DNA of 64,000 bases. It comes from Actinomadura terrae. GTDB lineage: Bacteria > Actinomycetota > Actinomycetes > Streptosporangiales > Streptosporangiaceae. Below are positions 1 through 64,000 of this stretch, piece after piece; position 1 is the stretch's first letter, and the number at the start of each line of letters is the position of its first letter. The notes beneath the pieces are model-generated. The model was given only the letters and a program-made list of their open reading frames with translations. It did no database searches and was not told where the DNA came from. Location: NCBI RefSeq assembly GCF_022751215.1, contig NZ_JAICDG010000003.1, positions 868,001 to 932,000 of the forward strand, in the 5' to 3' direction. The position numbers and the translations under genes were made by a program.

Positions 1-1066
1 TGCAGCCCTTCTGGATCAGCTGCTTGTACTTGTCGGTGTAGTCCAGCATGTTGTCGTTGATGAGATGGTCGGTCACCGGGCCTTTGTTGTCCTCGATGTC
101 CCAGTAGGTGTCGTAGTCGGGCAGGACGTGCAGGGCCGACTTCACCGCGGTGGTGTTGAGATAGAACTTCAGCGCCCCCGCGGGGAGGTCCTCCCACCGC
201 CGCACGTCGTAGATGTCGAACCCGCCGCCGTCTCCGAGGGCATGGTTGATCAGCCGGTCGCCCGCCTCTTTCGCCTCCTTCATCTTCTTGTCCTTGACGA
301 GCCCTTCGACGACTTTGAACTCCTTTTCGAGTGACTCTTTCTGGGAAATGCCGACGAACCCGCTCGCGTAGGAGTAGCCGATCAGGATGCGGAGCGAGAG
401 CAGGGGTTGGATCCAGCCGTTCCCGACCGCGATCCCCTGGAGGTTGAGCTGTTTCCCCGCCTTCTTCTCGTTCTTCTCCAGAATCCTCAGGGCGATCGCC
501 GGAACGTACTTCCCGGCATAGCTCTCACCGCAGACGTAGAGCGGGCAGTTCAAGTATTCTGGATGAAGGTCGAAGAACTCCTGGAGCGCCTGCCAGAACA
601 TCTCGGTCAGAGCCGCGGCATCGGTGACGTACTTCTTGTTGTCGGAGAAGCTGTACCCGGTGCCCACGGGCTGGTCCCAGTAGATGACGTGCGCCTCCTG
701 GTTCCAGCTGCTGGAGGTGACCGATACCGTTCCGGCGGCGTCGGGGCCGATGGACAGCGGCCCGTTCTCCAGGAACAGCCCGAGCAGCGAGGACGCGCCG
801 GGGCCGCCGTTGAGCCAGATCAGCAGGGGTGTCCCACTGATCAGGTCCTGCTGGTCGGCCGGCTCGGCGCGCGGGTTGCACGTCTGGCTCTCGAAGAACC
901 AGTAGAACAGGTGGTTCTTCTTCTCCGTGCTTTCGGGTTCGGCGATGTGCACGTGACCGGCATAGGACCGGGCCTGCTGGACGCCGCCGCCGTTGAAGTC
1001 GATGCTGAGCGTGTTGGACACGTTCGCGGGAATGGATTTGACCAGGTCGGGCTTGATATCGGGCAT
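1..1066 (-). CDS. Serine carboxypeptidase-like (S10) protein, 3' end cut by window
   Basis: Reads from an ATG at 1066 off the left edge, so the C-terminus, including the Asp and His of the S10 triad, is not visible. About residues 80-95 carry LLIWLNGGPGASS and residues 180-189 carry GESYAGKYVP, the S10 substrate-binding and nucleophile motifs (Ser182). S10 enzymes are carboxypeptidases or, in some plant and fungal relatives, acyltransferases. There is no signal peptide, although most family members are secreted or vacuolar, so a cytoplasmic role is inferred. It lies 29 bases behind the decarboxylase-family gene on the same strand and is probably co-transcribed. Both genes have clearly lower GC than their neighbours. 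A GTG at 1074 opens a different, unrelated frame. Family sure, substrate unknown. Confidence 0.85.
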   Translation of the reverse strand, partial: MPDIKPDLVKSIPANVSNTLSIDFNGGGVQQARSYAGHVHIAEPESTEKKNHLFYWFFESQTCNPRAEPADQQDLISGTPLLIWLNGGPGASSLLGLFLENGPLSIGPDAAGTVSVTSSSWNQEAHVIYWDQPVGTGYSFSDNKKYVTDAAALTEMFWQALQEFFDLHPEYLNCPLYVCGESYAGKYVPAIALRILEKNEKKAGKQLNLQGIAVGNGWIQPLLSLRILIGYSYASGFVGISQKESLEKEFKVVEGLVKDKKMKEAKEAGDRLINHALGDGGGFDIYDVRRWEDLPAGALKFYLNTTAVKSALHVLPDYDTYWDIEDNKGPVTDHLINDNMLDYTDKYKQLIQKGC

Positions 1067-1095
1067 GGGTCCACCGCCGTTCGATGACCGGTACC

Positions 1096-2325
1096 TCAGT
1101 ACTGGGTGGCGAAGGGCATGTGGCCGAGGGCGCGCATGTGGCGGGGACGGTTGAACAGCGCCTCCGTCCGCTCGATGTGCTCCAGGACGCCTATGCGCTG
1201 CCCCTGCTGGAGCTGGATGGCGGGAAACCGCCCCTTCTCGAACAGCAGAATGTTGAGCGAACCGCCGTACTTGATGTGCCCGACCCTGCCTCCCTTCTTG
1301 ATCGGGACCGGGTCCGTCTCGCCATACGTGATCTTTTGGTAGGCCTCATCGAACTCCACGGAGGCGATTGAGTTCAGGCCGACCGCCACCAGCCCGACAT
1401 AGCCCGGCTTCTTTTCCTGTTTTCCGTCCTTGTCCAGGTACGGGGTTTCGAAGATGGCGTAGCCCCGGCGGAAGCGGTCGAACATCCCGTAATCGTAGTT
1501 GTAGCCGACATTGTTGTTGTTGAGCAGCTCGGGGAAGTCCCACATCCCGTAGTAGATCCCGCCGACGCTGTCGTCGGAGTCCACGACCTTGCCTCCGACC
1601 GGGGCGTGGTACCAGTGGTAGGTGTCCGGCATCAGAATGCACGAGACCGCGGTTCCGCCCACGAACCTGTCCGCGAGTTCGGACCCGTTGAGCAGCTGGC
1701 GGACGTTCATGGCCACCGACTTGACCGGAATACGCGTCTCCGCGGTCAGGTTGTCGACGATCATGTTGATGATGCAGTCGGTCGGGGCGACCACGACGCT
1801 GAGATCATTTTCCCCGTCGATCTTTCGCTTGCCGGGCTTGACCTTCTTGAGGAAGAACTCGTTGAAGGTCTCCCAGTCCTCGATCTCGTAGTCCTCCATC
1901 CGCTTCGTTCCGATGTCCTTGATCCACTTCGAGATGAGGCTCTTGGACTTCGGGTCGTCCATCTGCTTCCCTTGCAGATAGGTGAAGTCGGCGGTCATCT
2001 CCAGCCCGGGGCCGGTGGTCACGAACTCCATGCCGGCGTAGTTCTCGTAGTTGATCCAGCTGAACTTCTCGATGTAGTCCAGGCTGGTCTTGACCGTCGG
2101 CTCTGTGTTGTACCAGTCCTCGAAGAATGCGCAGAGCTCGTCGATACCGGCGTTGCGCCAGTCGTAGTAGGGGCCGTCGCTGGGCCAGGACGGAGGCGGC
2201 ATCACATCGGCGATCGCCGCTTCGTACTTGGTTCGGAAGCCGTCGTGGTCGGATTCGTGCCATTCCCTGATCTTTGAGATGAACTCTTCGATCGTCTCGG
2301 GCCGCGTCTCAACGAGCATGGTCAT
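1096..2325 (-). CDS. Phosphatidylserine decarboxylase-family pyruvoyl enzyme (divergent)
   Basis: A 409-residue protein. About residues 157-169 match the FFxRxxxxGxR signature (FFLKKVKPGKRKI). Residues 232-244 carry DTYHWYHAPVGG, the conserved catalytic Asp/His region. Near the C-terminus IKYGGSLNILLF (Gly355-Ser356) occupies the self-cleavage site, where ordinary Psd proteins have LGST. Ser356 would become the pyruvoyl group. The long N-terminal extension (about 150 residues) and the GGS motif resemble the Psd-like amino-acid decarboxylase branch that includes fungal tryptophan decarboxylases, so the substrate may be an aromatic amino acid rather than phosphatidylserine; this is inference. 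The start at 2325 follows GGAAGAGGC with 7-base spacing; an in-frame start at 2418 lacks that signal. Forms a unit with the S10 gene. Lower GC than the surroundings. Confidence 0.85.
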   Translation of the reverse strand: MTMLVETRPETIEEFISKIREWHESDHDGFRTKYEAAIADVMPPPSWPSDGPYYDWRNAGIDELCAFFEDWYNTEPTVKTSLDYIEKFSWINYENYAGMEFVTTGPGLEMTADFTYLQGKQMDDPKSKSLISKWIKDIGTKRMEDYEIEDWETFNEFFLKKVKPGKRKIDGENDLSVVVAPTDCIINMIVDNLTAETRIPVKSVAMNVRQLLNGSELADRFVGGTAVSCILMPDTYHWYHAPVGGKVVDSDDSVGGIYYGMWDFPELLNNNNVGYNYDYGMFDRFRRGYAIFETPYLDKDGKQEKKPGYVGLVAVGLNSIASVEFDEAYQKITYGETDPVPIKKGGRVGHIKYGGSLNILLFEKGRFPAIQLQQGQRIGVLEHIERTEALFNRPRHMRALGHMPFATQY

Positions 2326-2458
2326 CTGTTTGCCTCTTCCTTCCTCCGGCACGGCGGTTCGCTCATGCGCAGCAGCAGGTTCGCGGTTTGCATCCCCTTG
2401 CCTACGGAGCGTAATCACCCCTTCATGGCCGCGTGCTTGAAGCTGTGGCGAACAGCTG

Positions 2459-2480
2459 ACGGCCGTCCGGTGACGGCCGT
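2459..2480. terminator. Hairpin between marR and the Psd-like gene
   Basis: Two copies of the self-complementary octamer ACGGCCGT, separated by six bases, can form an 8-bp stem. It lies just downstream of the MarR stop on the minus strand and upstream of the decarboxylase-family gene. It is a plausible intrinsic terminator, but no T tract follows. Confidence 0.45.
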
Positions 2481-2506
2481 GCGAGAGGGAGGTGTCGGCG
2501 AAGGCG

Positions 2507-2950
2507 TCAGTCCGTGGGCGGGTCGATGAGCAGGCGAATGCCGTCGACCAGCGCCTGCGCCTGCCCGTCGGGCCAGTCCGCGATCCGGTCCGCGAGGTGC
2601 CGGGTCAGCGCGTCGCGGAGCCCGGCGACCGTGTCGTGTCCCTCGGGCGTCAACGCGAGCAGGGTGGCCCGGCCGTCGCGGGGGTCGGGGCTGCGTTCGA
2701 GCAGGCCCGCGGCTTCGAGCCGGTCGGCATAGCGGCTCGCGCCGGACCGGTCGATGCCGACCTCGTCGGCGAGCCGCGCCGCGGACTGCGGACCGAGCCG
2801 CGCCAGCCCGCTCAGCATCGGATAGGTCTGGCGATCGACGCCCGGGGGCGCCGCGTCGAGGATCGCGGTGTAGAGCGCGCTCCGGTTGCGCCGCAGCAGC
2901 AACCGTCCCAGCGCTTCCCCCAGGTCACGTGCCAGTTCCGCATCCGTCAT
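2507..2950 (-). CDS. MarR-family transcriptional regulator
   Basis: A 147-residue winged-helix protein. The segment SAARLADEVGIDRSGASRYA (about 53-72) is the DNA-recognition helix-turn-helix, and DPRDGRATLLALTPEG is the typical MarR wing. It is divergent from an MFS exporter gene, with two inverted repeats in the shared promoter, which is the usual arrangement for a ligand-sensing repressor of an efflux pump. The ATG at 2950 was chosen because an in-frame extension to 3040 would run through the operators. The ligand cannot be told from sequence. Confidence 0.88.
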   Translation of the reverse strand: MTDAELARDLGEALGRLLLRRNRSALYTAILDAAPPGVDRQTYPMLSGLARLGPQSAARLADEVGIDRSGASRYADRLEAAGLLERSPDPRDGRATLLALTPEGHDTVAGLRDALTRHLADRIADWPDGQAQALVDGIRLLIDPPTD

Positions 2951-2962
2951 CCGCCCATGATA

Positions 2963-3013
2963 CGTGCAAGCCGCACGGAACGGACGTAGGGTGATTGCGT
3001 GCAAGTCGCACGC
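2963..3013. promoter_or_regulatory. Two MarR-type operator palindromes
   Basis: Near-identical 17-base palindromes lie between marR and the MFS gene. Site 1 is ACGTGCAAGCCGCACGG (2962-2978, one mismatch between arms). Site 2 is GCGTGCAAGTCGCACGC (2997-3013, perfect 6-bp arms around AAGTC). Centres are 35 bases apart, and site 2 ends 8 bases before the GAGGAGG of the MFS gene. Position and symmetry suggest binding by the adjacent MarR protein; this is inference. Confidence 0.7.
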
Positions 3014-3032
3014 ATTTGCGCGAGGAGGCCCC

Positions 3033-4496
3033 ATGGACACCCGTCACGTCCCGCCCGAGACCGGTTTTCGCGGCGCGCTGATCGGGCCGGTGCTGGTGCT
3101 GGCCACGCTGGTCGCCAGCATCATCAGCTCGTTCGGCGCCCCGCTCATCCCCACCGTCGCCCGCGACTTCCACGAGTCGCTGAGCACGGCGCAGTGGTCG
3201 CTGACGGTGGCGCTGCTCGTCGGCGCGGTGAGCTCCCCGGTCCTGGGGCGGCTCGGCGACGGCCCGCGGCGCCGGGCGACGATGCTCGGCGGCCTGGCGG
3301 TGGTCACGGCGGGCGGTGCCGTCGCCGCGCTGGCGGGCGGTCTGGAGATGCTGATCGTCGGCCGCGGACTGCAAGGCGTCGGGCTCGGGCTGGTGCCGCT
3401 GGCGATGGCCACCGCCCGGGACGAGCTGCCCCGGGCCAAGGTGGCGCCGATGATCGCGCTGCTGTCGGTGTCGGCGGGGGCGGGCCTTGGCGCCGGCTAC
3501 CCGATCAGCGGGTTGCTCGTCGACGCGTGGGGACTGGCGGGCGCCTACTGGTTCGGCGCGATCGTGTCCGGCCTCGCGCTGGCCTGTGTCGCCGCGGTCG
3601 TACCGTCCAGCGCGGGACGCGGCGCCGCCGACCGGCTCGACTGGGCCGGAACCGTGCTGCTCGCCCTGGCGCTGGTCGTCTCGCTGGTGGCGGTGGCGGA
3701 GGGGACGGAGTGGGGCTGGGGCTCACCGGCGATCATCGGCCTGCTGGCCGCCGGGGTGGTGCTCTTCGCGGTCTGGGCCGTGCAGCAGCTGCGCGCCGAG
3801 AACCCTCTCGTCCAGCTGCGCCTGCTCCGCCATCCCTCCGTGTTCTCCGGTGACACCTGCGCCATGGTGCTCGGTGTCGCGATGTACATGGTGCTCTCGG
3901 CGGTGACGGAGTTCGTGCAGTCCCCGCGCTCGGGCGGGTTCGGATTCTCCGCATCGGCCGTCGTGGCCGGCCTCGTCCTCGTCCCGCTGTCCTTCCTCAT
4001 GCTGAGCAGCTCCCGCGCCCTGCCGGTGTTGGTGGCACTCGTCGGGGCCCGGGGAGTGCTCGCGCTGGGCTGCCTCGTGGCCGCGCTGGGCTGCGGGTTC
4101 TTCGCCGTCTTCCACGGCGCCCTGTGGCAGGCCTTCGTCACGACGGGTGTCCTCGGAGTGGGGCTCGGCACCACCTTCGCCGCGATTCCCGGTCTGATCG
4201 TGCAGGCGATCCCCGCCGGGGAGACGGGCAGTGCCATGGGCTTCTACCAGGTGGTCCGCTTCACCGGATTCTCCTTGGGCAGCGCGCTCACCGCCACCAT
4301 CCTGGCCGCCCACGCGGGCGGCGACGGTCGACCCGCGGAGGGCGGCTACGTCATGGTGCTGTGGATCTCCGCAGCCATCTGCGTCGCCGCCGCCGCCCTC
4401 GCCTGGTTCATGGCCAGCCGATCGACCCTGCCCGCGCCCGTGGAGAGCGCCCCCCGCCGCGCGGCCCCGCCTAGCCGCACAGGGCGGTGTCGATGA
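3033..4496 (+). CDS. MFS drug-efflux transporter (DHA2-like)
   Basis: A 487-residue, strongly hydrophobic protein. The start at 3033 follows GAGGAGG with 5-base spacing; upstream in-frame starts would overlap the operators. The loop LGRLGDGPRRR after the second or third helix is the MFS motif A region, and RGLQGVGLGLVPLAMA resembles motif B/C of proton antiporters. The number of hydrophobic segments fits 12-14 helices. It is probably a drug/proton antiporter controlled by the divergent MarR regulator; the substrate is unknown. Its 3' end overlaps the convergent serine hydrolase gene by 26 bases. Confidence 0.87.
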   Translation: MDTRHVPPETGFRGALIGPVLVLATLVASIISSFGAPLIPTVARDFHESLSTAQWSLTVALLVGAVSSPVLGRLGDGPRRRATMLGGLAVVTAGGAVAALAGGLEMLIVGRGLQGVGLGLVPLAMATARDELPRAKVAPMIALLSVSAGAGLGAGYPISGLLVDAWGLAGAYWFGAIVSGLALACVAAVVPSSAGRGAADRLDWAGTVLLALALVVSLVAVAEGTEWGWGSPAIIGLLAAGVVLFAVWAVQQLRAENPLVQLRLLRHPSVFSGDTCAMVLGVAMYMVLSAVTEFVQSPRSGGFGFSASAVVAGLVLVPLSFLMLSSSRALPVLVALVGARGVLALGCLVAALGCGFFAVFHGALWQAFVTTGVLGVGLGTTFAAIPGLIVQAIPAGETGSAMGFYQVVRFTGFSLGSALTATILAAHAGGDGRPAEGGYVMVLWISAAICVAAAALAWFMASRSTLPAPVESAPRRAAPPSRTGRCR

Positions 4497-5586
4497 CGTG
4501 CATGGCGCGGCGGAAGTCGTCCATGTCCTCGGGCTCGGTGGTCATCGACATGGTCGCGGCGGCGCGCGGGCGGCCCCGCCGGTCGACGAGGACACCGGCG
4601 ACCGTCGCGTAGCCGTGCATCTGACCGGCGTGCCCGACCAGGTCTCCGCAGGACAGGTGGTTGACCTCCAGCCCGAGCCCGTACGCGTCGACGGCGCCCC
4701 CGGCCGGGAGCACGCGCCGCATCTCCGCCAGCTCGGACGGACGCAGCAGCCGTCCCCGCAGCAGCGCGGAGAAGAACCGGTTGACCTCGGCGGGCGTGGA
4801 CACCATCGCCCCGGCCGCGTCCAGGTAGCCGGTGTCCTGCTCGGTCACGTCGACGAAGCCGGGCACCCTGACGTAGCCGCGCGGGTGCGGCCCGCCGATG
4901 CGGAAGGAGTACGGTCGCGGCGCGTAGGTGTTCCGCAGCCGCAGCGGGCGGGCGATCCGGCGGGCGACCTCGCCGCGCCACGTCCGCGCGCCCGTGACCG
5001 CCTCGATCAGCCTGCCGAGCAGCAGGTACCCGGTGTTGGTGTACGACCAGGCACCGGTGGTGGGCTCCTGGGCGAACGCGTACCGGAGCAGCTCGTCCCG
5101 GTCCCAGTGCCGGAACCTCTGCTCGGCCCATTCCCTGCCGTGGGGCAACAGCGGTCCGGGATCGGGGAGGTGGCTGGTGTGCTGGAGGAGCTGCCGGACG
5201 GTGATCGACCGTCCGTCGCCGCCCCGCCCCCGCACCACGCCGGGCAGGTAGGTCTCGACCGGGGCGTCCAGCCGCACCCGCCCCTCGCCCACCAGCTGGA
5301 GCACGACGGTCGCGACGAACGCCTTGGTCGTGGAGCCGATGCGCACGAGCCCGTTCAGCGGCACGGGACGCCCGGTGCGCAGATCACCGGTCCCGCTCCG
5401 CAGCGTGACGGTCCGGGCGCCGGTGACCGACAGCAGCGCGCCGGGCGCGCCGATGTCCCGGACCATTCCGTCCAGATCCCGCTGGAGCGGTCCGCGCGGA
5501 TCGGGCGAGGGCGAGGGCGAGGCGGACGCGGGCGCGGGCGCGGTACCGAGGGCGACCGTGGTCGCGAGGAAAAGCCGAAGAAGCAC
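4471..5586 (-). CDS. Secreted serine beta-lactamase/D-Ala-D-Ala carboxypeptidase-like hydrolase
   Basis: A 371-residue protein of the class C beta-lactamase fold. An N-terminal hydrophobic stretch followed by PAPASASPSPSP looks like a signal peptide and a short Pro/Ser linker. Catalytic motifs are in order: STTK with nucleophile Ser85, YTN at 182-184, and HAG at 319-321 in place of KTG. HxG is common in esterase and DD-peptidase members of the family, so this is more likely a peptidase or esterase than a true beta-lactamase. It is monocistronic and convergent with the MFS gene. Confidence 0.86.
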   Translation of the reverse strand: MLLRLFLATTVALGTAPAPASASPSPSPDPRGPLQRDLDGMVRDIGAPGALLSVTGARTVTLRSGTGDLRTGRPVPLNGLVRIGSTTKAFVATVVLQLVGEGRVRLDAPVETYLPGVVRGRGGDGRSITVRQLLQHTSHLPDPGPLLPHGREWAEQRFRHWDRDELLRYAFAQEPTTGAWSYTNTGYLLLGRLIEAVTGARTWRGEVARRIARPLRLRNTYAPRPYSFRIGGPHPRGYVRVPGFVDVTEQDTGYLDAAGAMVSTPAEVNRFFSALLRGRLLRPSELAEMRRVLPAGGAVDAYGLGLEVNHLSCGDLVGHAGQMHGYATVAGVLVDRRGRPRAAATMSMTTEPEDMDDFRRAMHVIDTALCG

Positions 5587-5707
5587 GTGATCTCCCGTTC
5601 GTGAATGAAGATCAGCTTCCCGTCCGCCCGTCCTCGCTCACATCGGACCGCGCCCCCCGATCGATGGTGTCACCGCCTACACCGTCGGGACGGGCCGCCC
5701 CGAGGAT

Positions 5708-5721
5708 GGGACGTTCGGCCC
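5708..5721 (+). promoter_or_regulatory. DevR/DosR-like box upstream of the phosphoketolase remnant
   Basis: GGGACGTTCGGCCC keeps the 14-base spacing of the actinobacterial DevR/DosR/OsdR box (GGGAC-N4-GTCCC), with one arm mismatch. It sits 55 bases before the GTG of the remnant, about the same place as the box in front of the GNAT-synthetase pseudogene. No dosR or dosS gene is in the window. Confidence 0.5.
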
Positions 5722-5776
5722 TGATACCTGCGGCGGGGCGCGTGGTGCGGTGGTTCCAGCGAACCCTGGAGGAACC

Positions 5777-5955
5777 GTGACGCCCAACGTCCTGAGCACC
5801 GAGCGGCCGCACGACGTCGACTTCGAGCTGGTCGACGCGTACTGGCGGGCGGCGAACTATCTGTCGGCGGGCCAGATCTATCTGCTGGGCAATCCGCTGC
5901 TGCGTGAGCCGTTGCGGCTCGTCCACATCAAGCCGCGGCTGCTGGGGCACTGGGT
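5777..5955 (+). pseudogene. xfp: Phosphoketolase N-terminal fragment
   Basis: The first about 60 residues match the N-terminus of xylulose-5-phosphate/fructose-6-phosphate phosphoketolase: [18 protein letters not shown], then NPLLREPL and IKPRLLGHW. An intact enzyme is near 800 residues; here similarity stops right after GHW, where the family continues with GTTPG. The ribosome-binding site GGAGGA and GTG start are preserved, so a short chimeric peptide may still be made (frame open to 6211). Downstream bases belong to a doxX remnant, implying a deletion that joined two once-separate genes. Confidence 0.8.
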
Positions 5956-6211
5956 CCCTCCGCCAAGGCGTGGGTGGACGGCGGCAGCCCCACCGAGGGG
6001 TTCCTCAGGCACTCGCCGAAGGGCCCGCTCGCGGGGTTCTACCACGCCATCGCCGGGGGCCGGATGGGCGGACAACGTGTTCATGGACGAGCACCTGATC
6101 GACGCGCTGCTGATCGTCGGTCTGGCGCTGGTCAGCGCCGGCGACACCCTCGGCCTCGGCCGCTGGTGGGCCGGGACCCGCCTGGTCGAGCGCTTCCCCG
6201 TCCTCAAGTGA
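5956..6211 (+). pseudogene. DoxX-family membrane protein remnant
   Basis: Two pieces of a DoxX-type protein are visible in different frames. The first (from 5956) reads [20 protein letters not shown] and then [13 protein letters not shown]. The second, shifted in frame, reads [20 protein letters not shown] followed by [10 protein letters not shown] and ends at the TGA at 6211. The family N-terminus and roughly 50-60 residues of central membrane helices are missing. DoxX proteins are small quinone-linked or redox-associated membrane proteins. The second piece shares the frame of the phosphoketolase fragment. Confidence 0.75.
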
Positions 6212-6231
6212 CCACGCCGCGAGGCCCCGGC

Positions 6232-7116
6232 TCACGCGGCCGATTCGCTGGGCTCTCCGCTCTGCGGGACGATGGCGACGGTGCAGGGGGCGTGGTGGAG
6301 CATCGCCGAGCTGGTCGCCCCCAGCAGCAGCGGGTCGAGATGGCCGCCGCCGCGGTCGCCCACCACGAGCAGATCGGCGTCGCGCGCCGCGTCCAGCAGC
6401 GCTTCGCGGGGCCGTTCCAGCACCAGCGAGATCCGCATGTCGAGATCGGGGTAGCGTTCCCGCCACGGCCCGGCGACCCGTTCGAGCATGGTGGTGCGCG
6501 TCCTGGTCAGCCGGGCCTTGTCGGTGAACAGCGGCAGCTCGGATTCGGGCACCGCGCCCGGCTCCCAGGCGCCGCACACCACGCGCAGCGGCCAGCCGAG
6601 CAGGACGGCCTCCTCGACGGCCAGACCCAGCGCCGCGTCCCCGCCCACGGAGCCGTCGACCCCGGCCACCACCAGGCCGCGCGGGGGCGCGCCGTGCCGG
6701 ACGGCGATCACCGGACGGCGCGCCTGCGCGGGCAGCCGCATCGCCGTCGACCCGGCGGGCAGCCGGTGGCATTCGTGGGTGCCGACCACGATCAGCTCGG
6801 CGTTCTCGGACTCGCGCGCCAGCGCGTCCAGCACCGGTTCGCGCCTCAGCCGCCTGCGCACCGCGTCCGCGCCGAGTTCCCGCGCCCGGCGCACGCCCCG
6901 TTCGAGGAGCCTTTCGCCCGCCCGCCGGACGATCGCCTCGACGCCGTCGTCCACGTGCCCCGGCGGGTACGGCCAGTGCCAGCAGTGGCAGATGACCAGG
7001 GTGAGCTCTCGCGTCCGGGCCTCGGTGACCGCCCAGCGCAGGCCCGCATCGTTCTCCTCGGTCCCGTCGTAGCCGAACAGAACGTTCGGTCGCTGACTTC
7101 TCGGCAACCTGCCCAT
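6232..7116 (-). CDS. Universal stress protein, two tandem UspA domains
   Basis: 294 residues with two UspA domains. Domain 1 begins VLFGYDGTEEN and ends with LIVVGTHE. Domain 2 begins VVAGVDGSVGG and carries LLVVGDRGGGHLDPLLLGA, an ATP-binding-type GxxG motif. The ATG at 7116 follows GGGGGAGG; a 50-residue extension to 7269 has no such signal. It lies downstream of the Rv2004c-like gene on the same strand, the same neighbour relationship as Rv2004c/Rv2005c of the M. tuberculosis DosR regulon. Its own promoter probably lies in 7117-7265. Likely a cytoplasmic nucleotide-binding stress protein. Confidence 0.88.
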   Translation of the reverse strand: MGRLPRSQRPNVLFGYDGTEENDAGLRWAVTEARTRELTLVICHCWHWPYPPGHVDDGVEAIVRRAGERLLERGVRRARELGADAVRRRLRREPVLDALARESENAELIVVGTHECHRLPAGSTAMRLPAQARRPVIAVRHGAPPRGLVVAGVDGSVGGDAALGLAVEEAVLLGWPLRVVCGAWEPGAVPESELPLFTDKARLTRTRTTMLERVAGPWRERYPDLDMRISLVLERPREALLDAARDADLLVVGDRGGGHLDPLLLGATSSAMLHHAPCTVAIVPQSGEPSESAA

Positions 7117-7189
7117 CGTCCGCCTCCCCCTGGTCGTCGGGGAACTTCCGCCTTCTGTTCCAGTCTCCGCTTCGGATACCCGCTCAGCA

Positions 7190-7205
7190 GGTACCAAAGG
7201 TCCCC
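7190..7205 (-). promoter_or_regulatory. Degenerate DevR-like box upstream of usp
   Basis: On the minus strand GGGGACCTTTGGTACC keeps one good GGGAC half-site and a poor second half. It lies about 75 bases before the USP start. Weaker than the sites at 5708 and 8845; listed because of its position. Confidence 0.3.
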
Positions 7206-7265
7206 GATCACTCGGGCCCCCGCCGTTGGTGGGAAGGGCCACGAACGAAGTCTGACGCCCGTGCC

Positions 7266-8735
7266 TCATCTCTCAGGGTGGCCGTGCGGCCGGACGATGG
7301 CGAGGGCGCGGGAAACGGCGTCCGCCAACGTTCCACCGGTGTCGATGGTGGTCGCCTCGGGCCAGGGGTCGGCGTGCGCGCGCATGTCTGCGGCGGTGCC
7401 GGCGTCGGCGTCGGACGCGCCCCGGGGGCGGCTCCGCATGCGCTCGGCGCAGACGGATTCGGGGACCTCGCAGCGCAGCGACGTGAGGCTCGCGTGCTCT
7501 CGCCCGGCCACGGCGGCGAGGAGGTCCCGGTTCTCCTTCGACGTCCACGACGCGTCCAGGATCACCGTCTCGCCGAGCCGGAGCAGCCCCTCCGCGCGCG
7601 CCGCCAGTTCGCGGTGGGTCCGCCTGCCCCATTCCGCGCCGTAGATGCCCTCGCCGTAGTCCGCCGGGGCCGGGCGCAGGGGGTCCAGGCCCGCGAGCTC
7701 CTTGCGGACGCGGTCGCTGCTGATCACCGAGCAGCCGAGCCGGTCGGCCAGCGCACCGGCGAGCGAGGTCTTGCCCGTGCCGGGAAACCCGCCGACGAGG
7801 ACGAGCCGCACCCGTCCGGCGCGCAGGTTCCGCAGCGCGACGTCCGCATAGGACCGCGCCTCGGCGGCGGCGTCCGGGGAACCCTGGGCATGCCTCAGGC
7901 AGGCCACCCTGGCGCGGACGAAGGCGCGGTAGGCGACGTAGTGGTGGCGCAGCGACGGCGGGGCGGGGTCGGCGGCGAACTCGGTGTACCAGCCGATGAA
8001 ATCCGTCGCGAGGTCGGCGGCGCCGAGGCGTTCGAGGTCCATCGCGAGGAACGAGGCGTCGTCCAGGCCGTCCAGCCGGCGCAGCCTCTCGTCGAACTCC
8101 AGGCAGTCGAGGATGCGCGGGCCGTCGTCCAGGCAGAAGATGTCGCCGGCCAGCAGGTCGCCGTGGCCGTCGACCACGCGTCCGTCGGCGATGCGCGCGT
8201 CGAACAGGGCCTCGCGGCCGGCGAGGAACTCCGTGGCGAGGTCCTCGATCTCGGTGGCCGCTCCGGCGTCGATCACGTCGTCGTGGAAGGGCCTCGCCTG
8301 CTCGAACCCGGCGCGCCAGCGCTTCTCGACCGCGTCGCGGGTCTCCTGGGCCGAGATCTCGGGGCCGCGCGGCGCCCGGGCGTGCCAGGCCGCCAGGGCG
8401 CGCGCGACGTCGCGCAGCGCGTCCCGCACCGGCGCCCCGGCCTCGACCAGTGTGGACAGGCGCCGGTCGGCGGGCATCCGGCGCATGACGACAAGGTGGT
8501 CGCAGGCGCCGCCGGGCGCGCTCACCTCGGCGACGCCGAGGTACACGTCCGGGGCGAAGCGCCTGTTCAGCCGGACCTCCTCCCGGCAGGCCCGCGCGCG
8601 CAGCTCGGGGGTGCTGAAGTCCACGAACCCGAGGTCCACCGGCTTCTTGAGCTTGTACGCGCGGTCGCCGACGAAGAACACCACGCCGATGTGGGTCTCG
8701 GTGACGGCGGCGCAGTCGTCCCTGCCGTCCTGCAT
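7266..8735 (-). CDS. APH-like phosphotransferase fused to P-loop (AAA/zeta-type) kinase, Rv2004c-like
   Basis: 489 residues. The N-terminal about 300 residues are aminoglycoside-phosphotransferase-like: HGDLLAGDIF at 191-200 carries the catalytic HGD loop and ILDCLEFDE the metal-binding Asp. The C-terminal domain has a Walker A motif GGFPGTGKTS at 315-324 followed by a Zeta-toxin/gluconokinase-type P-loop fold. The same architecture occurs in M. tuberculosis Rv2004c, a DosR-regulated protein of unknown function, next to a universal stress protein as here. The start at 8735 is the first ATG. A 15-base perfect palindrome lies just upstream. Substrate unknown. Confidence 0.85.
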   Translation of the reverse strand: MQDGRDDCAAVTETHIGVVFFVGDRAYKLKKPVDLGFVDFSTPELRARACREEVRLNRRFAPDVYLGVAEVSAPGGACDHLVVMRRMPADRRLSTLVEAGAPVRDALRDVARALAAWHARAPRGPEISAQETRDAVEKRWRAGFEQARPFHDDVIDAGAATEIEDLATEFLAGREALFDARIADGRVVDGHGDLLAGDIFCLDDGPRILDCLEFDERLRRLDGLDDASFLAMDLERLGAADLATDFIGWYTEFAADPAPPSLRHHYVAYRAFVRARVACLRHAQGSPDAAAEARSYADVALRNLRAGRVRLVLVGGFPGTGKTSLAGALADRLGCSVISSDRVRKELAGLDPLRPAPADYGEGIYGAEWGRRTHRELAARAEGLLRLGETVILDASWTSKENRDLLAAVAGREHASLTSLRCEVPESVCAERMRSRPRGASDADAGTAADMRAHADPWPEATTIDTGGTLADAVSRALAIVRPHGHPER

Positions 8736-8754
8736 GGCGTTCCCACCCTCTCGC

Positions 8755-8769
8755 CGCGGACCGTCCGCG
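8755..8769. promoter_or_regulatory. Palindrome upstream of Rv2004c-like gene
   Basis: CGCGGACCGTCCGCG is a perfect inverted repeat (7-bp arms, one central base) about 20 bases upstream of the start at 8735. It could be an operator for the minus-strand gene. It does not match the GGGAC-N4-GTCCC spacing. Confidence 0.3.
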
Positions 8770-8844
8770 AGTCAGTGCTGCGCCTACCCCGGAAACCGGC
8801 ACCGAAGACGAGCGCGTCGATGCCTCGGGCCCCCGCGTCAGGTA

Positions 8845-8858
8845 GGGACGAAGGTCCC
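8845..8858. promoter_or_regulatory. DevR/DosR-like box, perfect palindrome
   Basis: GGGACGAAGGTCCC is a perfect 14-base palindrome fitting the actinobacterial DevR/DosR/OsdR consensus. It lies 59 bases upstream of the ATG of the GNAT-acyl-CoA-synthetase pseudogene and is the strongest of the three boxes in the island. Confidence 0.6.
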
Positions 8859-8916
8859 GGAGGGGGATGACCTTGGGGACCTGCCCCGGCGGCCCGTCCC
8901 GCCCGAGGCTGGGGGG

Positions 8917-11365
8917 ATGACACAGAACCCCGCGGACGCGCCGGTGTTCGCGCTGCTGACCGATGGTGTCCAGGTGGAGATCAGGCGGCTGCGCGCGGCC
9001 GACTTCGACGCGGTGTGCGACCTGCACCGCGAGCTGAGCGAGGAGAGCCTCCACCTGCGGTTCCTCGGCCTTAACCGGCCCATGGGAGCCCAGGTCGCCG
9101 ACCGCGTGCGGCACCGCCGGGTCGGGACGCTGCTGCTGGAACATCTCGGCTCGCTGGCCCGCGCACGCGGGGTCGTGGCCTTCCGCGCCGACGCGCTCGC
9201 CGCGAACACGACGATGCCGCTGGTCTCCGACGAGGGGTATCTGAGCGCGGTGGCCGAACGGGAGCGGCGGGCGGACGTGGCGAGCCTGGAACCGCTGCTG
9301 CGGCCGCGGGTGATCGCGGTCGTCGGGGCGTCCTGGCGGCGCGGGACGGTGGGCGCCGAACTCGTCCGCAACATCGTCTCCGGCGGCTTCAAGGGCGCCG
9401 TCCACGCGGTGAACCCCCGCGCCGCCGGGGCCGACCTGCACGGCGTCCCCTGCGTGGCGACGCTCGCCGAGCTGCCGGAGCGGCCGGACCTGGTGGTCGT
9501 CACGGTGCCCGCCGACGCCGTGGTGGGAGTGGCCGCCGACTGCGGGCGGTCCGGCGCCTCCGCGCTCGTGGTGATCAGCTCGGGGCTGAGCGTCGCGGAC
9601 GGGCGGGAGCTCATGGCGGTCTGCCGCGAGTACGGGATGCGGCTGGTCGGTCCGAACTGCCTGGGCGTCGCCAACACCGACGTCTCGCTGGACGCGACGT
9701 TCGGCATCCGACATCCCGTGCCCGGCCGCGCGGGGGTGGCGTCCAGTCGGGCGGCGTCGGGATCGCCCTCCTGGAAGAGCTGTCGCGGCTGGGCGTGGGT
9801 GTCTCCTCGTTCGCCTCCGTCGGCGACAAGTACGACGTCAGCGCCAACGACATGCTCATGTGGTGGGAGTCGGAGGAGACGACGCGGCTCGGAATCCTGC
9901 ACGTGGAGTCGTTCGGCCACCCCCGCAAGTTCGCCGGGGCGGCCCGCCGGGTCGCCGCCCGGATGCCGCTGCTGACCGTTCTCGCCGGGCGGTCCGCGCC
10001 GGGCACGCGGGCCGCCGCGTCCCACACCGCTGCGGCTGCCACCCCGGAGATCACACGTCGGGCGCTGTTCGAGCAGGCCGGGATCGTGGCGACCGACGAC
10101 CTCGGCGAGCTGGTGGACGCGGCGGCGCTGCTGGCGACCCAGCCGGCCCCGGGCGGCCCGAGGGTGGCGGTGGTGTCCAACGCGGGCGGGGCGGGGGTGC
10201 TGGCCGCCGATGCGTGCGCCGACGCGGGGCTCCCCGTCCCGCTTCTGGACGAGGAGACGCAGGCGCGCCTCGCTCGGCTGCTCCCGGACGGCGCGGCGAC
10301 CGCCAACCCCGTCGACACCACCGCCGCCGTCTCCGCCGACGCCTTCCGCGAGGCCCTCGACGTGATCGCCGCGGACGCGTCGGTCGACGCCGTCCTGGCC
10401 CTGGTCGCCCCGACCGCGCTCGCCGACCTGCGGGACGCGCTCGGCGGTACCGCCAAACCGACGGCTGCGGTGGTGCTGTAGCAGGCCGAGACCGTCACGA
10501 TCAACGAGACCGGCGTGCCCTGCTACGCCTATCCCGAGAACGCCGTCCGCGCGCTCGCCCACGCCCGGTCCTACGCCCGGCGCCGCGACCTCCCCCGCGA
10601 ACCGCCCCCGGCCCTGCCCGGACTCCGCCCGGACTCCGCCCGGACGAGGCGGCGGCCGCCATCGCCGGTTTCCTGGTCGACCACCCCTCCGGCGGCTGGC
10701 TGCCGCCCGCCGCCGCCTTCCGGCTGCTGGATGCCTACGGGCTGCCGCCGGCCCCGTGGCGCTGGGCGGAGTCCGCCGACCGGGCCGTCGCCGCGGCCCG
10801 CGAGCTGGGCGTCCCGGTGGCGGTGAAGGGGCACGTCCCCGGCGTCCTGCACAAGTCGGCGGCGTGCGGCGTGCGTCTCGGTCTGGAGGGCGAACAAGCC
10901 GTCCGCGCCGCCTTCGCCGACCTGGCCGGACGCTTCGGCGGCGACATGGAAGGGGCAGTCGTCCAGGCGAGGGCGGGGGAGGGCGTCGAGGTGCTGTGCG
11001 GCGCCGTCCAGGACGAGGTCTTCGGCGCCGTCGTGATCTTCGGGGCGGGCGGCGTGGATACCGACGCGCTCGCCGACCGGGCGGCCCGGCTCGCCCCGCT
11101 GACGACCGGGGAGGCGGCCGAGCTGATCCGCGAACCCCGCGTGTCCACCCTGCTCATGGGCCATCCCGCCCGTCCGGCGGCGGACCTCGCGGCGCTGCGC
11201 GACGCCCTCCTGCGGCTGTCGCGGCTCGCGGCCGACCACCCCGAGATCATCGAGCTCGAACTCAACCCCACGATCGTCCGCCCCGACGGCGCCGTGGCCG
11301 TTGACGCCCGCGTCCGCCTCGCCCCCCACCAGGCATGGGACCCGTACCTGCGCCGCCTCCGCTGA
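8917..11365 (+). pseudogene. GNAT-acyl-CoA synthetase (ADP-forming type), inactivated
   Basis: The remains show, in order, a GNAT acetyltransferase start (VEIRRLRAADFDAVCDLH), the CoA-binding domain (RVIAVVGASWRRGTVGAEL), a succinyl-CoA-ligase-like domain (VAVVSNAGGAGVLAADA) and an ATP-grasp domain (VAVKGHVPGVLHKSAACGV). Lesions: segments of the GNAT domain are missing between about 9105 and 9120 and near 9210; one base is lost near 9737, so the expected FQSGGVGIAL is read out of frame; a TAG interrupts the frame at 10479-10481; and the 11-base unit at 10621-10631 is duplicated at 10632-10642, shifting frame again. Intact relatives make acyl-CoA with ATP and acetylate lysines. A DevR-like box precedes it. 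Confidence 0.85.
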
Positions 11366-11391
11366 CGGCGCGACACCACCCGAACGCGCCG

Positions 11392-14016
11392 CTAGCCGTC
11401 GGTGGACGCGGCGAGGTGGTGGGCGAGGGCCGTCAGTGTCGCGGAGGGGTCGGCGGGCGGCCGGCCCTGCGCCAGCCGGGCGTTCCCGCCGCCCCGCCCG
11501 TCCAGGACCCGCTTGACCAGGTCGCCGGCGGACACCCCGGCGTCCTGGGCCGCCTGGTTGGCGGCGACCGCGAGTCCCGACGGCGACGTCACGGCCGCGA
11601 CGCCCGGACGGCGGGCGGGCAGCCGATCGACGATCAGTTCCGCGAGGCGGCGCGGGGACGCGTCGGTGCGGGCGCGGGCGAAGCGGACCCCGCCCGCGTC
11701 CGCGGCCTGGGCGGCGGCGGTGTCGGCCTCGGCGACCGCCACCTGGTCGCGCAGCAGCCGGTTGACGCGCTCGGCCTCCTTGAGCTTCTCGACCAGGCCC
11801 GCGACGCGGTCGGGGAGCTGGTCCCTGGGCGCGTTCAGCCGCGCGGCGATCTCGGCGACGAGGTCCCGCTCGCGGGCGAGGTAGCGGAACGACTCCAGGC
11901 CGGTGACGGCCTCGACGCGCCGCCGCCCGGAGCCGACCGACGACTCGCCGGTGACGGTGATGCTGCCGACCTGCGCGGCGTGCTCCACATGGGTCCCGCC
12001 GCACAGCTCCCGCGACCACGCGCCGCCGATCTCCACCACCCGCACGACGTCGTCGTAGGTCTCGCCGAACAGCGCCAGCGCGCCGAGCTCGCGGGCCTGC
12101 GCCAGCGGCATGTGGCGGACCTCGACCGGGAGGTCGCGGCGGATGGCGAGGTTCGCGATGTCCTCGATCTCGCTGCGCGCGGCGTCCGACAGCGTCCCCT
12201 GCCAGGAGAAGTCCAGGCGCAGGTAGCCGGGACGGTTGTAGGAGCCGGACTGCACGGCGCCCGGGCCGAGGGCGGCGCGCAGCGCGGCGTGCACGATGTG
12301 GGTGCCCGAGTGCGCCTGGCGGGCGCCGAGCCGCCATTCGGGGTCGACCTCGGCGCGCACCCGCAGGCCGGGCGCGATCTCGCCGCCGGTGATCCGGACC
12401 TGGTGGGTGATCAGCCCCTTGACCGGCCGCTGGACGTTCAGCACCTCGGCTGCCAGGCCGGGGGCGCGCAGGCTGCCCGCGTCGCTGTCCTGCCCGCCGG
12501 ACTCGGCGTAGAAGGGGGTGCGGTCCAGGATCACGGTGACGATCTCGCCCTCGCCCGCCGAGCCCGCCGGGGCGCCCTCGCGCAGCACGGCGAGGACGGT
12601 CGCCTCGGCGGTGAGGGTGTCGTAGGCGACCCAGTCGGTCGGGCCGCCGGCGTCCAGCAGCGACCGGTAGAGCCCGGCGTCGGCGTGGCCGGTCTTCTTG
12701 GCCTGCGCGTCCTGCCGGGCCTTGCGCCGCTGCTCGGCCATGAGCCGCCGGAAGCCGTCGACGTCCACGTCGAGGCCCCGCTCGGAGGCGATCTCGACGG
12801 TCAGGTCGATCGGGAACCCGTAGGTGTCGTGGAGCTGGAACGCCGTCGCGGCGGGCAGCGGACCGGACGTCCCGGAGAGGGCCCGTCCCAGCAGGGCGCT
12901 GCCCTGGCGCAGGGTGCCGCGGAAGGCGTCCTCCTCGCCGTAGGCGTAGGAGGCGATCCGCTCGAAGTCGGTGGCCAGCTCGGGGTAGGACGGCGCCATG
13001 CAGTCGCGGGCGACGGGCAGCAGGTGGGGGAGCGCGGGGTCCTCGTACCCGAGCTGCCGGACGCTGCGGACGGCCCGGCGCAGGATGCGGCGCAGCACGT
13101 AGCCGCGCCCCTCGTTCGCGGGGGTCACCCCGTCCCCGATCATCATCAGGGCCGTGCGCACATGGTCGGCGACCACCCGCAGCCGCACGTCCTGCTCACC
13201 CTGCCCCGCGCCGTAGGCGGTGCCGGTGAGCTCGGCGGCGGCGTCCAGGATCGGACGGGTCTCGTCGATCTCGTAGAGGTTGTCGACGCCCTGGAGCAGT
13301 ACCGCCATGCGCTCCAGGCCCATGCCGGTGTCGATGTTGCGGGACGGAAGCTCGCCGAGGATCGGATAGTCCTCCTTTCCGCTGCCCTCGCCGCGCTCGT
13401 ACTGCATGAAGACCAGGTTCCAGAACTCCAGGAACCGGTCCTCGTCGACCTCGGGGCCGCCGTCGCGGCCGTACGCGGGGCCCCGGTCGTAGAACAGCTC
13501 CGAGCAGGGGCCGCACGGGCCCGGGACGCCCATGGACCAGAAGTTGTCGGCCTTGCCCCGCCGGACGATCCGCGCCTCGGGCAGCCCGATCCGGTCGCGC
13601 CACAGCGCGTACGCCTCGTCGTCGTCCTGGTAGACCGTGGCCCAGATCCGGCCGGCGTCCAGCCCGTACCCGCCGTCGGCCACCGGCTTGACGACCAGGT
13701 CCCAGGCGAGCGCGATCGCCTCCTCCTTGAAGTAGTCGCCGAAGGAGAAGTTGCCGTTCATCTGGAAGAACGTGCCGTGCCGAGTGGTCCTGCCGACCTC
13801 GTCGATGTCGAGCGTCCGCACGCACTTCTGCACGCCGGCCATCCGCCGGCGCGGCGGGGTCCGCTGCCCGAGCAGGTAGGGCTTGAACGGCACCATCCCG
13901 GCGTTCACGAACAGCAGCGTCGGGTCGTCGGCCGGGAGCGGGGCGCTGGCGGCCACCTGGTGCCCCGCCGCCTCGAAGTGCGCGAGGAACCGCCGCCTGA
14001 CCTCTGCCGTACGCAA
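11392..14016 (-). CDS. alaS: Alanyl-tRNA synthetase (probable second copy)
   Basis: An 874-residue, full-length class II synthetase. Aminoacylation domain: [19 protein letters not shown] (79-97) is motif 2, and [10 protein letters not shown] (227-236) belongs to motif 3. Editing-domain zinc ligands are present: HxxxH (His569, His573 in HSGTH) and CxxxH (Cys672, His676 in CGGTH). The C-Ala domain has [10 protein letters not shown]. It starts with TTG at 14016 behind AAAGGAG at 6-7 base spacing. Housekeeping alaS in actinomycetes normally sits with the Holliday-junction resolvase ruvX and mltG; here it is divergent from a tsaD homologue, which suggests a paralogue. A catalytically active enzyme is expected. 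Confidence 0.92.
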
Positions 14017-14077
14017 TGTCCGCTCCTTTGCTGCATTAGATTTGCAACTGCGAGTCTATTGCGACAAGGGGGCCGGT

Positions 14078-15133
14078 GTGGCGGTGGTGCTCGGCATCGA
14101 GAGCTCGTGCGACGAGACCGGCGCGGGCGTGGTGTCCGGCGGACGGCTGCTCGGCTCCGCGCTGTCCTCGTCCATGGACGAGCACGCCCGCTTCGGAGGC
14201 GTCGTCCCGGAGATCGCGGCCCGCGCGCACCTGCACGCGCTCGCGCCGTGCGTGCGCACGGCGATGGACGAGGCGGACATCCGCCCGTCCGACCTGGACG
14301 CGATCGCCGTCACCTCCGGGCCGGGCCTGGCGACCGCGCTCCAGACCGGTGTGGCCGCCGCCAAGGCGTACGCGCTCGCCTGGAACCTGCCGCTGTACGG
14401 CGTCCACCACCTGGCCGGGCACGTCGCGGCCGACACGCTGGAGCACGGCCCGCTGCCCCGGCGGTCCGTCGCGCTGATCGTCTCCGGCGGGCACACGTCG
14501 TTGCTCCTGCTGGGCGACCTGGCCCGGGACCCGATCGTCCACCTCGGCGACACCCGCGACGACGCCGCGGGGGAGGCGTTCGACAAGGTCGCCCGCATCC
14601 TCGGCCTCGGCTACCCGGGCGGACCCGCCGTGGACCGCGCCGCCCGCGACGGCGACCCCGCCGCCGTCCGCTTCCCCCGCGCGATGCTCGGCGCGGGGTT
14701 CGACTTCTCCTTTTCCGGCCTCAAGACCGCCGTCGCCCGGCACGTGGAGGCCTCAGGCGCACGGCACGTGGAGAACACAGGCGCCCGCGCGCCGCTGGCC
14801 GACATCGCCGCCTCGTTCCAGGAGGCCGTCGCGGACGTCCTGACGGCCAAGGCCGTCGCGGCCTGCCGCGCGCACGACGTCGACACCCTGACCATCGTCG
14901 GCGGCGTCGCCGCGAACGGGCGGCTGCGGGAACTGGCCGCCGAACGCTGCGCCGCCGCCGGTCTCGTCCTGCGCGTCCCGCCCCCGCGGCTGTGCACCGA
15001 CAACGGCGCGATGATCGCCGCCGTCGGCGAACTCCTCGTGGGCGCGGACGCCCCACCCGCCGGCCTGACCCTGACGACCGACCCCTCGGCCCCCCTCCAC
15101 CAAGCCGCCCTGGTCCCGTCCCCGTCCAACTGA
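14078..15133 (+). CDS. tsaD: TsaD/Kae1 tRNA N6-threonylcarbamoyltransferase homologue (probable second copy)
   Basis: 351 residues from GTG at 14078, preceded by AAGGGGG. Family features: [12 protein letters not shown] at the N-terminus, the metal-binding HHLAGH (His111, His115), [20 protein letters not shown], and [11 protein letters not shown] near the C-terminus. TsaD transfers threonylcarbamoyl to A37 of ANN-decoding tRNAs with TsaB and TsaE. Housekeeping tsaD is normally beside tsaB, rimI and alr, none of which are present here. An 8-residue tandem repeat ([16 protein letters not shown], 14738-14785) is inserted after the SGLKTA segment. Only 61 bases separate it from the divergent alaS. 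Confidence 0.9.
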
Positions 15134-15195
15134 TCGAACAAAATGAGCCCGACGGGCGCTTTCACACAGCCCGCCTCCGGGAGCACGCTGCGGTG

Positions 15196-15687
15196 TTACA
15201 ACTGAGCCGGGTCGATACCGGGGGGAAGAAGCGAGGCCCTGTTCCACCTCTGGAATACGAGATTGGTGCGCACCAGGGCGATCTCGTCACGGGCCGTGTA
15301 CTTGTCGAGGACGATGCGTTGCAGATCGTTCGCGCTCTCCACGGCCACATGCACCAGGAAGTCCTCGGGGCCGGCCAGGTGGTAGAGGTAGCGCGTCTCC
15401 GGTTGACTCAGCACGAACTCGACGAAGGGATCGACGAGCGGCCGTTTGTGCGGGCGCACCTGAAGGAAGAGCAGCGCCTCCAGCGGACGGCCGAGCTTTT
15501 CCGGATCGACCTCGACGCGATGGCCGGTGATTATACCGGCTCGGCGGAGCCGGTTCACCCGTTCTAAACACGTCGAGGGTGCAAGGTGAACGGTCGCGGC
15601 GAGATCCTTGTTGTTAATCCGTCCATTATTCTGTAGCGCCGCCAAGATCTTGATGTCCGTCGTATCGAGTTTGAGGTCTGGAGTCAC
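15196..15687 (-). CDS. Lrp/AsnC-family regulator
   Basis: 163 residues from GTG at 15687. The N-terminal helix-turn-helix is visible (NGRINNKDLAATVHLAPSTC), followed by an AsnC ligand-binding domain (about residues 75-150) of the kind that binds amino acids and forms octamers. It is divergent from a LysE-family exporter gene, a frequent pair in which the regulator senses the exported amino acid and activates export. The operator should lie in 15688-15777, but I see no clear palindrome there. Confidence 0.88.
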   Translation of the reverse strand: MTPDLKLDTTDIKILAALQNNGRINNKDLAATVHLAPSTCLERVNRLRRAGIITGHRVEVDPEKLGRPLEALLFLQVRPHKRPLVDPFVEFVLSQPETRYLYHLAGPEDFLVHVAVESANDLQRIVLDKYTARDEIALVRTNLVFQRWNRASLLPPGIDPAQL

Positions 15688-15777
15688 TCCACGAATCCTA
15701 TACGAGCTTGATTGGTCGAAGCCGTCCGGCAGGCAGACTGGGATGCGTTGTCCATTCGACTGTCAACGGCTCAGGTG

Positions 15778-16449
15778 ATGATCAACAATCTCCTTATCTT
15801 CGTAGGAACGACCTTCCTCGTGCTGGTGGTGCCCGGTCCCGATTTCGTGCTGGTGACCAGGAACACTCTCACGGGAAGTCGCGCCCAGGGATACCTCACC
15901 GCTTTGGGCATCTGTGCCAGTCTGGTCTTTCTGACCGCTCTCACCGCGACGGGTGTGGCGGCGGTCATCGCCCAGAACGACACGATGTCCACGGCGCTTC
16001 GCATAGCGGGTGGCTCATACCTCCTATTGCTCGCCTGGCAATTGATCGGCGCCGCCAGGGGCCGGCAGGCGGAGGCGGAGGCGCCCGTACTGAAAGCGGC
16101 GGAACCGATCGGCAGGGGTACGACGGCGGTAGCCGCACCGCCCCGGCAAGTGATCGCCCTACCGCTGGTCCAAGGCTTCCTCAACAACGTCCTCAACCCG
16201 AAGGCGCTGATATTCTACTTGACCTTCTTGCCCCAGTTCCTGGATCCGGCTAGGCAGATACTCGGGCAGGCTCTGCTGCTGGGGTTTCTCGTCGTCTGCT
16301 GCGCGGCCGTCTGGTGGGGCCTTTACATCACCATCATCGGCCGGCTGGGACGCGTCATGGCGAAGCGGTCCGTGCGGATGTGGATCGACGCCGGCGCGGG
16401 GGCGGCGCTCGGTGCGCTCGGTGTGTTCATCCTGTTCGGCCAGCTGTGA
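15778..16449 (+). CDS. LysE/RhtB-family amino-acid exporter
   Basis: 223 residues, six hydrophobic segments. FLVLVVPGPDFVLVTRNTL near the N-terminus is the LysE/RhtB signature with the conserved PGPD, and FLNNVLNPKALIFYLTFLPQ in the middle is the second family motif. The ATG at 15778 puts the first helix at the N-terminus; a TTG at 15712 would add 22 unsupported residues. Expected to export amino acids at the inner membrane. Its Lrp-type regulator is divergent. It ends facing the radical SAM gene across a strong bidirectional terminator. Confidence 0.87.
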   Translation: MINNLLIFVGTTFLVLVVPGPDFVLVTRNTLTGSRAQGYLTALGICASLVFLTALTATGVAAVIAQNDTMSTALRIAGGSYLLLLAWQLIGAARGRQAEAEAPVLKAAEPIGRGTTAVAAPPRQVIALPLVQGFLNNVLNPKALIFYLTFLPQFLDPARQILGQALLLGFLVVCCAAVWWGLYITIIGRLGRVMAKRSVRMWIDAGAGAALGALGVFILFGQL

Positions 16450-16467
16450 TCGGAGGTGAATGGGCTC

Positions 16468-16520
16468 GGCCCGCCGCCTCCGCGACCGGTCACGGAGACC
16501 GGCAGTGGAGGCGGCGGGCC
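16468..16520. terminator. Bidirectional terminator hairpin
   Basis: A perfect 14-bp stem, GGCCCGCCGCCTCC (16468-16481) and its complement (16507-16520), with a 25-base loop holding smaller complementary segments. It separates the convergent lysE and radical SAM genes and can act for both. Confidence 0.75.
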
Positions 16521-16535
16521 TGGGCTCGAAGGACG

Positions 16536-18434
16536 TTAACCGACCGCCAACCCGGACGTGCGTTCGGCTCGGGCGACGTAGTGGGTCGTCTCCTCGTGAT
16601 TGGTCGAACGGGCGAGCTCGGCGAAGCCGTGGCGGAACCACAGCGTCATGGCGACCGGACGGGGACGCGGCGCCCGCTTGAATTCGTCGGCGTGCCTGGC
16701 GTTGCGGACGATGGCGGCGACATCGTAGCCGTACTCACGTTTCACCCGCCATTGCCGAACACCGTTGACCACGACCAGTTCCGCACGCGAGAACCCGCGC
16801 TTCTCGGGTTGCGGGAGGGGGCGGCTGTCGAGGTCGAATTGCAGCACCTCCCCGACAGCCTTTCGCCATTCGGCCGGAACCGCCGTCGCCAGCCGCTGGG
16901 CGAACCAGCCCTGCACCATCTCGTCGAAACCCCCCTCGGTGAAGCAGAACTCCAGGGCGGGGGCGAGCGAGTCCGGGTCGGCGGTGGAGCTCTCCGCGGC
17001 CGCCTTGAGCAGGCGGGCACCGGGGGTGTCCTGGGCCTCGATGTAGTCGGCCAGGGAGAGGATCGCCGCCGATTGGGAGAGATCCCCGACCTCCCGCAGG
17101 ATCGCCCAGGTGTCCCGAAGCACCAGGTTCTCGGCCAGCAGGCGGGCCCAGAAGAGGAACCGCTGCATCCGCAGATTCTCCTCCAGGCTTACGTCCTTGT
17201 TGGCCAGGACGTACTCGAAATCGTCGCGCTCGCCCCGCACCGTCACGAAGCCATACCGTTCGCGGTGGTCGGTGTACTCGGTGTTCGGGAGCAGCAGCAG
17301 CGGATAGGCCGCTATCCGGGAGACATACTGGGCCAGCTCGTCGTAGCCGCGAAGGAAGCTCTCCGGCGTCTCACCGGGCGCGCCCCAGATCAGTTCGGCA
17401 TAGGAGTCGAGCCCCTCCGCCGCCAGCCAGTCGGCGAGGTCCCGCCACTGGTTGATCTTCATGTTGCGCCGGTTCATCGCGGTCAGCGTCTGGTCGTCGA
17501 GCGTCTGGAGGGCCAGCGTGAACGAGCTCTGGAGGCCGGCGTCGCGCATCCGGCGGACGATGTCGTAGAACGTCGCGTTCTTGTTCTTCGCCCAGGAGGT
17601 CTCCAACGCGTGCGGGTAGCCGAAGCGCTCCTTGACCTCGATGAGGTCGTCCACGAACTCCCGGTCGGCCGGAAGCATGCCGAAGTTGGCGTCGCAGAGC
17701 ACGATCGTCTCCGCCCCGGCCTCGGCGAGGCACTCCAGCTCCATGCGCAGCCGCTGCCGCGAGAACGCGCGGACCTTCTGACCGACCGCGCCGCCCCAGT
17801 AGCAGAAGGCGCAGTGGTAGGGGCAGCCCCGGTTGGTCTCCAGGAGCGCCACGTCGTAGCGGAACTCACCGTCGTCGTTCAGCAACGGGATGGTGCCCGT
17901 GAGGATCGGAGAAGGGATCTCGTCGAGGTCGTCGATGCGCTGCCGTACGGCGGTCGTCACGACCTCGCCTTCGCCACCCCGGAAGGAGATGCCGTCGATG
18001 TCCTCCCAGCCGCGTCCTTCCAGCACCGCGTGGACGAGCTCGCGGAAGGGGATCTCGCCTTCGCCGTTGACGACGACGTCCACGGCCTCATAGAGGCGGA
18101 AGACCCGTTCGCCCTGGTTGGCGACATGGTTCCCGCCGAAAACGATCAGCGACCGCGGGTTCGCCTGCTTGATCGCCTCCGCGACCATGGCGAACTGGCG
18201 AACGTTCCATCCCAGCACCGAGAAGCCGACGACATCCGGCGGCTGCTCGCGCAGTAAACGCACCGCCATCTCTAAGGGGCTGCTACTTCCGGAGAAGTTC
18301 TCGATGGCGACGTCGCAGTTGGATCGCAGGACCGGGTCGGCCTTTATCGTCGCAGCCAGATAGCCGGCGGCCAGCGGCATCGACTCCTTCGACATGTGCC
18401 AGACGCCTTGCTGAACAATCTTCACATGCAACAT
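16536..18434 (-). CDS. Cobalamin-binding (class B) radical SAM protein, probable C-methyltransferase
   Basis: 632 residues. Residues 1-150 form a B12-binding Rossmann-like domain (VVGFSVLGWNVRQFAMVAEA, then GGNHVA). The radical SAM cluster ligands are Cys204, Cys208 and Cys211 in CPYHCAFCYWGG, followed by a TIM barrel to about residue 420 and a C-terminal extension. The CYWGG context and length resemble methylcobalamin-dependent radical SAM methyltransferases of the KedN5 type that act in natural-product pathways. The start at 18434 follows CGGAG; a start at 18542 would add a low-complexity leader. No biosynthetic core gene is adjacent. GC is lower than average. Substrate unknown. Confidence 0.85.
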   Translation of the reverse strand: MLHVKIVQQGVWHMSKESMPLAAGYLAATIKADPVLRSNCDVAIENFSGSSSPLEMAVRLLREQPPDVVGFSVLGWNVRQFAMVAEAIKQANPRSLIVFGGNHVANQGERVFRLYEAVDVVVNGEGEIPFRELVHAVLEGRGWEDIDGISFRGGEGEVVTTAVRQRIDDLDEIPSPILTGTIPLLNDDGEFRYDVALLETNRGCPYHCAFCYWGGAVGQKVRAFSRQRLRMELECLAEAGAETIVLCDANFGMLPADREFVDDLIEVKERFGYPHALETSWAKNKNATFYDIVRRMRDAGLQSSFTLALQTLDDQTLTAMNRRNMKINQWRDLADWLAAEGLDSYAELIWGAPGETPESFLRGYDELAQYVSRIAAYPLLLLPNTEYTDHRERYGFVTVRGERDDFEYVLANKDVSLEENLRMQRFLFWARLLAENLVLRDTWAILREVGDLSQSAAILSLADYIEAQDTPGARLLKAAAESSTADPDSLAPALEFCFTEGGFDEMVQGWFAQRLATAVPAEWRKAVGEVLQFDLDSRPLPQPEKRGFSRAELVVVNGVRQWRVKREYGYDVAAIVRNARHADEFKRAPRPRPVAMTLWFRHGFAELARSTNHEETTHYVARAERTSGLAVG

Positions 18435-19307
18435 GGTCGCACTCCGATCAAGTAGCTTGGCGTGCTCCGGGTATCCGAAGCATCTGCTTAATCGCGCCCG
18501 TACTCGGGCATGGCAGTGGAGAGCGTAATGACCGGTCCGCAAAGCTCAGCGATGTACTTGTGTGGACGAACCCCCGTCCATCCAACTTGCACCCCGTGGA
18601 GAATCACTCCCGTCCACTGACGAGTGAGCAGGCGTCAACTCCGTGATTCGATTTATTGTGGCCAGCGGCGGTGCGGGAGAATTCAGATTCCGGTGCGCGA
18701 TGCCATGCGGGTGGCATCGATCGCCTGCGAAAATCTGGTCGCTGACGCAAGTCAGTATTTATGAGCCTGAGTGGTCTGTCAAGGACTGTTCCAGACCACT
18801 CCACGCCTGTGGCATCAGGCGTAACGCTCGTCACTCTCCGCTTATTAAAGCTTTCATGGGCGGAGATATAGGCAACTTTGGTGATCATGATGGTGGTGCG
18901 AGCGGACGACTCTTCTGGTGCGGCTGAATGATCCGCGGACCCAATGTGGATAGTGTCGGTAAAGGGCAATATAGTGCGACCGTAATCCGGTCAGGCAGGG
19001 GTTCGGCCACCGGCCGGGGCGATCGCGCCCGCGTTGGAGGGCAACGAAAACCTTCGAAAGCGTCCCTTGGTCGAGGGCAAGACAGAACAGAATTCGGTGA
19101 TCAATGGGTTGCCGCGAATTCAGTGCGGAGATTGCCGGTTTGGTGGGTCCTGAACGGTGCGGCTGTGGCCGTACGGATCGATCCCGGTGTTATGGTCTCG
19201 ATGGTCCAGCCCGCGTCCGTGCCAGCGCGGTCGTCCGTGCCGCTGTGCGCATGTGACCGCCCGGCTCCGGTGATCCCCCCGCACGACTCGCGCATGAGGA
19301 GAGCCCG
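18435..19307. other. 873-base gene-free region
   Basis: No reading frame here looks coding; frames of 94 and 121 codons exist but have no recognisable domains. GC is lower than the genome average. It must hold the promoter of the radical SAM gene (minus) and of the DUF2000 operon (plus). The middle third contains a run of stable hairpins listed separately. A smaller hairpin (TGGACG/CGTCCA) lies near 18563-18580. Confidence 0.6.
18698..18866 (+). ncRNA. Candidate structured RNA: five tandem hairpins
   Basis: Perfect stems in order: CGATGCCA/TGGCATCG (18698-18705 with 18712-18719); GCTGAC-GCAA-GTCAGT (18741-18756), closing a GNRA-type tetraloop when read on the plus strand; GAGTGGTCTG/CAGACCACTC (18769-18778 with 18792-18801); ACGCCTG/CAGGCGT (18803-18809 with 18816-18822); TCTCCGC/GCGGAGA (18835-18841 with 18860-18866). 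Five stems within 170 bases with no coding frame suggest a folded RNA, either independent or a long leader. I recognise no riboswitch class. The GCAA loop favours the plus strand, but the minus strand (leader of the radical SAM gene) is not excluded. Confidence 0.4.
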
Positions 19308-19820
19308 ATGTCCGACGACCGTCCAGGGGAGGACCGCCGACCGGACGCCGCGTCCCCGCGCGACGGCCACGACCGCGCCGGCCAAGGAAGGAACGCTACA
19401 GCCGGCGGTGCCGCGGCCGGCGGGACACAGGTGCGCTGTGCGCTCGTGGTGGCCGAGGAGCTCCCGCGCTGGCTCGCCGCCAACACGACCGCCGTCCTCG
19501 GCGTGGCTTTGGGCGCCCATGGCCTGATCCCCGCCGGTCCCGACCTGGAGGACCACGAGGGCGGCCGGCATCCGGGGATCGGCACCGTCCCACTGCCCGT
19601 GCTCGCCGCGCCGAGCGGGGAACTGGCCCCGCTCCGGCTCAAGGCGCTCAAGCTGGGCATCGTCGTCATCGACTTCAACGAGGCGGCGCGCAACAGCCGC
19701 ACCTACGACGAATATGAGAAGCGGCTCTCCACCGAGCCGATCGGTTATCTGGGGCTGGCCTTGCACGGGCCCAAAAAGGCGATTACCTCTGTATCGGGGA
19801 ACCTCAAGTCTCTACGTTAG
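19308..19820 (+). CDS. DUF2000 domain protein
   Basis: 170 residues. The first about 40 residues are polar and probably disordered. The rest, from VRCALVVAEELPRWLAANTT, matches DUF2000, a small alpha/beta family with a peptidyl-tRNA-hydrolase-like fold and no settled function. Conserved features are the HPGIGTVPLPVL segment, DFNEAARNSRTYDEY and the C-terminal YLGLALHGPKK. The ATG at 19308 follows GAGGAGAG; a GTG at the domain edge is an alternative. It is 11 bases upstream of the SAM hydrolase gene, so the two are probably co-transcribed. Confidence 0.75.
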   Translation: MSDDRPGEDRRPDAASPRDGHDRAGQGRNATAGGAAAGGTQVRCALVVAEELPRWLAANTTAVLGVALGAHGLIPAGPDLEDHEGGRHPGIGTVPLPVLAAPSGELAPLRLKALKLGIVVIDFNEAARNSRTYDEYEKRLSTEPIGYLGLALHGPKKAITSVSGNLKSLR

Positions 19821-19831
19821 GAAACCGTGCC

Positions 19832-20650
19832 ATGAGCGGCAGCAAGTGGATCACCTTTCTCACCGACTACGGCCTGGCGAACAAGTTCGTCGGCGTGTGC
19901 CACGGGGTGATGGCCGGCATCGCGCCCGAGGCGCGGGTCCTCGACGTGACCCATTTCGTACCGCGCGGGAACATCGCGCACGGCGCAGAGGTCTTCCAGC
20001 AGGCGATCGCATTCCTGCCGACCGGGGTGCACCTGACCGTGGTCGACCCCGGTGTCGGCGGGTCGCGCAAGGCCGTGGCGCTCGTGGTGGGGGAGAACGT
20101 GTTCGTCGGCCCCGACAACGGCCTGCTCCTGCCCGCCGCCGACGTCCTGGGCGGTGTCGACGCGGCGTACGAGCTCAGCGACCCCCGGTTCCACCTGGAC
20201 AATGTCTCCCACTCGTTCCACGGCCGCGACATCTTCTCGCCGGTGGCGGCGCACCTGGCCAGCGGCGTCGCACCCGCCGAGCTCGGGCCTCCCGTCGACG
20301 TCTCCGAACTCGTCCGCCTCCCCGAACAGGTGCGCCGCCTCGCGGACGACACCCTGTACGGCCAGGTCGTGATCGAGGACCGCTTCGGCAATTTGCAGAC
20401 GACGCTCGACATCGGTCTCCTCAAGGAGGCGGGCGTCGCGCTCGGGACCGAGTTCGTCCTCACCGCCGGCGACACCACGGCCGTGGTCCCCTATGTCGAG
20501 ACCTTCTGTAGCGTCGGCGAGGGTGAGTCGCTGGCGCACATCGACTCGGCCGACCGGCTCGCGCTGGCGGTCAACCTCGGCAGCGCGGCGGAGCTGTTCT
20601 CCATGCACGAGGGGGACACGTTCACGCTCACGTACGGCAGCGCCGGCTGA
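19832..20650 (+). CDS. S-adenosyl-L-methionine hydrolase (DUF62, SAM hydroxide adenosyltransferase)
   Basis: 272 residues of the fluorinase/chlorinase/DUF62 superfamily: FLTDYG (Asp12), VDPGVGGSR (Asp72, Arg79) and SHSFHGRDIF (His130). The Asp-Arg-His spacing matches the water-activating triad of DUF62 hydrolases, which split SAM to adenosine and methionine; the halogenase loop is not evident. It is cytoplasmic and follows the DUF2000 gene. It could lower SAM or reset SAM-dependent reactions; its relation to the nearby radical SAM gene is only positional. Confidence 0.86.
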   Translation: MSGSKWITFLTDYGLANKFVGVCHGVMAGIAPEARVLDVTHFVPRGNIAHGAEVFQQAIAFLPTGVHLTVVDPGVGGSRKAVALVVGENVFVGPDNGLLLPAADVLGGVDAAYELSDPRFHLDNVSHSFHGRDIFSPVAAHLASGVAPAELGPPVDVSELVRLPEQVRRLADDTLYGQVVIEDRFGNLQTTLDIGLLKEAGVALGTEFVLTAGDTTAVVPYVETFCSVGEGESLAHIDSADRLALAVNLGSAAELFSMHEGDTFTLTYGSAG

Positions 20651-20725
20651 CGGCCCCTTCCTGACCGACCTGTTCACCTCGGACCATGCGGGCCGGTCCT
20701 CGTCGTTCCCGGGCGCCCGGCGCGG

Positions 20726-21745
20726 TCAGCGGCGCACGGCCAAGGCGAAGAAGCGGTGGTCGGCGTCGTCGTAGCGCTTCAGGTGCCACCCCGTGGAGGC
20801 CAGCAGTCGCACCAGCCGGGTCTCGGCGAGTGGTTCGTCGGGGCGCGGGGTGCGGCCGTGGCGGGCGGCGAGCGCGGCCCGTCCCGAGGGATGGAAGACG
20901 ATCAGTTCGCCGCCGGGCCGGGTGACGCGTGCCAGCTCGGCCAGCCCGGCTGCGGGGTCGGGCAGGTGCTGCACCAGCCCGGCGGCGAAGACCGCGTCGA
21001 ACCGGGTGCCGGTGAAGGGGAGGCGGCGGGCGTCGGCGACGAGCAGGGTGGCGCGGTGCGCGCGGCCGGTCGTCCTGGCGACGGCGAGCATCTCCGGGGT
21101 GACGTCCACGCCGAACACCCGCCCGGTCGGGCCGACGGCGGCGCGCAGTGCGGGCAGCGCACGGCCGGTGCCGCATCCGGCGTCCAGGACGGTCGCGCCG
21201 GGCGGGACGGCGGCCTCACCGACCGCGGCGGCGTAGGCGGGCATGTCGTCACCGAACCTGGCGTCCCAGGTCGCGGCGCGGGGCGCGAAGAACGCCCGGC
21301 TCTCGGCGACGTACCAGTCGTCGTGCCCGGCCAGCCGCGGGACGACGCGGCGGATCACCGGCCAGCGGGTGTCGTTCAGGTCGATCACGATGTCCGCGAC
21401 CTGCTCGGTGTCAGCTTCCGGGGCATGGCGGGTGCGCAGCCGGATCACCACGTCCCACTCGCCCGGCGGCCGGGCGCGCTCCCCGGTGCCCGCCCCGATC
21501 GCGACCGCGCCCGGCTCCCGCGTGATCTCAGGGTCGCCGTCACGCGGCCGGACGCAGCGGCGCCCGGCGGCGGTCAGGTGATCGGCCAGCCGCGCGGCGA
21601 CCGCGCCGGCGTGCCCGCCGCCCTCGACCAGCACGCACACCGTGCCGTCCGGCAGCATCCCGGCCACCCGGTCCAGGACGTCGCGCCAGCGGCCCGCCTG
21701 CTGCTCGGTCATCGACTCCAGCGCCGCCAGGGCATCACTCGTCAT
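20726..21745 (-). CDS. Class I SAM-dependent methyltransferase with degenerate uridine-kinase-like N-terminus
   Basis: 339 residues. The C-terminal half is a methyltransferase: ATVLDAGCGTGRALPAL (motif I), VFGVDVTPEML, and FDAVFAAGLVQHLPDPAAGL. The N-terminal about 150 residues resemble uridine kinase-like proteins (VCVLVEGGGHAGAVAARLAD, EWDVVIRLR), but the P-loop Gly-x-Gly-Lys-Thr is lost, so kinase activity is unlikely. The ATG at 21745 has GGAGG only one base away, so the start is less certain; an upstream ATG at 21841 exists. It is monocistronic and ends facing the SAM hydrolase gene. Substrate unknown. Confidence 0.78.
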   Translation of the reverse strand: MTSDALAALESMTEQQAGRWRDVLDRVAGMLPDGTVCVLVEGGGHAGAVAARLADHLTAAGRRCVRPRDGDPEITREPGAVAIGAGTGERARPPGEWDVVIRLRTRHAPEADTEQVADIVIDLNDTRWPVIRRVVPRLAGHDDWYVAESRAFFAPRAATWDARFGDDMPAYAAAVGEAAVPPGATVLDAGCGTGRALPALRAAVGPTGRVFGVDVTPEMLAVARTTGRAHRATLLVADARRLPFTGTRFDAVFAAGLVQHLPDPAAGLAELARVTRPGGELIVFHPSGRAALAARHGRTPRPDEPLAETRLVRLLASTGWHLKRYDDADHRFFALAVRR

Positions 21746-21834
21746 GCCTCCGATGATGCAGAAGCGCGGGGGAGCGGACCAGCGACCGCCCGCTGTGCCG
21801 GGGTCAGCGGTCGGGCTGATCTGCGAATACGGGC

Positions 21835-21868
21835 TTGACATATATTTTTCCTACCATAAATATAGGAA
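21835..21868 (+). promoter_or_regulatory. Promoter with palindromic operator, sulfur operon 1
   Basis: TTGACA at 21835-21840 is followed by an AT-rich -10 region (TAAATA at 21857-21862, spacer 16). Overlapping the -10 is the inverted repeat TTCCTA-N9-TAGGAA (21848-21868), which contains CTACCA-N6-TAGG and the decamer AAATATAGGA. The same 16-base pattern recurs before the sulfotransferase gene and the decamer before the second ssu operon. A sulfur-status repressor site is inferred. Confidence 0.6.
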
Positions 21869-22054
21869 TATGGCGCACGCACTGACCGTCCGGCGTGTGG
21901 TTGACCACATGCGGCTGGACAGCACTCTCTGTCGCTGATCCGGATCTGCCCTCCCCTCCTCCTCCCCGAGTCCCCCTCCTGCGAGAACCGTCGTCGTGTC
22001 CTGCCCGGACGCGGCGGCCGTCGTCTTGCTCGTTTCGCGAAGGGCCAGTCAGCC

Positions 22055-23101
22055 ATGTCGAGTTCTGTTCCGCACGCCTCCCGGGCGAAAGTCCCACGCC
22101 GCCGGTCACCGCTGGTCTGCGCCGTCATCGCCCTGCTGCTGGGCCTGGCCACCGCCTGCGGCGGGTCGGCCACGGCCGGCGGCGGCTCCGGGCCCGGCTC
22201 GGTGATCAGGCTGAGCGACCCGGGCAACGCGGGTGTGCTCGCCTACGCCAAGCGCGAGAAGATCCTGGAGAAGCGGCTCGAAGCCGTCGGCGCGCGGGTG
22301 CAGTGGGGCGGTTCGTACGCCTCGTTCACGGCGACGATCGACGCGGTGCGGTCCAGGTCCGTGAACGTCCTGGAGGGCGCGATCTCACCGGCCGTGGGCT
22401 ACCTCGCCAACGGTCGCGACCTGCGCATCTTCGCCGCCGCCGACCGTGTCACCGACAAGGCCGCACCCTACGAGGACGGCCTGGTCGTCAAGGCCGGCAG
22501 CCCGGTCAGGACGGTGCGCGACCTCGTCGGCAAGCGCGTCGCCGTCAACAAGGCCGGACGCGGCGAGTACCTGCTGCTGCTCGCGCTCAAGCAGGCCGGA
22601 ATCCCGGCGTCGCAGGTCCAGCGCGTCCACCTGAACCCGGCGCAGGGCGCGTCGGCGTTCGCGACCGGCAAGGTGGACGCCTGGTGGGCGATCGTCGACG
22701 CCTATCCCGAGGTCGTCGCCAAGGGCGCGCGGGTCCTGCTGCACGGCCGCGACCTGCCCGACCGGGACCTCACCATCTTCGCCGCCCGGACCGAGGTGCT
22801 CCAGGCCAACCCGCGCGCCGTCCAGGTCTTCCTGGACGTGGTCCGCGAGCTGACCGAACAGGAGAAGCGCGACCCGCGCAGGTTCCAGAACGTGTTCCTC
22901 GACAAGGGCCCGACCGCCCTGTCCGGCGCGCGGCTGGACGACGCGATCGCCAAGGCCCGCTACCAGTCCGTGCCGCGCGCGGTCACCGACGCCGACGGCG
23001 GGCATGTCGCCGCGGTGGCCGGCCTGTTCCAGGAGCAGGGCGTGCTGCCGAACGCGATCCGGCCCGAGGACGTCCTGTTCAAGCTGGGGGCCGCCCGATG
23101 A
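22055..23101 (+). CDS. ssuA: Aliphatic-sulfonate-type ABC substrate-binding lipoprotein (SsuA-like)
   Basis: 348 residues with a lipoprotein signal: basic leader, hydrophobic stretch and lipobox LATAC (Cys35). The mature part is an NMT1/SsuA-type periplasmic-binding fold (RTVRDLVGKRVAVNKAGRGE, and the hinge-side GKVDAWWAIVDAYPE). It delivers a sulfonate or related organosulfur compound to the permease and ATPase that follow. First gene of a seven-gene operon; its stop overlaps the next ATG (ATGA). The promoter with palindrome is about 190 bases upstream. Confidence 0.85.
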   Translation: MSSSVPHASRAKVPRRRSPLVCAVIALLLGLATACGGSATAGGGSGPGSVIRLSDPGNAGVLAYAKREKILEKRLEAVGARVQWGGSYASFTATIDAVRSRSVNVLEGAISPAVGYLANGRDLRIFAAADRVTDKAAPYEDGLVVKAGSPVRTVRDLVGKRVAVNKAGRGEYLLLLALKQAGIPASQVQRVHLNPAQGASAFATGKVDAWWAIVDAYPEVVAKGARVLLHGRDLPDRDLTIFAARTEVLQANPRAVQVFLDVVRELTEQEKRDPRRFQNVFLDKGPTALSGARLDDAIAKARYQSVPRAVTDADGGHVAAVAGLFQEQGVLPNAIRPEDVLFKLGAAR

Positions 23102-23967
23102 CCGCCGAGATCGCGCCCGACGCCGCGACCGTGCGGCGGCGGCCGGTGGAGGGACCCGTCGACGAGCTGCGTCCGCCGCCGTGGCTGGGGCAGCGCCGGC
23201 GGCGCCCGGCGGTCTCGCTGGCCCTGCGGGTGGCAGTGCCGCTGGCGCTGCTGGTCGCCTGGTGGTGGGGGGCGAGCAGCGGCCGCATCTCGCCGGACGT
23301 CCTGGCCGGGCCGGGAGCGGTGCTGTCCGCGCTGAGAGAGCTGGCCTCAACCGGGCAGCTCGCCGACTACGTGCTCGCCTCGGCGCGCCGGGTGGCCCTC
23401 GGCGTCCTGGTCGGCTGCGGCGCGGGGCTGGTGCTCGGCGCGGCCGCCGGGCTGTCCGCGCTCGGCGAGGAACTCATCGACCTGACCCTCCAGATGAAGC
23501 GGGCGGTGCCGTTCCTGGCGCTGGTGCCGCTGTTCATCTCCTGGTTCGGCGTCGGCGAGACGTTCAAGGTCGCGCTCATCGCGGTCGCGGCGTTCGCGCC
23601 GATGTACGCCTACGTCTACCTGGGCGTGCGCGGCGTCGACCGCAAGGTGGTGGAGGCCGCGCGCGGGTTCGGGCTCCGCGGCGCCCGGCTGGCGCTGTCG
23701 GTGGTGCTCCCGTCCGCGCTGCCCAGTGTGCTGATGGCCCTGCGGATCAGCCTGTCGGTGTCGCTGACCGGGCTGATCGCCGCCGAGCAGCTCGGCGCGA
23801 CCGAGGGCATCGGCTACCTGGTGACGCTCGCCCAGCAGTACTACCGCAACGACTACATGGTGCTGTGCATCCTGATCTACGCGCTGCTCGGGCTGCTCAT
23901 CGACCTGGCGATCAGGGGCCTGGAACGGCTCGCCACGCCGTGGCGCGGGCAGGTGACGGCCCGATGA
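23098..23967 (+). CDS. ssuC: ABC transporter permease, SsuC-like
   Basis: 289 residues with about six membrane segments. The permease EAA loop is EAARGFGLRGARLALSVVLP, typical of the SsuC/TauC/NrtB group. Overlaps ssuA and ssuB by four bases at each end. Forms the membrane channel for the SsuA-like receptor and the ATPase encoded next. Confidence 0.87.
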   Translation: MTAEIAPDAATVRRRPVEGPVDELRPPPWLGQRRRRPAVSLALRVAVPLALLVAWWWGASSGRISPDVLAGPGAVLSALRELASTGQLADYVLASARRVALGVLVGCGAGLVLGAAAGLSALGEELIDLTLQMKRAVPFLALVPLFISWFGVGETFKVALIAVAAFAPMYAYVYLGVRGVDRKVVEAARGFGLRGARLALSVVLPSALPSVLMALRISLSVSLTGLIAAEQLGATEGIGYLVTLAQQYYRNDYMVLCILIYALLGLLIDLAIRGLERLATPWRGQVTAR

Positions 23968-24770
23968 CCCGCGACGGGGACGAGGTGGCGGTGCGGGTCC
24001 GGGGCCTGCGCAAGACGTTCGGTACCAAGACCGTCCTGGACGGGATCGACCTGGAGGTCAGGCGCGGCGAGTTCTTCGCGCTGCTCGGCCCGAGCGGCAC
24101 CGGGAAGACGACGCTGCTGCGCATGCTCGCCGGCCTGGAGCGGCCCGACGCGGGGACGGTGCTGACCGCGCCGCGCGTCACCACCGTCTACCAGGAGCCG
24201 CGGCTGGTGGTGGCCAGACGCGTGCTGGCCAACGTCACGCTCGGGCTGCCGCGTTCGGCGCGGGACAAGGGCAGCCGCATGCTCACCGAGGTCGGGCTGG
24301 GCGGGCGCGAGCGCGCCTGGCCGGCCACTCTGTCGGGCGGGGAGGCGCAGCGGGTGGCGCTGGCCCGCGCACTGGTGCGCGACCCGCAGGTGCTGCTGCT
24401 GGACGAGCCGTTCGCCGCCCTCGACGCGCTGACCCGGCTCCAGGCCCAGGACCTGGTGGCCGAGCTGTGCGCGCGGCACCGTCCCGCGGTCGTGCTCGTC
24501 ACGCACGACGTGGACGAGGCGGTGCGGCTGGCCGACCGGGTCGCGGTGCTGGACGCCGGCGCCTTCGTCGTGGACCGTGCCATCGACCTGCCCCGCCCCC
24601 GCGGCGCGTCGTCGACCGCGTCCGACCCGGCGGTGCTGGAGCACCGCCGTGAGCTGCTGACCCGCCTGGGCGTCCTGTCGCCGCCCGACCGGGTGACCCC
24701 GCCGTCCGGCGAAGTGACCCCGCCGTCCGGCCGATCCGGCCTGACGTCCGACCGAGGAGTGATCGCGTGA
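23964..24770 (+). CDS. ssuB: ABC transporter ATP-binding protein, SsuB-like
   Basis: 268 residues. Walker A GPSGTGKT (42-49), signature LSGGEAQR (123-130), Walker B LLLDEPFAALD, H-loop LVTHDVDEA: a complete nucleotide-binding domain of the nitrate/sulfonate/taurine type. The C-terminal tail has a short VTPPSG tandem repeat not usual for the family. Overlaps both neighbours by four bases. Confidence 0.88.
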   Translation: MTRDGDEVAVRVRGLRKTFGTKTVLDGIDLEVRRGEFFALLGPSGTGKTTLLRMLAGLERPDAGTVLTAPRVTTVYQEPRLVVARRVLANVTLGLPRSARDKGSRMLTEVGLGGRERAWPATLSGGEAQRVALARALVRDPQVLLLDEPFAALDALTRLQAQDLVAELCARHRPAVVLVTHDVDEAVRLADRVAVLDAGAFVVDRAIDLPRPRGASSTASDPAVLEHRRELLTRLGVLSPPDRVTPPSGEVTPPSGRSGLTSDRGVIA

Positions 24771-25795
24771 GCAGTCCGCACAGCAGTGGTGTCGACAAGA
24801 TCTGGTTCACCCGCTGCCCGGTTCCGACCGCCAGCGGCCTCGCGCACAGGCGCGGCGGGCTGGCCGAGGCGTTCGCGCCGTTCGGGCTGGAGGTGGGCGT
24901 CCTTCAGGACGCCGAACCCGAGCTCGCCCGCCACCATTTCGACCACGACCTGCCCGGGCTGTTCCGCGAGGGCGGCAACGTCCCCGCGCTGGCCGCCCGC
25001 AGCGAGGGCGCGCCGACCAGGCTGATCGGGCTGACGTGGATCGAGGAGTGGCAGTCGGTCCTCGTCCGTCCCGGCTCGGGCATCGAAGGCCCGGAGGACC
25101 TGCGCGGCGCCCGCGTGGCGCTGCCCGGCTGGGCCCGGACCAGGGCGCAGAGCTTCCCGCGCGCGATGGCGCTGCACGGCATCAAGGGCGCGCTCACCCA
25201 GGGCGGCCTCACTCTGGACGACGTCACGTTCGTCGAGGTCGACGCCGACCTGTCGCCCTCGGTGGGACGTGACGCGCGCGGCGGACGCATCGCGTGGCCC
25301 GGCCTGGACGAACTCGCCCGCGGCGAGGTGGACGCCGTCTACGTCAAGGGCGCCCGCGCCGCCGAGCAGGCCGCCGCCCTCGACCTCGCCGTCGGCGTCG
25401 ACCTGGACGCCCACCCCGATCCGGCGACCCGCGTCAACAACGGCACGCCGCGGCCGATCACCGTGCACGAGCGGCTGCTGGACGAGCGGCCCGAGCTGGT
25501 GACCGCGTTCCTCGCCGCCACGCTGCGCGCGGCCGACTGGGCGGCCGCCGACCTGGACGGTGTGCGGGGCATCCTCGCCGGGGAGACCCGGTCGGGCGCG
25601 TCCGGCGTGCGCACCGCCTACCGCGACGGGTTCCACCGCACGCTGCGTCCCGACCTCTCGCAGGAACGGCTCGACCTGCTCGTGAAGCAGAAGGACTTCC
25701 TGCTCATCCACGGCTTCCTCGCCGCCGACGTGGACGTCGCGTCGTGGGCGGCGCACGAGCCGCTGCGCGAGGTCACCGAGAGGACGGCGGCATGA
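24767..25795 (+). CDS. DszB-like desulfinase (SsuA-fold, no signal peptide)
   Basis: 342 residues from GTG at 24767 (GTGA overlap with ssuB). It has the periplasmic-binding-protein fold but no export signal. Residues corresponding to the DszB (2-hydroxybiphenyl-2-sulfinate desulfinase) active site are kept: Cys17 in TRCPVP (DszB Cys27), His57 in HHFDHD (His60) and Arg67 in FREGGNVP (Arg70); the His-to-Arg distance of ten is the same as in DszB. The C-terminal LLVKQKDFLLIHGFL parallels the DszB end. It probably releases sulfite from a sulfinate made by the monooxygenases encoded next; the natural substrate is unknown. A cytoplasmic binding protein is the alternative. Confidence 0.72.
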   Translation: MSSPHSSGVDKIWFTRCPVPTASGLAHRRGGLAEAFAPFGLEVGVLQDAEPELARHHFDHDLPGLFREGGNVPALAARSEGAPTRLIGLTWIEEWQSVLVRPGSGIEGPEDLRGARVALPGWARTRAQSFPRAMALHGIKGALTQGGLTLDDVTFVEVDADLSPSVGRDARGGRIAWPGLDELARGEVDAVYVKGARAAEQAAALDLAVGVDLDAHPDPATRVNNGTPRPITVHERLLDERPELVTAFLAATLRAADWAAADLDGVRGILAGETRSGASGVRTAYRDGFHRTLRPDLSQERLDLLVKQKDFLLIHGFLAADVDVASWAAHEPLREVTERTAA

Positions 25796-26721
25796 CCCCG
25801 CCAGCGAGGTTCCTGGTCACGCTGCCGACGGCCGGGCCGGACGCGGTCCCGGCGCCGCTGCCGGAGTTCGTCACCGACACCCGCCAGGGCCGGTACGGGG
25901 CCTTCGACGCGATCGGCGAGGTGGGGCGCGCCGCCGAGGTCGTCGGCTTCGACGGGGTCGTCGCCCCCTTCGCGCCCGACGCGGAGGAGTCGCTGGTGGT
26001 GGTCGCGGGACTGCTGCGCCGCAACCGCTGGATCCACGGCGTCGCGGGCCTCCACCCGGGCATCGGGACCCCGGTGTACGCGGCCAAGCTGTCGGCGTCG
26101 CTGCAACGGTTCACCGGAGACCGGTTCGGCTGGTGGCCGGTCGTCGACCTCCCACCGGCGGCGGCGCGGGCGCACGGCGACTTCCTGGAGGGCCCGGACC
26201 GGTACGCCCGCGCCGACGAGTTCCTCACCATCGCCAAGGGCGTGTGGGCGCAGGAGGACTTCACCTACGAGGGCAGGTTCTTCCAGGTCCTCGCCGGGGG
26301 ATTCCAGGGGCCGCTGGCCGGACGGCGCTTCCCGGCCGTCCACCTGTCCGGCCTCTCCGCCGACGCCTTGGAGCTGTCCGCGAAGCACGCCGACGTCCAC
26401 GTCTTCGACGCGTCCGACGACCTCGACGCGCTCATCGCCGACCTGGGCGAGCGCGCCGCCGAGCACGGCCGGAGCGTCGCCTCCGGTCTGCGGCTGACCG
26501 TGGCGGCGCGCGAGGACGAGGACGAGGCGCGCGGCGTCCGGGCCGTCCCCGAGCACGCCCTCACCGGGTCGTTCGAGCAGGTCGCGGCGGAGTTGCGCGG
26601 CTATGCCGACCGGGGCGTGAGCACGTTCGTCCTGGAGCCGCCGCCGGACGTCGCAGAGATCTACCGGCTCGGGGAGCAGCTGCTGCCCCTCTTCGTTCGG
26701 GAGCACGCCCATGTCGATTGA
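25792..26721 (+). CDS. Short LLM-class flavin monooxygenase
   Basis: 309 residues, shorter than SsuD (about 380). Luciferase-like TIM-barrel signatures: GFDGVVAPF, TPVYAAKLSASLQRFTGDRFG, and GPDRYARADEFLTIAKGVW near the centre. The overall order resembles SsuD/DszA-type FMNH2-dependent enzymes that oxidise C-S compounds. It overlaps the DszB-like gene by four bases and the SsuD-like gene by eleven. It may act on a sulfone or sulfonate before the desulfinase step; inference from neighbourhood. Confidence 0.8.
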   Translation: MTPPARFLVTLPTAGPDAVPAPLPEFVTDTRQGRYGAFDAIGEVGRAAEVVGFDGVVAPFAPDAEESLVVVAGLLRRNRWIHGVAGLHPGIGTPVYAAKLSASLQRFTGDRFGWWPVVDLPPAAARAHGDFLEGPDRYARADEFLTIAKGVWAQEDFTYEGRFFQVLAGGFQGPLAGRRFPAVHLSGLSADALELSAKHADVHVFDASDDLDALIADLGERAAEHGRSVASGLRLTVAAREDEDEARGVRAVPEHALTGSFEQVAAELRGYADRGVSTFVLEPPPDVAEIYRLGEQLLPLFVREHAHVD

Positions 26722-27904
26722 CATCTACTGGCGCATCGGGACGCACGGCGACCAGCCGTCGCTGCGCCGCCGCCTGGTGACCCGCGGCGACTGGTCGCCG
26801 GGCGTGCCCGGCAGCATCACCCCGGGCCTCCGCGAGGGCAGGCCGGACGGGTACAGCCATCTGGACCACATGGCCGACGTCGCGCGCTCCACCGAACTGT
26901 CGGGGTTCGTCGGCGGGCTGCTGCCCTCGTTCCCCTTCACCGACGACCCCTGGGCGGCGGCCGCGAGCCTGGCGCGCGAGACCACCACCTACCGCTTCAT
27001 GATCGCCTTCCAGCCCGGTTTCCTGCACCCGGTGCAGGCGGCGCGGATGTCGGCGAGCCTCCAGCGCGCCACCGGCGGACGCGTCGTCTACAACATCATC
27101 TCCGGCGGCGGCGGCCCCGCCCAGCTGTGGTGGGGCGACAAGGTCGGCCACGACGACCGGTACGCCCGGACCTCGGAGTTCCTCGACGTCCTCAAGGCCG
27201 TGTGGGACGGCGGCCCGGTCACCCACCGCGGCCGCTTCTACCGGGTCGAGGGCGCGGGCCTGCCCGAGCGCCTCGCCGGGCAGCCCTTCCCCGAGATCTA
27301 CTTCTCCGGGTCGTCCAAGGCGGCGATCGAGGCCGCCGGGCGGCACGCCGACTACTACCTGTCGTGGCTGGAGCCGTTCCCCGCGCTGGCCGCCAAGTTC
27401 GACCAGGTCCGCGAGCACAGCGCCGCGATCGGCCGGTCGCCCCGGTTCGCGGTGCGCATCGACGTGCTGGCCCGCGAGACCGAGGACGAGGCGTGGGCGG
27501 AGATTCGCCGCGGCTGGCGGCACGTCGACCCCGAGCAGCTGCGGGGCCCCGAGTCCACCGGCGACTCGGTCGGCTGGCTGCGCAGCTCGCAGTTCATCGA
27601 CTGGCCGGTGCGCGAGCCCCGCGAGCTGGAGGCGAGCCCCAACGTGTGGGGCGGGTTCCACCTGCTGCGCGGCGGTCCCGCGTTCGGGCTGGTCGGCAGC
27701 TACGCGCAGGTCGCCGCCCGGCTCGACGAGCTGATCGCGCTCGGCGTGGACGCGTTCGTCCTCGCCGGCGTGCCGCACCTGGAGGAGGCGCGCCGCGTCG
27801 GCGAGAACGTCCTGCCCCTGCTGCGCGGCCGCCGGCCGGACGGCGCGCCCGGCACGTCCGTCCCCTCTCTCGAAACCCTCGAAGCGAAAGGATCCACCCG
27901 ATGA
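26711..27904 (+). CDS. ssuD: Alkanesulfonate monooxygenase, SsuD-like
   Basis: 397 residues. Family motifs: MSIDIYWRIG N-terminus, TTTYRFMIAFQPGFLHPVQAA, RVVYNIISGGGGPAQLWWGD, and YARTSEFLDVLKAVW. SsuD cleaves alkanesulfonates to aldehyde and sulfite with FMNH2 and oxygen, needing a separate flavin reductase; none is in this operon. Overlaps its neighbours by eleven and four bases. Confidence 0.87.
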   Translation: MSIDIYWRIGTHGDQPSLRRRLVTRGDWSPGVPGSITPGLREGRPDGYSHLDHMADVARSTELSGFVGGLLPSFPFTDDPWAAAASLARETTTYRFMIAFQPGFLHPVQAARMSASLQRATGGRVVYNIISGGGGPAQLWWGDKVGHDDRYARTSEFLDVLKAVWDGGPVTHRGRFYRVEGAGLPERLAGQPFPEIYFSGSSKAAIEAAGRHADYYLSWLEPFPALAAKFDQVREHSAAIGRSPRFAVRIDVLARETEDEAWAEIRRGWRHVDPEQLRGPESTGDSVGWLRSSQFIDWPVREPRELEASPNVWGGFHLLRGGPAFGLVGSYAQVAARLDELIALGVDAFVLAGVPHLEEARRVGENVLPLLRGRRPDGAPGTSVPSLETLEAKGSTR

Positions 27905-28806
27905 CCCGCGTCGGCTACTTCCCCCACAACAACTCGCTCTGGGTGCTGCGGCACCGGGGGATACTGGAGCGCTCGCTGCCGGACGTGGAGTGGGTGGACC
28001 TGCGGTCGCTTCCCGCGGGCGACCGTCCCGCGCCCACGGAGGGCCTGCCCTCCGTGCACGGCGACCACCTGTTCGACGGCGGCTACGACTTCATCGGCAC
28101 GGGCTCCACGCCGCCGGTCACCGCGCAGGCCCGCGGCCACGACATCGTCTACGTGGCGATCTCCGGGCCGCGGGTGGACAACGGGCGGCTGGTCTCCCTG
28201 CCCGGCTCCGGCATCGACTCCCCGGCCGACCTGGCGGGGAAGCGGGTCGCCCTCGGCCACGGCTCCTGGCAGACGACGCTGCTGCTGCTCGCGCTCGACC
28301 AGGCCGGGCTGACCTGGCGCGACATCGAACCGGTCGACGCGGGGAACGAGGGCGCGCAACTGCTCCTGGACGGCAAGGTCGACGCCTGGACCGGCAGCTA
28401 CCCCGCGCTCGCCGCGCTGGAGAGCGAGACGCAGCCGCGGACGCTGATCGAGACCGAGGGGCTGTTCAGCCACCGCTCGCTGTGGTTCACGCGGCGCGAC
28501 TTCGCCGTCCGGCACCGCGACACGCTCGCGGCCATCGTCGGGGCGTTGCAGGAGTCGGACGCCTGGATCCGCGCCAACCCCCGCGAGGCGGCCGCGCTGT
28601 TCGCCGCCGACGACGGCGGCGACCTCGACACGTGGGAGCACGCGCTGCGCGGCCGTCCGTTCGGGCTGCTCCCGGTCAGCGACGACTTCGTCGCCGAGCA
28701 GCAGCGGGCCGCCGACCTGCTGCACGCCAACGGCCTGATCGACCGGAAGATCACCGTCGCCGACGCCGTCCTCCCGGACCTGGCCGATCTGGTCGCCCGC
28801 GACTAG
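27901..28806 (+). CDS. SsuA-like binding-fold protein without signal peptide
   Basis: 301 residues. The sequence matches the SsuA/NMT1 binding fold (GYDFIGTGSTPPVTAQARGH, then SPADLAGKRVALGHGS, and LLLDGKVDAWTG) but starts directly with the first beta strand (MTRVGYFPHNNS) and has no lipobox or leader. The DszB Cys/His/Arg set is absent. It is either a cytoplasmic ligand-binding or enzymatic derivative or an exported protein with a lost signal. Last gene of the sulfur operon; overlaps ssuD by four bases and the convergent eamA gene by 56. Confidence 0.7.
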   Translation: MTRVGYFPHNNSLWVLRHRGILERSLPDVEWVDLRSLPAGDRPAPTEGLPSVHGDHLFDGGYDFIGTGSTPPVTAQARGHDIVYVAISGPRVDNGRLVSLPGSGIDSPADLAGKRVALGHGSWQTTLLLLALDQAGLTWRDIEPVDAGNEGAQLLLDGKVDAWTGSYPALAALESETQPRTLIETEGLFSHRSLWFTRRDFAVRHRDTLAAIVGALQESDAWIRANPREAAALFAADDGGDLDTWEHALRGRPFGLLPVSDDFVAEQQRAADLLHANGLIDRKITVADAVLPDLADLVARD

Positions 28807-29716
28807 CCGACGCGGGACGCACGACCAGCAGCACCCCGGCTCCGGCGACCGCCATGCCCGCGACGGTGCTCGCGGTGAGGCCCTGCCCGAGCAGCGGGAC
28901 GGCGAGCAGCGCGGTCGCCGGCGGCACCAGGTAGAGCAGGCTCGTCGCCACCCCGCCCGAGCCGCGCCGGAGCAGGACGAACAGGAGGATGAGGGCGCCG
29001 ATCGAGTTGACCGTCGCCAGCCACACCAGTGAGCCCAGGGCTTCGGCCGTCAGCGGCAGGCCGAGCCCGCCGTGGACGAGCGCGAGGGGGAAGCAGGTGA
29101 GGGCGGCGCCGATCAACTGGATCGTCGTCCCGGTGCGGAGATCGACGGAGTGGCCGAACCGTTTCTGGTAGAGCGTTCCGGCGGCCAGCCCGACCAGCGC
29201 CACGCCCGTGAGCGCGTACCCGGTGAGCCGGCCGCCGGCGGCCAGCCGCTCGCTCACCGAGAGGGCCACCCCGGTCAGGCCGAGCCCGAGCCCCGCCCAC
29301 TGGCGCCGGGTCAGCCGTTCGGAGAACAGCGGAACCGCGATCGCGGCCACGATGAGGGGGCAGGCACTGAGGATCAGGGCGGACGTCCCGGCGGGGACGC
29401 CGCGTCCCAACCCCAGGAAGACACCGCCGAGCTGCACCGTTTGCAGCAGCGTCCCGGCGACGAGGAGGTGGCCCCAGACGCGGCGGCCGGACGGCCACGG
29501 TGCCCGGGTGGCCAGGGCGAACGAGCCGAGGACGAGGGCGGCGAGCAGGAAGCGCCAGGCCACCAGGGCGAGCGAGTGGCTGCTGCGCGCGCCGATGGAC
29601 CCCGCGACGTAACCGCTGCTCCAGACGGGGACGAACGCGACCTGGACCGCGACCGTCGAGAGGCGTCCGGGCGGACGCCGGTCCGCCCCTCCCGCCCGAC
29701 CCGGATACCCCCTCAA
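28751..29716 (-). CDS. EamA/DMT-superfamily exporter
   Basis: 321 residues with about ten hydrophobic segments, two EamA repeats (VWSSGYVAGSIG and WRFLLAALVLGSFAL in the first; LYLVPPATALLAVPLLGQ in the second). It probably exports a small metabolite such as an amino acid or thiol compound. The best start is TTG at 29716, 14 bases after the stop of the ATPase gene, so it is likely the last gene of the second ssu operon; the ribosome-binding site is poor and translational coupling is inferred. The 3' end overlaps the sulfur operon 1 end. Confidence 0.8.
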   Translation of the reverse strand: MRGYPGRAGGADRRPPGRLSTVAVQVAFVPVWSSGYVAGSIGARSSHSLALVAWRFLLAALVLGSFALATRAPWPSGRRVWGHLLVAGTLLQTVQLGGVFLGLGRGVPAGTSALILSACPLIVAAIAVPLFSERLTRRQWAGLGLGLTGVALSVSERLAAGGRLTGYALTGVALVGLAAGTLYQKRFGHSVDLRTGTTIQLIGAALTCFPLALVHGGLGLPLTAEALGSLVWLATVNSIGALILLFVLLRRGSGGVATSLLYLVPPATALLAVPLLGQGLTASTVAGMAVAGAGVLLVVRPASASRGRPDRPGPGGRRRRR

Positions 29717-29730
29717 GGACAGGCGCCGCT

Positions 29731-30462
29731 CTAGGAGAGGGCGTCGTCCGGGGTGGCCGGGACGCGCAGGAGGGTCAGGAGGCGGCGGCGCAGGGCGGCG
29801 AAGCCGGGGGCGTCCACGGCCCGGGGATGGTCCAGGTCGACGCCGATCGCCTCGACGATGCGGCCGCCGTCCAGGACCAGGAGGCGGTCGGAGAGCAGGA
29901 TCGCCTCATCGACGTCGTGGGTCACCAGGAGCGCCGCGAACCCGTGGGCGGCGCGAAGGCGGGTGAAGAGGGCCTGCATCTTCAGCCGGTTGAGCGCGTC
30001 CAGGGCGCCGAACGGCTCGTCCAGCAGGAGCAGTTCGGGCCGGCGGACCAGGGCGCGGGCGATCGCGACCCGCTGGGACTGGCCGCCGGACAGCTCGGCG
30101 GGCCAGGCGTCGCCGCGATCGGCCAGGCCGACCTCGGCGAGCGCGGCGGCGGCGCGGGACGCGGCCTCCCCGGTGCGGACGCCCAGAGCCACGTTCGCCG
30201 CCACCCGCTTCCACGGGAGGAGGCGGTGCTCCTGGAACACCACGGCACGCGAGGCGGGCACCGACACGGTCCCGGACGCCTCGTCGTCGAGCCCGGCCAG
30301 GATGCGCAGCAGCGTGCTCTTGCCCGAGCCGCTGGCGCCGAGCAGCGCGACCACCTCGCCGCGGTCGATGGCCAGGTCGACCCCGTCCAGGACGGTCGTG
30401 CCGCCGAACGAGCGGCGCACCCCGGCGGCCTCGACTAGGCGGCTCGCAGTCCGCGTCGCCAT
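29731..30462 (-). CDS. ssuB: ABC transporter ATP-binding protein, SsuB-like (second set)
   Basis: 243 residues from ATG at 30462. Walker A GASGSGKST, Q-loop region VFQEHRLLPWKR, signature LSGGQSQR, Walker B LLLDEPFGALD, H-loop VTHDVDEA: a complete sulfonate/nitrate-type ATPase. The start lies 28 bases inside the upstream permease gene. Works with the permease and lipoprotein genes upstream. Confidence 0.88.
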   Translation of the reverse strand: MATRTASRLVEAAGVRRSFGGTTVLDGVDLAIDRGEVVALLGASGSGKSTLLRILAGLDDEASGTVSVPASRAVVFQEHRLLPWKRVAANVALGVRTGEAASRAAAALAEVGLADRGDAWPAELSGGQSQRVAIARALVRRPELLLLDEPFGALDALNRLKMQALFTRLRAAHGFAALLVTHDVDEAILLSDRLLVLDGGRIVEAIGVDLDHPRAVDAPGFAALRRRLLTLLRVPATPDDALS

Positions 30463-31193
30463 GCCAGCAGCCTCCTCTCTCCCATCCGCAGGGCCAGGTC
30501 CGACAGCAGGCCGAGCAGCGCGTACACCAGCAGGCCCAGCACCACGACCTCGGTCTGGGAGAACTCGCGCGCCTCCATCATCATGAAGCCGAGCCCGCTC
30601 TGCCCGTTGACCTGCTCGCCGACGACCAGGCTCAGCCACCCGGCGGAGAACGCCAGCCGCAGCCCGAGGAACAGCGAGGGCATCGCCCCGGGCAGCACCA
30701 CGTGCCGGACGCGTTCCGACCAGGTCAGCCCGCAGGTGCGGGCGGCCTCGACCAGCCGCTCGTCGATGTCGCGGATGCCGGCGTAGGTGTTGAGGTAGAT
30801 CGGGAAGAACGCGCCCAGCGCCACCAGCGTGACCTTCAGCGACTCCCCGATGCCCAGCCAAATGATCAGCAGCGGGACCAGGCCGAGGTGCGGCAGCATC
30901 CGGGCCGCCTGGACGGTCGGGTCGACCAGGTCGTCGCCGGCGCGCACCAGCCCCGCGATCGCGCCGAGGACCAGCGCGACCGTGCCGCCGATCAGCAGCC
31001 CGAGCACGGCCCGTTGCAGCGAGTCGAGCAGCGAGGCCCCGAGCGTGCCGTCCCGGGACAGCCGCCACGCCGCCTCCAGCACCGCACTGGGCGGGGGCAG
31101 CTTGTCCGGGGCCAGGACGCCCGCGCGCGCCGTCCCCTCCCAGACCGCCAGCAGCATGATCGGCGTGGTCAGCCGCCGGACCCGGAGGCTCAC
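30435..31193 (-). CDS. ssuC: ABC transporter permease, SsuC-like (second set)
   Basis: 252 residues from GTG at 31193, which overlaps the stop of the receptor gene (GTGA). About six membrane segments; EAA loop EAARTCGLTWSERVRHVVLP. The first segment (TPIMLLAVWEG) follows a short basic start. Pairs with the adjacent SsuA- and SsuB-like proteins. Confidence 0.86.
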   Translation of the reverse strand: MSLRVRRLTTPIMLLAVWEGTARAGVLAPDKLPPPSAVLEAAWRLSRDGTLGASLLDSLQRAVLGLLIGGTVALVLGAIAGLVRAGDDLVDPTVQAARMLPHLGLVPLLIIWLGIGESLKVTLVALGAFFPIYLNTYAGIRDIDERLVEAARTCGLTWSERVRHVVLPGAMPSLFLGLRLAFSAGWLSLVVGEQVNGQSGLGFMMMEAREFSQTEVVVLGLLVYALLGLLSDLALRMGERRLLAWRRGLRAA

Positions 31194-32140
31194 CTGAAGA
31201 TCCCCGAGTACCGCTCGTCCACCCGGGCCCTCATGTCGACCTTGCCGGGGATCAGGTCCAGCCCGGCGAATCCGTCCGCGATCCTCTGCAACTCGGCGCC
31301 TACGGTGGCGTCCACGGGGGCGAGCGGCTGCGCGCTGCGGGCCAGCGCCCGCCGGGTGGCGTCCTCGGGGATCTTCAGCTCCGGGGCCAGGACCCTCGCG
31401 CGGTCCGCCGGGTTGGCGCGCCCCCAGTCGGTCACCCGCCGGTACTGTTGCAGGAACCCGGTGAGCTGCTCGGCCTTCTCCTTCAGCGCCTCGGGCGAGA
31501 CCAGGACGTACTCGCGGTTGTTGGCGAGCCCGCTCGCGTCCGCGAGGACTCTCACCCCGGGCCGCTCGGCCAACGCGAAGTACGGGTCCCAGATGATCCA
31601 GGCGTCGATCCGGTCGTTGTCGAACGCGGGCCGCCCCTCGGCCGGTTTGAGGTACCGGATCTGGACGTCCTCGGCCGTCATCCCGTTGGACTCCAGCAGC
31701 CGGAGCAGCAGCCAGTGCACGTTGGAGCCCTTGTTGAGCCCGATCGTCCTGCCCTTGAGGTCCCGGAACGACCGGAACCCCCTGCTCTCCTTCACCAGCA
31801 CCGCCTCGCCCCTGGGGACGGGCGCCGAGGTGCCGATGATCTTGAAGTCGACGCGCCCGGCCGCCGCGAAGATCGGCGGGGCCTCGCCGACCTGGCCGAT
31901 GTCGACCGATCCGGCCTTGAGCGCCTCGGTGAGCGCCGGACCGCTCTCGAACAGCGACCATTTCGTCCCCGGCGGCGCCGCGTTCCGCGCCTTGAGCAGG
32001 CTGAGCCCGCCGAACCGCTGGTAGCCGACGCGCAGCGCCCCACCGGACGCCCCGGCCTCCCGCTCACCCCCGCACGCGGTGAGCGCGCCCGATCCGAGCA
32101 GCAGGAAGAGCCCGGTGAGGGCGGCGATGATGCGGCGCAT
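31190..32140 (-). CDS. ssuA: ABC substrate-binding lipoprotein, SsuA-like (second set)
   Basis: 316 residues with lipoprotein signal (MRRIIAALTG, lipobox ALTAC, Cys23). Typical SsuA features: LRVGYQRFGGLSLLKARN, VDIGQVGEAPPIFAAAG, FRDLKGRTIGLNKGSNVHW, DRIDAWIIWDPY. The last matches the aliphatic-sulfonate receptors closely. First gene of the second ssu operon; the AT-rich promoter region is at 32150-32210. Confidence 0.88.
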   Translation of the reverse strand: MRRIIAALTGLFLLLGSGALTACGGEREAGASGGALRVGYQRFGGLSLLKARNAAPPGTKWSLFESGPALTEALKAGSVDIGQVGEAPPIFAAAGRVDFKIIGTSAPVPRGEAVLVKESRGFRSFRDLKGRTIGLNKGSNVHWLLLRLLESNGMTAEDVQIRYLKPAEGRPAFDNDRIDAWIIWDPYFALAERPGVRVLADASGLANNREYVLVSPEALKEKAEQLTGFLQQYRRVTDWGRANPADRARVLAPELKIPEDATRRALARSAQPLAPVDATVGAELQRIADGFAGLDLIPGKVDMRARVDERYSGIFR

Positions 32141-32174
32141 GGGTCCACGCTCCTTGCCGATCGGATCAGCACGA

Positions 32175-32184
32175 AAATATAGGA
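32175..32184. promoter_or_regulatory. Shared AAATATAGGA motif, ssu operon 2 promoter
   Basis: This decamer also occurs at 21858-21867 within the operator of sulfur operon 1. Read on the minus strand it gives CCTATATTT with TATATT as a likely -10 about 35 bases before the ssuA ATG at 32140. A full palindrome is not present here. Confidence 0.4.
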
Positions 32185-32327
32185 CAAAACCGATCAGTTG
32201 ACTAGGTTATTGGGTCGCTCGGCTTGGGCCTGCTCCCCGGCCGTCGCGCCCTCCGGGATCGACCGCCTCGGGCGCGCGGCCATCCTGGACCCGCCGGATG
32301 CCTGGACCTCGACCCCCGGGGCATGCC

Positions 32328-32333
32328 TATTAT
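32328..32333 (+). promoter_or_regulatory. -10 element of a leaderless promoter
   Basis: TATTAT ends six bases before the ATG at 32340, and no ribosome-binding site precedes that codon. This is the spacing of actinobacterial leaderless transcripts whose first base is the start codon. Confidence 0.5.
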
Positions 32334-32339
32334 TTCGAT

Positions 32340-33251
32340 ATGGAATTGGGGGAAACTGACCCGCGGGTCGCCGCTCTGCTGCCGCGCCCGGACCGTTCGG
32401 TCGTCGCCGTGGAACCGCCGGGTGACGGCGACGGGTACTGGGCTGGAGCGCCCAGCGCCGTCGAGAGCGAGGGGTGGATCTACCTGGCGTACCGGTTGCG
32501 GCGGCCCATCGGGAAGGGCCGCGGCTACGCGGTGGTGGTCGCCCGCTCCGCCGATGGCGAGCGCTTCGAGCCGCTGGTCACGATCGGCAAGGACGCCATG
32601 GAGGCCGAATCCCTGGAGCGGCCCGCCCTCGTCCGGACCGCCGAGGGAACGTGGCGGCTCTACCTGAGCTGCGCCACGCCGGGAACCAAGCACTGGCGCG
32701 TGGAGGTGCTCCAGGCCGCCGCCCCGGACCGGTTCAGCGCCCGCGACCGGCGGGTCGTCCTGCCCGGCGACGAGAAGACGGGCGTGAAGGATCCGGTGAT
32801 CGTCCGGCACGGCGGCCGCTGGCACCTGTGGGCCTCATGCCATCCGCTGGCCGACGCGGCCGAGGCCGACCAGATGACCACCGAGTACGCCACCAGCGCC
32901 GACGGGCTGGAATGGATCTGGCACGGGACGGCTCTCAGCCCCCGGCCGGGCGAGTGGGACGCCCGGGGCGTGCGGGTCAGTGCGGTGCGCTTCGCGCCCG
33001 ACGGGATCGTGGCGGCCTATGACGGCCGGGCCAGCGCGGCCGAGAACTTCGAGGAGCGCACCGGCTTCGCCCTCGGCGACGACCCCGCCGCGCTCTCGGC
33101 CGTCGGATCCGCCCCGTGGGCGTCCTCGTCCCACCACGGCGGCGGGTTCCGCTACCTGGACGCCCTCACCACTCAGGACGGTCGCCTCCGTCTGTTCTAC
33201 GAGGTGACTCGTGCGGACGGAGCGCACGAGCTGCGTACCGAGTTGCGCTGA
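32340..33251 (+). CDS. Glycosidase-like beta-propeller protein
   Basis: 303 residues, no signal peptide. The pattern of blade-like segments (APSAVESEGWIYLAYRLRRP, RPALVRTAEGTWRLYLSC, KDPVIVRHGGRWHLWAS, YATSADGLEWIWHGTAL) matches five-bladed propellers of the GH43/GH130-like superfamily. The specific family and catalytic residues cannot be assigned with confidence; KDPVI and EYATS hold plausible acids. The start is set at 32340 by a leaderless-type -10; an in-frame ATG at 32298 has no better signal. It is divergent from the second ssu operon and convergent with the sulfotransferase. Confidence 0.65.
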   Translation: MELGETDPRVAALLPRPDRSVVAVEPPGDGDGYWAGAPSAVESEGWIYLAYRLRRPIGKGRGYAVVVARSADGERFEPLVTIGKDAMEAESLERPALVRTAEGTWRLYLSCATPGTKHWRVEVLQAAAPDRFSARDRRVVLPGDEKTGVKDPVIVRHGGRWHLWASCHPLADAAEADQMTTEYATSADGLEWIWHGTALSPRPGEWDARGVRVSAVRFAPDGIVAAYDGRASAAENFEERTGFALGDDPAALSAVGSAPWASSSHHGGGFRYLDALTTQDGRLRLFYEVTRADGAHELRTELR

Positions 33252-33264
33252 CCGGTCCCGTGTC

Positions 33265-34257
33265 TCAGCGCGCGTGCGGACGGCCGTTGCGGGCTTGGCG
33301 CTGGCCGTCCGGCCGCGCGCCCACCCGCCCGCCGGAGGCCTCCTTCGGCTCCAGCCAGTCGCCGAAGTCCTCGCCGGTGACCTTCTCCAGCAGCTTGACG
33401 TCGGCCTCGAACAGGGGGATGAGGGCCTCGCGCTGCTCCCAGGTCAGCGGCCGCCGGGCCGGGCCGTTGCGCTGGAGCGCGCGTTCCAGCGGCGCGGCGA
33501 CCCGGGTGGCCAGGTCGCCGGGCAGGGCCGCGCCCGCCGCCACACCGGCCCGCAGCATCCGCGAAAGGACGCGATGACGCGTCGTGCGGCCGGGATGCAC
33601 GGTGACGTTCTCCCGCGGGACCTCGGTGAGGATGCCCGGCTCGACGTTCAGGAACGAACAGATGCGGTCCAGCGTCGGCGCCGGCCGCTCCAGCAGTTCG
33701 CGGTACCGGAAGACCAGGACCTGCTCGCGGGGGAACAACCCGTACAGGTGCTCCAACTGCTCGCCGTACCGGCCCAGCCGGACGTAGTGCCAGAAGGCCG
33801 CCCAGCCCGCGTCGATCCGCCGGTCCTCCTCCCGGCAGGCGAGGACGACGTCGTCGATGGGCTCCAGCCCGGCCGACCACAGATGCGTCCAGTTGGAGTG
33901 GGCCCGCTCCACCGGATCGCGCAGAACGGCGATCAGCCGGGCCTCGGGGATCAGCTCGTGGATGCGCCGCTGGGCGGCCCGGTCGTACAGGTAGAACGGG
34001 GTGGACTCCCCGCGCAGCGCGCCGGGCGGGGCATCCGCGAACAGCGCCTCGTACTCCGCCCTGCGCCAGACGTGCTCCCGGTAGGTCTGCGCGTCACCCG
34101 GCCCTCCCCGGGTCGGAGGGGGCGCGCCGCCGGTCAGGAAGAACTTGGGCTCCTTCACCGCCGACAGGTGGAGCCCGGGGTGACCGGCCAGCGCCGCGTG
34201 CAGCGCGGTGGTCCCCGTCTTCGGAGCACCGATCACCAGGAAGTCCGGCAGGGCCAT
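33265..34257 (-). CDS. PAPS-dependent sulfotransferase
   Basis: 330 residues. LVIGAPKTGTTALHAAL near the N-terminus is the 5'-phosphosulfate-binding loop (PKTGTT); AVLRDPVERAHSNW is the 3'-phosphate-binding region with the conserved Arg and Ser. This is the NodH/heparan-sulfotransferase-like bacterial family, transferring sulfate from PAPS to a carbohydrate or other hydroxyl. ATG 34257 lies five bases from AGGAGG; GTG 34260 is too close. It sits beside two sulfonate-uptake operons and its promoter shares the CTACCA-N6-TAGG pattern. Acceptor unknown. Confidence 0.86.
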   Translation of the reverse strand: MALPDFLVIGAPKTGTTALHAALAGHPGLHLSAVKEPKFFLTGGAPPPTRGGPGDAQTYREHVWRRAEYEALFADAPPGALRGESTPFYLYDRAAQRRIHELIPEARLIAVLRDPVERAHSNWTHLWSAGLEPIDDVVLACREEDRRIDAGWAAFWHYVRLGRYGEQLEHLYGLFPREQVLVFRYRELLERPAPTLDRICSFLNVEPGILTEVPRENVTVHPGRTTRHRVLSRMLRAGVAAGAALPGDLATRVAAPLERALQRNGPARRPLTWEQREALIPLFEADVKLLEKVTGEDFGDWLEPKEASGGRVGARPDGQRQARNGRPHAR

Positions 34258-34296
34258 CACGTCCTCCTAGCGCGACCTCGACCAAGTGCACTATAT

Positions 34297-34312
34297 CTAC
34301 CAATTAAGTAGG
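34297..34312. promoter_or_regulatory. CTACCA-N6-TAGG operator before sulfotransferase
   Basis: CTACCAATTAAGTAGG repeats the 16-base pattern found in the promoter of sulfur operon 1 (21851-21866). It lies about 40 bases upstream of the sulfotransferase start, near TATAGT (minus strand), a likely -10. Common regulation is inferred. Confidence 0.5.
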
Positions 34313-34491
34313 TAACTAGCCCGTGCCATCCCCGAAACCAGATATCGCCTGACGGCCTCGGGAGATCGACGTGGCCGAGGCCGCTCGCGGTCCCAGGCGC
34401 TTCAGCGCAGACCTGCCGGCGCCGGGGATCACTCGATCACGCCGAACTGGCCGTCACCCGTAGGCTGGACGTCTCTGAATCCGAATTCCAC

Positions 34492-34791
34492 ATGTCGCAC
34501 AAGCGGCCACCTCCGATGCGAGCGATCCGGCACGCCTGGCTGACCGAACAGGTCCGCCGGGCGCACAGCGAGTCCCGCGGCATCTACAGCGGCCAGCGCG
34601 TACACGCCGAACTCACTCTCGGCCCGGGCATCCAGGTCGGACACGGAGCCGTGGAAATGCTGATGCGCCGCGCCGGGCCGCGCGGCCTGCCCGGCTCCCG
34701 GCGGCGCCGTCCGGTCCACCAGACCTCGACAGCAGCCGACCTCGTCGATCGCCGATTCGTTCGGGGACCGACCCGCCCCGGTAGCCGGGGT
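34492..34791 (+). pseudogene. IS3-family transposase (OrfB/InsF) fragment
   Basis: About 100 codons match the N-terminal helix-turn-helix-like part of IS3-family OrfB: VRRAHSESRGIYSGQRVHAE, GHGAVEMLMRRAGPRGLPG and TAADLVDRRFVRG, the segment that normally precedes WVTDITE of the DDE core. The catalytic domain, OrfA and terminal repeats are missing. It runs in the same frame into the remnant of a peptide-binding protein, so the insertion or a later deletion joined them. Confidence 0.75.
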
Positions 34792-34827
34792 CGATCAGGA
34801 CCGGCAGTTGGCCGGTGCAGGGGTACA

Positions 34828-35395
34828 CCGCAGGTGCGGCAGGCGTTGCGGTTGGCGATCGATTGGTAGCAGGCGTGCACGGCCGGGCACGGCGTGTTGT
34901 CGCACGACCTGCCCGAGCCGTTCACGCCCGGCTATCCCAAGTCGCTGGTGCGCAGGCAGGACGTCGCCCGAGCGCGCCAGTTGCTCAAGGAGGCAGGTAG
35001 GGAGGGCGTCACGGTCGAGCTGGTCATCGGCCCGGTCTCGCCCGAGGCCATGCCCATGTGTACGGTGCTGGCGAAGGGCGCCGCCGAGATCGGGATGCCC
35101 ATCAAGGTCCGGCAGGTCGACATCGCCACGCTGACTCACCCGCCCGAGGCCGGCCTCCGTGAGCTGCGGTCGATCTCCGAGAAGGCGCAGGCCACCGGCG
35201 ACCAGGCCGAGCGGGTGCGGCTCACCGAGCGGATGTACCGGATCCGGACCGACCGCGGCGGCTGGATCATCCCGTTCATCGCCAACGTCGAGAACGCCCA
35301 CAAGGTCCAGACCGGGCGGCTGGCCCAAGAACGACTTTTCCGGACGGACGTTCGGCAACGCCCGCTTCGAGCAGGTCTACCCGGCCTCCGGCTGA
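34828..35395 (+). pseudogene. Peptide/oligopeptide ABC substrate-binding protein (SBP_bac_5) C-terminal remnant
   Basis: The sequence PQVRQALRLAIDW is followed by a TAG at 34867, then in frame GYPKSLVRRQDVARARQLLK, a familiar stretch of family 5 solute-binding proteins. Another frameshift near 35315 moves the C-terminus (GGWPKNDFSGRTFGNARF) to the next frame, ending at 35395. Domain I, the signal peptide and any transporter partners are absent. Joined upstream to the IS3 remnant. Confidence 0.7.
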
Positions 35396-35432
35396 CCCGC
35401 GGCAGGGGCGCGGGTCAGCCGTTACGCCGGGG

Positions 35433-37301
35433 TCAGCGGACGGGCGTCGGAATGATCGGCAGCGTGATCGACGACTGGTGCTCCGGGTCGTGCAGGACGG
35501 CCTGCGACGCGGGCTGCGTGGTCGTGTCGGCGCCGAACTTCCCGCCCGTGTTCGGGTTCCGGTCGTACATCGGGAAGTTGCTGCTGGAGATCGCCAGCCG
35601 GATGCGGTGGCCCGCCTTGAACATGTTGCTGGTCGGCCACAGCTTGATCGTGTACTTGTAGACCTCCCCGGGGGTGATCAGCTCCGGCTTCTCCAGCGAG
35701 ACCCGGTACCGGGCGCGCTGGATGCCGTCCCGGACCAGCATCGAGGTACCGTCCGGCTGGACGTCGGTGAGCTTCGCCGTCCAGTCGGTGTCCCTCGCCG
35801 AGGACCTGGCGTACAGCGTGACCGAGATCGGGCCGGTGACCTCGGTGTCCTTGGTGAGCCGCGGGGTGCTGTAGACCAGCACGTCCCGCCGCTGCTCGAC
35901 GGACCGCTGGTCCCGCGGGCCGCCGGGCACCGAGCTCTGGAAACGGCCGCCGACGCTCGGTACCGGGTTCGCCGGGTCGTACTGGTACTGGTCGGCCTTC
36001 TCGTCCGTCGCGGGCGCGGTGGTATCGAGCGTGCCGCCGCCGGCCGCCGTGTTCGCGTCGCCCTTGCTGTGCAGGTAGTACGTGGTGTTGGCGGTGCCGG
36101 GGATCGGCCAGGAGTCAGCCGTGCGCCACTTGTTGGCGCCCATCACGAAGACCTTCACCGGCGGATCCTTGTCCACGCCGTTGTCGATCCCCTTCAGCCA
36201 GTGGTCGAACCAGCGGAGGTGCAGATCGCCCACCGCGACGACCGCCTCCGGACCGAAGTCGACGTCGCCCACCTTGCTGCCCGAGCCGCCGTGCGTCCAC
36301 GGCCCGACGAGGAGCTGCGTGCCCTGCCGGGCGACCTCGGACCCGCCCTGGGCGCGCATCCCGGCGAAGTTCTCCACCGTCCCGTTGAGGAAGATGTCGG
36401 ACCAGCCGCCGAAATTCAGCGACGGCACCTTGACCTGCGGATACTTCGTGCGGATGCTCCAGCGCTTCCAGTAGTCGTCGTCGCTCGGGTGCTCGATCCA
36501 GTCGAAGTAGTACGGCGCGATGCGGTGGTCCTCCGGGTACAGCGGCGGGAAGTTGTTCAGCGGCTGGTACCGGTACCACTTGGTGTGCAGGTCCCGCGAC
36601 GCCTGGGTCATCTCCGCCCGCAGCTTCGCGCCGTCCGGGAGCTTGCTGATGACGCCCCCGTTGAGGAAGGTCAGCAGCCAGTCCTGGATGAACGCCTGGT
36701 ACAGCGCGCCGCCCTCGTAGGTCCATCCGTCGTAGATGTCGGAGGACGTGAACGCCGGGGCGATCGTGACCAGGTGCGGAGGCGTGAGGGTGGCGGGCAG
36801 CCACTGCGTGAGCCCTGGATAGGAGAACCCGTACATGCCGACCTTGCCGTTGGAGTGCGGCAGAGCGGCGGACCACTCGATGGTGTCGTAGCCGTCCTCA
36901 GCCTCAGTCCGGTACGGGTAGAAGGTGCCGTCCGACTTGTACTCGCCGCGGACGTCCTGCACCACGACGAGGTAGCAGGCCTTGGCGTAACGGTCGGGGG
37001 CGCCGTAGACGAAGCTCAGGGCGCCCTCCTTGTTGTAGGGCAGCCGCATCAGGATGACGGGGAACCCGCCGTCCCCTTTCGGCGTGAACACGTTGCTGCG
37101 CAACACCGTCCCGTCCCGCATAGTGGCAGGGACGTCCTTCTGGACACTGAATTCGCATTCCTGCGCCTTCGGCGGGGCGCCGGCCGCCGCCCCGGGCGCG
37201 GCGGAGACGCCACCCAGCAGCACCACAGCCGCCGCTAAGAGGGACAGCCGCCAGCTGCGACTTCTTCTGTCCGCCCAGATCGTCCGCCGTCTCGCACGCA
37301 T
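35433..37301 (-). CDS. Secreted CocE/NonD-family hydrolase (S15 acyl esterase/X-Pro dipeptidase)
   Basis: 622 residues from ATG 37301, preceded by AGGAAGGGG. N-terminal signal peptide with long basic region (RARRRTIWADRR) and a hydrophobic core ending AAPGAAAGAPP. The alpha/beta-hydrolase domain holds GMYGFSYPGLTQW with nucleophile Ser; QDVRGEYKSDG is the CocE loop; GPWTHGG contains the catalytic His. The C-terminal jelly-roll domain is PepX_C-like (DTEVTGPISVTLYARSSA). It hydrolyses esters or X-Pro peptides outside the cell; substrate unknown. An extension to 37382 would precede the ribosome-binding site. Confidence 0.87.
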   Translation of the reverse strand: MRARRRTIWADRRSRSWRLSLLAAAVVLLGGVSAAPGAAAGAPPKAQECEFSVQKDVPATMRDGTVLRSNVFTPKGDGGFPVILMRLPYNKEGALSFVYGAPDRYAKACYLVVVQDVRGEYKSDGTFYPYRTEAEDGYDTIEWSAALPHSNGKVGMYGFSYPGLTQWLPATLTPPHLVTIAPAFTSSDIYDGWTYEGGALYQAFIQDWLLTFLNGGVISKLPDGAKLRAEMTQASRDLHTKWYRYQPLNNFPPLYPEDHRIAPYYFDWIEHPSDDDYWKRWSIRTKYPQVKVPSLNFGGWSDIFLNGTVENFAGMRAQGGSEVARQGTQLLVGPWTHGGSGSKVGDVDFGPEAVVAVGDLHLRWFDHWLKGIDNGVDKDPPVKVFVMGANKWRTADSWPIPGTANTTYYLHSKGDANTAAGGGTLDTTAPATDEKADQYQYDPANPVPSVGGRFQSSVPGGPRDQRSVEQRRDVLVYSTPRLTKDTEVTGPISVTLYARSSARDTDWTAKLTDVQPDGTSMLVRDGIQRARYRVSLEKPELITPGEVYKYTIKLWPTSNMFKAGHRIRLAISSSNFPMYDRNPNTGGKFGADTTTQPASQAVLHDPEHQSSITLPIIPTPVR

Positions 37302-37676
37302 CGCCGCAACCCCTTCCTGGCCGGGGCGGCCGGGCCGCCCATCGACTGTTCGACGTCCTCGGGCGGAGCATCTCATGATCACGACGGCTGGTCAGGAGGG
37401 CGGTCAGGGCCTGTCGGCCGAGCGGTCGATCGGTGCGCCGAACGGTATGTTTGTGGCGAATTGTCTGACTCGACACAACCGGTCCCCAAAATGCGGAGAC
37501 AAGTCGGACAACCCGAAAACACCGTTTCCGACCATGCATTGAGGTTTTCTCTGCAAGATCGATTCGGGCGCCAGGGGGTGCGCGGGCCTGTACCGGCAGG
37601 GCGCAGTGGGCGCTAGCGCGCGAGCACCTCGGGGGTCCGGGGGGCGCCCCCCGGGTGGACGCCAGGCTCCGGCGAA
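37302..37676. other. Intergenic region between CocE-like gene and tRNA array
   Basis: No convincing gene. It should contain the promoter of the CocE-like gene (AT-richer segment around 37440-37550). A GC palindrome, CCGGGGGGCGCCCCCCGG (37637-37654), has no loop and no clear role. Confidence 0.5.
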
Positions 37677-37697
37677 GTTGAGCCCGAAGGGCTCAAC
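37677..37697 (-). terminator. Terminator of the tRNA array
   Basis: GTTGAGCCC-GAA-GGGCTCAAC forms a perfect 9-bp stem with a 3-base loop, 18 bases downstream of the last tRNA on the minus strand. Confidence 0.75.
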
Positions 37698-37714
37698 GAG
37701 CATAAGGGAGCAAG

Positions 37715-37786
37715 TGGGCGATACTGGGATTGAACCAGTGGCCTCTACCGTGTCAAGGTAGCGCTCTCCCACTGAGCTAATCGCCC
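37715..37786 (-). tRNA. tRNA-Val (GAC)
   Basis: Minus strand folds as a 72-base cloverleaf: acceptor GGGCGAT/ATCGCCC, D-arm with AGCTCAGTGGGAGAGC, anticodon loop CTTGACACG with GAC, T-arm GGTTCAATCCC. CCA is not encoded. Last of a Gly-Cys-Val array. Confidence 0.95.
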
Positions 37787-37800
37787 TTGCGTGTACTGCG

Positions 37801-37871
37801 AGGTGGAGACGGGATTTGAACCCGTGTACACGGCTTTGCAGGCCGTTGCCTCGCCTCTCGGCCACTCCACC
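37801..37871 (-). tRNA. tRNA-Cys (GCA)
   Basis: 71-base cloverleaf on the minus strand: acceptor GGTGGAG/CTCCACC, anticodon GCA in CTGCAAA, T-arm GGGTTCAAATCCC, discriminator U as expected for tRNA-Cys. Single Cys tRNA between the Gly and Val genes. Confidence 0.95.
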
Positions 37872-37895
37872 AGAGCGAGGCCGTCGGCCTCTCAG

Positions 37896-37968
37896 AGCGG
37901 ACGACGGGATTCGAACCCGCGACCCTCACCTTGGCAAGGTGATGCTCTACCAACTGAGCCACGTCCGC
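37896..37968 (-). tRNA. tRNA-Gly (GCC)
   Basis: 73-base cloverleaf on the minus strand: acceptor GCGGACG/CGTCCGC, D-arm GGCTCAGTTGGTAGAGC, anticodon GCC in TTGCCAA, T-arm GGGTTCGAATCCC. First gene of the array. Confidence 0.95.
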
Positions 37969-38008
37969 GTGCCGGCTCCGGGGTTCCTCCCGGCGCGCAT
38001 GGCCAACT

Positions 38009-38971
38009 CTAGCGGAACCCCGGGGCTGGTGCGTACTCGGCGTCGGTGGCCTCGGCGTGCAGGGAGTTCCAGAACGCGAGCTCGCTGTCCTCTTCGAGGT
38101 GGGCGATGCGGCCCCAGAACTCGCGGTCCTCGGCCTCGTGCGCGGCGGCGAGGGAGAGGGCGGGCATGACGGTGGTGCCGGCGTCGGCGGCGTCGAGGTC
38201 GGCCGGGGTGACGTCGGCGGGGAGGGTCACCGGGGTCGCGGGGCGGTGGTGCTTGCCGCGCTTGCGGACGCGGATGGGCGCGGCCGTGGGGGCCTTCGCG
38301 GCGGCGGCGCGTCCGGCGGCGAGGGCGACGGTGCCGCAGAGGACGAAGGCGAGGATGCCGCCGAGCACGACCTCCTGGGTGGGGAAGGGCTGGTCGGGGG
38401 AGCTGTGCTCGCGCTCCTGGGTGTTGGTGGACGCGGCGGGCGCCCCCACCTTGTCGACGGTCGGGGTCGGGGCGGCGTGCCGGGGGGTGTACTTCGGGGC
38501 CTCGACCTTGATCTTGCCCGGGTAGCCGAAGCCGACGACGGAGTCCATGTCGCGGGTCTTGCGCATGAGCTTGTAGCCGTCGGCGTTGGCCTCGATCGTG
38601 TGCAGGGTCTTGCCGTCGACGCGCTCGACGAGGCCGACGTGGTCGATCTGGTCGGGGTCGCCGGAGCCGTTCCAGTCGAAGAAGACGAGGGCGCCCGGCT
38701 CCGGGGTCCTGCCCCAGGCGTCGTGCTTGCGGAACCACTCGGCGTGCTCGACCGTCGAGGCGAACTGCCCGGCCTGCTCGGTGACGCCCGCCTTGTCGGC
38801 GGCCCAGGCGAGGAACATGTCGCACCAGGGGGCCGTCTTGAAGTAGGAGTCGTGGTCGCCGTCGATGTTGGCGGTGTACCAGTCGCCGAACTTGGTGTAG
38901 CCGTCGCCCTTCTCGGTGTAGCCGAGCTGGCTCTTGGCCACGTCGAGCAGCTTCTTGCCGATCGGGTCCAT
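38009..38971 (-). CDS. CHAP-domain protein with C-terminal membrane segment
   Basis: 320 residues from ATG 38971 (GGGAG five bases upstream). Residues 1-150 form a CHAP amidase/peptidase domain: Cys50 in APWCDMFLAWAAD, His111 in IDHVGLVERVDG, then HTIEANADG. A Pro/Thr-rich linker and one hydrophobic helix (VVLGGILAFVLCGTVALAAG, about 203-222) follow, and a basic-acidic tail. No N-terminal signal peptide, so export of the CHAP domain would need the internal helix or another route. Probably acts on peptidoglycan cross-links. Similar proteins are common and often multicopy in actinomycetes. Confidence 0.82.
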   Translation of the reverse strand: MDPIGKKLLDVAKSQLGYTEKGDGYTKFGDWYTANIDGDHDSYFKTAPWCDMFLAWAADKAGVTEQAGQFASTVEHAEWFRKHDAWGRTPEPGALVFFDWNGSGDPDQIDHVGLVERVDGKTLHTIEANADGYKLMRKTRDMDSVVGFGYPGKIKVEAPKYTPRHAAPTPTVDKVGAPAASTNTQEREHSSPDQPFPTQEVVLGGILAFVLCGTVALAAGRAAAAKAPTAAPIRVRKRGKHHRPATPVTLPADVTPADLDAADAGTTVMPALSLAAAHEAEDREFWGRIAHLEEDSELAFWNSLHAEATDAEYAPAPGFR

Positions 38972-39136
38972 CACGCTCCCTGCCGCCTGACAACCGCCGT
39001 CTGACTGCGTTCGGGCAGGAGGCGCCCGACCGGGTGGTGACCGAACGTGTTAGGTCACGTTCCGATCTCGACGGAATGTAGTGCAGGTAAAGAGGTAGCG
39101 GCAAGTCGTTCCGGGAGAACGGGCGAAACGGACCAC

Positions 39137-39940
39137 TCAGAAGTATCCCCGGGGAAGGACGGTCACCGGACACGGAGCCGCGCGCAGCACCTTCAGCGCC
39201 ACCTCGCCGAGGAAGACGCGGTGGACGGAGGCGTCCTCGCTCGACGCGCACACCAGGATCTCGCCCTCGGCCCAGTCGAGATCGCCCATGGCGTCGGCGA
39301 CGTCGTCGCCCTCGGCGAGTTCGGCGGAGACGTCCTCGGGCGGGAGTTCGGCGGAGTCGGTGGCGAGGCGGATGGCCAGTGCGAGGTCGTCGCGGAGCCG
39401 CTCGGGGTGGGCGTCGCCGAGCGCGAGCGTGACCAGGCGGAGCGGGACGTCCAGCCGTTCGGCGGCCTGCGCGGCGCGGATCACGGCGTCGTCGCACTGG
39501 GGGCGCCGGACGTACATGACCGTGATCCGCTCCAGGTCCTCCGGCGGCGTGTAGCCGGACGGGGTGAGCATCACGGCCTCGGTCGCCGAGTGCAGCAGGT
39601 GGTCGGCGGCGGCGCCGACGCTAATCCGGCCCCGTGCGCCGCCCTCGGGGGAGCCGACGACGATGAGGTCGGCGCCGGTGCGGCTGGCCAGCAGGGTCAG
39701 GCCCCGCCCGACGCCGCGTCCCTCCTGGACGAGGAGGTCGACGGGCAGGTCGTCCAGGTACGCGGCGGCCTGTTCCAGTAATGCGCGGGCCTCGCCCGGC
39801 GCGGCGGGCACGTCGGGCGGGTGGACGATGGCGACGCTCAGCCGTCCGCCGGTCAGGCCGACGATGGCGCGGGCCAGCCCGAGGGCCTCCCGGCCGCCCG
39901 CGTCGTGGGCGTATCCGGCCAGGACGTGTTCACCGATCAT
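39137..39940 (-). CDS. Tandem universal-stress-like protein
   Basis: 267 residues with two UspA-like halves. The first contains VLAGYAHDAGGREAL and LIVVGSPEGGARGRISVGAAADHLLHS-type ATP-binding features; the second ends GEILVCASSEDA and LGEVALKVLRAAPCPVTVLP. The ATG at 39940 matches the start of the first domain; a start at 40057 would invade the divergent gene. Divergent from yceI with a 116-base shared promoter region. A cytoplasmic stress-response role is inferred. Confidence 0.8.
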   Translation of the reverse strand: MIGEHVLAGYAHDAGGREALGLARAIVGLTGGRLSVAIVHPPDVPAAPGEARALLEQAAAYLDDLPVDLLVQEGRGVGRGLTLLASRTGADLIVVGSPEGGARGRISVGAAADHLLHSATEAVMLTPSGYTPPEDLERITVMYVRRPQCDDAVIRAAQAAERLDVPLRLVTLALGDAHPERLRDDLALAIRLATDSAELPPEDVSAELAEGDDVADAMGDLDWAEGEILVCASSEDASVHRVFLGEVALKVLRAAPCPVTVLPRGYF

Positions 39941-40056
39941 GTACGGAGCATTCCCTCCGCGCGGCGGGTCAGACGTGGGCCGCCTCGGCATGCTCTTGTC
40001 ATGATTTGGGGTAACTTTCCTAGATTGCATGGGATTGATGCTATTTGGGGGGTTCA

Positions 40057-40629
40057 ATGGAGCGCGAGGTGCCCGATCTCGACACCGGCCGCTGGACGAT
40101 CGATCCGGTCCACTCGGAGATCACCTTCACGATCCGGCACCTGATGACGACGGTGCGCGGCTCGTTCCCCGACTTCGGCGGGGAGGTGGTGATCGGCGCG
40201 GATCCGCTCGACTCCAGCGCGACGGCCGAGATCCAGATGGCCTCGATCGACACCCGCAGCGCCGAACGCGACGAGCACGTCCGCTCCGCCGACTTCCTCG
40301 ACGTGGAGAACCACCCGGTCATGACCTTCGTTGGGACCGGCGTGGAGCCCGCCAGCGTGGGCCGCCGCGCCCGCGTCCCCCGCTACCACCTGGACGGCGA
40401 GCTGACGATCAAGAAGGTCACCCGGCCCGTCCGGCTGCTGGCGGAGTTCCACGGCGTCGAGGCCGACCCGTGGGGCGGCGTCCGGGCCGGGTTCACCGCG
40501 ACCGCCTCGATCAGCCGCCGCGACTTCGGCATCGAGTTCAACGTCCCGCTCCAGGGCGACAAGGTCATGCTCGGCGACACGATCGGCATCGCGTTGGAGA
40601 TCCAGGTCGTCCACGCACCCGCCGGCTAA
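40057..40629 (+). CDS. YceI-family lipid-binding protein
   Basis: 190 residues, a YceI-type lipocalin-like barrel. WTIDPVHSEITFTIRHLM at the N-terminus, TRSAERDEHVRSADFLDVEN, and LTIKKVTRPVRLLAEFHG are standard family blocks. YceI proteins bind isoprenoid-type lipids in the barrel. No signal peptide, unlike the Gram-negative proteins, but normal for actinobacterial members. Divergent from the USP gene; stops 8 bases before the convergent LysR gene ends. Confidence 0.9.
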   Translation: MEREVPDLDTGRWTIDPVHSEITFTIRHLMTTVRGSFPDFGGEVVIGADPLDSSATAEIQMASIDTRSAERDEHVRSADFLDVENHPVMTFVGTGVEPASVGRRARVPRYHLDGELTIKKVTRPVRLLAEFHGVEADPWGGVRAGFTATASISRRDFGIEFNVPLQGDKVMLGDTIGIALEIQVVHAPAG

Positions 40630-40636
40630 GACCGGG

Positions 40637-41542
40637 TCAGGACGCGGCGCGCGTCAAAGCCAGCAGGTCGCGGGCCGGCCCGGCCGGACGCTGACCGGCG
40701 GGCCACACCGCGCGCAGCGGACGGGACAGGTCCAGTTCCGGGACGGGCACGCGGACCAGCCGTCCGCTCGCCAGCTCGTCGGCCACGGCGAGATCGCTCA
40801 CCACGACCGGGCCCGCGCCCGAGACGGCCGCCGCCTTCAACGCGGTCGTGGAGGCGAGCTGGAGCAGCGGCGCCGCCGTCCCGCCGTGGGCGGCCAGCGC
40901 CAGGTCGAGGATCTCGCGGGTGCCCGAGCCCTCCTCGCGCAGGACGAGCGGCGTCCGCGCCAGCTCGGCCGCGCTCACCCCGGAGCGGCGCCGCGCCCAG
41001 GGATGCGCCGGGGAGACCACGACGACGAGGTTGTCGGCCGCCACGGCGGCGCCGTTCAGCCCGGCGGGCGTCCGCCGGCCCTCCACGAACCCGAGGTCGG
41101 CCTCGCCGCCGCGGACCTGCTCGGCCACCTGCGTGGAGTTCGCCGTGCGCAACGTCACCGCGACGTCCGGGCGGACGGACTTCAACGCGACCAGCCACCC
41201 CGGCATCAGGTACTCGGCGACGGTCAGGCTCGCCACCACGCGCAGCCGCCCGTCGCGCCGCTCGCGCAGCGCCGACAGGCCCGCGTCCAGCGCCTCGGCG
41301 GCGTCGACGACCTGGCGCGCCCACCCGGCGACCAGCACGCCCGCCTCGGTGGGCCGCGACCCGCGTGGGGAACGCTCCAACAAGGCCACCCCAACCTGCC
41401 GCTCCATCGAGCGGATGCGGGCGCTCGCGGCGGGCTGGGTGACGCCCAGCTCCGCCGCCGCGCGGCCGACGCTGCCCAGCCGGACGACCGCGAGCAGCAG
41501 TTCCAGGGCGCCCAGATCGGGGACGCGACGCGAGACCGCCAT
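40637..41542 (-). CDS. LysR-family regulator
   Basis: 301 residues. N-terminal helix-turn-helix (GSVGRAAAELGVTQPAASAR) followed by a LysR substrate-binding domain (about 90-295). The ATG at 41542 is nearest the domain start. Divergent from a TDT-family transporter; the perfect palindrome at 41552-41568 lies between them and is the likely recognition site. The co-inducer is presumably the transported anion. Confidence 0.88.
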   Translation of the reverse strand: MAVSRRVPDLGALELLLAVVRLGSVGRAAAELGVTQPAASARIRSMERQVGVALLERSPRGSRPTEAGVLVAGWARQVVDAAEALDAGLSALRERRDGRLRVVASLTVAEYLMPGWLVALKSVRPDVAVTLRTANSTQVAEQVRGGEADLGFVEGRRTPAGLNGAAVAADNLVVVVSPAHPWARRRSGVSAAELARTPLVLREEGSGTREILDLALAAHGGTAAPLLQLASTTALKAAAVSGAGPVVVSDLAVADELASGRLVRVPVPELDLSRPLRAVWPAGQRPAGPARDLLALTRAAS

Positions 41543-41551
41543 GCCCGCGAG

Positions 41552-41568
41552 CATAAGCCCGCCTTATG
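41552..41568. promoter_or_regulatory. LysR-type operator
   Basis: CATAAGCCCGCCTTATG is a perfect palindrome with 6-bp arms and a 5-base centre and contains the T-N11-A pattern of LysR sites. It lies 10 bases upstream of the lysR start and 57 bases before the transporter start. Confidence 0.6.
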
Positions 41569-41624
41569 GGTCCATAGGCCGGTGACCTCTACCGACGCGG
41601 TTCCGGCGGGGCCACGGTGGACGC

Positions 41625-42791
41625 ATGGGTATCGCCACCGCACCACCCGCCCGCCTGCCGCTCGGGGAACTCGACCGCCCCGCCGGCCTCTTCCGGCACC
41701 TCGGGCCCAACTGGTACGCGGCGGTGATGGGCACCGCGATCGTGGCGAACGGCGCGAACGCGCTGCCGGTGGGGTTCCCGGGGCTGCACGCGTTCGCCGT
41801 CGCGGTGTGGGCGGCGTCGCTGGTGATGCTGCTGGCGCTGATGGCGGCGCGGGGCGTCCATCTCGTCCGGCATCGGGACGTGGCGCGGTCGCAGCTCCTG
41901 GAGAACTCGGCGACGGCCGTCTTCTATGGCTGCCCGCCGATGGCGATGCTCGCGGTCGGCTACGGGACGCTGGTGCTCGGCCCCGGCGTGATCGGCCTCC
42001 AGGCGGCGGTCGCGGTGGACGCCGTCCTGTGGACGCTCGGCACCATCTACGCCGTCGCCGTCGCGGCGGGCGTGCCCTACCTCATGATCACGCGGCTGGA
42101 GCCGGGCCGCGCGGACCCGACCTGGCTGCTCCCGGTCGTCGCGCCGATGGTGGCGGCGGCGCTCGGGCCCGCGCTCGTCCCGCACCTGCCGCCCGGGCAG
42201 GGCGCCGCGACGCTGCTGTACGGCTGCTACGGGATGTTCGGCGCGAGCCTGCTGGGCACGCTCGTCCTGCTGCCCGGGATCTGGAGCGCGCTCGCCGCCG
42301 GACGGACGGCGCCGGTCATGACGCCGACGCTGTTCCTCGTCCTCGGGCCGCTGGGGCAGTCCACCACGGCGGTCGTGCAGATCGCCGGGGCGGCGGGACG
42401 GGCGCTCCCGGAGTACGCCGAGGCGACGCGGGCGTTCGCCGTCCTGTACGGGACGCCGGTGCTCGGGTTCGCGCTGCTCTGGCTGGCGCTGGCCGGGACG
42501 GCGAACGCGCGGGCGCTGCGCGGCGGCATGCCGTTCGCGATGACGTGGTGGGCGTTCACGTTCCCGGTCGGCACGTGCGTGACAGGCGCGTCCGGGCTGG
42601 CGCGGACCACGGGGTTGGACGCGCTGACCGGTGTCGCCGTCCTGCTCTACCTGCTGCTCGTCACCGCCTGGGCCGTCGCCGGATACCGGACGCTCCTGGG
42701 TGCGGTGAGCGGCCGCCTGTTCCTGCCCGCGCCCCCCGCTTCGGCGCCGCCGAACCACCCCGCGCGGGCCGGAGTAGGCCACGGGGTCTGA
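41625..42791 (+). CDS. TDT-family (TehA/SSU1-like) transporter
   Basis: 388 residues, about ten hydrophobic helices. LFRHLGPNWYAAVMGTAIVA near the N-terminus and FAMTWWAFTFPVGTCVTGAS near the C-terminus are the signatures of the tellurite-resistance/dicarboxylate (TDT) family, which includes TehA, Mae1 and the sulfite exporter SSU1. It likely moves a small anion across the membrane. Sulfite is one possibility given the sulfonate-utilisation genes elsewhere in the window, but no direct evidence separates it from dicarboxylate. Controlled probably by the divergent LysR regulator. Confidence 0.85.
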   Translation: MGIATAPPARLPLGELDRPAGLFRHLGPNWYAAVMGTAIVANGANALPVGFPGLHAFAVAVWAASLVMLLALMAARGVHLVRHRDVARSQLLENSATAVFYGCPPMAMLAVGYGTLVLGPGVIGLQAAVAVDAVLWTLGTIYAVAVAAGVPYLMITRLEPGRADPTWLLPVVAPMVAAALGPALVPHLPPGQGAATLLYGCYGMFGASLLGTLVLLPGIWSALAAGRTAPVMTPTLFLVLGPLGQSTTAVVQIAGAAGRALPEYAEATRAFAVLYGTPVLGFALLWLALAGTANARALRGGMPFAMTWWAFTFPVGTCVTGASGLARTTGLDALTGVAVLLYLLLVTAWAVAGYRTLLGAVSGRLFLPAPPASAPPNHPARAGVGHGV

Positions 42792-42897
42792 CGCTCCGTG
42801 TAATGGAACGGTTGCGATCAGTTCATGTACGAGTACGATCGGGCTGTCGTCCCACGCGTACCGGCCCCGGGCCGGCGAGATCCGAACAGAGGCGGCG

Positions 42898-45216
42898 GTG
42901 TTACCGATCAAAAGGTTGGAACTGCGTTCGGGGCGGCCTCCCGCGGAGCTGACCAGCTTCGTCGGCCGCCGGGAGGAGCTGGCGGAGATCACGCGGCTCC
43001 TCGACCGGTGCCGGCTCGTCACGCTGATGGGGCCGGGCGGGGTCGGCAAGACGCGGTTGTCGCTGCGGGCTGCGGCCTCGCTCGCCGGATCGTTCCGCGA
43101 CGGGGTGGCCTTCGTCGACCTGTCCGCGCTGCACGAGCCCGGTCTGCTCACCCAGACCGTAGGCGAGACGCTCGGGCTGCCCGACCACAGCCCGGCCGCC
43201 GCGCTGGACGCCCTCGTCCACCACCTGGCGGACCGCGAGCTCCTGCTCGTCCTCGACACCTGCGAGCACCTCGTGAACGCGTGCGCGATGCTCTCGGAGG
43301 TGCTGCTCCAGAACGCCGCCGGGCTGCGGATCATCGCCACCAGCCGCCAGCCGCTCGACATCCCCGGCGAGCACACGCTGGTGGTCGCGCCGCTCGCCCG
43401 TCCCGAACCCGGCCACTACGACCCCGACCTGCCCGGCGACGCGGTGACGCTGTTCGCCGAGCGCGCCGCCGCCGTCGTCCCCGGCTGGACGCTCACCCCC
43501 CGCAACCGCGCGGCGGTGGCGCTGCTGTGCCACCGGCTCGACGGTATCCCGCTGGCGATCGAGCTGGCCGCCGTCCAGCTCCGGGCGCTGTCGGTGGAGC
43601 AGATCGTCGACCGGCTCGACCGCCGCCTCCTCCAGGTGCGCGGCCGCCGCTCCGGGCTGCCCCGGCACCAGACGCTGCGCGCCGCGATCGACTGGAGCCA
43701 CGAGCTGTGCTCGGCCGACGAGCGGCTGCTGTGGGCGCGGCTGTCGGTGTTCGCCGCCGACGTCGACCTCGACACCGCCGAGCAGGTCTGCGCGGACGAG
43801 GCGCTGCCCGCCGACCGGGTCTTCGAGGTGGTCGCCGGGCTGGTCGACAAGTCGGTCGTGCTGCGCGTCGACCGGGACGGCGCCGTCCGCTACCGGATGC
43901 TCGACATCATGCGCGAGTACGGCGCGCACCGGCTGGAGGAGGCCGGGGAGGCCGAGCCGATGCGCGCCCGCGCGTTCGAGCGGTTCGCCGACGCGATCCG
44001 CGAGGCGGCGGGCGGGCTGGGCGGCGCCGCGCAGACCCGCTGGCTGGCCTGGTTCCGGCGCGAGCAGGCCAACGTCCGCGACATGATCGACTACGGGCTG
44101 CGGCGGGCGCCGGGCGACGTGCTCTGCGCGGTCACGCTCGGGCTGGGCCGGCTGTTCGCCCTACAGGGCATGACCGGCGAGGCGCGGCACTGGTCGCTGC
44201 GCGTCATCGAGAGCCGCGAGCACGTCCCCGGGCCGGAGTGGACGGAGGTGCTGGCGCTCGGCGGGGTCCTCGCCGCCCTCCAGGCCGACCTGCCGCCCGC
44301 CCGCGACCTGCTGCGCCGCGCCGAGGCCCGCGCGCTCGCGGGCGGCGACGCGCGCGGCCTCGGCTACGTCCGGCTCGCCGAGGGCGTGGCGGCGCTGTGC
44401 GGCGGCGACCTGGAGGAGGCCACCGCCCGGCTGGAGGAGGCGCGCGACCTGCACCGCCGCGCCGCCAACACCGACGTGCTCGTCCCGATCACCGGCGTGT
44501 TCCTCGCGGTGGCGCGGACGATGGCGGGCGACGGCGCCGCCGGCGTCGCGCACGCCGACGAGGTCGTCCGGGCGATGGAGGCGGCGGGGGAGCAGTGGTG
44601 CCGCTCCTACGGGCTGTGCGTGCGCGGCCTCGCCGCGCTCGTCGGCGGCGACCCCGGCGCCGCGCTGCCCGACCTGCGCGCCGGGCTCCGCATGAAGCGC
44701 GACATGGAGGACCGGCTCGGCGTCGCGCTCGCGCTGGACATGGTCGGCGGCTGCCTGGTCTCCCTCGGGGACGCGGTGGCGGGCGTCCGGCTGCTCGCCG
44801 CCGCCGACTGGGCCCGCGACTACACCGGGACCTCGATGTTCGGGCCGCAGCACGCGGTCCTGCGCGAGCTGTACGAGCGGCAGGCGCGCGAGGCGCTCGG
44901 CGACACCGCGTTCGAGGCCGCCCGGCAGGACGGCGCGGGCCTCGCGATGCCCGCCGCGATGGCCGAGGCGCTGGGCGAGCTCCCGCCCGACCCGGACGAC
45001 GCGTCCGCCCCGGCGGCCTCGCCCGCCGCGGCGCTGACCCGGCGTGAGCGGGAGATCGCCGCCCTGGTCGCCGAGGGCCTCACCAACCGGCAGATTGCCG
45101 AGCGCCTCGTCATCGCCAAGCGCACCGTCGACTCCCACCTGGAGCACATCCTCTCCAAGCTGGGCTTCGCGTCCCGCGCCCAGATCAGCACCTGGTTCGC
45201 CCGGGGGACGACCTAG
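42898..45216 (+). CDS. Large ATP-binding LuxR-type regulator
   Basis: 772 residues. NB-ARC/AAA-type ATPase with Walker A GPGGVGKTR (45-53) and Walker B LLLVLDTCEH; the winged-helix segment contains LRAAIDWSHELCSADERLLW; the middle (about 380-680) is TPR-like; the C-terminus is a LuxR/GerE helix-turn-helix (LTRREREIAALVAEGLTNRQ, about 707-765). Start GTG at 42898. A plausible promoter is TTGCGA (42812-42817) and TACGAT (42834-42839), spacer 16. Such proteins are often pathway-specific activators in actinomycetes; no cluster is adjacent, so the target is unknown. Confidence 0.87.
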   Translation: MLPIKRLELRSGRPPAELTSFVGRREELAEITRLLDRCRLVTLMGPGGVGKTRLSLRAAASLAGSFRDGVAFVDLSALHEPGLLTQTVGETLGLPDHSPAAALDALVHHLADRELLLVLDTCEHLVNACAMLSEVLLQNAAGLRIIATSRQPLDIPGEHTLVVAPLARPEPGHYDPDLPGDAVTLFAERAAAVVPGWTLTPRNRAAVALLCHRLDGIPLAIELAAVQLRALSVEQIVDRLDRRLLQVRGRRSGLPRHQTLRAAIDWSHELCSADERLLWARLSVFAADVDLDTAEQVCADEALPADRVFEVVAGLVDKSVVLRVDRDGAVRYRMLDIMREYGAHRLEEAGEAEPMRARAFERFADAIREAAGGLGGAAQTRWLAWFRREQANVRDMIDYGLRRAPGDVLCAVTLGLGRLFALQGMTGEARHWSLRVIESREHVPGPEWTEVLALGGVLAALQADLPPARDLLRRAEARALAGGDARGLGYVRLAEGVAALCGGDLEEATARLEEARDLHRRAANTDVLVPITGVFLAVARTMAGDGAAGVAHADEVVRAMEAAGEQWCRSYGLCVRGLAALVGGDPGAALPDLRAGLRMKRDMEDRLGVALALDMVGGCLVSLGDAVAGVRLLAAADWARDYTGTSMFGPQHAVLRELYERQAREALGDTAFEAARQDGAGLAMPAAMAEALGELPPDPDDASAPAASPAAALTRREREIAALVAEGLTNRQIAERLVIAKRTVDSHLEHILSKLGFASRAQISTWFARGTT

Positions 45217-45286
45217 GGACGGCCTGAGCCGTGTCGATGACGGTCACGTCCCTCGCCCGGCGGCTCGGGACGTGACCGCGCCTCGG

Positions 45287-46519
45287 TCAGAAGGGGCGGG
45301 GCGGCGACGCGGCCAGGCGGCGGGCGGCCAGTTCGGCGTACAGCGCGGCGCCGTCGGCCAGGACGCCGCTGTCGTAGCGGGCCTCGGGGGAGTGGTTGAA
45401 GGCGGCCGTGGCCGGGTCCAGGTCGGGCGGGCACGCGCCGAGCGCGATGAACGCCGACGGCACCTCGTTGCAGATGAACGAGAAGTCCTCGGAGGCGGGC
45501 ATCGGACGCGGCGCGGCGGCGTAGCGGTCCTCCCCGTAGGCGTCCCGGACGGTGTCGGCGACGAACGCGGCCTCGCCGCCGTCGTTGACCGTGACGGGGT
45601 AGTCGGCGAAGTAGGTGACGTCGGCCTCCAGGCCGTGGGCCCGGGCGAGGCCCTCCAGCAGTTCGACCGTGCGCTCCTTCAGCCGCTCGTGCGCGGCGCG
45701 CGAGAACGAGCGGACGGTCCCGGAGAAGGACGCCTCGTCCGGGATGACGTTGTCCACCGTCCCGGAGTGGAACGATCCGATCGTGATGACCACGGGGTCG
45801 AACGCGTCGAACGCGCGGGTCACCATCGTCTGGAGCGCGGTGATCATCTCGGCCGCGACGGGCAGCGGGTCCTTGGCGCGGTGCGGCGTCGAGCCGTGCC
45901 CGCCCGCGCCCCGGACGGTCACCCGCAGCCGGTCGGCGGCCGCCATGATCGGCCCGCCCCGGCTGGAGAAGGTCCCGTTCGGCAGCCCGGAGGAGAACAC
46001 GTGCAGCGCGTAGGCGGCGACCGGGCGCTCCCCGGACGCGTCCAGCACCCCTTCTTCGATCATGATGCGGGCGCCGCCGAGGCCCTCCTCGCCCGGCTGG
46101 AACATGAACACGACGTCGCCCGCGAGGTCGTCGCGGCGCGCCGACAGCAGCTGCGCCGCGCCCGCGAGCATGGTGGTGTGCAGGTCATGGCCGCAGGCGT
46201 GCATCCGCCCCTCCGCCCGCGAGATCATGTCGGCGTCGCCGCGCTCGGTGACCGGGAGCGCGTCCATGTCGCCGCGCAGCAGGACGGTCGGCCCCGGCCG
46301 GGCGCCGCGCAGCACCGCCGTCACCGAGGTCAGCCGCTTCCCGGTGGTGATCTCCAGCGGCAGGCCGTCCAGCGCCGCGAGGACCTTCTCCTGCGTGCGC
46401 GGCAGGTCGAGGCCGAGTTCGGGCTCCCGGTGCAGGTCGAGGCGCAGCCGGGCGAGGTCGTCGTGGAGCGCGGCGGCGTCGTCGCGCAGCGAACCGGGGG
46501 CGTTCGGGGATCGGCTCAA
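45287..46519 (-). CDS. M20-family amidohydrolase (peptidase M20D)
   Basis: 410 residues. Metal-binding motifs: RGDMDALPVTE (about 82-92), MHACGHDLHTTM with Cys109 and His111 as M20D ligands, and FQPGEEGLGGA. Matches N-acyl-L-amino-acid amidohydrolases/hippurate hydrolases, which split N-acyl amino acids. The start is TTG at 46519, seven bases from AGGAGGAG; a longer in-frame extension to 46570 has no ribosome-binding site and overlaps the DinB gene. Cytoplasmic; stands 31 bases behind the DinB gene. Confidence 0.87.
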   Translation of the reverse strand: MSRSPNAPGSLRDDAAALHDDLARLRLDLHREPELGLDLPRTQEKVLAALDGLPLEITTGKRLTSVTAVLRGARPGPTVLLRGDMDALPVTERGDADMISRAEGRMHACGHDLHTTMLAGAAQLLSARRDDLAGDVVFMFQPGEEGLGGARIMIEEGVLDASGERPVAAYALHVFSSGLPNGTFSSRGGPIMAAADRLRVTVRGAGGHGSTPHRAKDPLPVAAEMITALQTMVTRAFDAFDPVVITIGSFHSGTVDNVIPDEASFSGTVRSFSRAAHERLKERTVELLEGLARAHGLEADVTYFADYPVTVNDGGEAAFVADTVRDAYGEDRYAAAPRPMPASEDFSFICNEVPSAFIALGACPPDLDPATAAFNHSPEARYDSGVLADGAALYAELAARRLAASPPRPF

Positions 46520-46550
46520 TGTGTCTCCTCCTGAGCTGGCTGAAGCGGCG

Positions 46551-47075
46551 CTACTGGCCGATCGTCCCATCCGCCAGTTCGCGCACCACGTCCAGGTGGC
46601 CGAGATGGCGCGCGTACTCCTGGAGGACGTGGAACAGGATCCAGATCAGCGATGGCTCCTGACCCGGCTGGTCGAAGCGCCCGCCCTCCGCCGCGAAGTC
46701 CTCCAGCCGGGCCGCGCCGACGATCCGGCGGGACCGCTCGCACGTGTCGAGGAACGCGGCCCTCAGCCCGTCGAGGGTCTCCTCCTCGCCCACGTGCCAG
46801 CGGTCGTCAGGGCCGAACTCGCCGAAGGGCACCGCGATCTCCTCCGCCGCGAAGCCCCAGCGCAGCCACCGGATCTCGACGTAGGTCAGGTGCTTGAGCA
46901 GCTCCAGCGGCGTCCACCCGGACGGCAGCGCGCTCGCGCGCAGCGCCGCCTCGGGCATCCCGTCCAGCTTGCGCAGCAGCGCGTCCCGGTAGAAGTCGAG
47001 GTAACCGGCGAGCAGCTCGCGCGGGTCGGTCAGCCGCTCGGACGGTTCGGGGGGAGGTTCCACGGGCGTCACCAT
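46551..47075 (-). CDS. DinB-family (DUF664) protein
   Basis: 174 residues, four-helix bundle. Residues 43-65 (LRASALPSGWTPLELLKHLTYVE) and the C-terminal FHVLQEYARHLGHLDVVRELADG carry the His triad positions of DinB/DUF664 proteins. Members are thiol-dependent or metal-binding enzymes of mostly unknown reactions, related to the mycothiol-dependent family that the next gene encodes. Start ATG 47075. Confidence 0.85.
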   Translation of the reverse strand: MVTPVEPPPEPSERLTDPRELLAGYLDFYRDALLRKLDGMPEAALRASALPSGWTPLELLKHLTYVEIRWLRWGFAAEEIAVPFGEFGPDDRWHVGEEETLDGLRAAFLDTCERSRRIVGAARLEDFAAEGGRFDQPGQEPSLIWILFHVLQEYARHLGHLDVVRELADGTIGQ

Positions 47076-47108
47076 GATCTCGACCCTAGCCCGGCGCCTC
47101 CTGGTCTG

Positions 47109-47876
47109 TCAGAAGGCGGTGCTCGCCAGCCAGTGGTCGAGCAGGGCCCGCTCCCCGGTGACCGTCACGTCGGCGTCGTGCACGGCGAGCCGCCGCGTGA
47201 ACACCAGCAGCAGGTCCCGGACGGGCCCGCCCAGCGCGACGTCCGCGGTCTCGCCGTCGGCGCGGTCCCAGCGCGGCCCCTCCGGCGTCCGGACGATCAG
47301 CCATCCCGGGTCGTCGGTGTCCTCGGGGTCCAGGTGGAGGGACTGGTCCTCGCCCCGCAGGGCGGCCAGCCCCGGCCGGAGCGTCTCCGCGACGGGCGAG
47401 GCCATGAACTCCAGCGCCTCGCAGATCGCGTCGGACGCGAGGTCGGGCGCGACCGTGAACGCCGCGCCGGTGGCGAGGGCCGCGTCCGCGTGGTGGACGG
47501 CCGTCTCGTGCGCCATCCGCCGCAGCCAGAACCGCACCGGCAGCGGGCCGACGAAGGGGTGCACGATCGTCTCGGGCCCCACGTCCTCGGCGGCCTTGAC
47601 CAGGTCCTCGGCGCCCTCGTTCAGGAAGCCGCGCCAGACGTCCGGCGGGCCGGGGTCGGCGTCGGCCGGGTCGGGGACGGCGTCGGCCCGGCCCGTCCGC
47701 ACCAGCGCGGTCGTCCAGCGGTGCGCCTGGCCGACATGCCCGACGAGGTCGCGCAGGCTCCACTCGGGGCAGGTCGGCACGGGTGCCGCCGGGTCCGCCC
47801 CCGTGACGGCCTCGGCCAGCGCGGCGGTGTGCGCGCGCAGCCCCTCGGCGAGCCGCGCGGGTTCCGGTGTGCTCAT
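47109..47876 (-). CDS. Maleylpyruvate isomerase-family mycothiol-dependent enzyme
   Basis: 255 residues. The N-terminal MDMPI domain has CPEWSLRDLVGHVGQAHRW with its metal-ligand His; RMAHETAVHHADAAL holds the second set. C-terminal SCP2-like domain. Family members use mycothiol as cofactor in isomerisation or conjugation; the exact substrate is unknown. ATG 47876 follows GAGAGGA. Its promoter has the long spacer and dyad recognised by MerR-type regulators, and merR is divergent. Confidence 0.87.
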   Translation of the reverse strand: MSTPEPARLAEGLRAHTAALAEAVTGADPAAPVPTCPEWSLRDLVGHVGQAHRWTTALVRTGRADAVPDPADADPGPPDVWRGFLNEGAEDLVKAAEDVGPETIVHPFVGPLPVRFWLRRMAHETAVHHADAALATGAAFTVAPDLASDAICEALEFMASPVAETLRPGLAALRGEDQSLHLDPEDTDDPGWLIVRTPEGPRWDRADGETADVALGGPVRDLLLVFTRRLAVHDADVTVTGERALLDHWLASTAF

Positions 47877-47920
47877 GGCGGTGTCCTCTCGTCGGGTGCC
47901 CGTTCTCCGGGTGCGCCCGT

Positions 47921-47952
47921 ACCGTAGGAGTTCCACTCGGGTGGAGGTTCAA
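47921..47952 (-). promoter_or_regulatory. MerR-type promoter/operator
   Basis: Minus strand: -35 TTGAAC (47947-47952) and -10 CTACGG or TACGGT (47921-47927) with a 19-20 base spacer. The dyad TCCAC-TCGG-GTGGA (47932-47945) lies in the spacer. Overlong spacing plus central dyad is the MerR-family activation arrangement, for the mycothiol-enzyme gene. Confidence 0.65.
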
Positions 47953-48873
47953 GTGGATGTGACGCACGCCACAGCGGAGGCGCTGGGCATCGGCGACCTG
48001 GCGGCCGTGACCGGCGTGCCCGTCCGGACGATCCGCTTCTACTGCGACGAGGGCCTCCTCGAACCGGCGCGCAGCGCGGGCGGGCACCGGCGGTTCGGGC
48101 CCGCCGCCGTGGAGCGGCTCCGGCTCGTCCGGCGGCTGCGGGGCCTCGGGCTCGGGCTGCCCGCGATCGCGTCCGTGTTGCGCGGGGAGCGGTCGGTCGG
48201 CGAGGCGGCCGCCGCCGAGCGGGCCGCGATGGACGTCGAGCTGGCGGCGCTCGCCTGGCGCCGCGCGGCGCTGCGCGCGGTCGAGGAGGCGGGTCCGGCC
48301 GAGCGAGCCGCGCGGCTGGAGCTGCTCGCCGCCGCCGAGGACGGCCCCGCCGCGCGCGACGCGCTCGCGGCGTTCTGGCGCCGCCTCGTCCTGGCGCCGG
48401 TCTCGCCCGAGATCGAGTTCTCGTTCGTGGACATGAGCGTCCCGCCGCCGCCCGAGGTCCCGACGCCGGGGCAGGTGCTCGCCTACGCCGAGATGGTCGC
48501 GCTGGTGGGGGACCGGTCGCTGGTCCGCCGGATGCTCGCGCGCGGGCGGCTGAACGTCGAGGCGGTCCGCGACGAGCGGACGCTGCTGTCCGGCATGTCG
48601 GAGGCGATCCGGCTGGCGCTGCCGAGGGTCGCCGCCGGGGAGGAGCCGCGCCCCGGGCCCGAACTGGACCTTTTCGTGGACGCGCATGCCTACGCGCGCG
48701 GCGAGCGCGACACCCCGCGGTTCCGGCGTTCGCTGCTCGCGGGCACCTCCGTGGACGCCGATCCCCGCATGCGCCGGTACTGGACGCTGTACGGCGCGGT
48801 CACCGGCGAGCGCGTCAACGGCGGCGGCGCGCACATCTGGTTGGTCGACTCCCTGGCCCGCGCGGTCGCCTGA
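47953..48873 (+). CDS. MerR-family regulator
   Basis: 306 residues. N-terminal MerR helix-turn-helix: GIGDLAAVTGVPVRTIRFYC, then EGLLEPARSAGGHRRFGPA. The C-terminal about 200 residues are a long effector domain with no recognised family. GTG 47953 was chosen because GGAGG ends five bases before it; GTG 47941 would overlap the operator. Divergent from the mycothiol-enzyme gene, which it probably controls. Confidence 0.85.
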   Translation: MDVTHATAEALGIGDLAAVTGVPVRTIRFYCDEGLLEPARSAGGHRRFGPAAVERLRLVRRLRGLGLGLPAIASVLRGERSVGEAAAAERAAMDVELAALAWRRAALRAVEEAGPAERAARLELLAAAEDGPAARDALAAFWRRLVLAPVSPEIEFSFVDMSVPPPPEVPTPGQVLAYAEMVALVGDRSLVRRMLARGRLNVEAVRDERTLLSGMSEAIRLALPRVAAGEEPRPGPELDLFVDAHAYARGERDTPRFRRSLLAGTSVDADPRMRRYWTLYGAVTGERVNGGGAHIWLVDSLARAVA

Positions 48874-48970
48874 GCCCGCTGAGCCTCCCGAGCCGCCGGG
48901 ACCGCCCGGTCTGGCCGCCGGGAGAGGGGGCCCTGACCCGGGGGAATAGCGTGGGGTGTGATGCGGTTCC

Positions 48971-48997
48971 GGTAGCTTAATTGAAGTTTCTACTACC
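48971..48997. promoter_or_regulatory. Inverted repeats upstream of luciferase-like gene
   Basis: GGTAG (48971-48975) and CTACC (48993-48997) flank an AT-rich stretch holding the imperfect palindrome CTTAATTGAAG. Thirteen bases separate it from the start at 49010. A MarR- or ArsR-type operator is possible. Confidence 0.4.
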
Positions 48998-49009
48998 TTG
49001 GAGGCCGGC

Positions 49010-50119
49010 ATGCAGTTCGGGATCTTCTCGGTCGGCGACGTCACCCCCGACCCGACGACCGGGCGCGCGCCGTCCGAGGCGGAACGGATCAAGGCCATGG
49101 TCGCGATCGCGGAGCGGGCCGAGCAGGCCGGGCTGGACGTGTTCGCCACCGGCGAACACCACAACCCGCCGTTCGTGCCGTCCTCGCCGACGACCATGCT
49201 CGGCTACGTGGCGGCGCGCACCGAGCGCCTGATCCTGTCCACCGCGACCACGCTGATCACCACCAACGACCCGGTGAAGATCGCCGAGGACTTCGCGATG
49301 CTCCAGCACCTGGCCGACGGCCGGGTCGACCTGATGATGGGACGCGGCAACACCGGCCCCGTCTACCCGTGGTTCGGCAAGGACATCCGGGACGGCATCG
49401 CGCTCGCGATCGAGAACTACAACCTGCTCCACCGGCTCTGGCGCGAGGACGTCGTCGACTGGCAGGGCGAGCACCGCACCCCGCTCCAGTCGTTCACCGC
49501 GACGCCGCGCCCGCTGGACGGCGTGCCGCCGTTCGTCTGGCACGGCTCGATCCGCAGCCCGGAGATCGCCGAGCAGGCCGCCTACTACGGCGACGGCTTC
49601 TTCGCCAACCACATCTTCTGGCCGAAGGAGCACTTCCAGCGCCTCATCGCGCTCTACCGGCGCCGCTACGAGCACTACGGGCACGGCGCCGCCGACCAGG
49701 CGATCGTGGGACTCGGCGGGCAGGTGTTCATGCGGCGCAACTCGCAGGACGCCGTCCGGGAGTTCCGCCCCTACTTCGACAACGCGCCGGTGTACGGGCA
49801 CGGGCCCTCGCTGGAGGAGTTCACCGCCGAGACGCCGCTGACCGTGGGCAGCCCGGAGCAGGTCGTCGAGAAGACGCTGACGTTCCGCGACTACTTCGGC
49901 GACTACCAGCGGCAGCTCTTCCTGATCGACCACGCGGGCCTGCCGCTGAAGACCGTCCTGGAGCAGATCGACATCCTGGGCGAGGAGGTCGTGCCGGTGC
50001 TGCGCAAGGAGTTCGAGGCGCTCCGTCCGGCCCACGTCCCGGCGACCGCGCCGACGCACGCGTCCCGCGTCGCCGCCAAGCAGGCCGCCGAGCAGACCGG
50101 TGAGGAGGTCGTCCGATGA
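49010..50119 (+). CDS. LLM-class FMN-dependent luciferase-like monooxygenase (CE1758 type)
   Basis: 369 residues. MQFGIFSVGDV start, EQAGLDVFATGEHHNPPFVP, and HLADGRVDLMMGRGNTGPVY are luciferase-like family blocks. Close in layout to the CE1758 group, which is normally followed by a CE1759-type FMN reductase, as here. The two would supply and use reduced FMN. ATG 49010 follows GGAGG. Substrate unknown. Confidence 0.85.
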   Translation: MQFGIFSVGDVTPDPTTGRAPSEAERIKAMVAIAERAEQAGLDVFATGEHHNPPFVPSSPTTMLGYVAARTERLILSTATTLITTNDPVKIAEDFAMLQHLADGRVDLMMGRGNTGPVYPWFGKDIRDGIALAIENYNLLHRLWREDVVDWQGEHRTPLQSFTATPRPLDGVPPFVWHGSIRSPEIAEQAAYYGDGFFANHIFWPKEHFQRLIALYRRRYEHYGHGAADQAIVGLGGQVFMRRNSQDAVREFRPYFDNAPVYGHGPSLEEFTAETPLTVGSPEQVVEKTLTFRDYFGDYQRQLFLIDHAGLPLKTVLEQIDILGEEVVPVLRKEFEALRPAHVPATAPTHASRVAAKQAAEQTGEEVVR

Positions 50120-50718
50120 GCGGGCTCGCCGTCGTCTCCGCCGGGCTCGGGCAGCCGTCGTCCACGCGCCTGCTCGCCGACCGGCTCGCCGCCGCGACCA
50201 CCGCCGCGCTCGGCCGCGACCTCCCCGTCGAGACCGTCGAGCTGCGCGACCACGCGCACGCGATCGTCGACGCGGCGCTCACCGGCTTCCCGTCGGGGGC
50301 GTTCCGCGCCGCCGTCGAGGCCGTGACCGGCGCGGACGGCCTGATCGCCGTCACGCCCGTCTTCAACGCCACCTACAGTGGACTGTTCAAGTCGTTCTTC
50401 GACGTCCTCGAACCGGGTGCGCTGGAGGGCAAGCCGGTGCTGCTCGGCGCGACCGGCGGCACCGCGCGGCACTCGCTCGCCATCGACCACGCGATGCGCC
50501 CGCTGTTCGCCTACCTGCGCGCCGCCCCCGTCCCGACCGCCGTGTACGCGGCGCCCGAGGACTGGGGTGCGGGCGCCGCCCAGACCGACCTCGCCGACCG
50601 TGTCGCCCGCGCGGGCGCGGAGCTGGCCGCGCTGGTCGAGACCCGTCCCGCGCCCGCCAGGAGCGACCCCTACGAGGACCCGGTCCCGTTCGCGGAGCTG
50701 CTCGCGGGCAACGGCTAA
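50116..50718 (+). CDS. NADPH-dependent FMN reductase (CE1759 type)
   Basis: 200 residues, flavodoxin-like fold. Beta-1 LAVVSAGLGQPSSTRLLADR carries the FMN phosphate-binding loop; VTPVFNATYSGLFKSFFDV is the second FMN-binding region; LLGATGGTARHSLAIDH is the third. Supplies FMNH2 to the monooxygenase encoded just before; the four-base ATGA overlap supports co-translation. It could also serve the SsuD-type enzymes at 25.8-27.9 kb, whose operon lacks a reductase. Confidence 0.86.
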   Translation: MSGLAVVSAGLGQPSSTRLLADRLAAATTAALGRDLPVETVELRDHAHAIVDAALTGFPSGAFRAAVEAVTGADGLIAVTPVFNATYSGLFKSFFDVLEPGALEGKPVLLGATGGTARHSLAIDHAMRPLFAYLRAAPVPTAVYAAPEDWGAGAAQTDLADRVARAGAELAALVETRPAPARSDPYEDPVPFAELLAGNG

Positions 50719-50753
50719 CTTTAGAGGTGACTTATATACGCTGAGGCTGTACC

Positions 50754-51104
50754 TTGGTGGCCGTGCACGCCTTCGATGTGCTGGGCGACCCGGTCCGGCG
50801 CCGGATCCTGGAGGTGCTCGCGGACGGCGAGCGCTCCTCGGGCGAGGTGTCGGCGGTCATCCAGGAGGAGTTCGGGATCTCGCAGCCCGCCGTGTCGCAG
50901 CACCTGCGGGTGCTGCGCGAGGCGGGGTTCGCGGTGGTGCGCGCCGAGGGCACGCGCCGCCTCTACGCGGTCGACGCGGCGCCGCTGCGGGAGGTCGACG
51001 CCTGGCTCGACCGCTTCCGCCGGTACTGGGCCCCGCGCCTGGACGCGCTCGGGACCGAGCTGGCCCGGGGCAGGCGCGCGCGACGACCACCAGGGAGCGA
51101 ATGA
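50754..51104 (+). CDS. ArsR-family regulator
   Basis: 116 residues. Winged helix: HAFDVLGDPVRRRILEVLAD and GISQPAVSQHLRVLREAG. No metal-binding cysteines, so it belongs to the non-metal ArsR group that pairs with SRPBCC/AHSA1 genes. TTG 50754 is seven bases from GAGG; GTG 50757 or 50763 are possible. Overlaps the next ATG by four bases. Confidence 0.85.
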   Translation: MVAVHAFDVLGDPVRRRILEVLADGERSSGEVSAVIQEEFGISQPAVSQHLRVLREAGFAVVRAEGTRRLYAVDAAPLREVDAWLDRFRRYWAPRLDALGTELARGRRARRPPGSE

Positions 51105-51724
51105 TGATCGAAGTGACCGAGCAGATCAACGCCGTCCGGCGCCGGGTCGGCGACCGGGTGCTGGAGGCGGGCACCGCCCGCACCGCCACGATCAGCCAGA
51201 GCTACGACGCCGCCGTCGAGGACGTGTGGGACGCCTGCACCAACGCCGAGCGCATCCCGCGCTGGTTCCTGCCGATCTCGGGCGAGCTGCGGCTCGGCGG
51301 CCGCTACCAGCTCGAAGGCAACGCGGGCGGGACCATCGAGCGCTGCGATCCGCCCAAGGGGTTCGCCGCGACCTGGGAGTTCGGCGGCCAGGTGAGCTGG
51401 ATCGAGGTGCGGCTGACCCCGGAGGCCGGCGGCCGGACGCGGTTCGAGCTGGAGCACATCGCCCACGTCGACGACCGCTGGGAGGAGTTCGGGCCCGGCG
51501 CGGTCGGCATCGGCTGGGACCTGAGCGTCCTCGGCCTGGCGCTGCACCTGGCCTCGGGCGGGGCCCCGATCCCGATCGGGATGGACTGGCCCGGCACGGA
51601 CGAGGGCAAGGAGTTCATGCGGCTCAGCGGCGCCGCGTGGGGCGAGGCCCACGCGGCCGCCGACGGCGACGAGGCGCTGGCCCGCGCCTGCGCGGAACGC
51701 ACCATCGCCGCCTACACCGGCTGA
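51101..51724 (+). CDS. SRPBCC/AHSA1-family protein
   Basis: 207 residues. The START-like helix-grip fold is seen from SQSYDAAVEDVWDACTNAER through PRWFLPISGELRLGGRYQ to GMDWPGTDEGKEFMRLSG. Activator-of-Hsp90-like SRPBCC proteins bind hydrophobic ligands; the ArsR-SRPBCC pair is widespread in actinomycetes with no settled function. Coupled to the arsR gene by ATGA. Confidence 0.86.
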   Translation: MMIEVTEQINAVRRRVGDRVLEAGTARTATISQSYDAAVEDVWDACTNAERIPRWFLPISGELRLGGRYQLEGNAGGTIERCDPPKGFAATWEFGGQVSWIEVRLTPEAGGRTRFELEHIAHVDDRWEEFGPGAVGIGWDLSVLGLALHLASGGAPIPIGMDWPGTDEGKEFMRLSGAAWGEAHAAADGDEALARACAERTIAAYTG

Positions 51725-51737
51725 CCCCCCGCGAAGG

Positions 51738-54700
51738 TCAGTCCGCTTCGAGGTCGCCCTCGACCTCGAGGTAGAGGCGCTTGAGGGCGTCCAGGGTGTC
51801 CTGGTCGGGGTGCTCCCACATGCCACGGTCGGCTGCCTCCAGCAGGCGCTCGGTGATGCCGTGCAGCGCCCACGGGTTGGATTCGTTGAAGAACTTCTGG
51901 TTCTCCTCGTCCAGCGCGTAGGTGTGCGCGAGCTTCTCGTACATCCAGTCGGCGACGACCCCGGCGGTCGCGTCGTAGCCGAACAGGTAGTCGACGGTCG
52001 CGGCCAGCTCGAACGCGCCCTTGTAGCCGTGCCGGCGCATCGCCGCCAGCCAGCGCGGGTTGACGACGCGGGCGCGGAACACCCGGGACGTCTCCTCGTC
52101 CAGCGTGCGGGTGCGGACGGCGTCCGGGCGGGTGCTGTCGCCGATGTAGGCCTTCGGCGCCTTCCCGGTCAGCGCCCGGACGGTCGCGATCATGCCGCCG
52201 TGGTACTGGAAGTAGTCGTCGGAGTCGGCGATGTCGTGCTCGCGCGTGTCGGTGTTCTTGGCCGCCACGCTGATCCGCCGGTAGGCGTTCTCCATGTCGC
52301 CGCGCGCGGGCACGCCGTCCAGGTCGCGGCCGTAGGCGTAGCCGCCCCACACCGCGTACACCTCGGCGAGGTCGGAGTCGTCGCGCCAGTTGCGGCTGTC
52401 GATCAGCGGGAGGATGCCCGCGCCGTACGCGCCGGGCCGCGACCCGAACACCCGCAGCGTCGCGCGCCGCTCGTCGCCGTGCGCCTCCCGGTCGGCGCGG
52501 ACGTGGGCGCGGACGTAGTTGTCCTCGTCGGGCTCGTCCAGGCCCGCCGCGAGCCGGACGGCGTCGTCCAGCATCGCGACCGCGTGCGGGAACGCGTCGC
52601 GGAAGAACCCGCTGATGCGGATCGTGACGTCCACCCGCGGGCGGCCGAGCTCCGCCGGCGGGACTGGCTCCAGGCCGGTCACGCGGCGGGACGCCTCGTC
52701 CCACACCGGGCGGACGCCGAGCAGCGCGAGCACCTCGGCGATGTCGTCGCCGGACGTGCGCATGGCGCTGGTGCCCCACACCGACAGCCCGACCGAGCGC
52801 GGCCACTCGCCGGTGTCCTCGCGGTAGCGGGCGAGCAGCGAGTCGGCCATCGCGCGGCCGGTCTCGTAGGCGAGGCGGCTCGGAACGGCCTTCGGGTCGA
52901 CCGAGTAGAAGTTCCGCCCGGTCGGCAGCACGTTGACGAGCCCGCGCAGCGGCGAGCCGCTCGGCCCGGCCGGGACATAGCCGCCGTCCAGCGCGTGCAG
53001 CACGTTCCCGATCTCGTCGGCGGTCCGGGCGAGCCGGGGCACGATCTCGGACGCGGCGAACCGCAGGATCTCCGCGACCTTCCCGTCCGCGATCTCGTCG
53101 GCCGCCGCCGGGTCCCAGCCGCGCGCCTCCATCGAGGCGACCAGCGCGCGCGCCCGCTCCTCGATCGCGTCGACGTCCTGCCGGACGGTGCTCTCCTCGT
53201 CCAGCCCGAGCGCCTCGCGCAGGCCGGGCAGCGACACCGACCCGCCCCACATCTGCCGGGCCCGCAGCATCGCCAGCACCAGGTCGACGCGCGTCTCGCC
53301 CACCGGCGCGGCGCCGAGCACGTGCAGCCCGTCGCGGATCTGGACGTCCTTCACCTCGCAGAGCCAGCCGTCCACGTGCAGGAGGAAGTCGTCGAACTCC
53401 GCGTCGTGCGGGCGGTCGTCCAGGCCGAGGTCGTGGTCGAGCCGCGCCGCCTGGATCAGCGTCCAGATCTGCGCGCGGATCGCGGGGAGCTTCGCCGGGT
53501 CCAGCGCGGCGATGTTGGCGTGCTCGTCCAGCAGCTGTTCGAGCCGGGCGATGTCGCCGTAGCTCTCGGCGCGCGCCATCGGCGGGATCAGGTGGTCGAC
53601 CAGCGTCGCGTGCGCGCGCCGCTTGGCCTGCGTCCCCTCGCCGGGGTCGTTCACCAGGAACGGGTAGATGAGCGGCAGGTCGCCGATCGCCGCGTCCGGA
53701 CCGCACGAGGCCGACATCCCGGCGGACTTGCCCGGCAGCCACTCCAGGTTGCCGTGCTTGCCGACGTGGACGACCGCGTGCGCGCCGAACTCGTCCGCGA
53801 TCCACCGGTAGGCGGCCAGGTAGTGGTGGCTGGGCGGCAGGTCCGGATCGTGGTAGATCGCGACCGGGTTCTCGCCGAACCCGCGCGGCGGCTGGACGAT
53901 CAGCACCACGTTCCCCGACCGCAGCGCGGCGAGCACGATCTCCGGCTCGTCGCCCGAGTCGTCCACGAACAGCTCGCCCGGCGGCGGGCCCCACTGCCGT
54001 TCGACGCTCGCGCGCAGGTCCGCCGGGAGCGCCGCGTACCAGGCCTTGTACCTGCCCGCCGGAATCCGGACGGGGTTGCCGGTCAGCTGCGCCTCGGTCA
54101 GCCAGTCGGGGTCCTGCCCGCCCGCCGCGATCAGCGCGTGCATCAGCGCGTCGCCCTCGCCGGGCAGGTCGTCGCCGACGTCGTAGCCGCGCTCGCGCAT
54201 CGCCTCCAGCAGCCGCACGACGCTGGCGGGCGTGTCCAGCCCGACCGCGTTGCCGATCCGCGCGTGCTTGGTCGGGTAGGCCGACAGCATCAGCGCGACC
54301 CGCTTCTCCCCGGCCGGGACGTGCCGCAGCGCCGCGTGCCGGACGGCGATCCCCGCGACCCGCGCGGCCCGCTCGGGATCGGCGACGTAGACGCTGAGCC
54401 CGTCCTCGTCGGTCTCCTTGAACGAGAACGGGACCGTGATGATCCGCCCGTCGAACTCGGGCACGGCCACCTGCGTGGCGGTGTCCATCGGCGACAGCCC
54501 GTCGTCGCTCTCCTCCCACGCGGTCCGCTCGCCGGTGAGGCACAGGCCTTGCAGGATCGGCACGTCCAGTTCGGCGAGCGCCCCGACGTCCCACGCCTCG
54601 TCGTCGCCGCCCGCGCCCACCGTGGCCGGTCGCGTCCCGCCCGCCGCGAGGACGGTGACGACGAGCGCGTCGGCGCGTCCGAGCGTCTCCAGCAGGCCGG

Positions 54701-55286
54701 CCTCGGCCGTGCGCAGCGAGGCGCAGAAGACGGGGAGCGCGCGTCCGCCCGCGTCCTCGATCGCCTTGCACAGCGCGTCGACGAACGCGGTGTTCCCCGC
54801 GAGATGGTGGGCGCGGTAGTAGAGGACGCCGACGAGGGGCCCGTCGTCCCGCCCGGCGCCCTCGCGTTCCAGCACGCCCCAGGTGGGCGTCGCGGTGGGC
54901 GGGCCGAACCCGAACCCCGTCAGCAGGACGGTGTCGGAGAGGAACCGGAACAGGTCCGCGAGGTTCTCCGGCCCGCCGTGGGCGAGATAGGCGTGCGCCT
55001 CCGCGCTGACGCCCGCCGGGACGGTCGAGAGCCCCATCAGTTCGGCGTCGGGGGACTGCTCGCCGCTCAGCACCACCACCGGGCGGGGCTCGGCGAGCAG
55101 CGCGTCCAGCCCCTCTTCCCATGCGCGCCGCCCCCCGAGCAGCCGCACGACGACGAGGTCGGTGCCCTCGACGAGGCCCGGGAGGTCGTCCACGCCGGTG
55201 CGCGCGGGGTTGGCGAGCCGGAAGTCCGCGCCGCTGGCGCGCGCGCTGAGCAGATCGGTGTCCGAGGTGGACAGCAGCAAGATCAC
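51738..55286 (-). CDS. cobN: Cobaltochelatase large subunit CobN
   Basis: About 1182 residues, the usual CobN length. Blocks seen: VGVLYYRAHHLAGNTAFVDA, ALMLSAYPTKHARIGNAVGLD, VVHVGKHGNLEWLPGKSAG, SVGLSVWGTSAMRTSGDDI and the C-terminal NPWALHGITERLLEAADRG. It inserts cobalt into hydrogenobyrinate a,c-diamide with CobS and CobT, which are not in this window. GTG 55286 is used as start; GTG 55304 is in frame and has no better ribosome-binding site. A cobalamin riboswitch lies upstream. Confidence 0.93.
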   Translation of the reverse strand: MILLLSTSDTDLLSARASGADFRLANPARTGVDDLPGLVEGTDLVVVRLLGGRRAWEEGLDALLAEPRPVVVLSGEQSPDAELMGLSTVPAGVSAEAHAYLAHGGPENLADLFRFLSDTVLLTGFGFGPPTATPTWGVLEREGAGRDDGPLVGVLYYRAHHLAGNTAFVDALCKAIEDAGGRALPVFCASLRTAEAGLLETLGRADALVVTVLAAGGTRPATVGAGGDDEAWDVGALAELDVPILQGLCLTGERTAWEESDDGLSPMDTATQVAVPEFDGRIITVPFSFKETDEDGLSVYVADPERAARVAGIAVRHAALRHVPAGEKRVALMLSAYPTKHARIGNAVGLDTPASVVRLLEAMRERGYDVGDDLPGEGDALMHALIAAGGQDPDWLTEAQLTGNPVRIPAGRYKAWYAALPADLRASVERQWGPPPGELFVDDSGDEPEIVLAALRSGNVVLIVQPPRGFGENPVAIYHDPDLPPSHHYLAAYRWIADEFGAHAVVHVGKHGNLEWLPGKSAGMSASCGPDAAIGDLPLIYPFLVNDPGEGTQAKRRAHATLVDHLIPPMARAESYGDIARLEQLLDEHANIAALDPAKLPAIRAQIWTLIQAARLDHDLGLDDRPHDAEFDDFLLHVDGWLCEVKDVQIRDGLHVLGAAPVGETRVDLVLAMLRARQMWGGSVSLPGLREALGLDEESTVRQDVDAIEERARALVASMEARGWDPAAADEIADGKVAEILRFAASEIVPRLARTADEIGNVLHALDGGYVPAGPSGSPLRGLVNVLPTGRNFYSVDPKAVPSRLAYETGRAMADSLLARYREDTGEWPRSVGLSVWGTSAMRTSGDDIAEVLALLGVRPVWDEASRRVTGLEPVPPAELGRPRVDVTIRISGFFRDAFPHAVAMLDDAVRLAAGLDEPDEDNYVRAHVRADREAHGDERRATLRVFGSRPGAYGAGILPLIDSRNWRDDSDLAEVYAVWGGYAYGRDLDGVPARGDMENAYRRISVAAKNTDTREHDIADSDDYFQYHGGMIATVRALTGKAPKAYIGDSTRPDAVRTRTLDEETSRVFRARVVNPRWLAAMRRHGYKGAFELAATVDYLFGYDATAGVVADWMYEKLAHTYALDEENQKFFNESNPWALHGITERLLEAADRGMWEHPDQDTLDALKRLYLEVEGDLEAD

Positions 55287-55339
55287 AGTGGATCGCGTCC
55301 TCACCCGGGGTCCGCGCCCCGAATCGCAGGCTGAAACGG

Positions 55340-55500
55340 CGGCGACCGGAGTCTCCTGGCTCCCGGATCGGCGCTCGCCCCGGCCTTCCCGCTCGCGCGG
55401 TGGCCTCGGTTGGGGGTCCGCTCCCCGGTGACAGTGGCGGGACCGCGCCGGATTCGCACCGGCTTCCTCCACACGTCGCCGCCCACACCCTAACCCGTCG
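55340..55500 (-). promoter_or_regulatory. Cobalamin riboswitch (B12 element) upstream of cobN
   Basis: The minus strand reads GGAAGCCGGTGCGAATCC (55451-55468), then GGCGCGGTCCCGCCACTGTC (55431-55450), the conserved B12 box. Further 3' GAGCCAGGAGACTCCGG (55346-55362) fits the downstream conserved arm. A small hairpin CGGGG/CCCCG (around 55305-55322) between it and the start may sequester translation signals. Boundaries are approximate. Confidence 0.85.
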
Positions 55501-55557
55501 CGGGGACGATCACCGCGAACGGGCACAGACACCTCTCGTCAACGGCATGATCATCGG

Positions 55558-56625
55558 ATGATCGAGACACAGGAAAGGGAACCGGCGTCCTGGCGGTTAC
55601 GGCGGTGGGCGGCACCGGTCGTCCTGGCCGCGCTGGTCACCGCGTCCATCGGCATGACGAGCCTGCTGGCAGACGACACACCCGCCCAGACGTTGGACTC
55701 GACGGAGTACCGCACGCCGCGCTTCGAGGTCACGGTCGGGCACGACGCCGGGGGCGAGCCCGGGGTGTGGTTCCAGGTGCATCGGCCTGGCCGTTCCTGG
55801 CCGGGGTTCGTCGATGCGGTCGAGCCGCCCCCTGCCGTGGGGGAGGCGCGGGAGATCCGGGCCGGGCCGGGTGGGAGGTTCCTTGTCGCCTCCTCCCGCG
55901 CCGAGCCGTGCGAGTCGCGGCTGCACGGGTTCCGGTTGACCGTGGACGGACACGTGACCGGCCTCGCGCCGGTGGCGGGAGGCGCCGTCCCGGGCCTGCT
56001 CGCGGGCCTTGCGATAAGCCCGGACGGTCGCCACGCCGCCTTCGCCACGGCCCCGTGCGAAGGCGGACTGAGTCCGGCGGCCCGCCCGCGCGCCGTGTTG
56101 ACCGTGGTGGATCTCGGCAGCGGGCGACGTCACAGCTGGGACGCGCCCGAGGAGTCGATCATCGGCGAGATCGTGTGGGCCCGCGACAGCCGGACGGTCG
56201 GGTACACGCTGAGCGACGTCCCGGCGGGGACGATCCGGCACCTCGCCGTCCGCGCGCTCGACACCGCCGCTCCGGGGACCGATCTGCGGGGCGGCCGCGT
56301 CCTGTTCCGTCCGCCCGCCGACGCGGGGCGGATCAGCTTCGTCACGATGGCCCCGGACGGGCGAACCGGCTACGGCCTCGCCCACAAGGCCGACCAGGCG
56401 ACCGATACCACCATCATCTTCGGCTTCACCGAGGGTGAGCCGATGCGCGTCACCAAGACGTTCCAGTCCAAGCGGGGCATCGTGAGTACCGGAATCGTCG
56501 TCATGGGGGACGACACATCGCACTACGCCTGTCTGAACGGTATCGATGCGTTCGGCCGGGCGCCTGAGGGGAAGTATTCGGCGCGGTACGGCTCCGACCT
56601 TTGTCGGGTCGCCATAGCCTACTGA
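55558..56625 (+). CDS. Membrane-anchored propeller-like protein, paralogue 1
   Basis: 355 residues. A basic N-terminus (WRLRRWAAP) and one hydrophobic helix (VVLAALVTASIGMTSLLA) anchor it, most of the rest outside. Repeated segments such as AISPDGRHAAFATAP and DSRTVGYTLSDV resemble TolB/YncE-type beta-propeller blades. Function unknown. Two bases separate it from the next, closely similar gene; it lies between cobN and cobG but nothing links it to cobalamin synthesis. Confidence 0.7.
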   Translation: MIETQEREPASWRLRRWAAPVVLAALVTASIGMTSLLADDTPAQTLDSTEYRTPRFEVTVGHDAGGEPGVWFQVHRPGRSWPGFVDAVEPPPAVGEAREIRAGPGGRFLVASSRAEPCESRLHGFRLTVDGHVTGLAPVAGGAVPGLLAGLAISPDGRHAAFATAPCEGGLSPAARPRAVLTVVDLGSGRRHSWDAPEESIIGEIVWARDSRTVGYTLSDVPAGTIRHLAVRALDTAAPGTDLRGGRVLFRPPADAGRISFVTMAPDGRTGYGLAHKADQATDTTIIFGFTEGEPMRVTKTFQSKRGIVSTGIVVMGDDTSHYACLNGIDAFGRAPEGKYSARYGSDLCRVAIAY

Positions 56626-56627
56626 TC

Positions 56628-57713
56628 ATGGACGTGGTGCCGGGACTCTGGCGGTTGCGGCGGTGGGCGGCGCCGGTCGCGCTGGTGGTGCTGGTCGTCG
56701 GCGCCGTCGCCGGGGTGGCGCTCCGGGTGGACGGCGACCCGTACGGGTACGAGCGGGCGTCGCGGTTCACGGTGACCGTGGGAAGGGTCAACGCGGAGCC
56801 GCAGGTTCGCGGGCCCGAACCGTGGATCCGGGTGGACGCGAGCACGGCGGATCACCGGCAGCGGCTGACCGACGCCGAGCGGCCGCCCTCCTCCACCGGT
56901 GAGGCGACGGAGGTCATCGCGGGGCCGAAGGGCGTGTTCGTGGCGGCCTCGTCCTTCGAGGGACGGTGCGAGACGCGCCTGCATCGCTTCCGGCTGACCC
57001 GGGCCGGGCATGTGACCGGGCTCGAACCGGTGCGGGGCGGGGTGGTCCCGGCCCTGGTGGCGGGGCTGGCGATGAGCCCCGACGGGCGCCGTCTCGCCTT
57101 CGCCACCGCTCCCTGCGCGGAGGGGCGCCCGGCCGCCGGTCCGCCGCGTGCGGCGCTCACCGTCCTCGACCTCGGGACGGGACGGCGCCGCATGTGGGGC
57201 GCGTCCGGCGCGACGGTGATCGGTGAGATCATCTGGGCCGCCGACAGCCGTACCGTCGGCTACACCCTCGGCGATGTCGGCGGGAAGTGGGAGACGGCGC
57301 GCTTCGGGAGGACCGGCACCGTCATCGAGCACGCCGCCGTCCACGCGCTCGACACCGGCGCCGGGGGCGGGGACCTGCGGGCGGGGCGGGTACTGTTCCG
57401 CACGCCGGACGGTTCGAGGCTGACCAGCGGCGTCATGGGGCCGGACGGCCGGACGGGCCACGGCACGATGAAGCGGGGCACGCCGCCCTCGACCGTCTAC
57501 TTCACGTTCGCCGAGGGCCGGGGCATCCACGTCACCAGGACGAAGCCGCCGGACGACGGGTTCACGGTGTCTTTCAGCGTCGTGCTGCGCGACCCGCCCC
57601 CCTACGCCTGCCTGGGCGGAGTCGATTCGTTCGGCCGGGAGACCGACGGGCTCTACACATCGGACGGCGGACTGCCCCTGTCGTGCCTTTCCGCGTCGGC
57701 CTCCCGGCCCTGA
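56628..57713 (+). CDS. Membrane-anchored propeller-like protein, paralogue 2
   Basis: 361 residues, same layout as its neighbour: WRLRRWAAPVALVVLVV anchor, MSPDGRRLAFATAPC, DSRTVGYTLGDV, and a C-terminal PYACLGGVDSFGRETDG matching HYACLNGIDAFGRAPEG of paralogue 1. The two arose by tandem duplication and have diverged greatly in the first third. Function unknown. Start ATG 56628, two bases after the previous stop. Confidence 0.7.
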   Translation: MDVVPGLWRLRRWAAPVALVVLVVGAVAGVALRVDGDPYGYERASRFTVTVGRVNAEPQVRGPEPWIRVDASTADHRQRLTDAERPPSSTGEATEVIAGPKGVFVAASSFEGRCETRLHRFRLTRAGHVTGLEPVRGGVVPALVAGLAMSPDGRRLAFATAPCAEGRPAAGPPRAALTVLDLGTGRRRMWGASGATVIGEIIWAADSRTVGYTLGDVGGKWETARFGRTGTVIEHAAVHALDTGAGGGDLRAGRVLFRTPDGSRLTSGVMGPDGRTGHGTMKRGTPPSTVYFTFAEGRGIHVTRTKPPDDGFTVSFSVVLRDPPPYACLGGVDSFGRETDGLYTSDGGLPLSCLSASASRP

Positions 57714-57733
57714 ACGGTGCCTTTACTGCTGGG

Positions 57734-58144
57734 CTAGCACTTCGACGGCGAGGTGATCTTTTCGAGCTTGCCGCCCGTCGTCCAGACCTTCTTCTTTCCC
57801 TTGGTCCTCGGGTTGACGGTGAAGCACACGTCGGTGGCCTGCTTGAAGACCAGTTTGATGTGGCGCTTCTGCTTGCAGTGGTTGTTGAAGTAGACCGTGA
57901 TCGAGATGTTCCCCGGCGACCACGAGATGTTGAGTTTCTGGTTCCTGGGCGACGCGCACTTGAAGGACTTCCTCTTGGCGGCCGCGATCCCCGTGTCGGC
58001 CGCCCCCGTCGCCACCGGTGCCGCCGCCGGCGCCTTGGCGGGCGCGACCGGTGCCGCGTCGGCCAGCGCCGCCGGGGCGAACGCGGTCAGCGCGAGCGCC
58101 GCGCCCGCCGTGGTGGTGAGAGCCGCCATTCTGGTACCGAGCAT
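57734..58144 (-). CDS. Small secreted basic protein with four cysteines
   Basis: 136 residues. Signal peptide (MLGTRMAALTTTAGAALALT, cleavage expected near ALADA at 27-31), then an Ala/Pro linker and a Lys-rich about 75-residue domain with cysteines at 63, 90, 107 and 136, likely two disulfides. No family recognised. Its stop faces the propeller gene. Upstream (58145-58260) is AT-rich and probably holds its promoter. Confidence 0.6.
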   Translation of the reverse strand: MLGTRMAALTTTAGAALALTAFAPAALADAAPVAPAKAPAAAPVATGAADTGIAAAKRKSFKCASPRNQKLNISWSPGNISITVYFNNHCKQKRHIKLVFKQATDVCFTVNPRTKGKKKVWTTGGKLEKITSPSKC

Positions 58145-58364
58145 CTTTCCCCCATTCGCTTCGGTTCTTGATCATTTTAAGATTCGGAGCAGGCATTTCT
58201 AAAATTCTCGGTGGTCATAATTTTCTGGCTGACTCGACCATTGACAAAATGGGTCGAATAAAGCTCATCGAGGTCATCGCGGTAGCGCGGAAGCCGGGGG
58301 TGGGCGCGGGTCGCTGCGGGTGATCGAGTAAGAACCGCAGGTGGACCGGGGTTAGGATCCGGGC

Positions 58365-59504
58365 ATGCGGTCAGGGGCGGACGGGTGTCCGGGGGCCTTG
58401 CGGATACATGCCGCCGCCGACGGAGGGCTTGCGCGGGTCCGGTTGCCCGGTGGGGTGGTGAGCGGGGCGCGGCTCGCCGTGCTCGCGGGCGCCGCCGCCG
58501 ACCTCGGGGACGGTTTTCTGGAGCTGACCTCGCGAGCGAACGTGCAGATCAGGGGCCTCGCGGACGGGGCGGAGCGCGACCTCGCGGCGCGGCTGCGCGC
58601 GGCGGGACTGCTGCCGTCCATGACGCACGAGCGGGTCCGCAACATCGCCGCGAGCGTGCTCACCGGACGGGACGGCGCCGGGCTGCTCGACGTCCGGCCC
58701 CTCGTCGCGGAACTGGACGCGGGCCTGTGCGCCGACCCCGGGCTGGCGGAGCTGCCCGGCCGGTTCCTGTTCACGCTCGACGACGGACGCGGCGACGTGG
58801 TCGCGATGCGCGGGGACGTCGGCCTCTACGCGCTCGGACCCGACCGGCTGGCCCTCGTCCTGGCCGGTGCCGACAGCGGGCTCCGGGCCCGCCCCGAGGA
58901 CGCGGTAGGGCTCGTCCTGGACGCGGCGCGCGCGTTCTTGCGCGTCCGATCGAAGGAGTGGCGGGTGGCCGAGCTGCCCGGCGGCCTCCCGATGCCCGGC
59001 GCGCGCGAGGAGCCGGTACCGGTTCCGGCGGTGCCGCGACGCACGCCGCTCGGCGAGATCCCCCAGCGGGACGGGCGGACGGCGTTCTCCGGCCTCGTTC
59101 CGTTCGGACGGCTCGACCCCGCGCCGCTCACGGGCCTCGCGGAGATCATCGTCACGCCGTGGCGGGGGGTCGTGATCCCGGATCTTCCGGACATGTCAGA
59201 CTTCCCTGGCCTGGTCACCGCGCCGGAGTGGGAGGGCCTGACCTCCTGCGCCGGACGGCCGGGCTGCGCCAAGTCGCTCACCGACGTCCGCGCCGACGCC
59301 GCCCGGGCACGCCACGCAGAGGGCGGCCTGCCGGTGCACTGGTCGGGCTGCGAGCGGCAGTGCGGGCGCCCGGCCGACCGGCACGTGGCGGTCGTGGCGG
59401 GGCCCGGCGGATACGAGGTGCGGCTCGGCGAGGCGGTGCGGGCACGGCCAGGTGACATGGCGGCGACGGCGGCGGCCGTCGCCGCGACACGGAGGAGCGA
59501 GTGA
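58365..59504 (+). CDS. cobG: Precorrin-3B synthase CobG
   Basis: 379 residues, nitrite/sulfite-reductase-like fold. Iron-sulfur ligands: Cys295 and Cys301 in [11 protein letters not shown], Cys329 and Cys333 in SGCERQCG. Converts precorrin-3A to 3B with oxygen, marking the aerobic pathway. Starts the cobG-cobH-cobIJ operon; overlaps cobH by four bases (GTGA). Confidence 0.9.
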
Positions 59505-60121
59505 TCGACTACGTCCGCGACGGAGCGGAGATCTACCGGCGGTCGTTCGCGACCATCAGGGCGGAGGCGGACCTCTCGGGGCTGCCCGCCGACGTCGCCC
59601 GGGTCGCCGTCCGCATGATCCACGCGTGCGGGATGACGGACCTGGTGGACGACCTGGACTACGCGCCCGGCGTCGTCGCGGCGGCGCGCGCCGCGCTGCT
59701 GGACGGGCGGCCCGTCCTGTGCGACGCGATGATGGTGGCCGCGGGCGTGACGCGCAAGCGGCTGCCGAGGGACAACGACGTCGTCTGCACGCTCGGCGAC
59801 CCGCGCGTCCGGGAGTTGGCGCGCGAGCTGGGCACCACCCGCAGCGCCGCCGCGCTGGAGCTGTGGCGCGACCGCCTCGCCGGGTCGGTGGTGGCGGTCG
59901 GCAACGCGCCGACCGCGCTGTTCCGGCTGCTGGAGATGGTCCGGGACGGCGCGGGCGTCCCGGCGGCGGTGCTCGGCGTCCCGGTCGGGTTCATCGGCGC
60001 GGCGGAGTCGAAGGAGGCCCTCGCCGCCTCGGGGCTGCCCTACCTGGTCGTGCGCGGCAGGCGGGGCGGCAGCGCCATGACCGCCGCCGCGGTCAACGCC
60101 ATCGCCAGCGAGGAAGAGTGA
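59501..60121 (+). CDS. cobH: Precorrin-8X methylmutase CobH
   Basis: 206 residues from GTG 59501. CbiC/CobH motifs: [12 protein letters not shown] with the Arg, [15 protein letters not shown] holding the catalytic His, and [16 protein letters not shown]. Moves the methyl from C11 to C12 to form hydrogenobyrinate. The stop and the next ATG share one base (TGATG). Confidence 0.92.
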
Positions 60122-61611
60122 TGACCGGACACCTGTACGGGGTCGGGCTCGGCCCCGGCGACCCCGAGCTGATCACCTTGAAGGCGGCGCGGCTGATCGG
60201 CGCCGCGGACGTGGTCGCCTACCACTCGGCGCGGCACGGGCGCAGCATCGCCCGGTCCATCGCGCAAGGCCACCTGCGGGAGGGCCAGATCGAGGAGCCG
60301 CTGGTCTACCCGGTCACCACCGAGGCGACCGGCGACTACCGGGGGGTGCTGGAGGAGTTCTACGAGCGGTGCGCGGAGCGGCTCGCCGGGCACCTGGACG
60401 CCGGGCGCGACGTCGTGGTGCTCTGCGAGGGCGACCCGTTCTTCTACGGCTCCTACATGCACCTGCACAAGCGCCTCGACGGCCGCTACCCGACGACGGT
60501 GGTCCCGGGCGTGACGTCGGTGAGCGGCGCGTCCGCCGAGCTGGGGCGGCCGCTCGTCGAGCGCGACGAGGTGCTGACCGTCCTGCCGGGGACGCTGCCG
60601 CCGGACGCGCTGGCCGAGCGGCTCGCCGCGACCGACTCCGCCGCGATCCTCAAGCTCGGCCGGACGTTCGGCAACGTCCGGCAGGCCCTCGACCAGGCCG
60701 GACGCCTGGACGACGCCTGGTATGTGGAACGCGCCACGACCGAGGATCAGCGCGCGCTGCCGCTCGCGGACGTGGACCCCGGCACCGTCCCGTACTTCTC
60801 CGTCGCGGTGCTGCCGAGCCGCGTTCACGAGCAGACGCGCCGCAGCCTGCCCGAACGCGCCGCGCCGCGGACCGGCGAGGTCGTGGTCGTCGGGCTCGGC
60901 CCGGCGGGGCGCGCGTGGCTGACGCCCGAGGCGCAGGACGCCCTCGCCGCCGCCGACGACCTGGTCGGCTACGCCCCCTACCTGGCCCGCGTGCCCGCCA
61001 ACCCCCGGCAGACCCGGCACGCCTCCGACAACCGGGTGGAGGCCGAGCGCGCCGAGTTCGCGCTGGCGCTGGCCGAGCGCGGGCGGCGGGTCGCGGTCGT
61101 CTCGTCCGGCGATCCTGGCGTGTTCGCGATGGCCGCCGCCGTGCTGGAGGTGGCGGCGGGGGAGCGGTGGCGGGACGTCCCGGTGCGGGTGCTGCCCGGC
61201 CTGACCGCCGCGAACGCGGTCGCGTCCCGGGTCGGCGCGCCGCTCGGGCACGACTACTGCGTGCTGTCGCTGTCGGACCGGCTCAAACCGTGGGACGTCA
61301 TCGAGGCGCGGCTGTCGGCCGCCGCCGCGGCCGACCTCGTCATCGCGATCTACAACCCCGCCTCGCGGACCCGCACCGCGCAGATGGCCAAGGCCCGCGA
61401 CGTCCTGCTGGCGCACCGCTCCCCGGACACCCCCGTCGTCATCGGACGCGACGTCGGCGGCCCCGAGGAGAGCGTCCGGGTGATCCGCCTCGAAGACCTG
61501 GACGCGGACGGCGTCGACATGCGCTGCCTGCTGCTCGTCGGCTCATCCAGGACGCGATGGACCGAGCGCGGGGACGGCCCCGCCGTCTACACCCCGCGCC
61601 GCTACCCCTGA
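60121..61611 (+). CDS. cobIJ: CobI-CobJ fusion (precorrin-2 C20- and precorrin-3B C17-methyltransferase)
   Basis: 496 residues, two SAM-binding corrin methyltransferase domains. CobI (about 1-245): YGVGLGPGDPELITLKA, CEGDPFFYGSYMHLHKRL. CobJ (about 255-496): VVVGLGPAGRAWLTPEA, SSGDPGVFAMAAAVLE, VLPGLTAANAVASRVGAPLG and IYNPASRTRTAQ. The CobIJ fusion is common in actinomycetes. The end overlaps the convergent cobK by ten bases. Confidence 0.93.
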   Translation: MTGHLYGVGLGPGDPELITLKAARLIGAADVVAYHSARHGRSIARSIAQGHLREGQIEEPLVYPVTTEATGDYRGVLEEFYERCAERLAGHLDAGRDVVVLCEGDPFFYGSYMHLHKRLDGRYPTTVVPGVTSVSGASAELGRPLVERDEVLTVLPGTLPPDALAERLAATDSAAILKLGRTFGNVRQALDQAGRLDDAWYVERATTEDQRALPLADVDPGTVPYFSVAVLPSRVHEQTRRSLPERAAPRTGEVVVVGLGPAGRAWLTPEAQDALAAADDLVGYAPYLARVPANPRQTRHASDNRVEAERAEFALALAERGRRVAVVSSGDPGVFAMAAAVLEVAAGERWRDVPVRVLPGLTAANAVASRVGAPLGHDYCVLSLSDRLKPWDVIEARLSAAAAADLVIAIYNPASRTRTAQMAKARDVLLAHRSPDTPVVIGRDVGGPEESVRVIRLEDLDADGVDMRCLLLVGSSRTRWTERGDGPAVYTPRRYP

Positions 61612-62339
61612 GCGGACAGCCAGTCCACCGCCTCGTCGACCGACCCGGCGACGGGCACGCCCTCGGGCGCGGGCGGCCGGTCGACCATCACGACCGGCAG
61701 CCCGAGCGTCCGCGCCGCGGTGAGCTTCGCCGCCGTCATCGCGCCGCCGCTGTCCTTGGTGACGAGCGTGTCGACGGCGTGGCCGCGCATCAGCTCCAGC
61801 TCGTCGTCCACGCTGAACGGTCCCCGGGCGAGGACGGCCTCCATGCGCGGCGGCACCGGCGGCTCCGGCGGGTCCACCGAGCGCACGAGGAACCAGCGGC
61901 GCGCGTCCCCGGCGAACGCGGCGAGGTTCTTGCGGCCGGTCGTCAGGAACACCCGCTCGCCGGGCAGGTTCGCGGCGGCGGCCCGCAGCGACGGGACGCG
62001 TCGCCAGTCGTCGCCCTCCCGCGCCGTCCAGCCGGGGCGACGCAGCACCAGCAGCGGCACGCCGGTGCGCTCGGCCGCCACCACGGCGGACGCGGTCATC
62101 AGCGCCGCGAACGGATGCGTCGCGTCGATCACCGCGTCGACGCGTTCGGCGCGCAGCCAGGCGGTGAGCCCGTCCGGCCCACCGAAACCCCCGACGCGAA
62201 CGCGTCCCGGCGGCGGCTCGGGCGCGGCGGTGCGCCCCGCCAATGAACTGATCACCTCGCAGGACGGATCGGCCGCCAGCCTCCCGGCTAGCGCGCGGGC
62301 CTCACCGGTCCCGGCGAGCAGCAGTACACGCATGGTCAC
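61602..62339 (-). CDS. cobK: Precorrin-6A reductase CobK
   Basis: About 245 residues. MRVLLLAGTGEARALAGRLA is the Rossmann start, DAVIDATHPFAALMTASAVV, then VFLTTGRKNLAAF, and LVTKDSGGAMTAAKL: all CobK/CbiJ blocks. NADPH-dependent. Start GTG 62339 is chosen because a -10-like TACCAT lies six bases upstream and there is no ribosome-binding site; ATG 62333 would be the alternative. Confidence 0.9.
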   Translation of the reverse strand: MTMRVLLLAGTGEARALAGRLAADPSCEVISSLAGRTAAPEPPPGRVRVGGFGGPDGLTAWLRAERVDAVIDATHPFAALMTASAVVAAERTGVPLLVLRRPGWTAREGDDWRRVPSLRAAAANLPGERVFLTTGRKNLAAFAGDARRWFLVRSVDPPEPPVPPRMEAVLARGPFSVDDELELMRGHAVDTLVTKDSGGAMTAAKLTAARTLGLPVVMVDRPPAPEGVPVAGSVDEAVDWLSAQG

Positions 62340-62345
62340 GTGAGC

Positions 62346-62351
62346 ATGGTA
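62346..62351 (-). promoter_or_regulatory. Possible -10 of leaderless cobK transcript
   Basis: TACCAT on the minus strand ends six bases before GTG 62339, the spacing for a transcript that begins at the start codon. The same spacing is seen at 32328-32340. Confidence 0.35.
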
Positions 62352-62446
62352 AATCCGCGAGCCCCCCAGAACCGGCAGTGCCACGTCCCGCCCGAACCCC
62401 CACACGCGCGCAACGCCTGCTCCCAAGCCCGCACACGCCGTGCCGC

Positions 62447-63619
62447 TCACCGGCGAGTCACTGTCCACTGGGTTACCGGCATCAGGGGGCGCCAGGCCGT
62501 GAAGCCGCCGACCGGTGCGGCTCGGCTGATCGCGATTCTGGTCAGGTCGCCGCCGAGGCGTTCGCGGGCCTGTACGACGAGCTGTTCCGACTCCAGCGTG
62601 ACGGCGTTCACCACCAGGCGGCCGCCCGGACGGAGCGCGTCCCAGCACGTGTCGAGGACGCCGGGTACGGTGACGCCGCCGCCGACGAAGACCGCGTCCG
62701 GGGCGTCCAGGCCCGCCAGGGCGTCCGGCGCCGCGCCGGTCACCACGTGGATGCCCGGGACGCCCAGAGATGCGGCGTTCTTCCCGATGCGCGCTGCGCG
62801 TTCCGCGTCCCGTTCGATCGCTACGGCGCGGCACGAGCGGTGCGCGCGGGCCCACTCGACGGCGATGCTGCCCGCGCCCGCCCCCACGTCCCACAGCAGC
62901 TCGCCGGGCACGGGACCGAGCCGGGCGAGGGTGATCGCGCGGACCTCCCGCTTCGTGAGCTGCCCGTCGTGCTCGTAGGCGTCGTCGGGCAGGCCGGGCA
63001 CGGCGGGCCTGCCCGCGCCGTGGCAGTGGACGGCGACGATGTTGAGCGGGTCCGGGTCGGCGTGGAGGGGGCCGACGCGCTCGTCCGGGGCGCCGAGCCG
63101 TTCCAGCAGCGTCAGTTCGCTGCCGCCGAAACCGCGCTCGCGCAGCAGCGCCGCGACCTCGCCGGGCGTCGCCGCGCCCGCCGACAGCACGAGGACGCGC
63201 CGTCCCTCAGCCAGCGCCGCGCCCAGCGCGGCGAGCGGGCGGCCCACGGCGCTGACCACTTCGGTGTCCTCGACCGGCCAGCCGAGCCGCGCGCAGGCCA
63301 GCGACACCGACGAGGGGTGCGGCAGCACCCGCACCGGGCCCAGGAGCCGCACCAGCGCCGACCCGACGCCGTAGAACATGGGGTCTCCGCTCGCGGCGAC
63401 CGCGACCCGGCGGTCCCGGTGCTCGGCGAACAGGCCGGGCAGCGCGGGCATCATCGGCGACGGCCACGCGACGCGCTCGGCGCGGACGTCCTCCGGCAGG
63501 AGGTCCAGTTGGCGCGTGCTTCCCATGACGACCTCGGCGGCGCGGAACGCCTCGCGCGCGGTGCCGGACAGGCCGTCCCAGCCGTCCGCGCCGATCCCGA
63601 CCACGGTGACGTCAGACAT
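62447..63619 (-). CDS. cobL: Precorrin-6Y C5,15-methyltransferase (decarboxylating) CobL
   Basis: 390 residues, CbiE-CbiT fusion. CbiE half (about 1-200): VTVVGIGADGWDGLS, VAVAASGDPMFYGVGSALVR. CbiT half: LTKREVRAITLARLGPVPGE, WDVGAGAGSIAVEWARAH (SAM-binding) and VFVGGGVTVPGVLD. Adds two methyl groups and decarboxylates. Its ATG lies inside the end of the upstream PPOX-family gene (8-base overlap). Confidence 0.93.
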   Translation of the reverse strand: MSDVTVVGIGADGWDGLSGTAREAFRAAEVVMGSTRQLDLLPEDVRAERVAWPSPMMPALPGLFAEHRDRRVAVAASGDPMFYGVGSALVRLLGPVRVLPHPSSVSLACARLGWPVEDTEVVSAVGRPLAALGAALAEGRRVLVLSAGAATPGEVAALLRERGFGGSELTLLERLGAPDERVGPLHADPDPLNIVAVHCHGAGRPAVPGLPDDAYEHDGQLTKREVRAITLARLGPVPGELLWDVGAGAGSIAVEWARAHRSCRAVAIERDAERAARIGKNAASLGVPGIHVVTGAAPDALAGLDAPDAVFVGGGVTVPGVLDTCWDALRPGGRLVVNAVTLESEQLVVQARERLGGDLTRIAISRAAPVGGFTAWRPLMPVTQWTVTRR

Positions 63620-64000
63620 GGCCGAGGACGCGGTCGATCGTGATCTCGATGACGACGCGCTGCGGGTTCGCGCGCGGCGGCCGGTAGCGCTCGGTGTAGC
63701 GGCGCTCGGCGTCGGCCACCGACTCCGCGTCGGTCCGCAGGACGGCCCGCCCCTCGATCGTCGCCCAGCGCGCCCCGTCCACCTGGGTCACGGCCGCGGC
63801 GGCCCCGTCCGGGCCCGCCGCCGCGACGAGCCGCGCCTTCGCCGACGTCCCCGAGGTGATCACCCGGACGACCCCGGCGGCGGCGTCCAGCGTCGCCCCC
63901 ACCGGGACGGCGTGCGGCGTCCCGTCCGGGCGGACGGTGGCGAGCGTGCACACGTGCCGTTCCCGCCAGAACGCCAGGAGCCGCTCGTCGTCGGCCCTGA
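63612..64000 (-). CDS. Pyridoxamine-5'-phosphate-oxidase-like split-barrel protein, 5' end outside window
   Basis: The frame is open through the right edge (upstream codons read DDERLLAFWRERHVCTLATV), so the start is not visible. RHVCTLATVRPDGTPHAVPVG is the entry of the F420/FMN-dependent split-barrel family (Rv1155/TIGR03618-type); RWATIEGRAVL and ERYRPPRANPQRVVIEI are family blocks near the end. A flavin or F420-dependent reductase is likely; link to cobalamin is only position and the 8-base overlap with cobL. Confidence 0.8.
   Translation of the reverse strand, partial: RADDERLLAFWRERHVCTLATVRPDGTPHAVPVGATLDAAAGVVRVITSGTSAKARLVAAAGPDGAAAAVTQVDGARWATIEGRAVLRTDAESVADAERRYTERYRPPRANPQRVVIEITIDRVLGHV

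Follow-up and report, generated by a model that had tools for sequence, protein, structure and literature searches.

The window, by which we mean the whole stretch of 64,000 nt that was analysed, is derived from a soil actinomycete and contains seven ORFs at 22055-28806, all on the forward strand. They were all found at the positions given in the preliminary description, and each overlaps the next; from gene 1 to gene 7 the junction overlaps are 4, 4, 4, 4, 11 and 4 bases. The family assignments made there were borne out as well: a putative lipoprotein of the SsuA/NMT1 type, an SsuC-type permease, an SsuB-type ATPase, a DszB-like protein, a short and a long luciferase-like (LLM) protein and a signal-less SsuA-type protein (Table 1). 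Gene 1 encodes a signal peptide with a cysteine at position 35 (Cys35, at least 97% conserved), suggesting that its product is a lipoprotein.

Table 1. Features of the locus, in positions of the window
Feature	Position	Strand	Remarks
TTGACA box	21835..21840	+	First base 35 bases upstream of leader ATG
Leader ORF, 22 codons, MAHALTVRRVVDHMRLDSTLCR	21870..21938	+	Candidate cysteine-responsive leader peptide
Gene 1, receptor, putative lipoprotein, SsuA/NMT1-type	22055..23101	+	Pfam NMT1 E 1.6e-14; TIGR01728 E 6.5e-33, below cut-off
Gene 2, ABC permease, SsuC-type	23098..23967	+	BPD_transp_1 E 7.8e-28; best NCBIfam match SsuC, below cut-off
Gene 3, ABC ATPase, SsuB-type	23964..24770	+	ABC_tran E 9.7e-28; best NCBIfam match aliphatic sulfonate ATPase, below cut-off
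Gene 4, predicted DszB-like desulfinase	24767..25795	+	phmmer to 2de2 E 4.6e-15, residues 9-334
Gene 5, short luciferase-like protein (LLM)	25792..26721	+	Bac_luciferase E 1.7e-31
Gene 6, predicted SsuD/MsuD-like FMNH2-dependent monooxygenase	26711..27904	+	phmmer to E. coli SsuD E ~9e-66
Gene 7, signal-less SsuA-fold protein	27901..28806	+	TIGR01728 E 1.5e-42, below cut-off

Cysteine and non-initiator methionine together account for only 16 of the 2254 residues of the seven proteins (0.71%), while in a comparison set of 32 crude gene calls from the window the mean is 2.35%. Most of the seven are poor in both amino acids, which does not clearly hold for the products of genes 2 and 3.

To judge the conservation of the cassette, 160 loci were fetched that had been picked by their match to gene 4, with some organisms present in two locus sets. 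The seven families were found together, on one strand and in one of three orders (1234567, 1234756 or 4123567), in 93 of these 160 loci, and because of this their grouping is beyond chance. A putative desulfinase thus travels across many genera of Actinomycetota as one unit with an importer of the sulfonate type, a pair of luciferase-like proteins and a cytosolic protein of the binding fold.

Gene 4 contains counterparts of all four active-site residues of DszB (as named in PMC12168087): C17, H57, R67 and G70 correspond to C27, H60, R70 and G73 and are kept in 90, 89, 90 and 89 of 90 distinct gene 4 sequences, respectively. In the window's protein C17 is the single cysteine. The AlphaFold model (pLDDT 88.8) has the predicted fold of DszB, which occupied the first three ranks in a Foldseek search (2de2/2de3, first E-value 2.5e-22); the E-value for SsuA was weaker by eight orders of magnitude.

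In gene 6, residues W219, R249 and R320 correspond to the sulfonate site of MsuD (W195, R225 and R296) and were present in 89 of 89 sequences, as were N128, H147, R150, Y151, S201 and S202, which belong to the flavin, dioxygen and sulfonate residues. Altogether 11 of these MsuD residues were found in all 89 sequences, T49 is replaced by Ser in 85 of the 89, and gene 6 has Gln, Ile, Asp and Pro in place of R77, V106, H227 and S299. The score against the SsuD equivalog model TIGR03565 was 256.2 bits, below the cut-off of 518.2. An assignment as a sulfone enzyme of the SfnG type was rejected, since TIGR04021 gave 138.4 bits (cut-off 382.95) and since, in an alignment read by eye, SfnG (8t0u) has Asn/Asn/Asn where gene 6 has Trp/Arg/Arg. 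Because of this difference the site would favour anionic sulfonates over thiophenes. From the range of substrates proposed earlier (a sulfonate, a sulfone or a thiophene-type compound), the sulfonate is therefore favoured, and the predicted site of gene 6 speaks against a substrate of the thiophene or sulfone type.

Residue mapping of gene 5 on MsuD gave a different picture: it lacks the lid segment as well as Arg296, the Trp that binds the sulfonate, the Asn of the dioxygen pocket and the His at the flavin phosphate, and the score against TIGR03565 was 124.5 bits (cut-off 518.2). The protein has no cysteine and its initiator is its only methionine. Trp, Asn and His are missing from 89 of 89 gene 5 sequences. 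The lid is absent in the gene 5 protein of the window and in some of its relatives and partly retained in most. Gene 5 looks like a candidate inactive partner subunit and is probably not an independent oxygenase.

The N-terminus of gene 7 is signal-less in all 13 orthologues inspected. The protein has no cysteine or internal methionine, and cysteine is absent from 88 of 90 sequences. With its predicted model (pLDDT 86.2), Foldseek ranked SsuA at the top and DszB at rank 8. Its role may be cytosolic substrate binding or an enzymatic one.

Pfam and NCBIfam searches agreed with the preliminary description in that none of the seven genes encodes a flavin reductase. The FMN reductase at 50.1 kb, suggested there as a possible supplier, is very poor in Cys and Met and could therefore still serve as one. 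It was rejected as a dedicated partner, however, because it is a CE1759 family member whose gene overlaps that of a CE1758 family LLM, and NCBIfam describes these two families as a duo; the genome encodes many other flavin reductases besides.

Upstream of gene 1 lies a leader ORF that had previously been missed. Its peptide ends in LDSTLCR, the cysteine being encoded by the rare codon TGT, two codons before the stop. A like peptide is present upstream in 23 of the 93 cassette loci, in addition to the window, and the pattern was not found in the other 70. When the motif was searched in six frames over the 160 loci and the window (5.24 million codons), all 24 matches were located upstream of cassettes. 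Among the leader copies the synonymous share of single-base codon differences is 50% in frame, versus 28% and 17% in the shifted frames, and the cysteine codon is TGT in 18 of 18 distinct copies.

Of 10 related upstream regions, 9 have the sequence TTGAC at the aligned position, and the tenth has it elsewhere. In the window, the TTGACA box would put the transcript start at the start codon of the leader, on a leaderless transcript. A sigma-70 scan of 21700-22100 found no consensus promoter. A terminator scan of the same region found none, the folding of the leader RNA is not unusual (z -0.69) and Rfam gave no match at gathering threshold in 20500-33500; a classical attenuator is therefore without structural support. 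Searched against the NCBIfam models, the window's leader peptide gave no match, and two relatives reached 16.9 and 15.4 bits with NF042933 (cut-off 45 bits). This model represents the Ms5788A-type cysteine leader peptides of mycobacteria (Canestrari 2020, as cited in PMC9031893). As outlined there, those leaders resemble the present one in being a short ORF at the presumed transcript start, upstream of a sulfur operon and with cysteine near the stop, but they carry a run of cysteines where the window's leader has one.

We regard the unit as a bds-type operon for scavenging sulfur during starvation, with a probability of roughly 0.7. The preliminary description had proposed that import is coupled to oxidation and desulfination when sulfur is limiting, and this is supported by the conserved cassette, the DszB residues, the mostly Cys- and Met-poor proteins and the induction of matching clusters in the absence of sulfate (see below). 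The products of genes 1-3 would take up an organosulfur anion, most probably an organosulfonate or a sulfinate. Using FMNH2 supplied by a reductase whose gene lies elsewhere, gene 6 would oxygenate a sulfonate-like substrate in the cytosol and release sulfite or a sulfinate, and gene 4 would convert sulfinate to sulfite by the DszB mechanism, the released sulfite entering assimilation. Gene 5 would act as the partner of gene 6 and not as a second oxygenase, and gene 7 as a cytosolic SsuA-fold binding protein that holds or passes on the substrate. Translation of the leader ORF, with its one TGT cysteine codon, may tie expression to the cysteine supply in this genus. How genes 5 and 7 and the leader function can now be tested directly.

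More tentatively, the products may form a multi-part desulfurising machine, in which a catalytic SsuD-like subunit is paired with an LLM subunit that is dead and in the course of losing its lid. A cytosolic SsuA-fold protein would have evolved into a substrate carrier or, next to the DszB-like enzyme, into a second lyase, and the leader with its one TGT codon for cysteine would control the whole; on balance we doubt that all these parts apply. LuxA/LuxB offer an analogy for the pairing of a catalytic and a dead subunit. A literature search for such a machine found no description.

Several points weigh against the scavenging reading, among them the four MsuD residues replaced in gene 6 and the products of genes 2 and 3, which are not clearly poor in Cys and Met; for the leader, they include the lack of a terminator, of unusual folding and of an NCBIfam match, and the 70 of 93 cassette loci in which its pattern was not found. 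The bdsABC result described below points to benzothiophene, where the gene 6 site would point to sulfonates. In addition, if gene 6 already released sulfite from a sulfonate, the desulfinase would be left without evident need, and genes 4 and 6 may then act in parallel. Two such outlets behind one importer, gene 6 for sulfonates and gene 4 for sulfinates, are the strongest alternative, though still an improbable one. The sulfonate site in gene 6 and the sulfinate site in gene 4 agree with it, and neither product appears clearly to feed the other; the tight overlaps and conserved order, however, would equally fit one route.

Distinctly less probable is a route like the 4S pathway, in which gene 5 would oxidise thiophenic sulfur (the role of DszC), gene 6 would turn the sulfone into a sulfinate (the role of DszA) and gene 4 would desulfinate it. 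This is the set of roles proposed for bdsABC of Gordonia terrae C-6 (PMC3868597), where extracts of E. coli with bdsABC and DszD converted benzothiophene to o-hydroxystyrene. The match in gene order to that strain, by locus tags, and the DszB active site of gene 4 also speak for it. Against it stand the three residues missing from gene 5 in 89 of 89 sequences and the Trp/Arg/Arg site of gene 6, which is of the sulfonate type and not that of SfnG; moreover, the occurrence of the cassette in many soil actinomycetes would make a petroleum heterocycle unlikely as the natural substrate. We consider it very unlikely that gene 4 is a signal-less binding protein with retained DszB-like residues and no enzyme, as its Pfam and NCBIfam matches to binding-protein models only and the example of gene 7 in the same operon might suggest, given the near-invariant residues in 90 distinct sequences, a sole cysteine that is the catalytic one and a model whose best structural match is DszB.

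In comparison with known systems, the scavenging operon has precedents. The combination of a desulfinase with a sulfonate importer had been presented as new, but it is preceded by the bds genes of G. terrae C-6 and by IGTS8_peg4799-4806 of Rhodococcus qingshengii IGTS8. In G. terrae C-6, GTC6_01585-01620 (bdsABC and flanks) were all induced on benzothiophene versus sulfate (PMC3868597, Table 1), and bdsABC alone is named there as an operon. The consecutive tags denote a binding protein, a permease, an ATPase, the bdsA desulfinase, the bdsB FMNH2 monooxygenase, the bdsC alkanesulfonate monooxygenase, a hypothetical protein and a binding protein. Judged by locus tags and not by sequence, the window has this order (receptor, permease, ATPase, desulfinase, LLM, SsuD-like, second receptor-fold protein), except that the hypothetical GTC6_01590, which separates the alkanesulfonate monooxygenase from the last binding protein, has no counterpart. 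Searched with up to 3 mismatches, 24 bases of the bds forward primer (PMC3868597) gave two 3-mismatch matches in 401 genomes, and neither surrounding 3-kb locus matched any of the seven genes; against 27 loci the forward primer had 9-13 mismatches and the reverse primer 7-11 where comparable. These comparisons therefore provide no sequence-level link between the window and KC831580.

In strain IGTS8, IGTS8_peg4799-4806 were raised in dibenzothiophene culture, with the organosulfur compound in place of sulfate (PMC8557817, Table 1). By consecutive numbers they read SsuA, (4800), SsuB, SsuA/DszB, (4803), SsuD, (4805) and SsuA, which matches the order in the window with one number more than the window has genes; 4800, 4803 and 4805 lie outside that table and their identity is presumed.

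With dszABC of the 4S pathway the window shares the predicted DszB fold and the four active-site residues of gene 4. It differs in that genes 5 and 6 have far weaker matches to DszA than to SsuD/MsuD, in that the unit includes an ABC importer, and in that none of the seven is a DszC, which is of the acyl-CoA-dehydrogenase type (PMC8557817). The ssuEADCB/msuD systems have the same type of importer, and gene 6 carries the MsuD sulfonate residues; compared with them the window adds genes 4, 5 and 7 and is without SsuE. A 17-kb locus of Acinetobacter baylyi has, like the window, a DszB-like protein adjoining an SsuD-like LLM and an ABC importer. Its importer differs (two permeases, a fused ATPase and a large receptor), genes 5 and 7 found no match in it and a class II aldolase-like gene is present in addition. 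Such a gene accompanies not only the DszB-like gene in A. baylyi but also the cassette in a Rhodococcus locus; the Acinetobacter protein gave no match in the window's genome in a search run without a positive control. A literature search for DszB-like proteins or homologs returned no papers, which may reflect only its wording and the literature coverage.

A cassette of the bds kind was thus already known, and to it the present analysis adds the leader ORF, the Cys- and Met-poor proteins, the predicted sulfonate site of gene 6 and the inactive-looking gene 5. If sequence bears this out, bdsABC of Gordonia would belong to a general cassette for sulfur scavenging, and fuel desulfurisation would probably not be its primary function.

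The seven genes on the plus strand of the window form an operon in which every junction overlaps, by 4, 4, 4, 4, 11 and 4 bases respectively, as the preliminary description had proposed. The genome that carries it comprises 8.96 Mb in 18 contigs. Pfam, NCBIfam and PDB sequence searches assigned genes 1–3 to an importer of the SsuABC type (receptor lipoprotein, permease and ATPase), gene 4 to a DszB-like protein, genes 5 (short) and 6 (long) to luciferase-like proteins (LLMs), both nearest to SsuD/MsuD, and gene 7 to a signal-less SsuA-like protein. None of the listed models reached its curated NCBIfam cut-off in genes 1–7 (for gene 3, among the best 25 of 196 matches). We conclude that the operon is real and conserved, that it most likely serves sulfur-starvation scavenging with a desulfinase, and that it is of the bds kind (bdsABC and flanking genes of Gordonia terrae C-6), to which it adds a leader ORF, a sulfonate-type site in gene 6 and a degenerate gene 5.

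Coordinates of the operon, its surroundings and the aldolase-like genes of two comparison loci
Feature	Position	Strand	Remarks
Methyltransferase ORF	20726-21841	-	divergent; called start overlaps the TTGACA box
CCTACC...TATAGG motif	21850-21866		between TTGACA box and leader ORF
Leader ORF	21870-21938		peptide MAHALTVRRVVDHMRLDSTLCR
Seven-gene operon	22055-28806	+	genes 1–7
Second SsuABC-type importer	29731-32140	-	convergent to operon
Sulfotransferase-family protein	33265-34260	-	Pfam Sulfotransfer_3 and _1
LLM, CE1758 family	48998-50119	+	717.9 bits, cut-off 479.1
FMN reductase, CE1759 family	50116-50718	+	271 bits, cut-off 175.9
Class II aldolase-like gene, Acinetobacter baylyi locus L163	9019-9732		position in locus
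Class II aldolase-like gene, Rhodococcus locus L127	11360-12064		position in locus

Relatives were sought with gene 4 as the query. Closely similar operons, with 94-96% identity in gene 4, are present in Actinomadura litoris, A. chibensis and A. soli. A match to gene 4 was obtained in 55 of 250 sampled genomes of the window's own family (the window's genome included) and in 56 of 401 genomes of the family of a Rhodococcus genome. Three sets of loci were compared: 60 regions fetched out of 64 match rows of the own family (omitting the window itself, a 71-residue fragment and, for two matches that were split, the second piece), 20 loci chosen out of 57 match rows of the Rhodococcus family, and the best 80 of 576 confirmed loci from named genomes. 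A full cassette was defined as all seven genes matching on one strand, at most 9 kb from gene 4, with at least 33% identity (minima for genes 6 and 7, 60% and 55%). It was found in 30 of the 60 own-family regions (18 in the order 1234567, 4 as 1234756 and 8 as 4123567), in 18 of the 20 Rhodococcus-family loci (17 as 1234567, 1 as 4123567) and in 45 of the best 80 named loci (44 and 1 by order). The neighbourhood search suggested in the preliminary description thus found the seven families together in 93 of 160 loci and in three orders; the sets share organisms, so that these counts are not independent. The 35 named loci without a full cassette were from Pseudomonas (22), Acinetobacter (8), Methylophilus (1), Microbispora (2) and Nocardia (2), the last two being shorter stretches in which gene 1 or gene 7 is absent.

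With script-chosen start codons, the 79 loci arranged as 1234567 commonly showed overlaps up to gene 6 (34 to 68 loci per junction), but the gap between genes 6 and 7 exceeded 50 bases in 47 of them. Between these two genes L127 has a class II aldolase-like gene and an Actinokineospora locus an IclR-type regulator. Downstream of its DszB-like gene, L163 carries an aldolase-like gene, an SsuD-like LLM and an importer which, judged from translations, reads as Dpp/Opp-type; the aldolase-like gene thus adjoins DszB-like or cassette genes with differing importers. In the window, the second importer consists of an SsuA-like protein that exceeds its NCBIfam subfamily cut-off, a permease and an ATPase, and similar genes flank the operon in the comparison locus L092. 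The sulfotransferase-family protein also lies near the sulfur genes.

The DszB-like identity of gene 4 was borne out. DszB (2de2) was its top PDB sequence match (E 4.6e-15, residues 9-334), and with its AlphaFold model (pLDDT 88.8) as the query three DszB chains ranked first (2de2, E 2.5e-22), ahead of SsuA (3.9e-14). In the printed alignment C17, H57, R67 and G70 correspond to the active-site residues Cys27, His60, Arg70 and Gly73 reported for DszB (PMC12168087), and they are kept in 90, 89, 90 and 89 of 90 distinct cassette sequences, the window included. In some distant relatives that do not belong to a full cassette (L077, L081, L082, L083 and L085), the aligned motif has no catalytic Cys; they are probably binding proteins or other enzymes. 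The presence of this Cys in gene 4 is therefore informative. Gene 7, whose best structural match is SsuA (DszB ranks eighth), is Cys-free in 88 of 90 sequences, so that a DszB-type Cys is not available there. It starts with MTRVGYFPHNN and has no signal peptide, like the 13 orthologues printed.

MsuD is reported to grip methanesulfonate by W195, R225, R296 and the backbone of residue 299; alanine variants of these three side chains gave no measurable sulfite, and its flavin/dioxygen contacts include T49, A75, R77, N104, V106, H123, R126, Y127, S177, S178 and L193 (PMC8234197). These residues were transferred to genes 5 and 6 via printed HMMER alignments. In gene 6, W219, R249, R320, A99, N128, H147, R150, Y151, S201, S202 and L217 occur in 89 of 89 distinct sequences, as does Thr at position 77 (the counterpart of E. 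coli Cys54); S73, opposite T49, occurs in 85. Gene 6 has Ile, Gln, Asp and Pro in place of MsuD V106, R77, H227 and S299, respectively; mutation of the SsuD residue matching H227 reportedly had little or no effect (PMC8234197). Read by eye, the same alignment shows Asn in SfnG (8t0u) at each of the three sulfonate positions; gene 6, with W219, R249 and R320, therefore resembles sulfonate rather than sulfone enzymes. Of the sulfonate, sulfone or thiophene-type substrate proposed earlier, the sulfonate is thus favoured for gene 6 and the other two are disfavoured.

Gene 5 retains R126, Y127 and S178 (MsuD numbering) in 84, 83 and 78 of 89 sequences. Trp at W195, Asn at N104 and His at H123 were found in 0 of 89 each. 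At T49 it has Tyr or Phe (82/89), at A75 Glu or Gly, at N104 mostly Arg or Gln, at H123 Gly (78/89) and at S177 mostly Thr, and no more than 38 of the 89 have Arg at R225. The gene 5 alignment behind these counts is noisy, with predicted lengths of 179 to 689 residues. Opposite the gene 6 lid segment, 13 residues are present in the window's gene 5, and R296 has no counterpart. This stretch has at most 23 residues in 30 of 89 sequences, 41 to 93 in 54 and intermediate lengths in 5, against 61-67 in 87 of 89 for a comparable stretch of gene 6; the lid has therefore disappeared in the lineage of the window and become shorter in others. Substrate sites vary widely in Group C, so gene 5 could have a different activity. 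From these residues we read it as a putative inactive partner of gene 6, for which LuxA/LuxB offers an analogy.

The proteins of genes 1–7 are poor in sulfur: Cys and non-initiator Met make up 16 of 2254 residues (0.71%), against a mean of 2.35% over a background of 32 crude gene calls from other parts of the window. Genes 5 and 7 have a lower share than any of these, genes 1, 4 and 6 a lower share than 31 of them, gene 3 than 28 and gene 2 than 21. The single background protein with a lower share than genes 1, 4 and 6 is the 50.1-kb FMN reductase (0.50%, the poorest of the 32). A comparable sulfur-sparing pattern is reported for sulfate-starved Rhodococcus qingshengii IGTS8 (PMC8557817).

No flavin reductase is encoded in the operon, as already remarked. 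In A. baylyi one flavin reductase is reported as common to several monooxygenases (PMC13352529), and DszD is chromosomal with dsz on a plasmid (PMC8557817), so that this absence is ordinary. The proposed supplier at 50.1 kb is indeed an FMN reductase, but it overlaps an LLM of its own, the pair being called a duo in NCBIfam, and the genome has other reductase-family matches (9 to PF01613; 9 of 12 to PF03358 above cut-off).

Alignment of upstream regions revealed a candidate cysteine-responsive leader ORF, whose peptide pattern lies upstream of 23 of the 93 cassette loci and in the window. A search of the 160 loci and the window in all six frames (5.24 million codons) gave these 24 matches and no others, a uniqueness that speaks for specificity only, as the pattern was derived from the same peptides. 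Among pairs of 18 distinct related copies, which are not independent, 379 of 751 single-base codon differences were synonymous in frame; for the two shifted frames the counts were 211 of 762 and 118 of 703. All 18 copies encode the Cys by TGT, a codon that occurs 8 times in 20 window genes, against 88 times for TGC. A TTGACA box starts 35 bases upstream of the leader ATG, which would fit a leaderless start. The methyltransferase ORF overlaps this box, and its true start is therefore probably further in. The CCTACC...TATAGG motif, partly conserved upstream in L092-L101, is possibly an operator. Several results speak against the leader: scans of its region found no terminator, unusual fold or consensus promoter, the window's peptide had no NCBIfam match, and two relatives match Cys leader families only weakly. 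Cys leader peptides without obvious terminators were noted upstream of mycobacterial cys operons in 2005 (PMC1262725) and later also in ribosome profiling (PMC4633059); Canestrari 2020 reportedly describes a cysteine-dependent attenuation in M. smegmatis (cited in PMC9031893).

The joining of a desulfinase with a sulfonate-type importer, put forward as new in the preliminary description, has a precedent. In IGTS8, peg4799, 4801, 4802 (SsuA/DszB), 4804 and 4806 are reported as raised in dibenzothiophene culture (PMC8557817). In G. terrae C-6, GTC6_01585 to 01620 were induced 29-54 fold on benzothiophene by RT-qPCR (Table 1 of PMC3868597), and E. coli extracts with bdsABC converted benzothiophene to o-hydroxystyrene, requiring NADH, FMN and DszD (PMC3868597). 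That source lists a binding protein, a hypothetical protein, bdsC (alkanesulfonate monooxygenase), bdsB (FMNH2 monooxygenase), bdsA (desulfinase), an ATPase, a permease and a binding protein, adjacent as inferred from their tags. Compared by annotation and tags, this list in reverse is the gene order of the window plus one extra gene.
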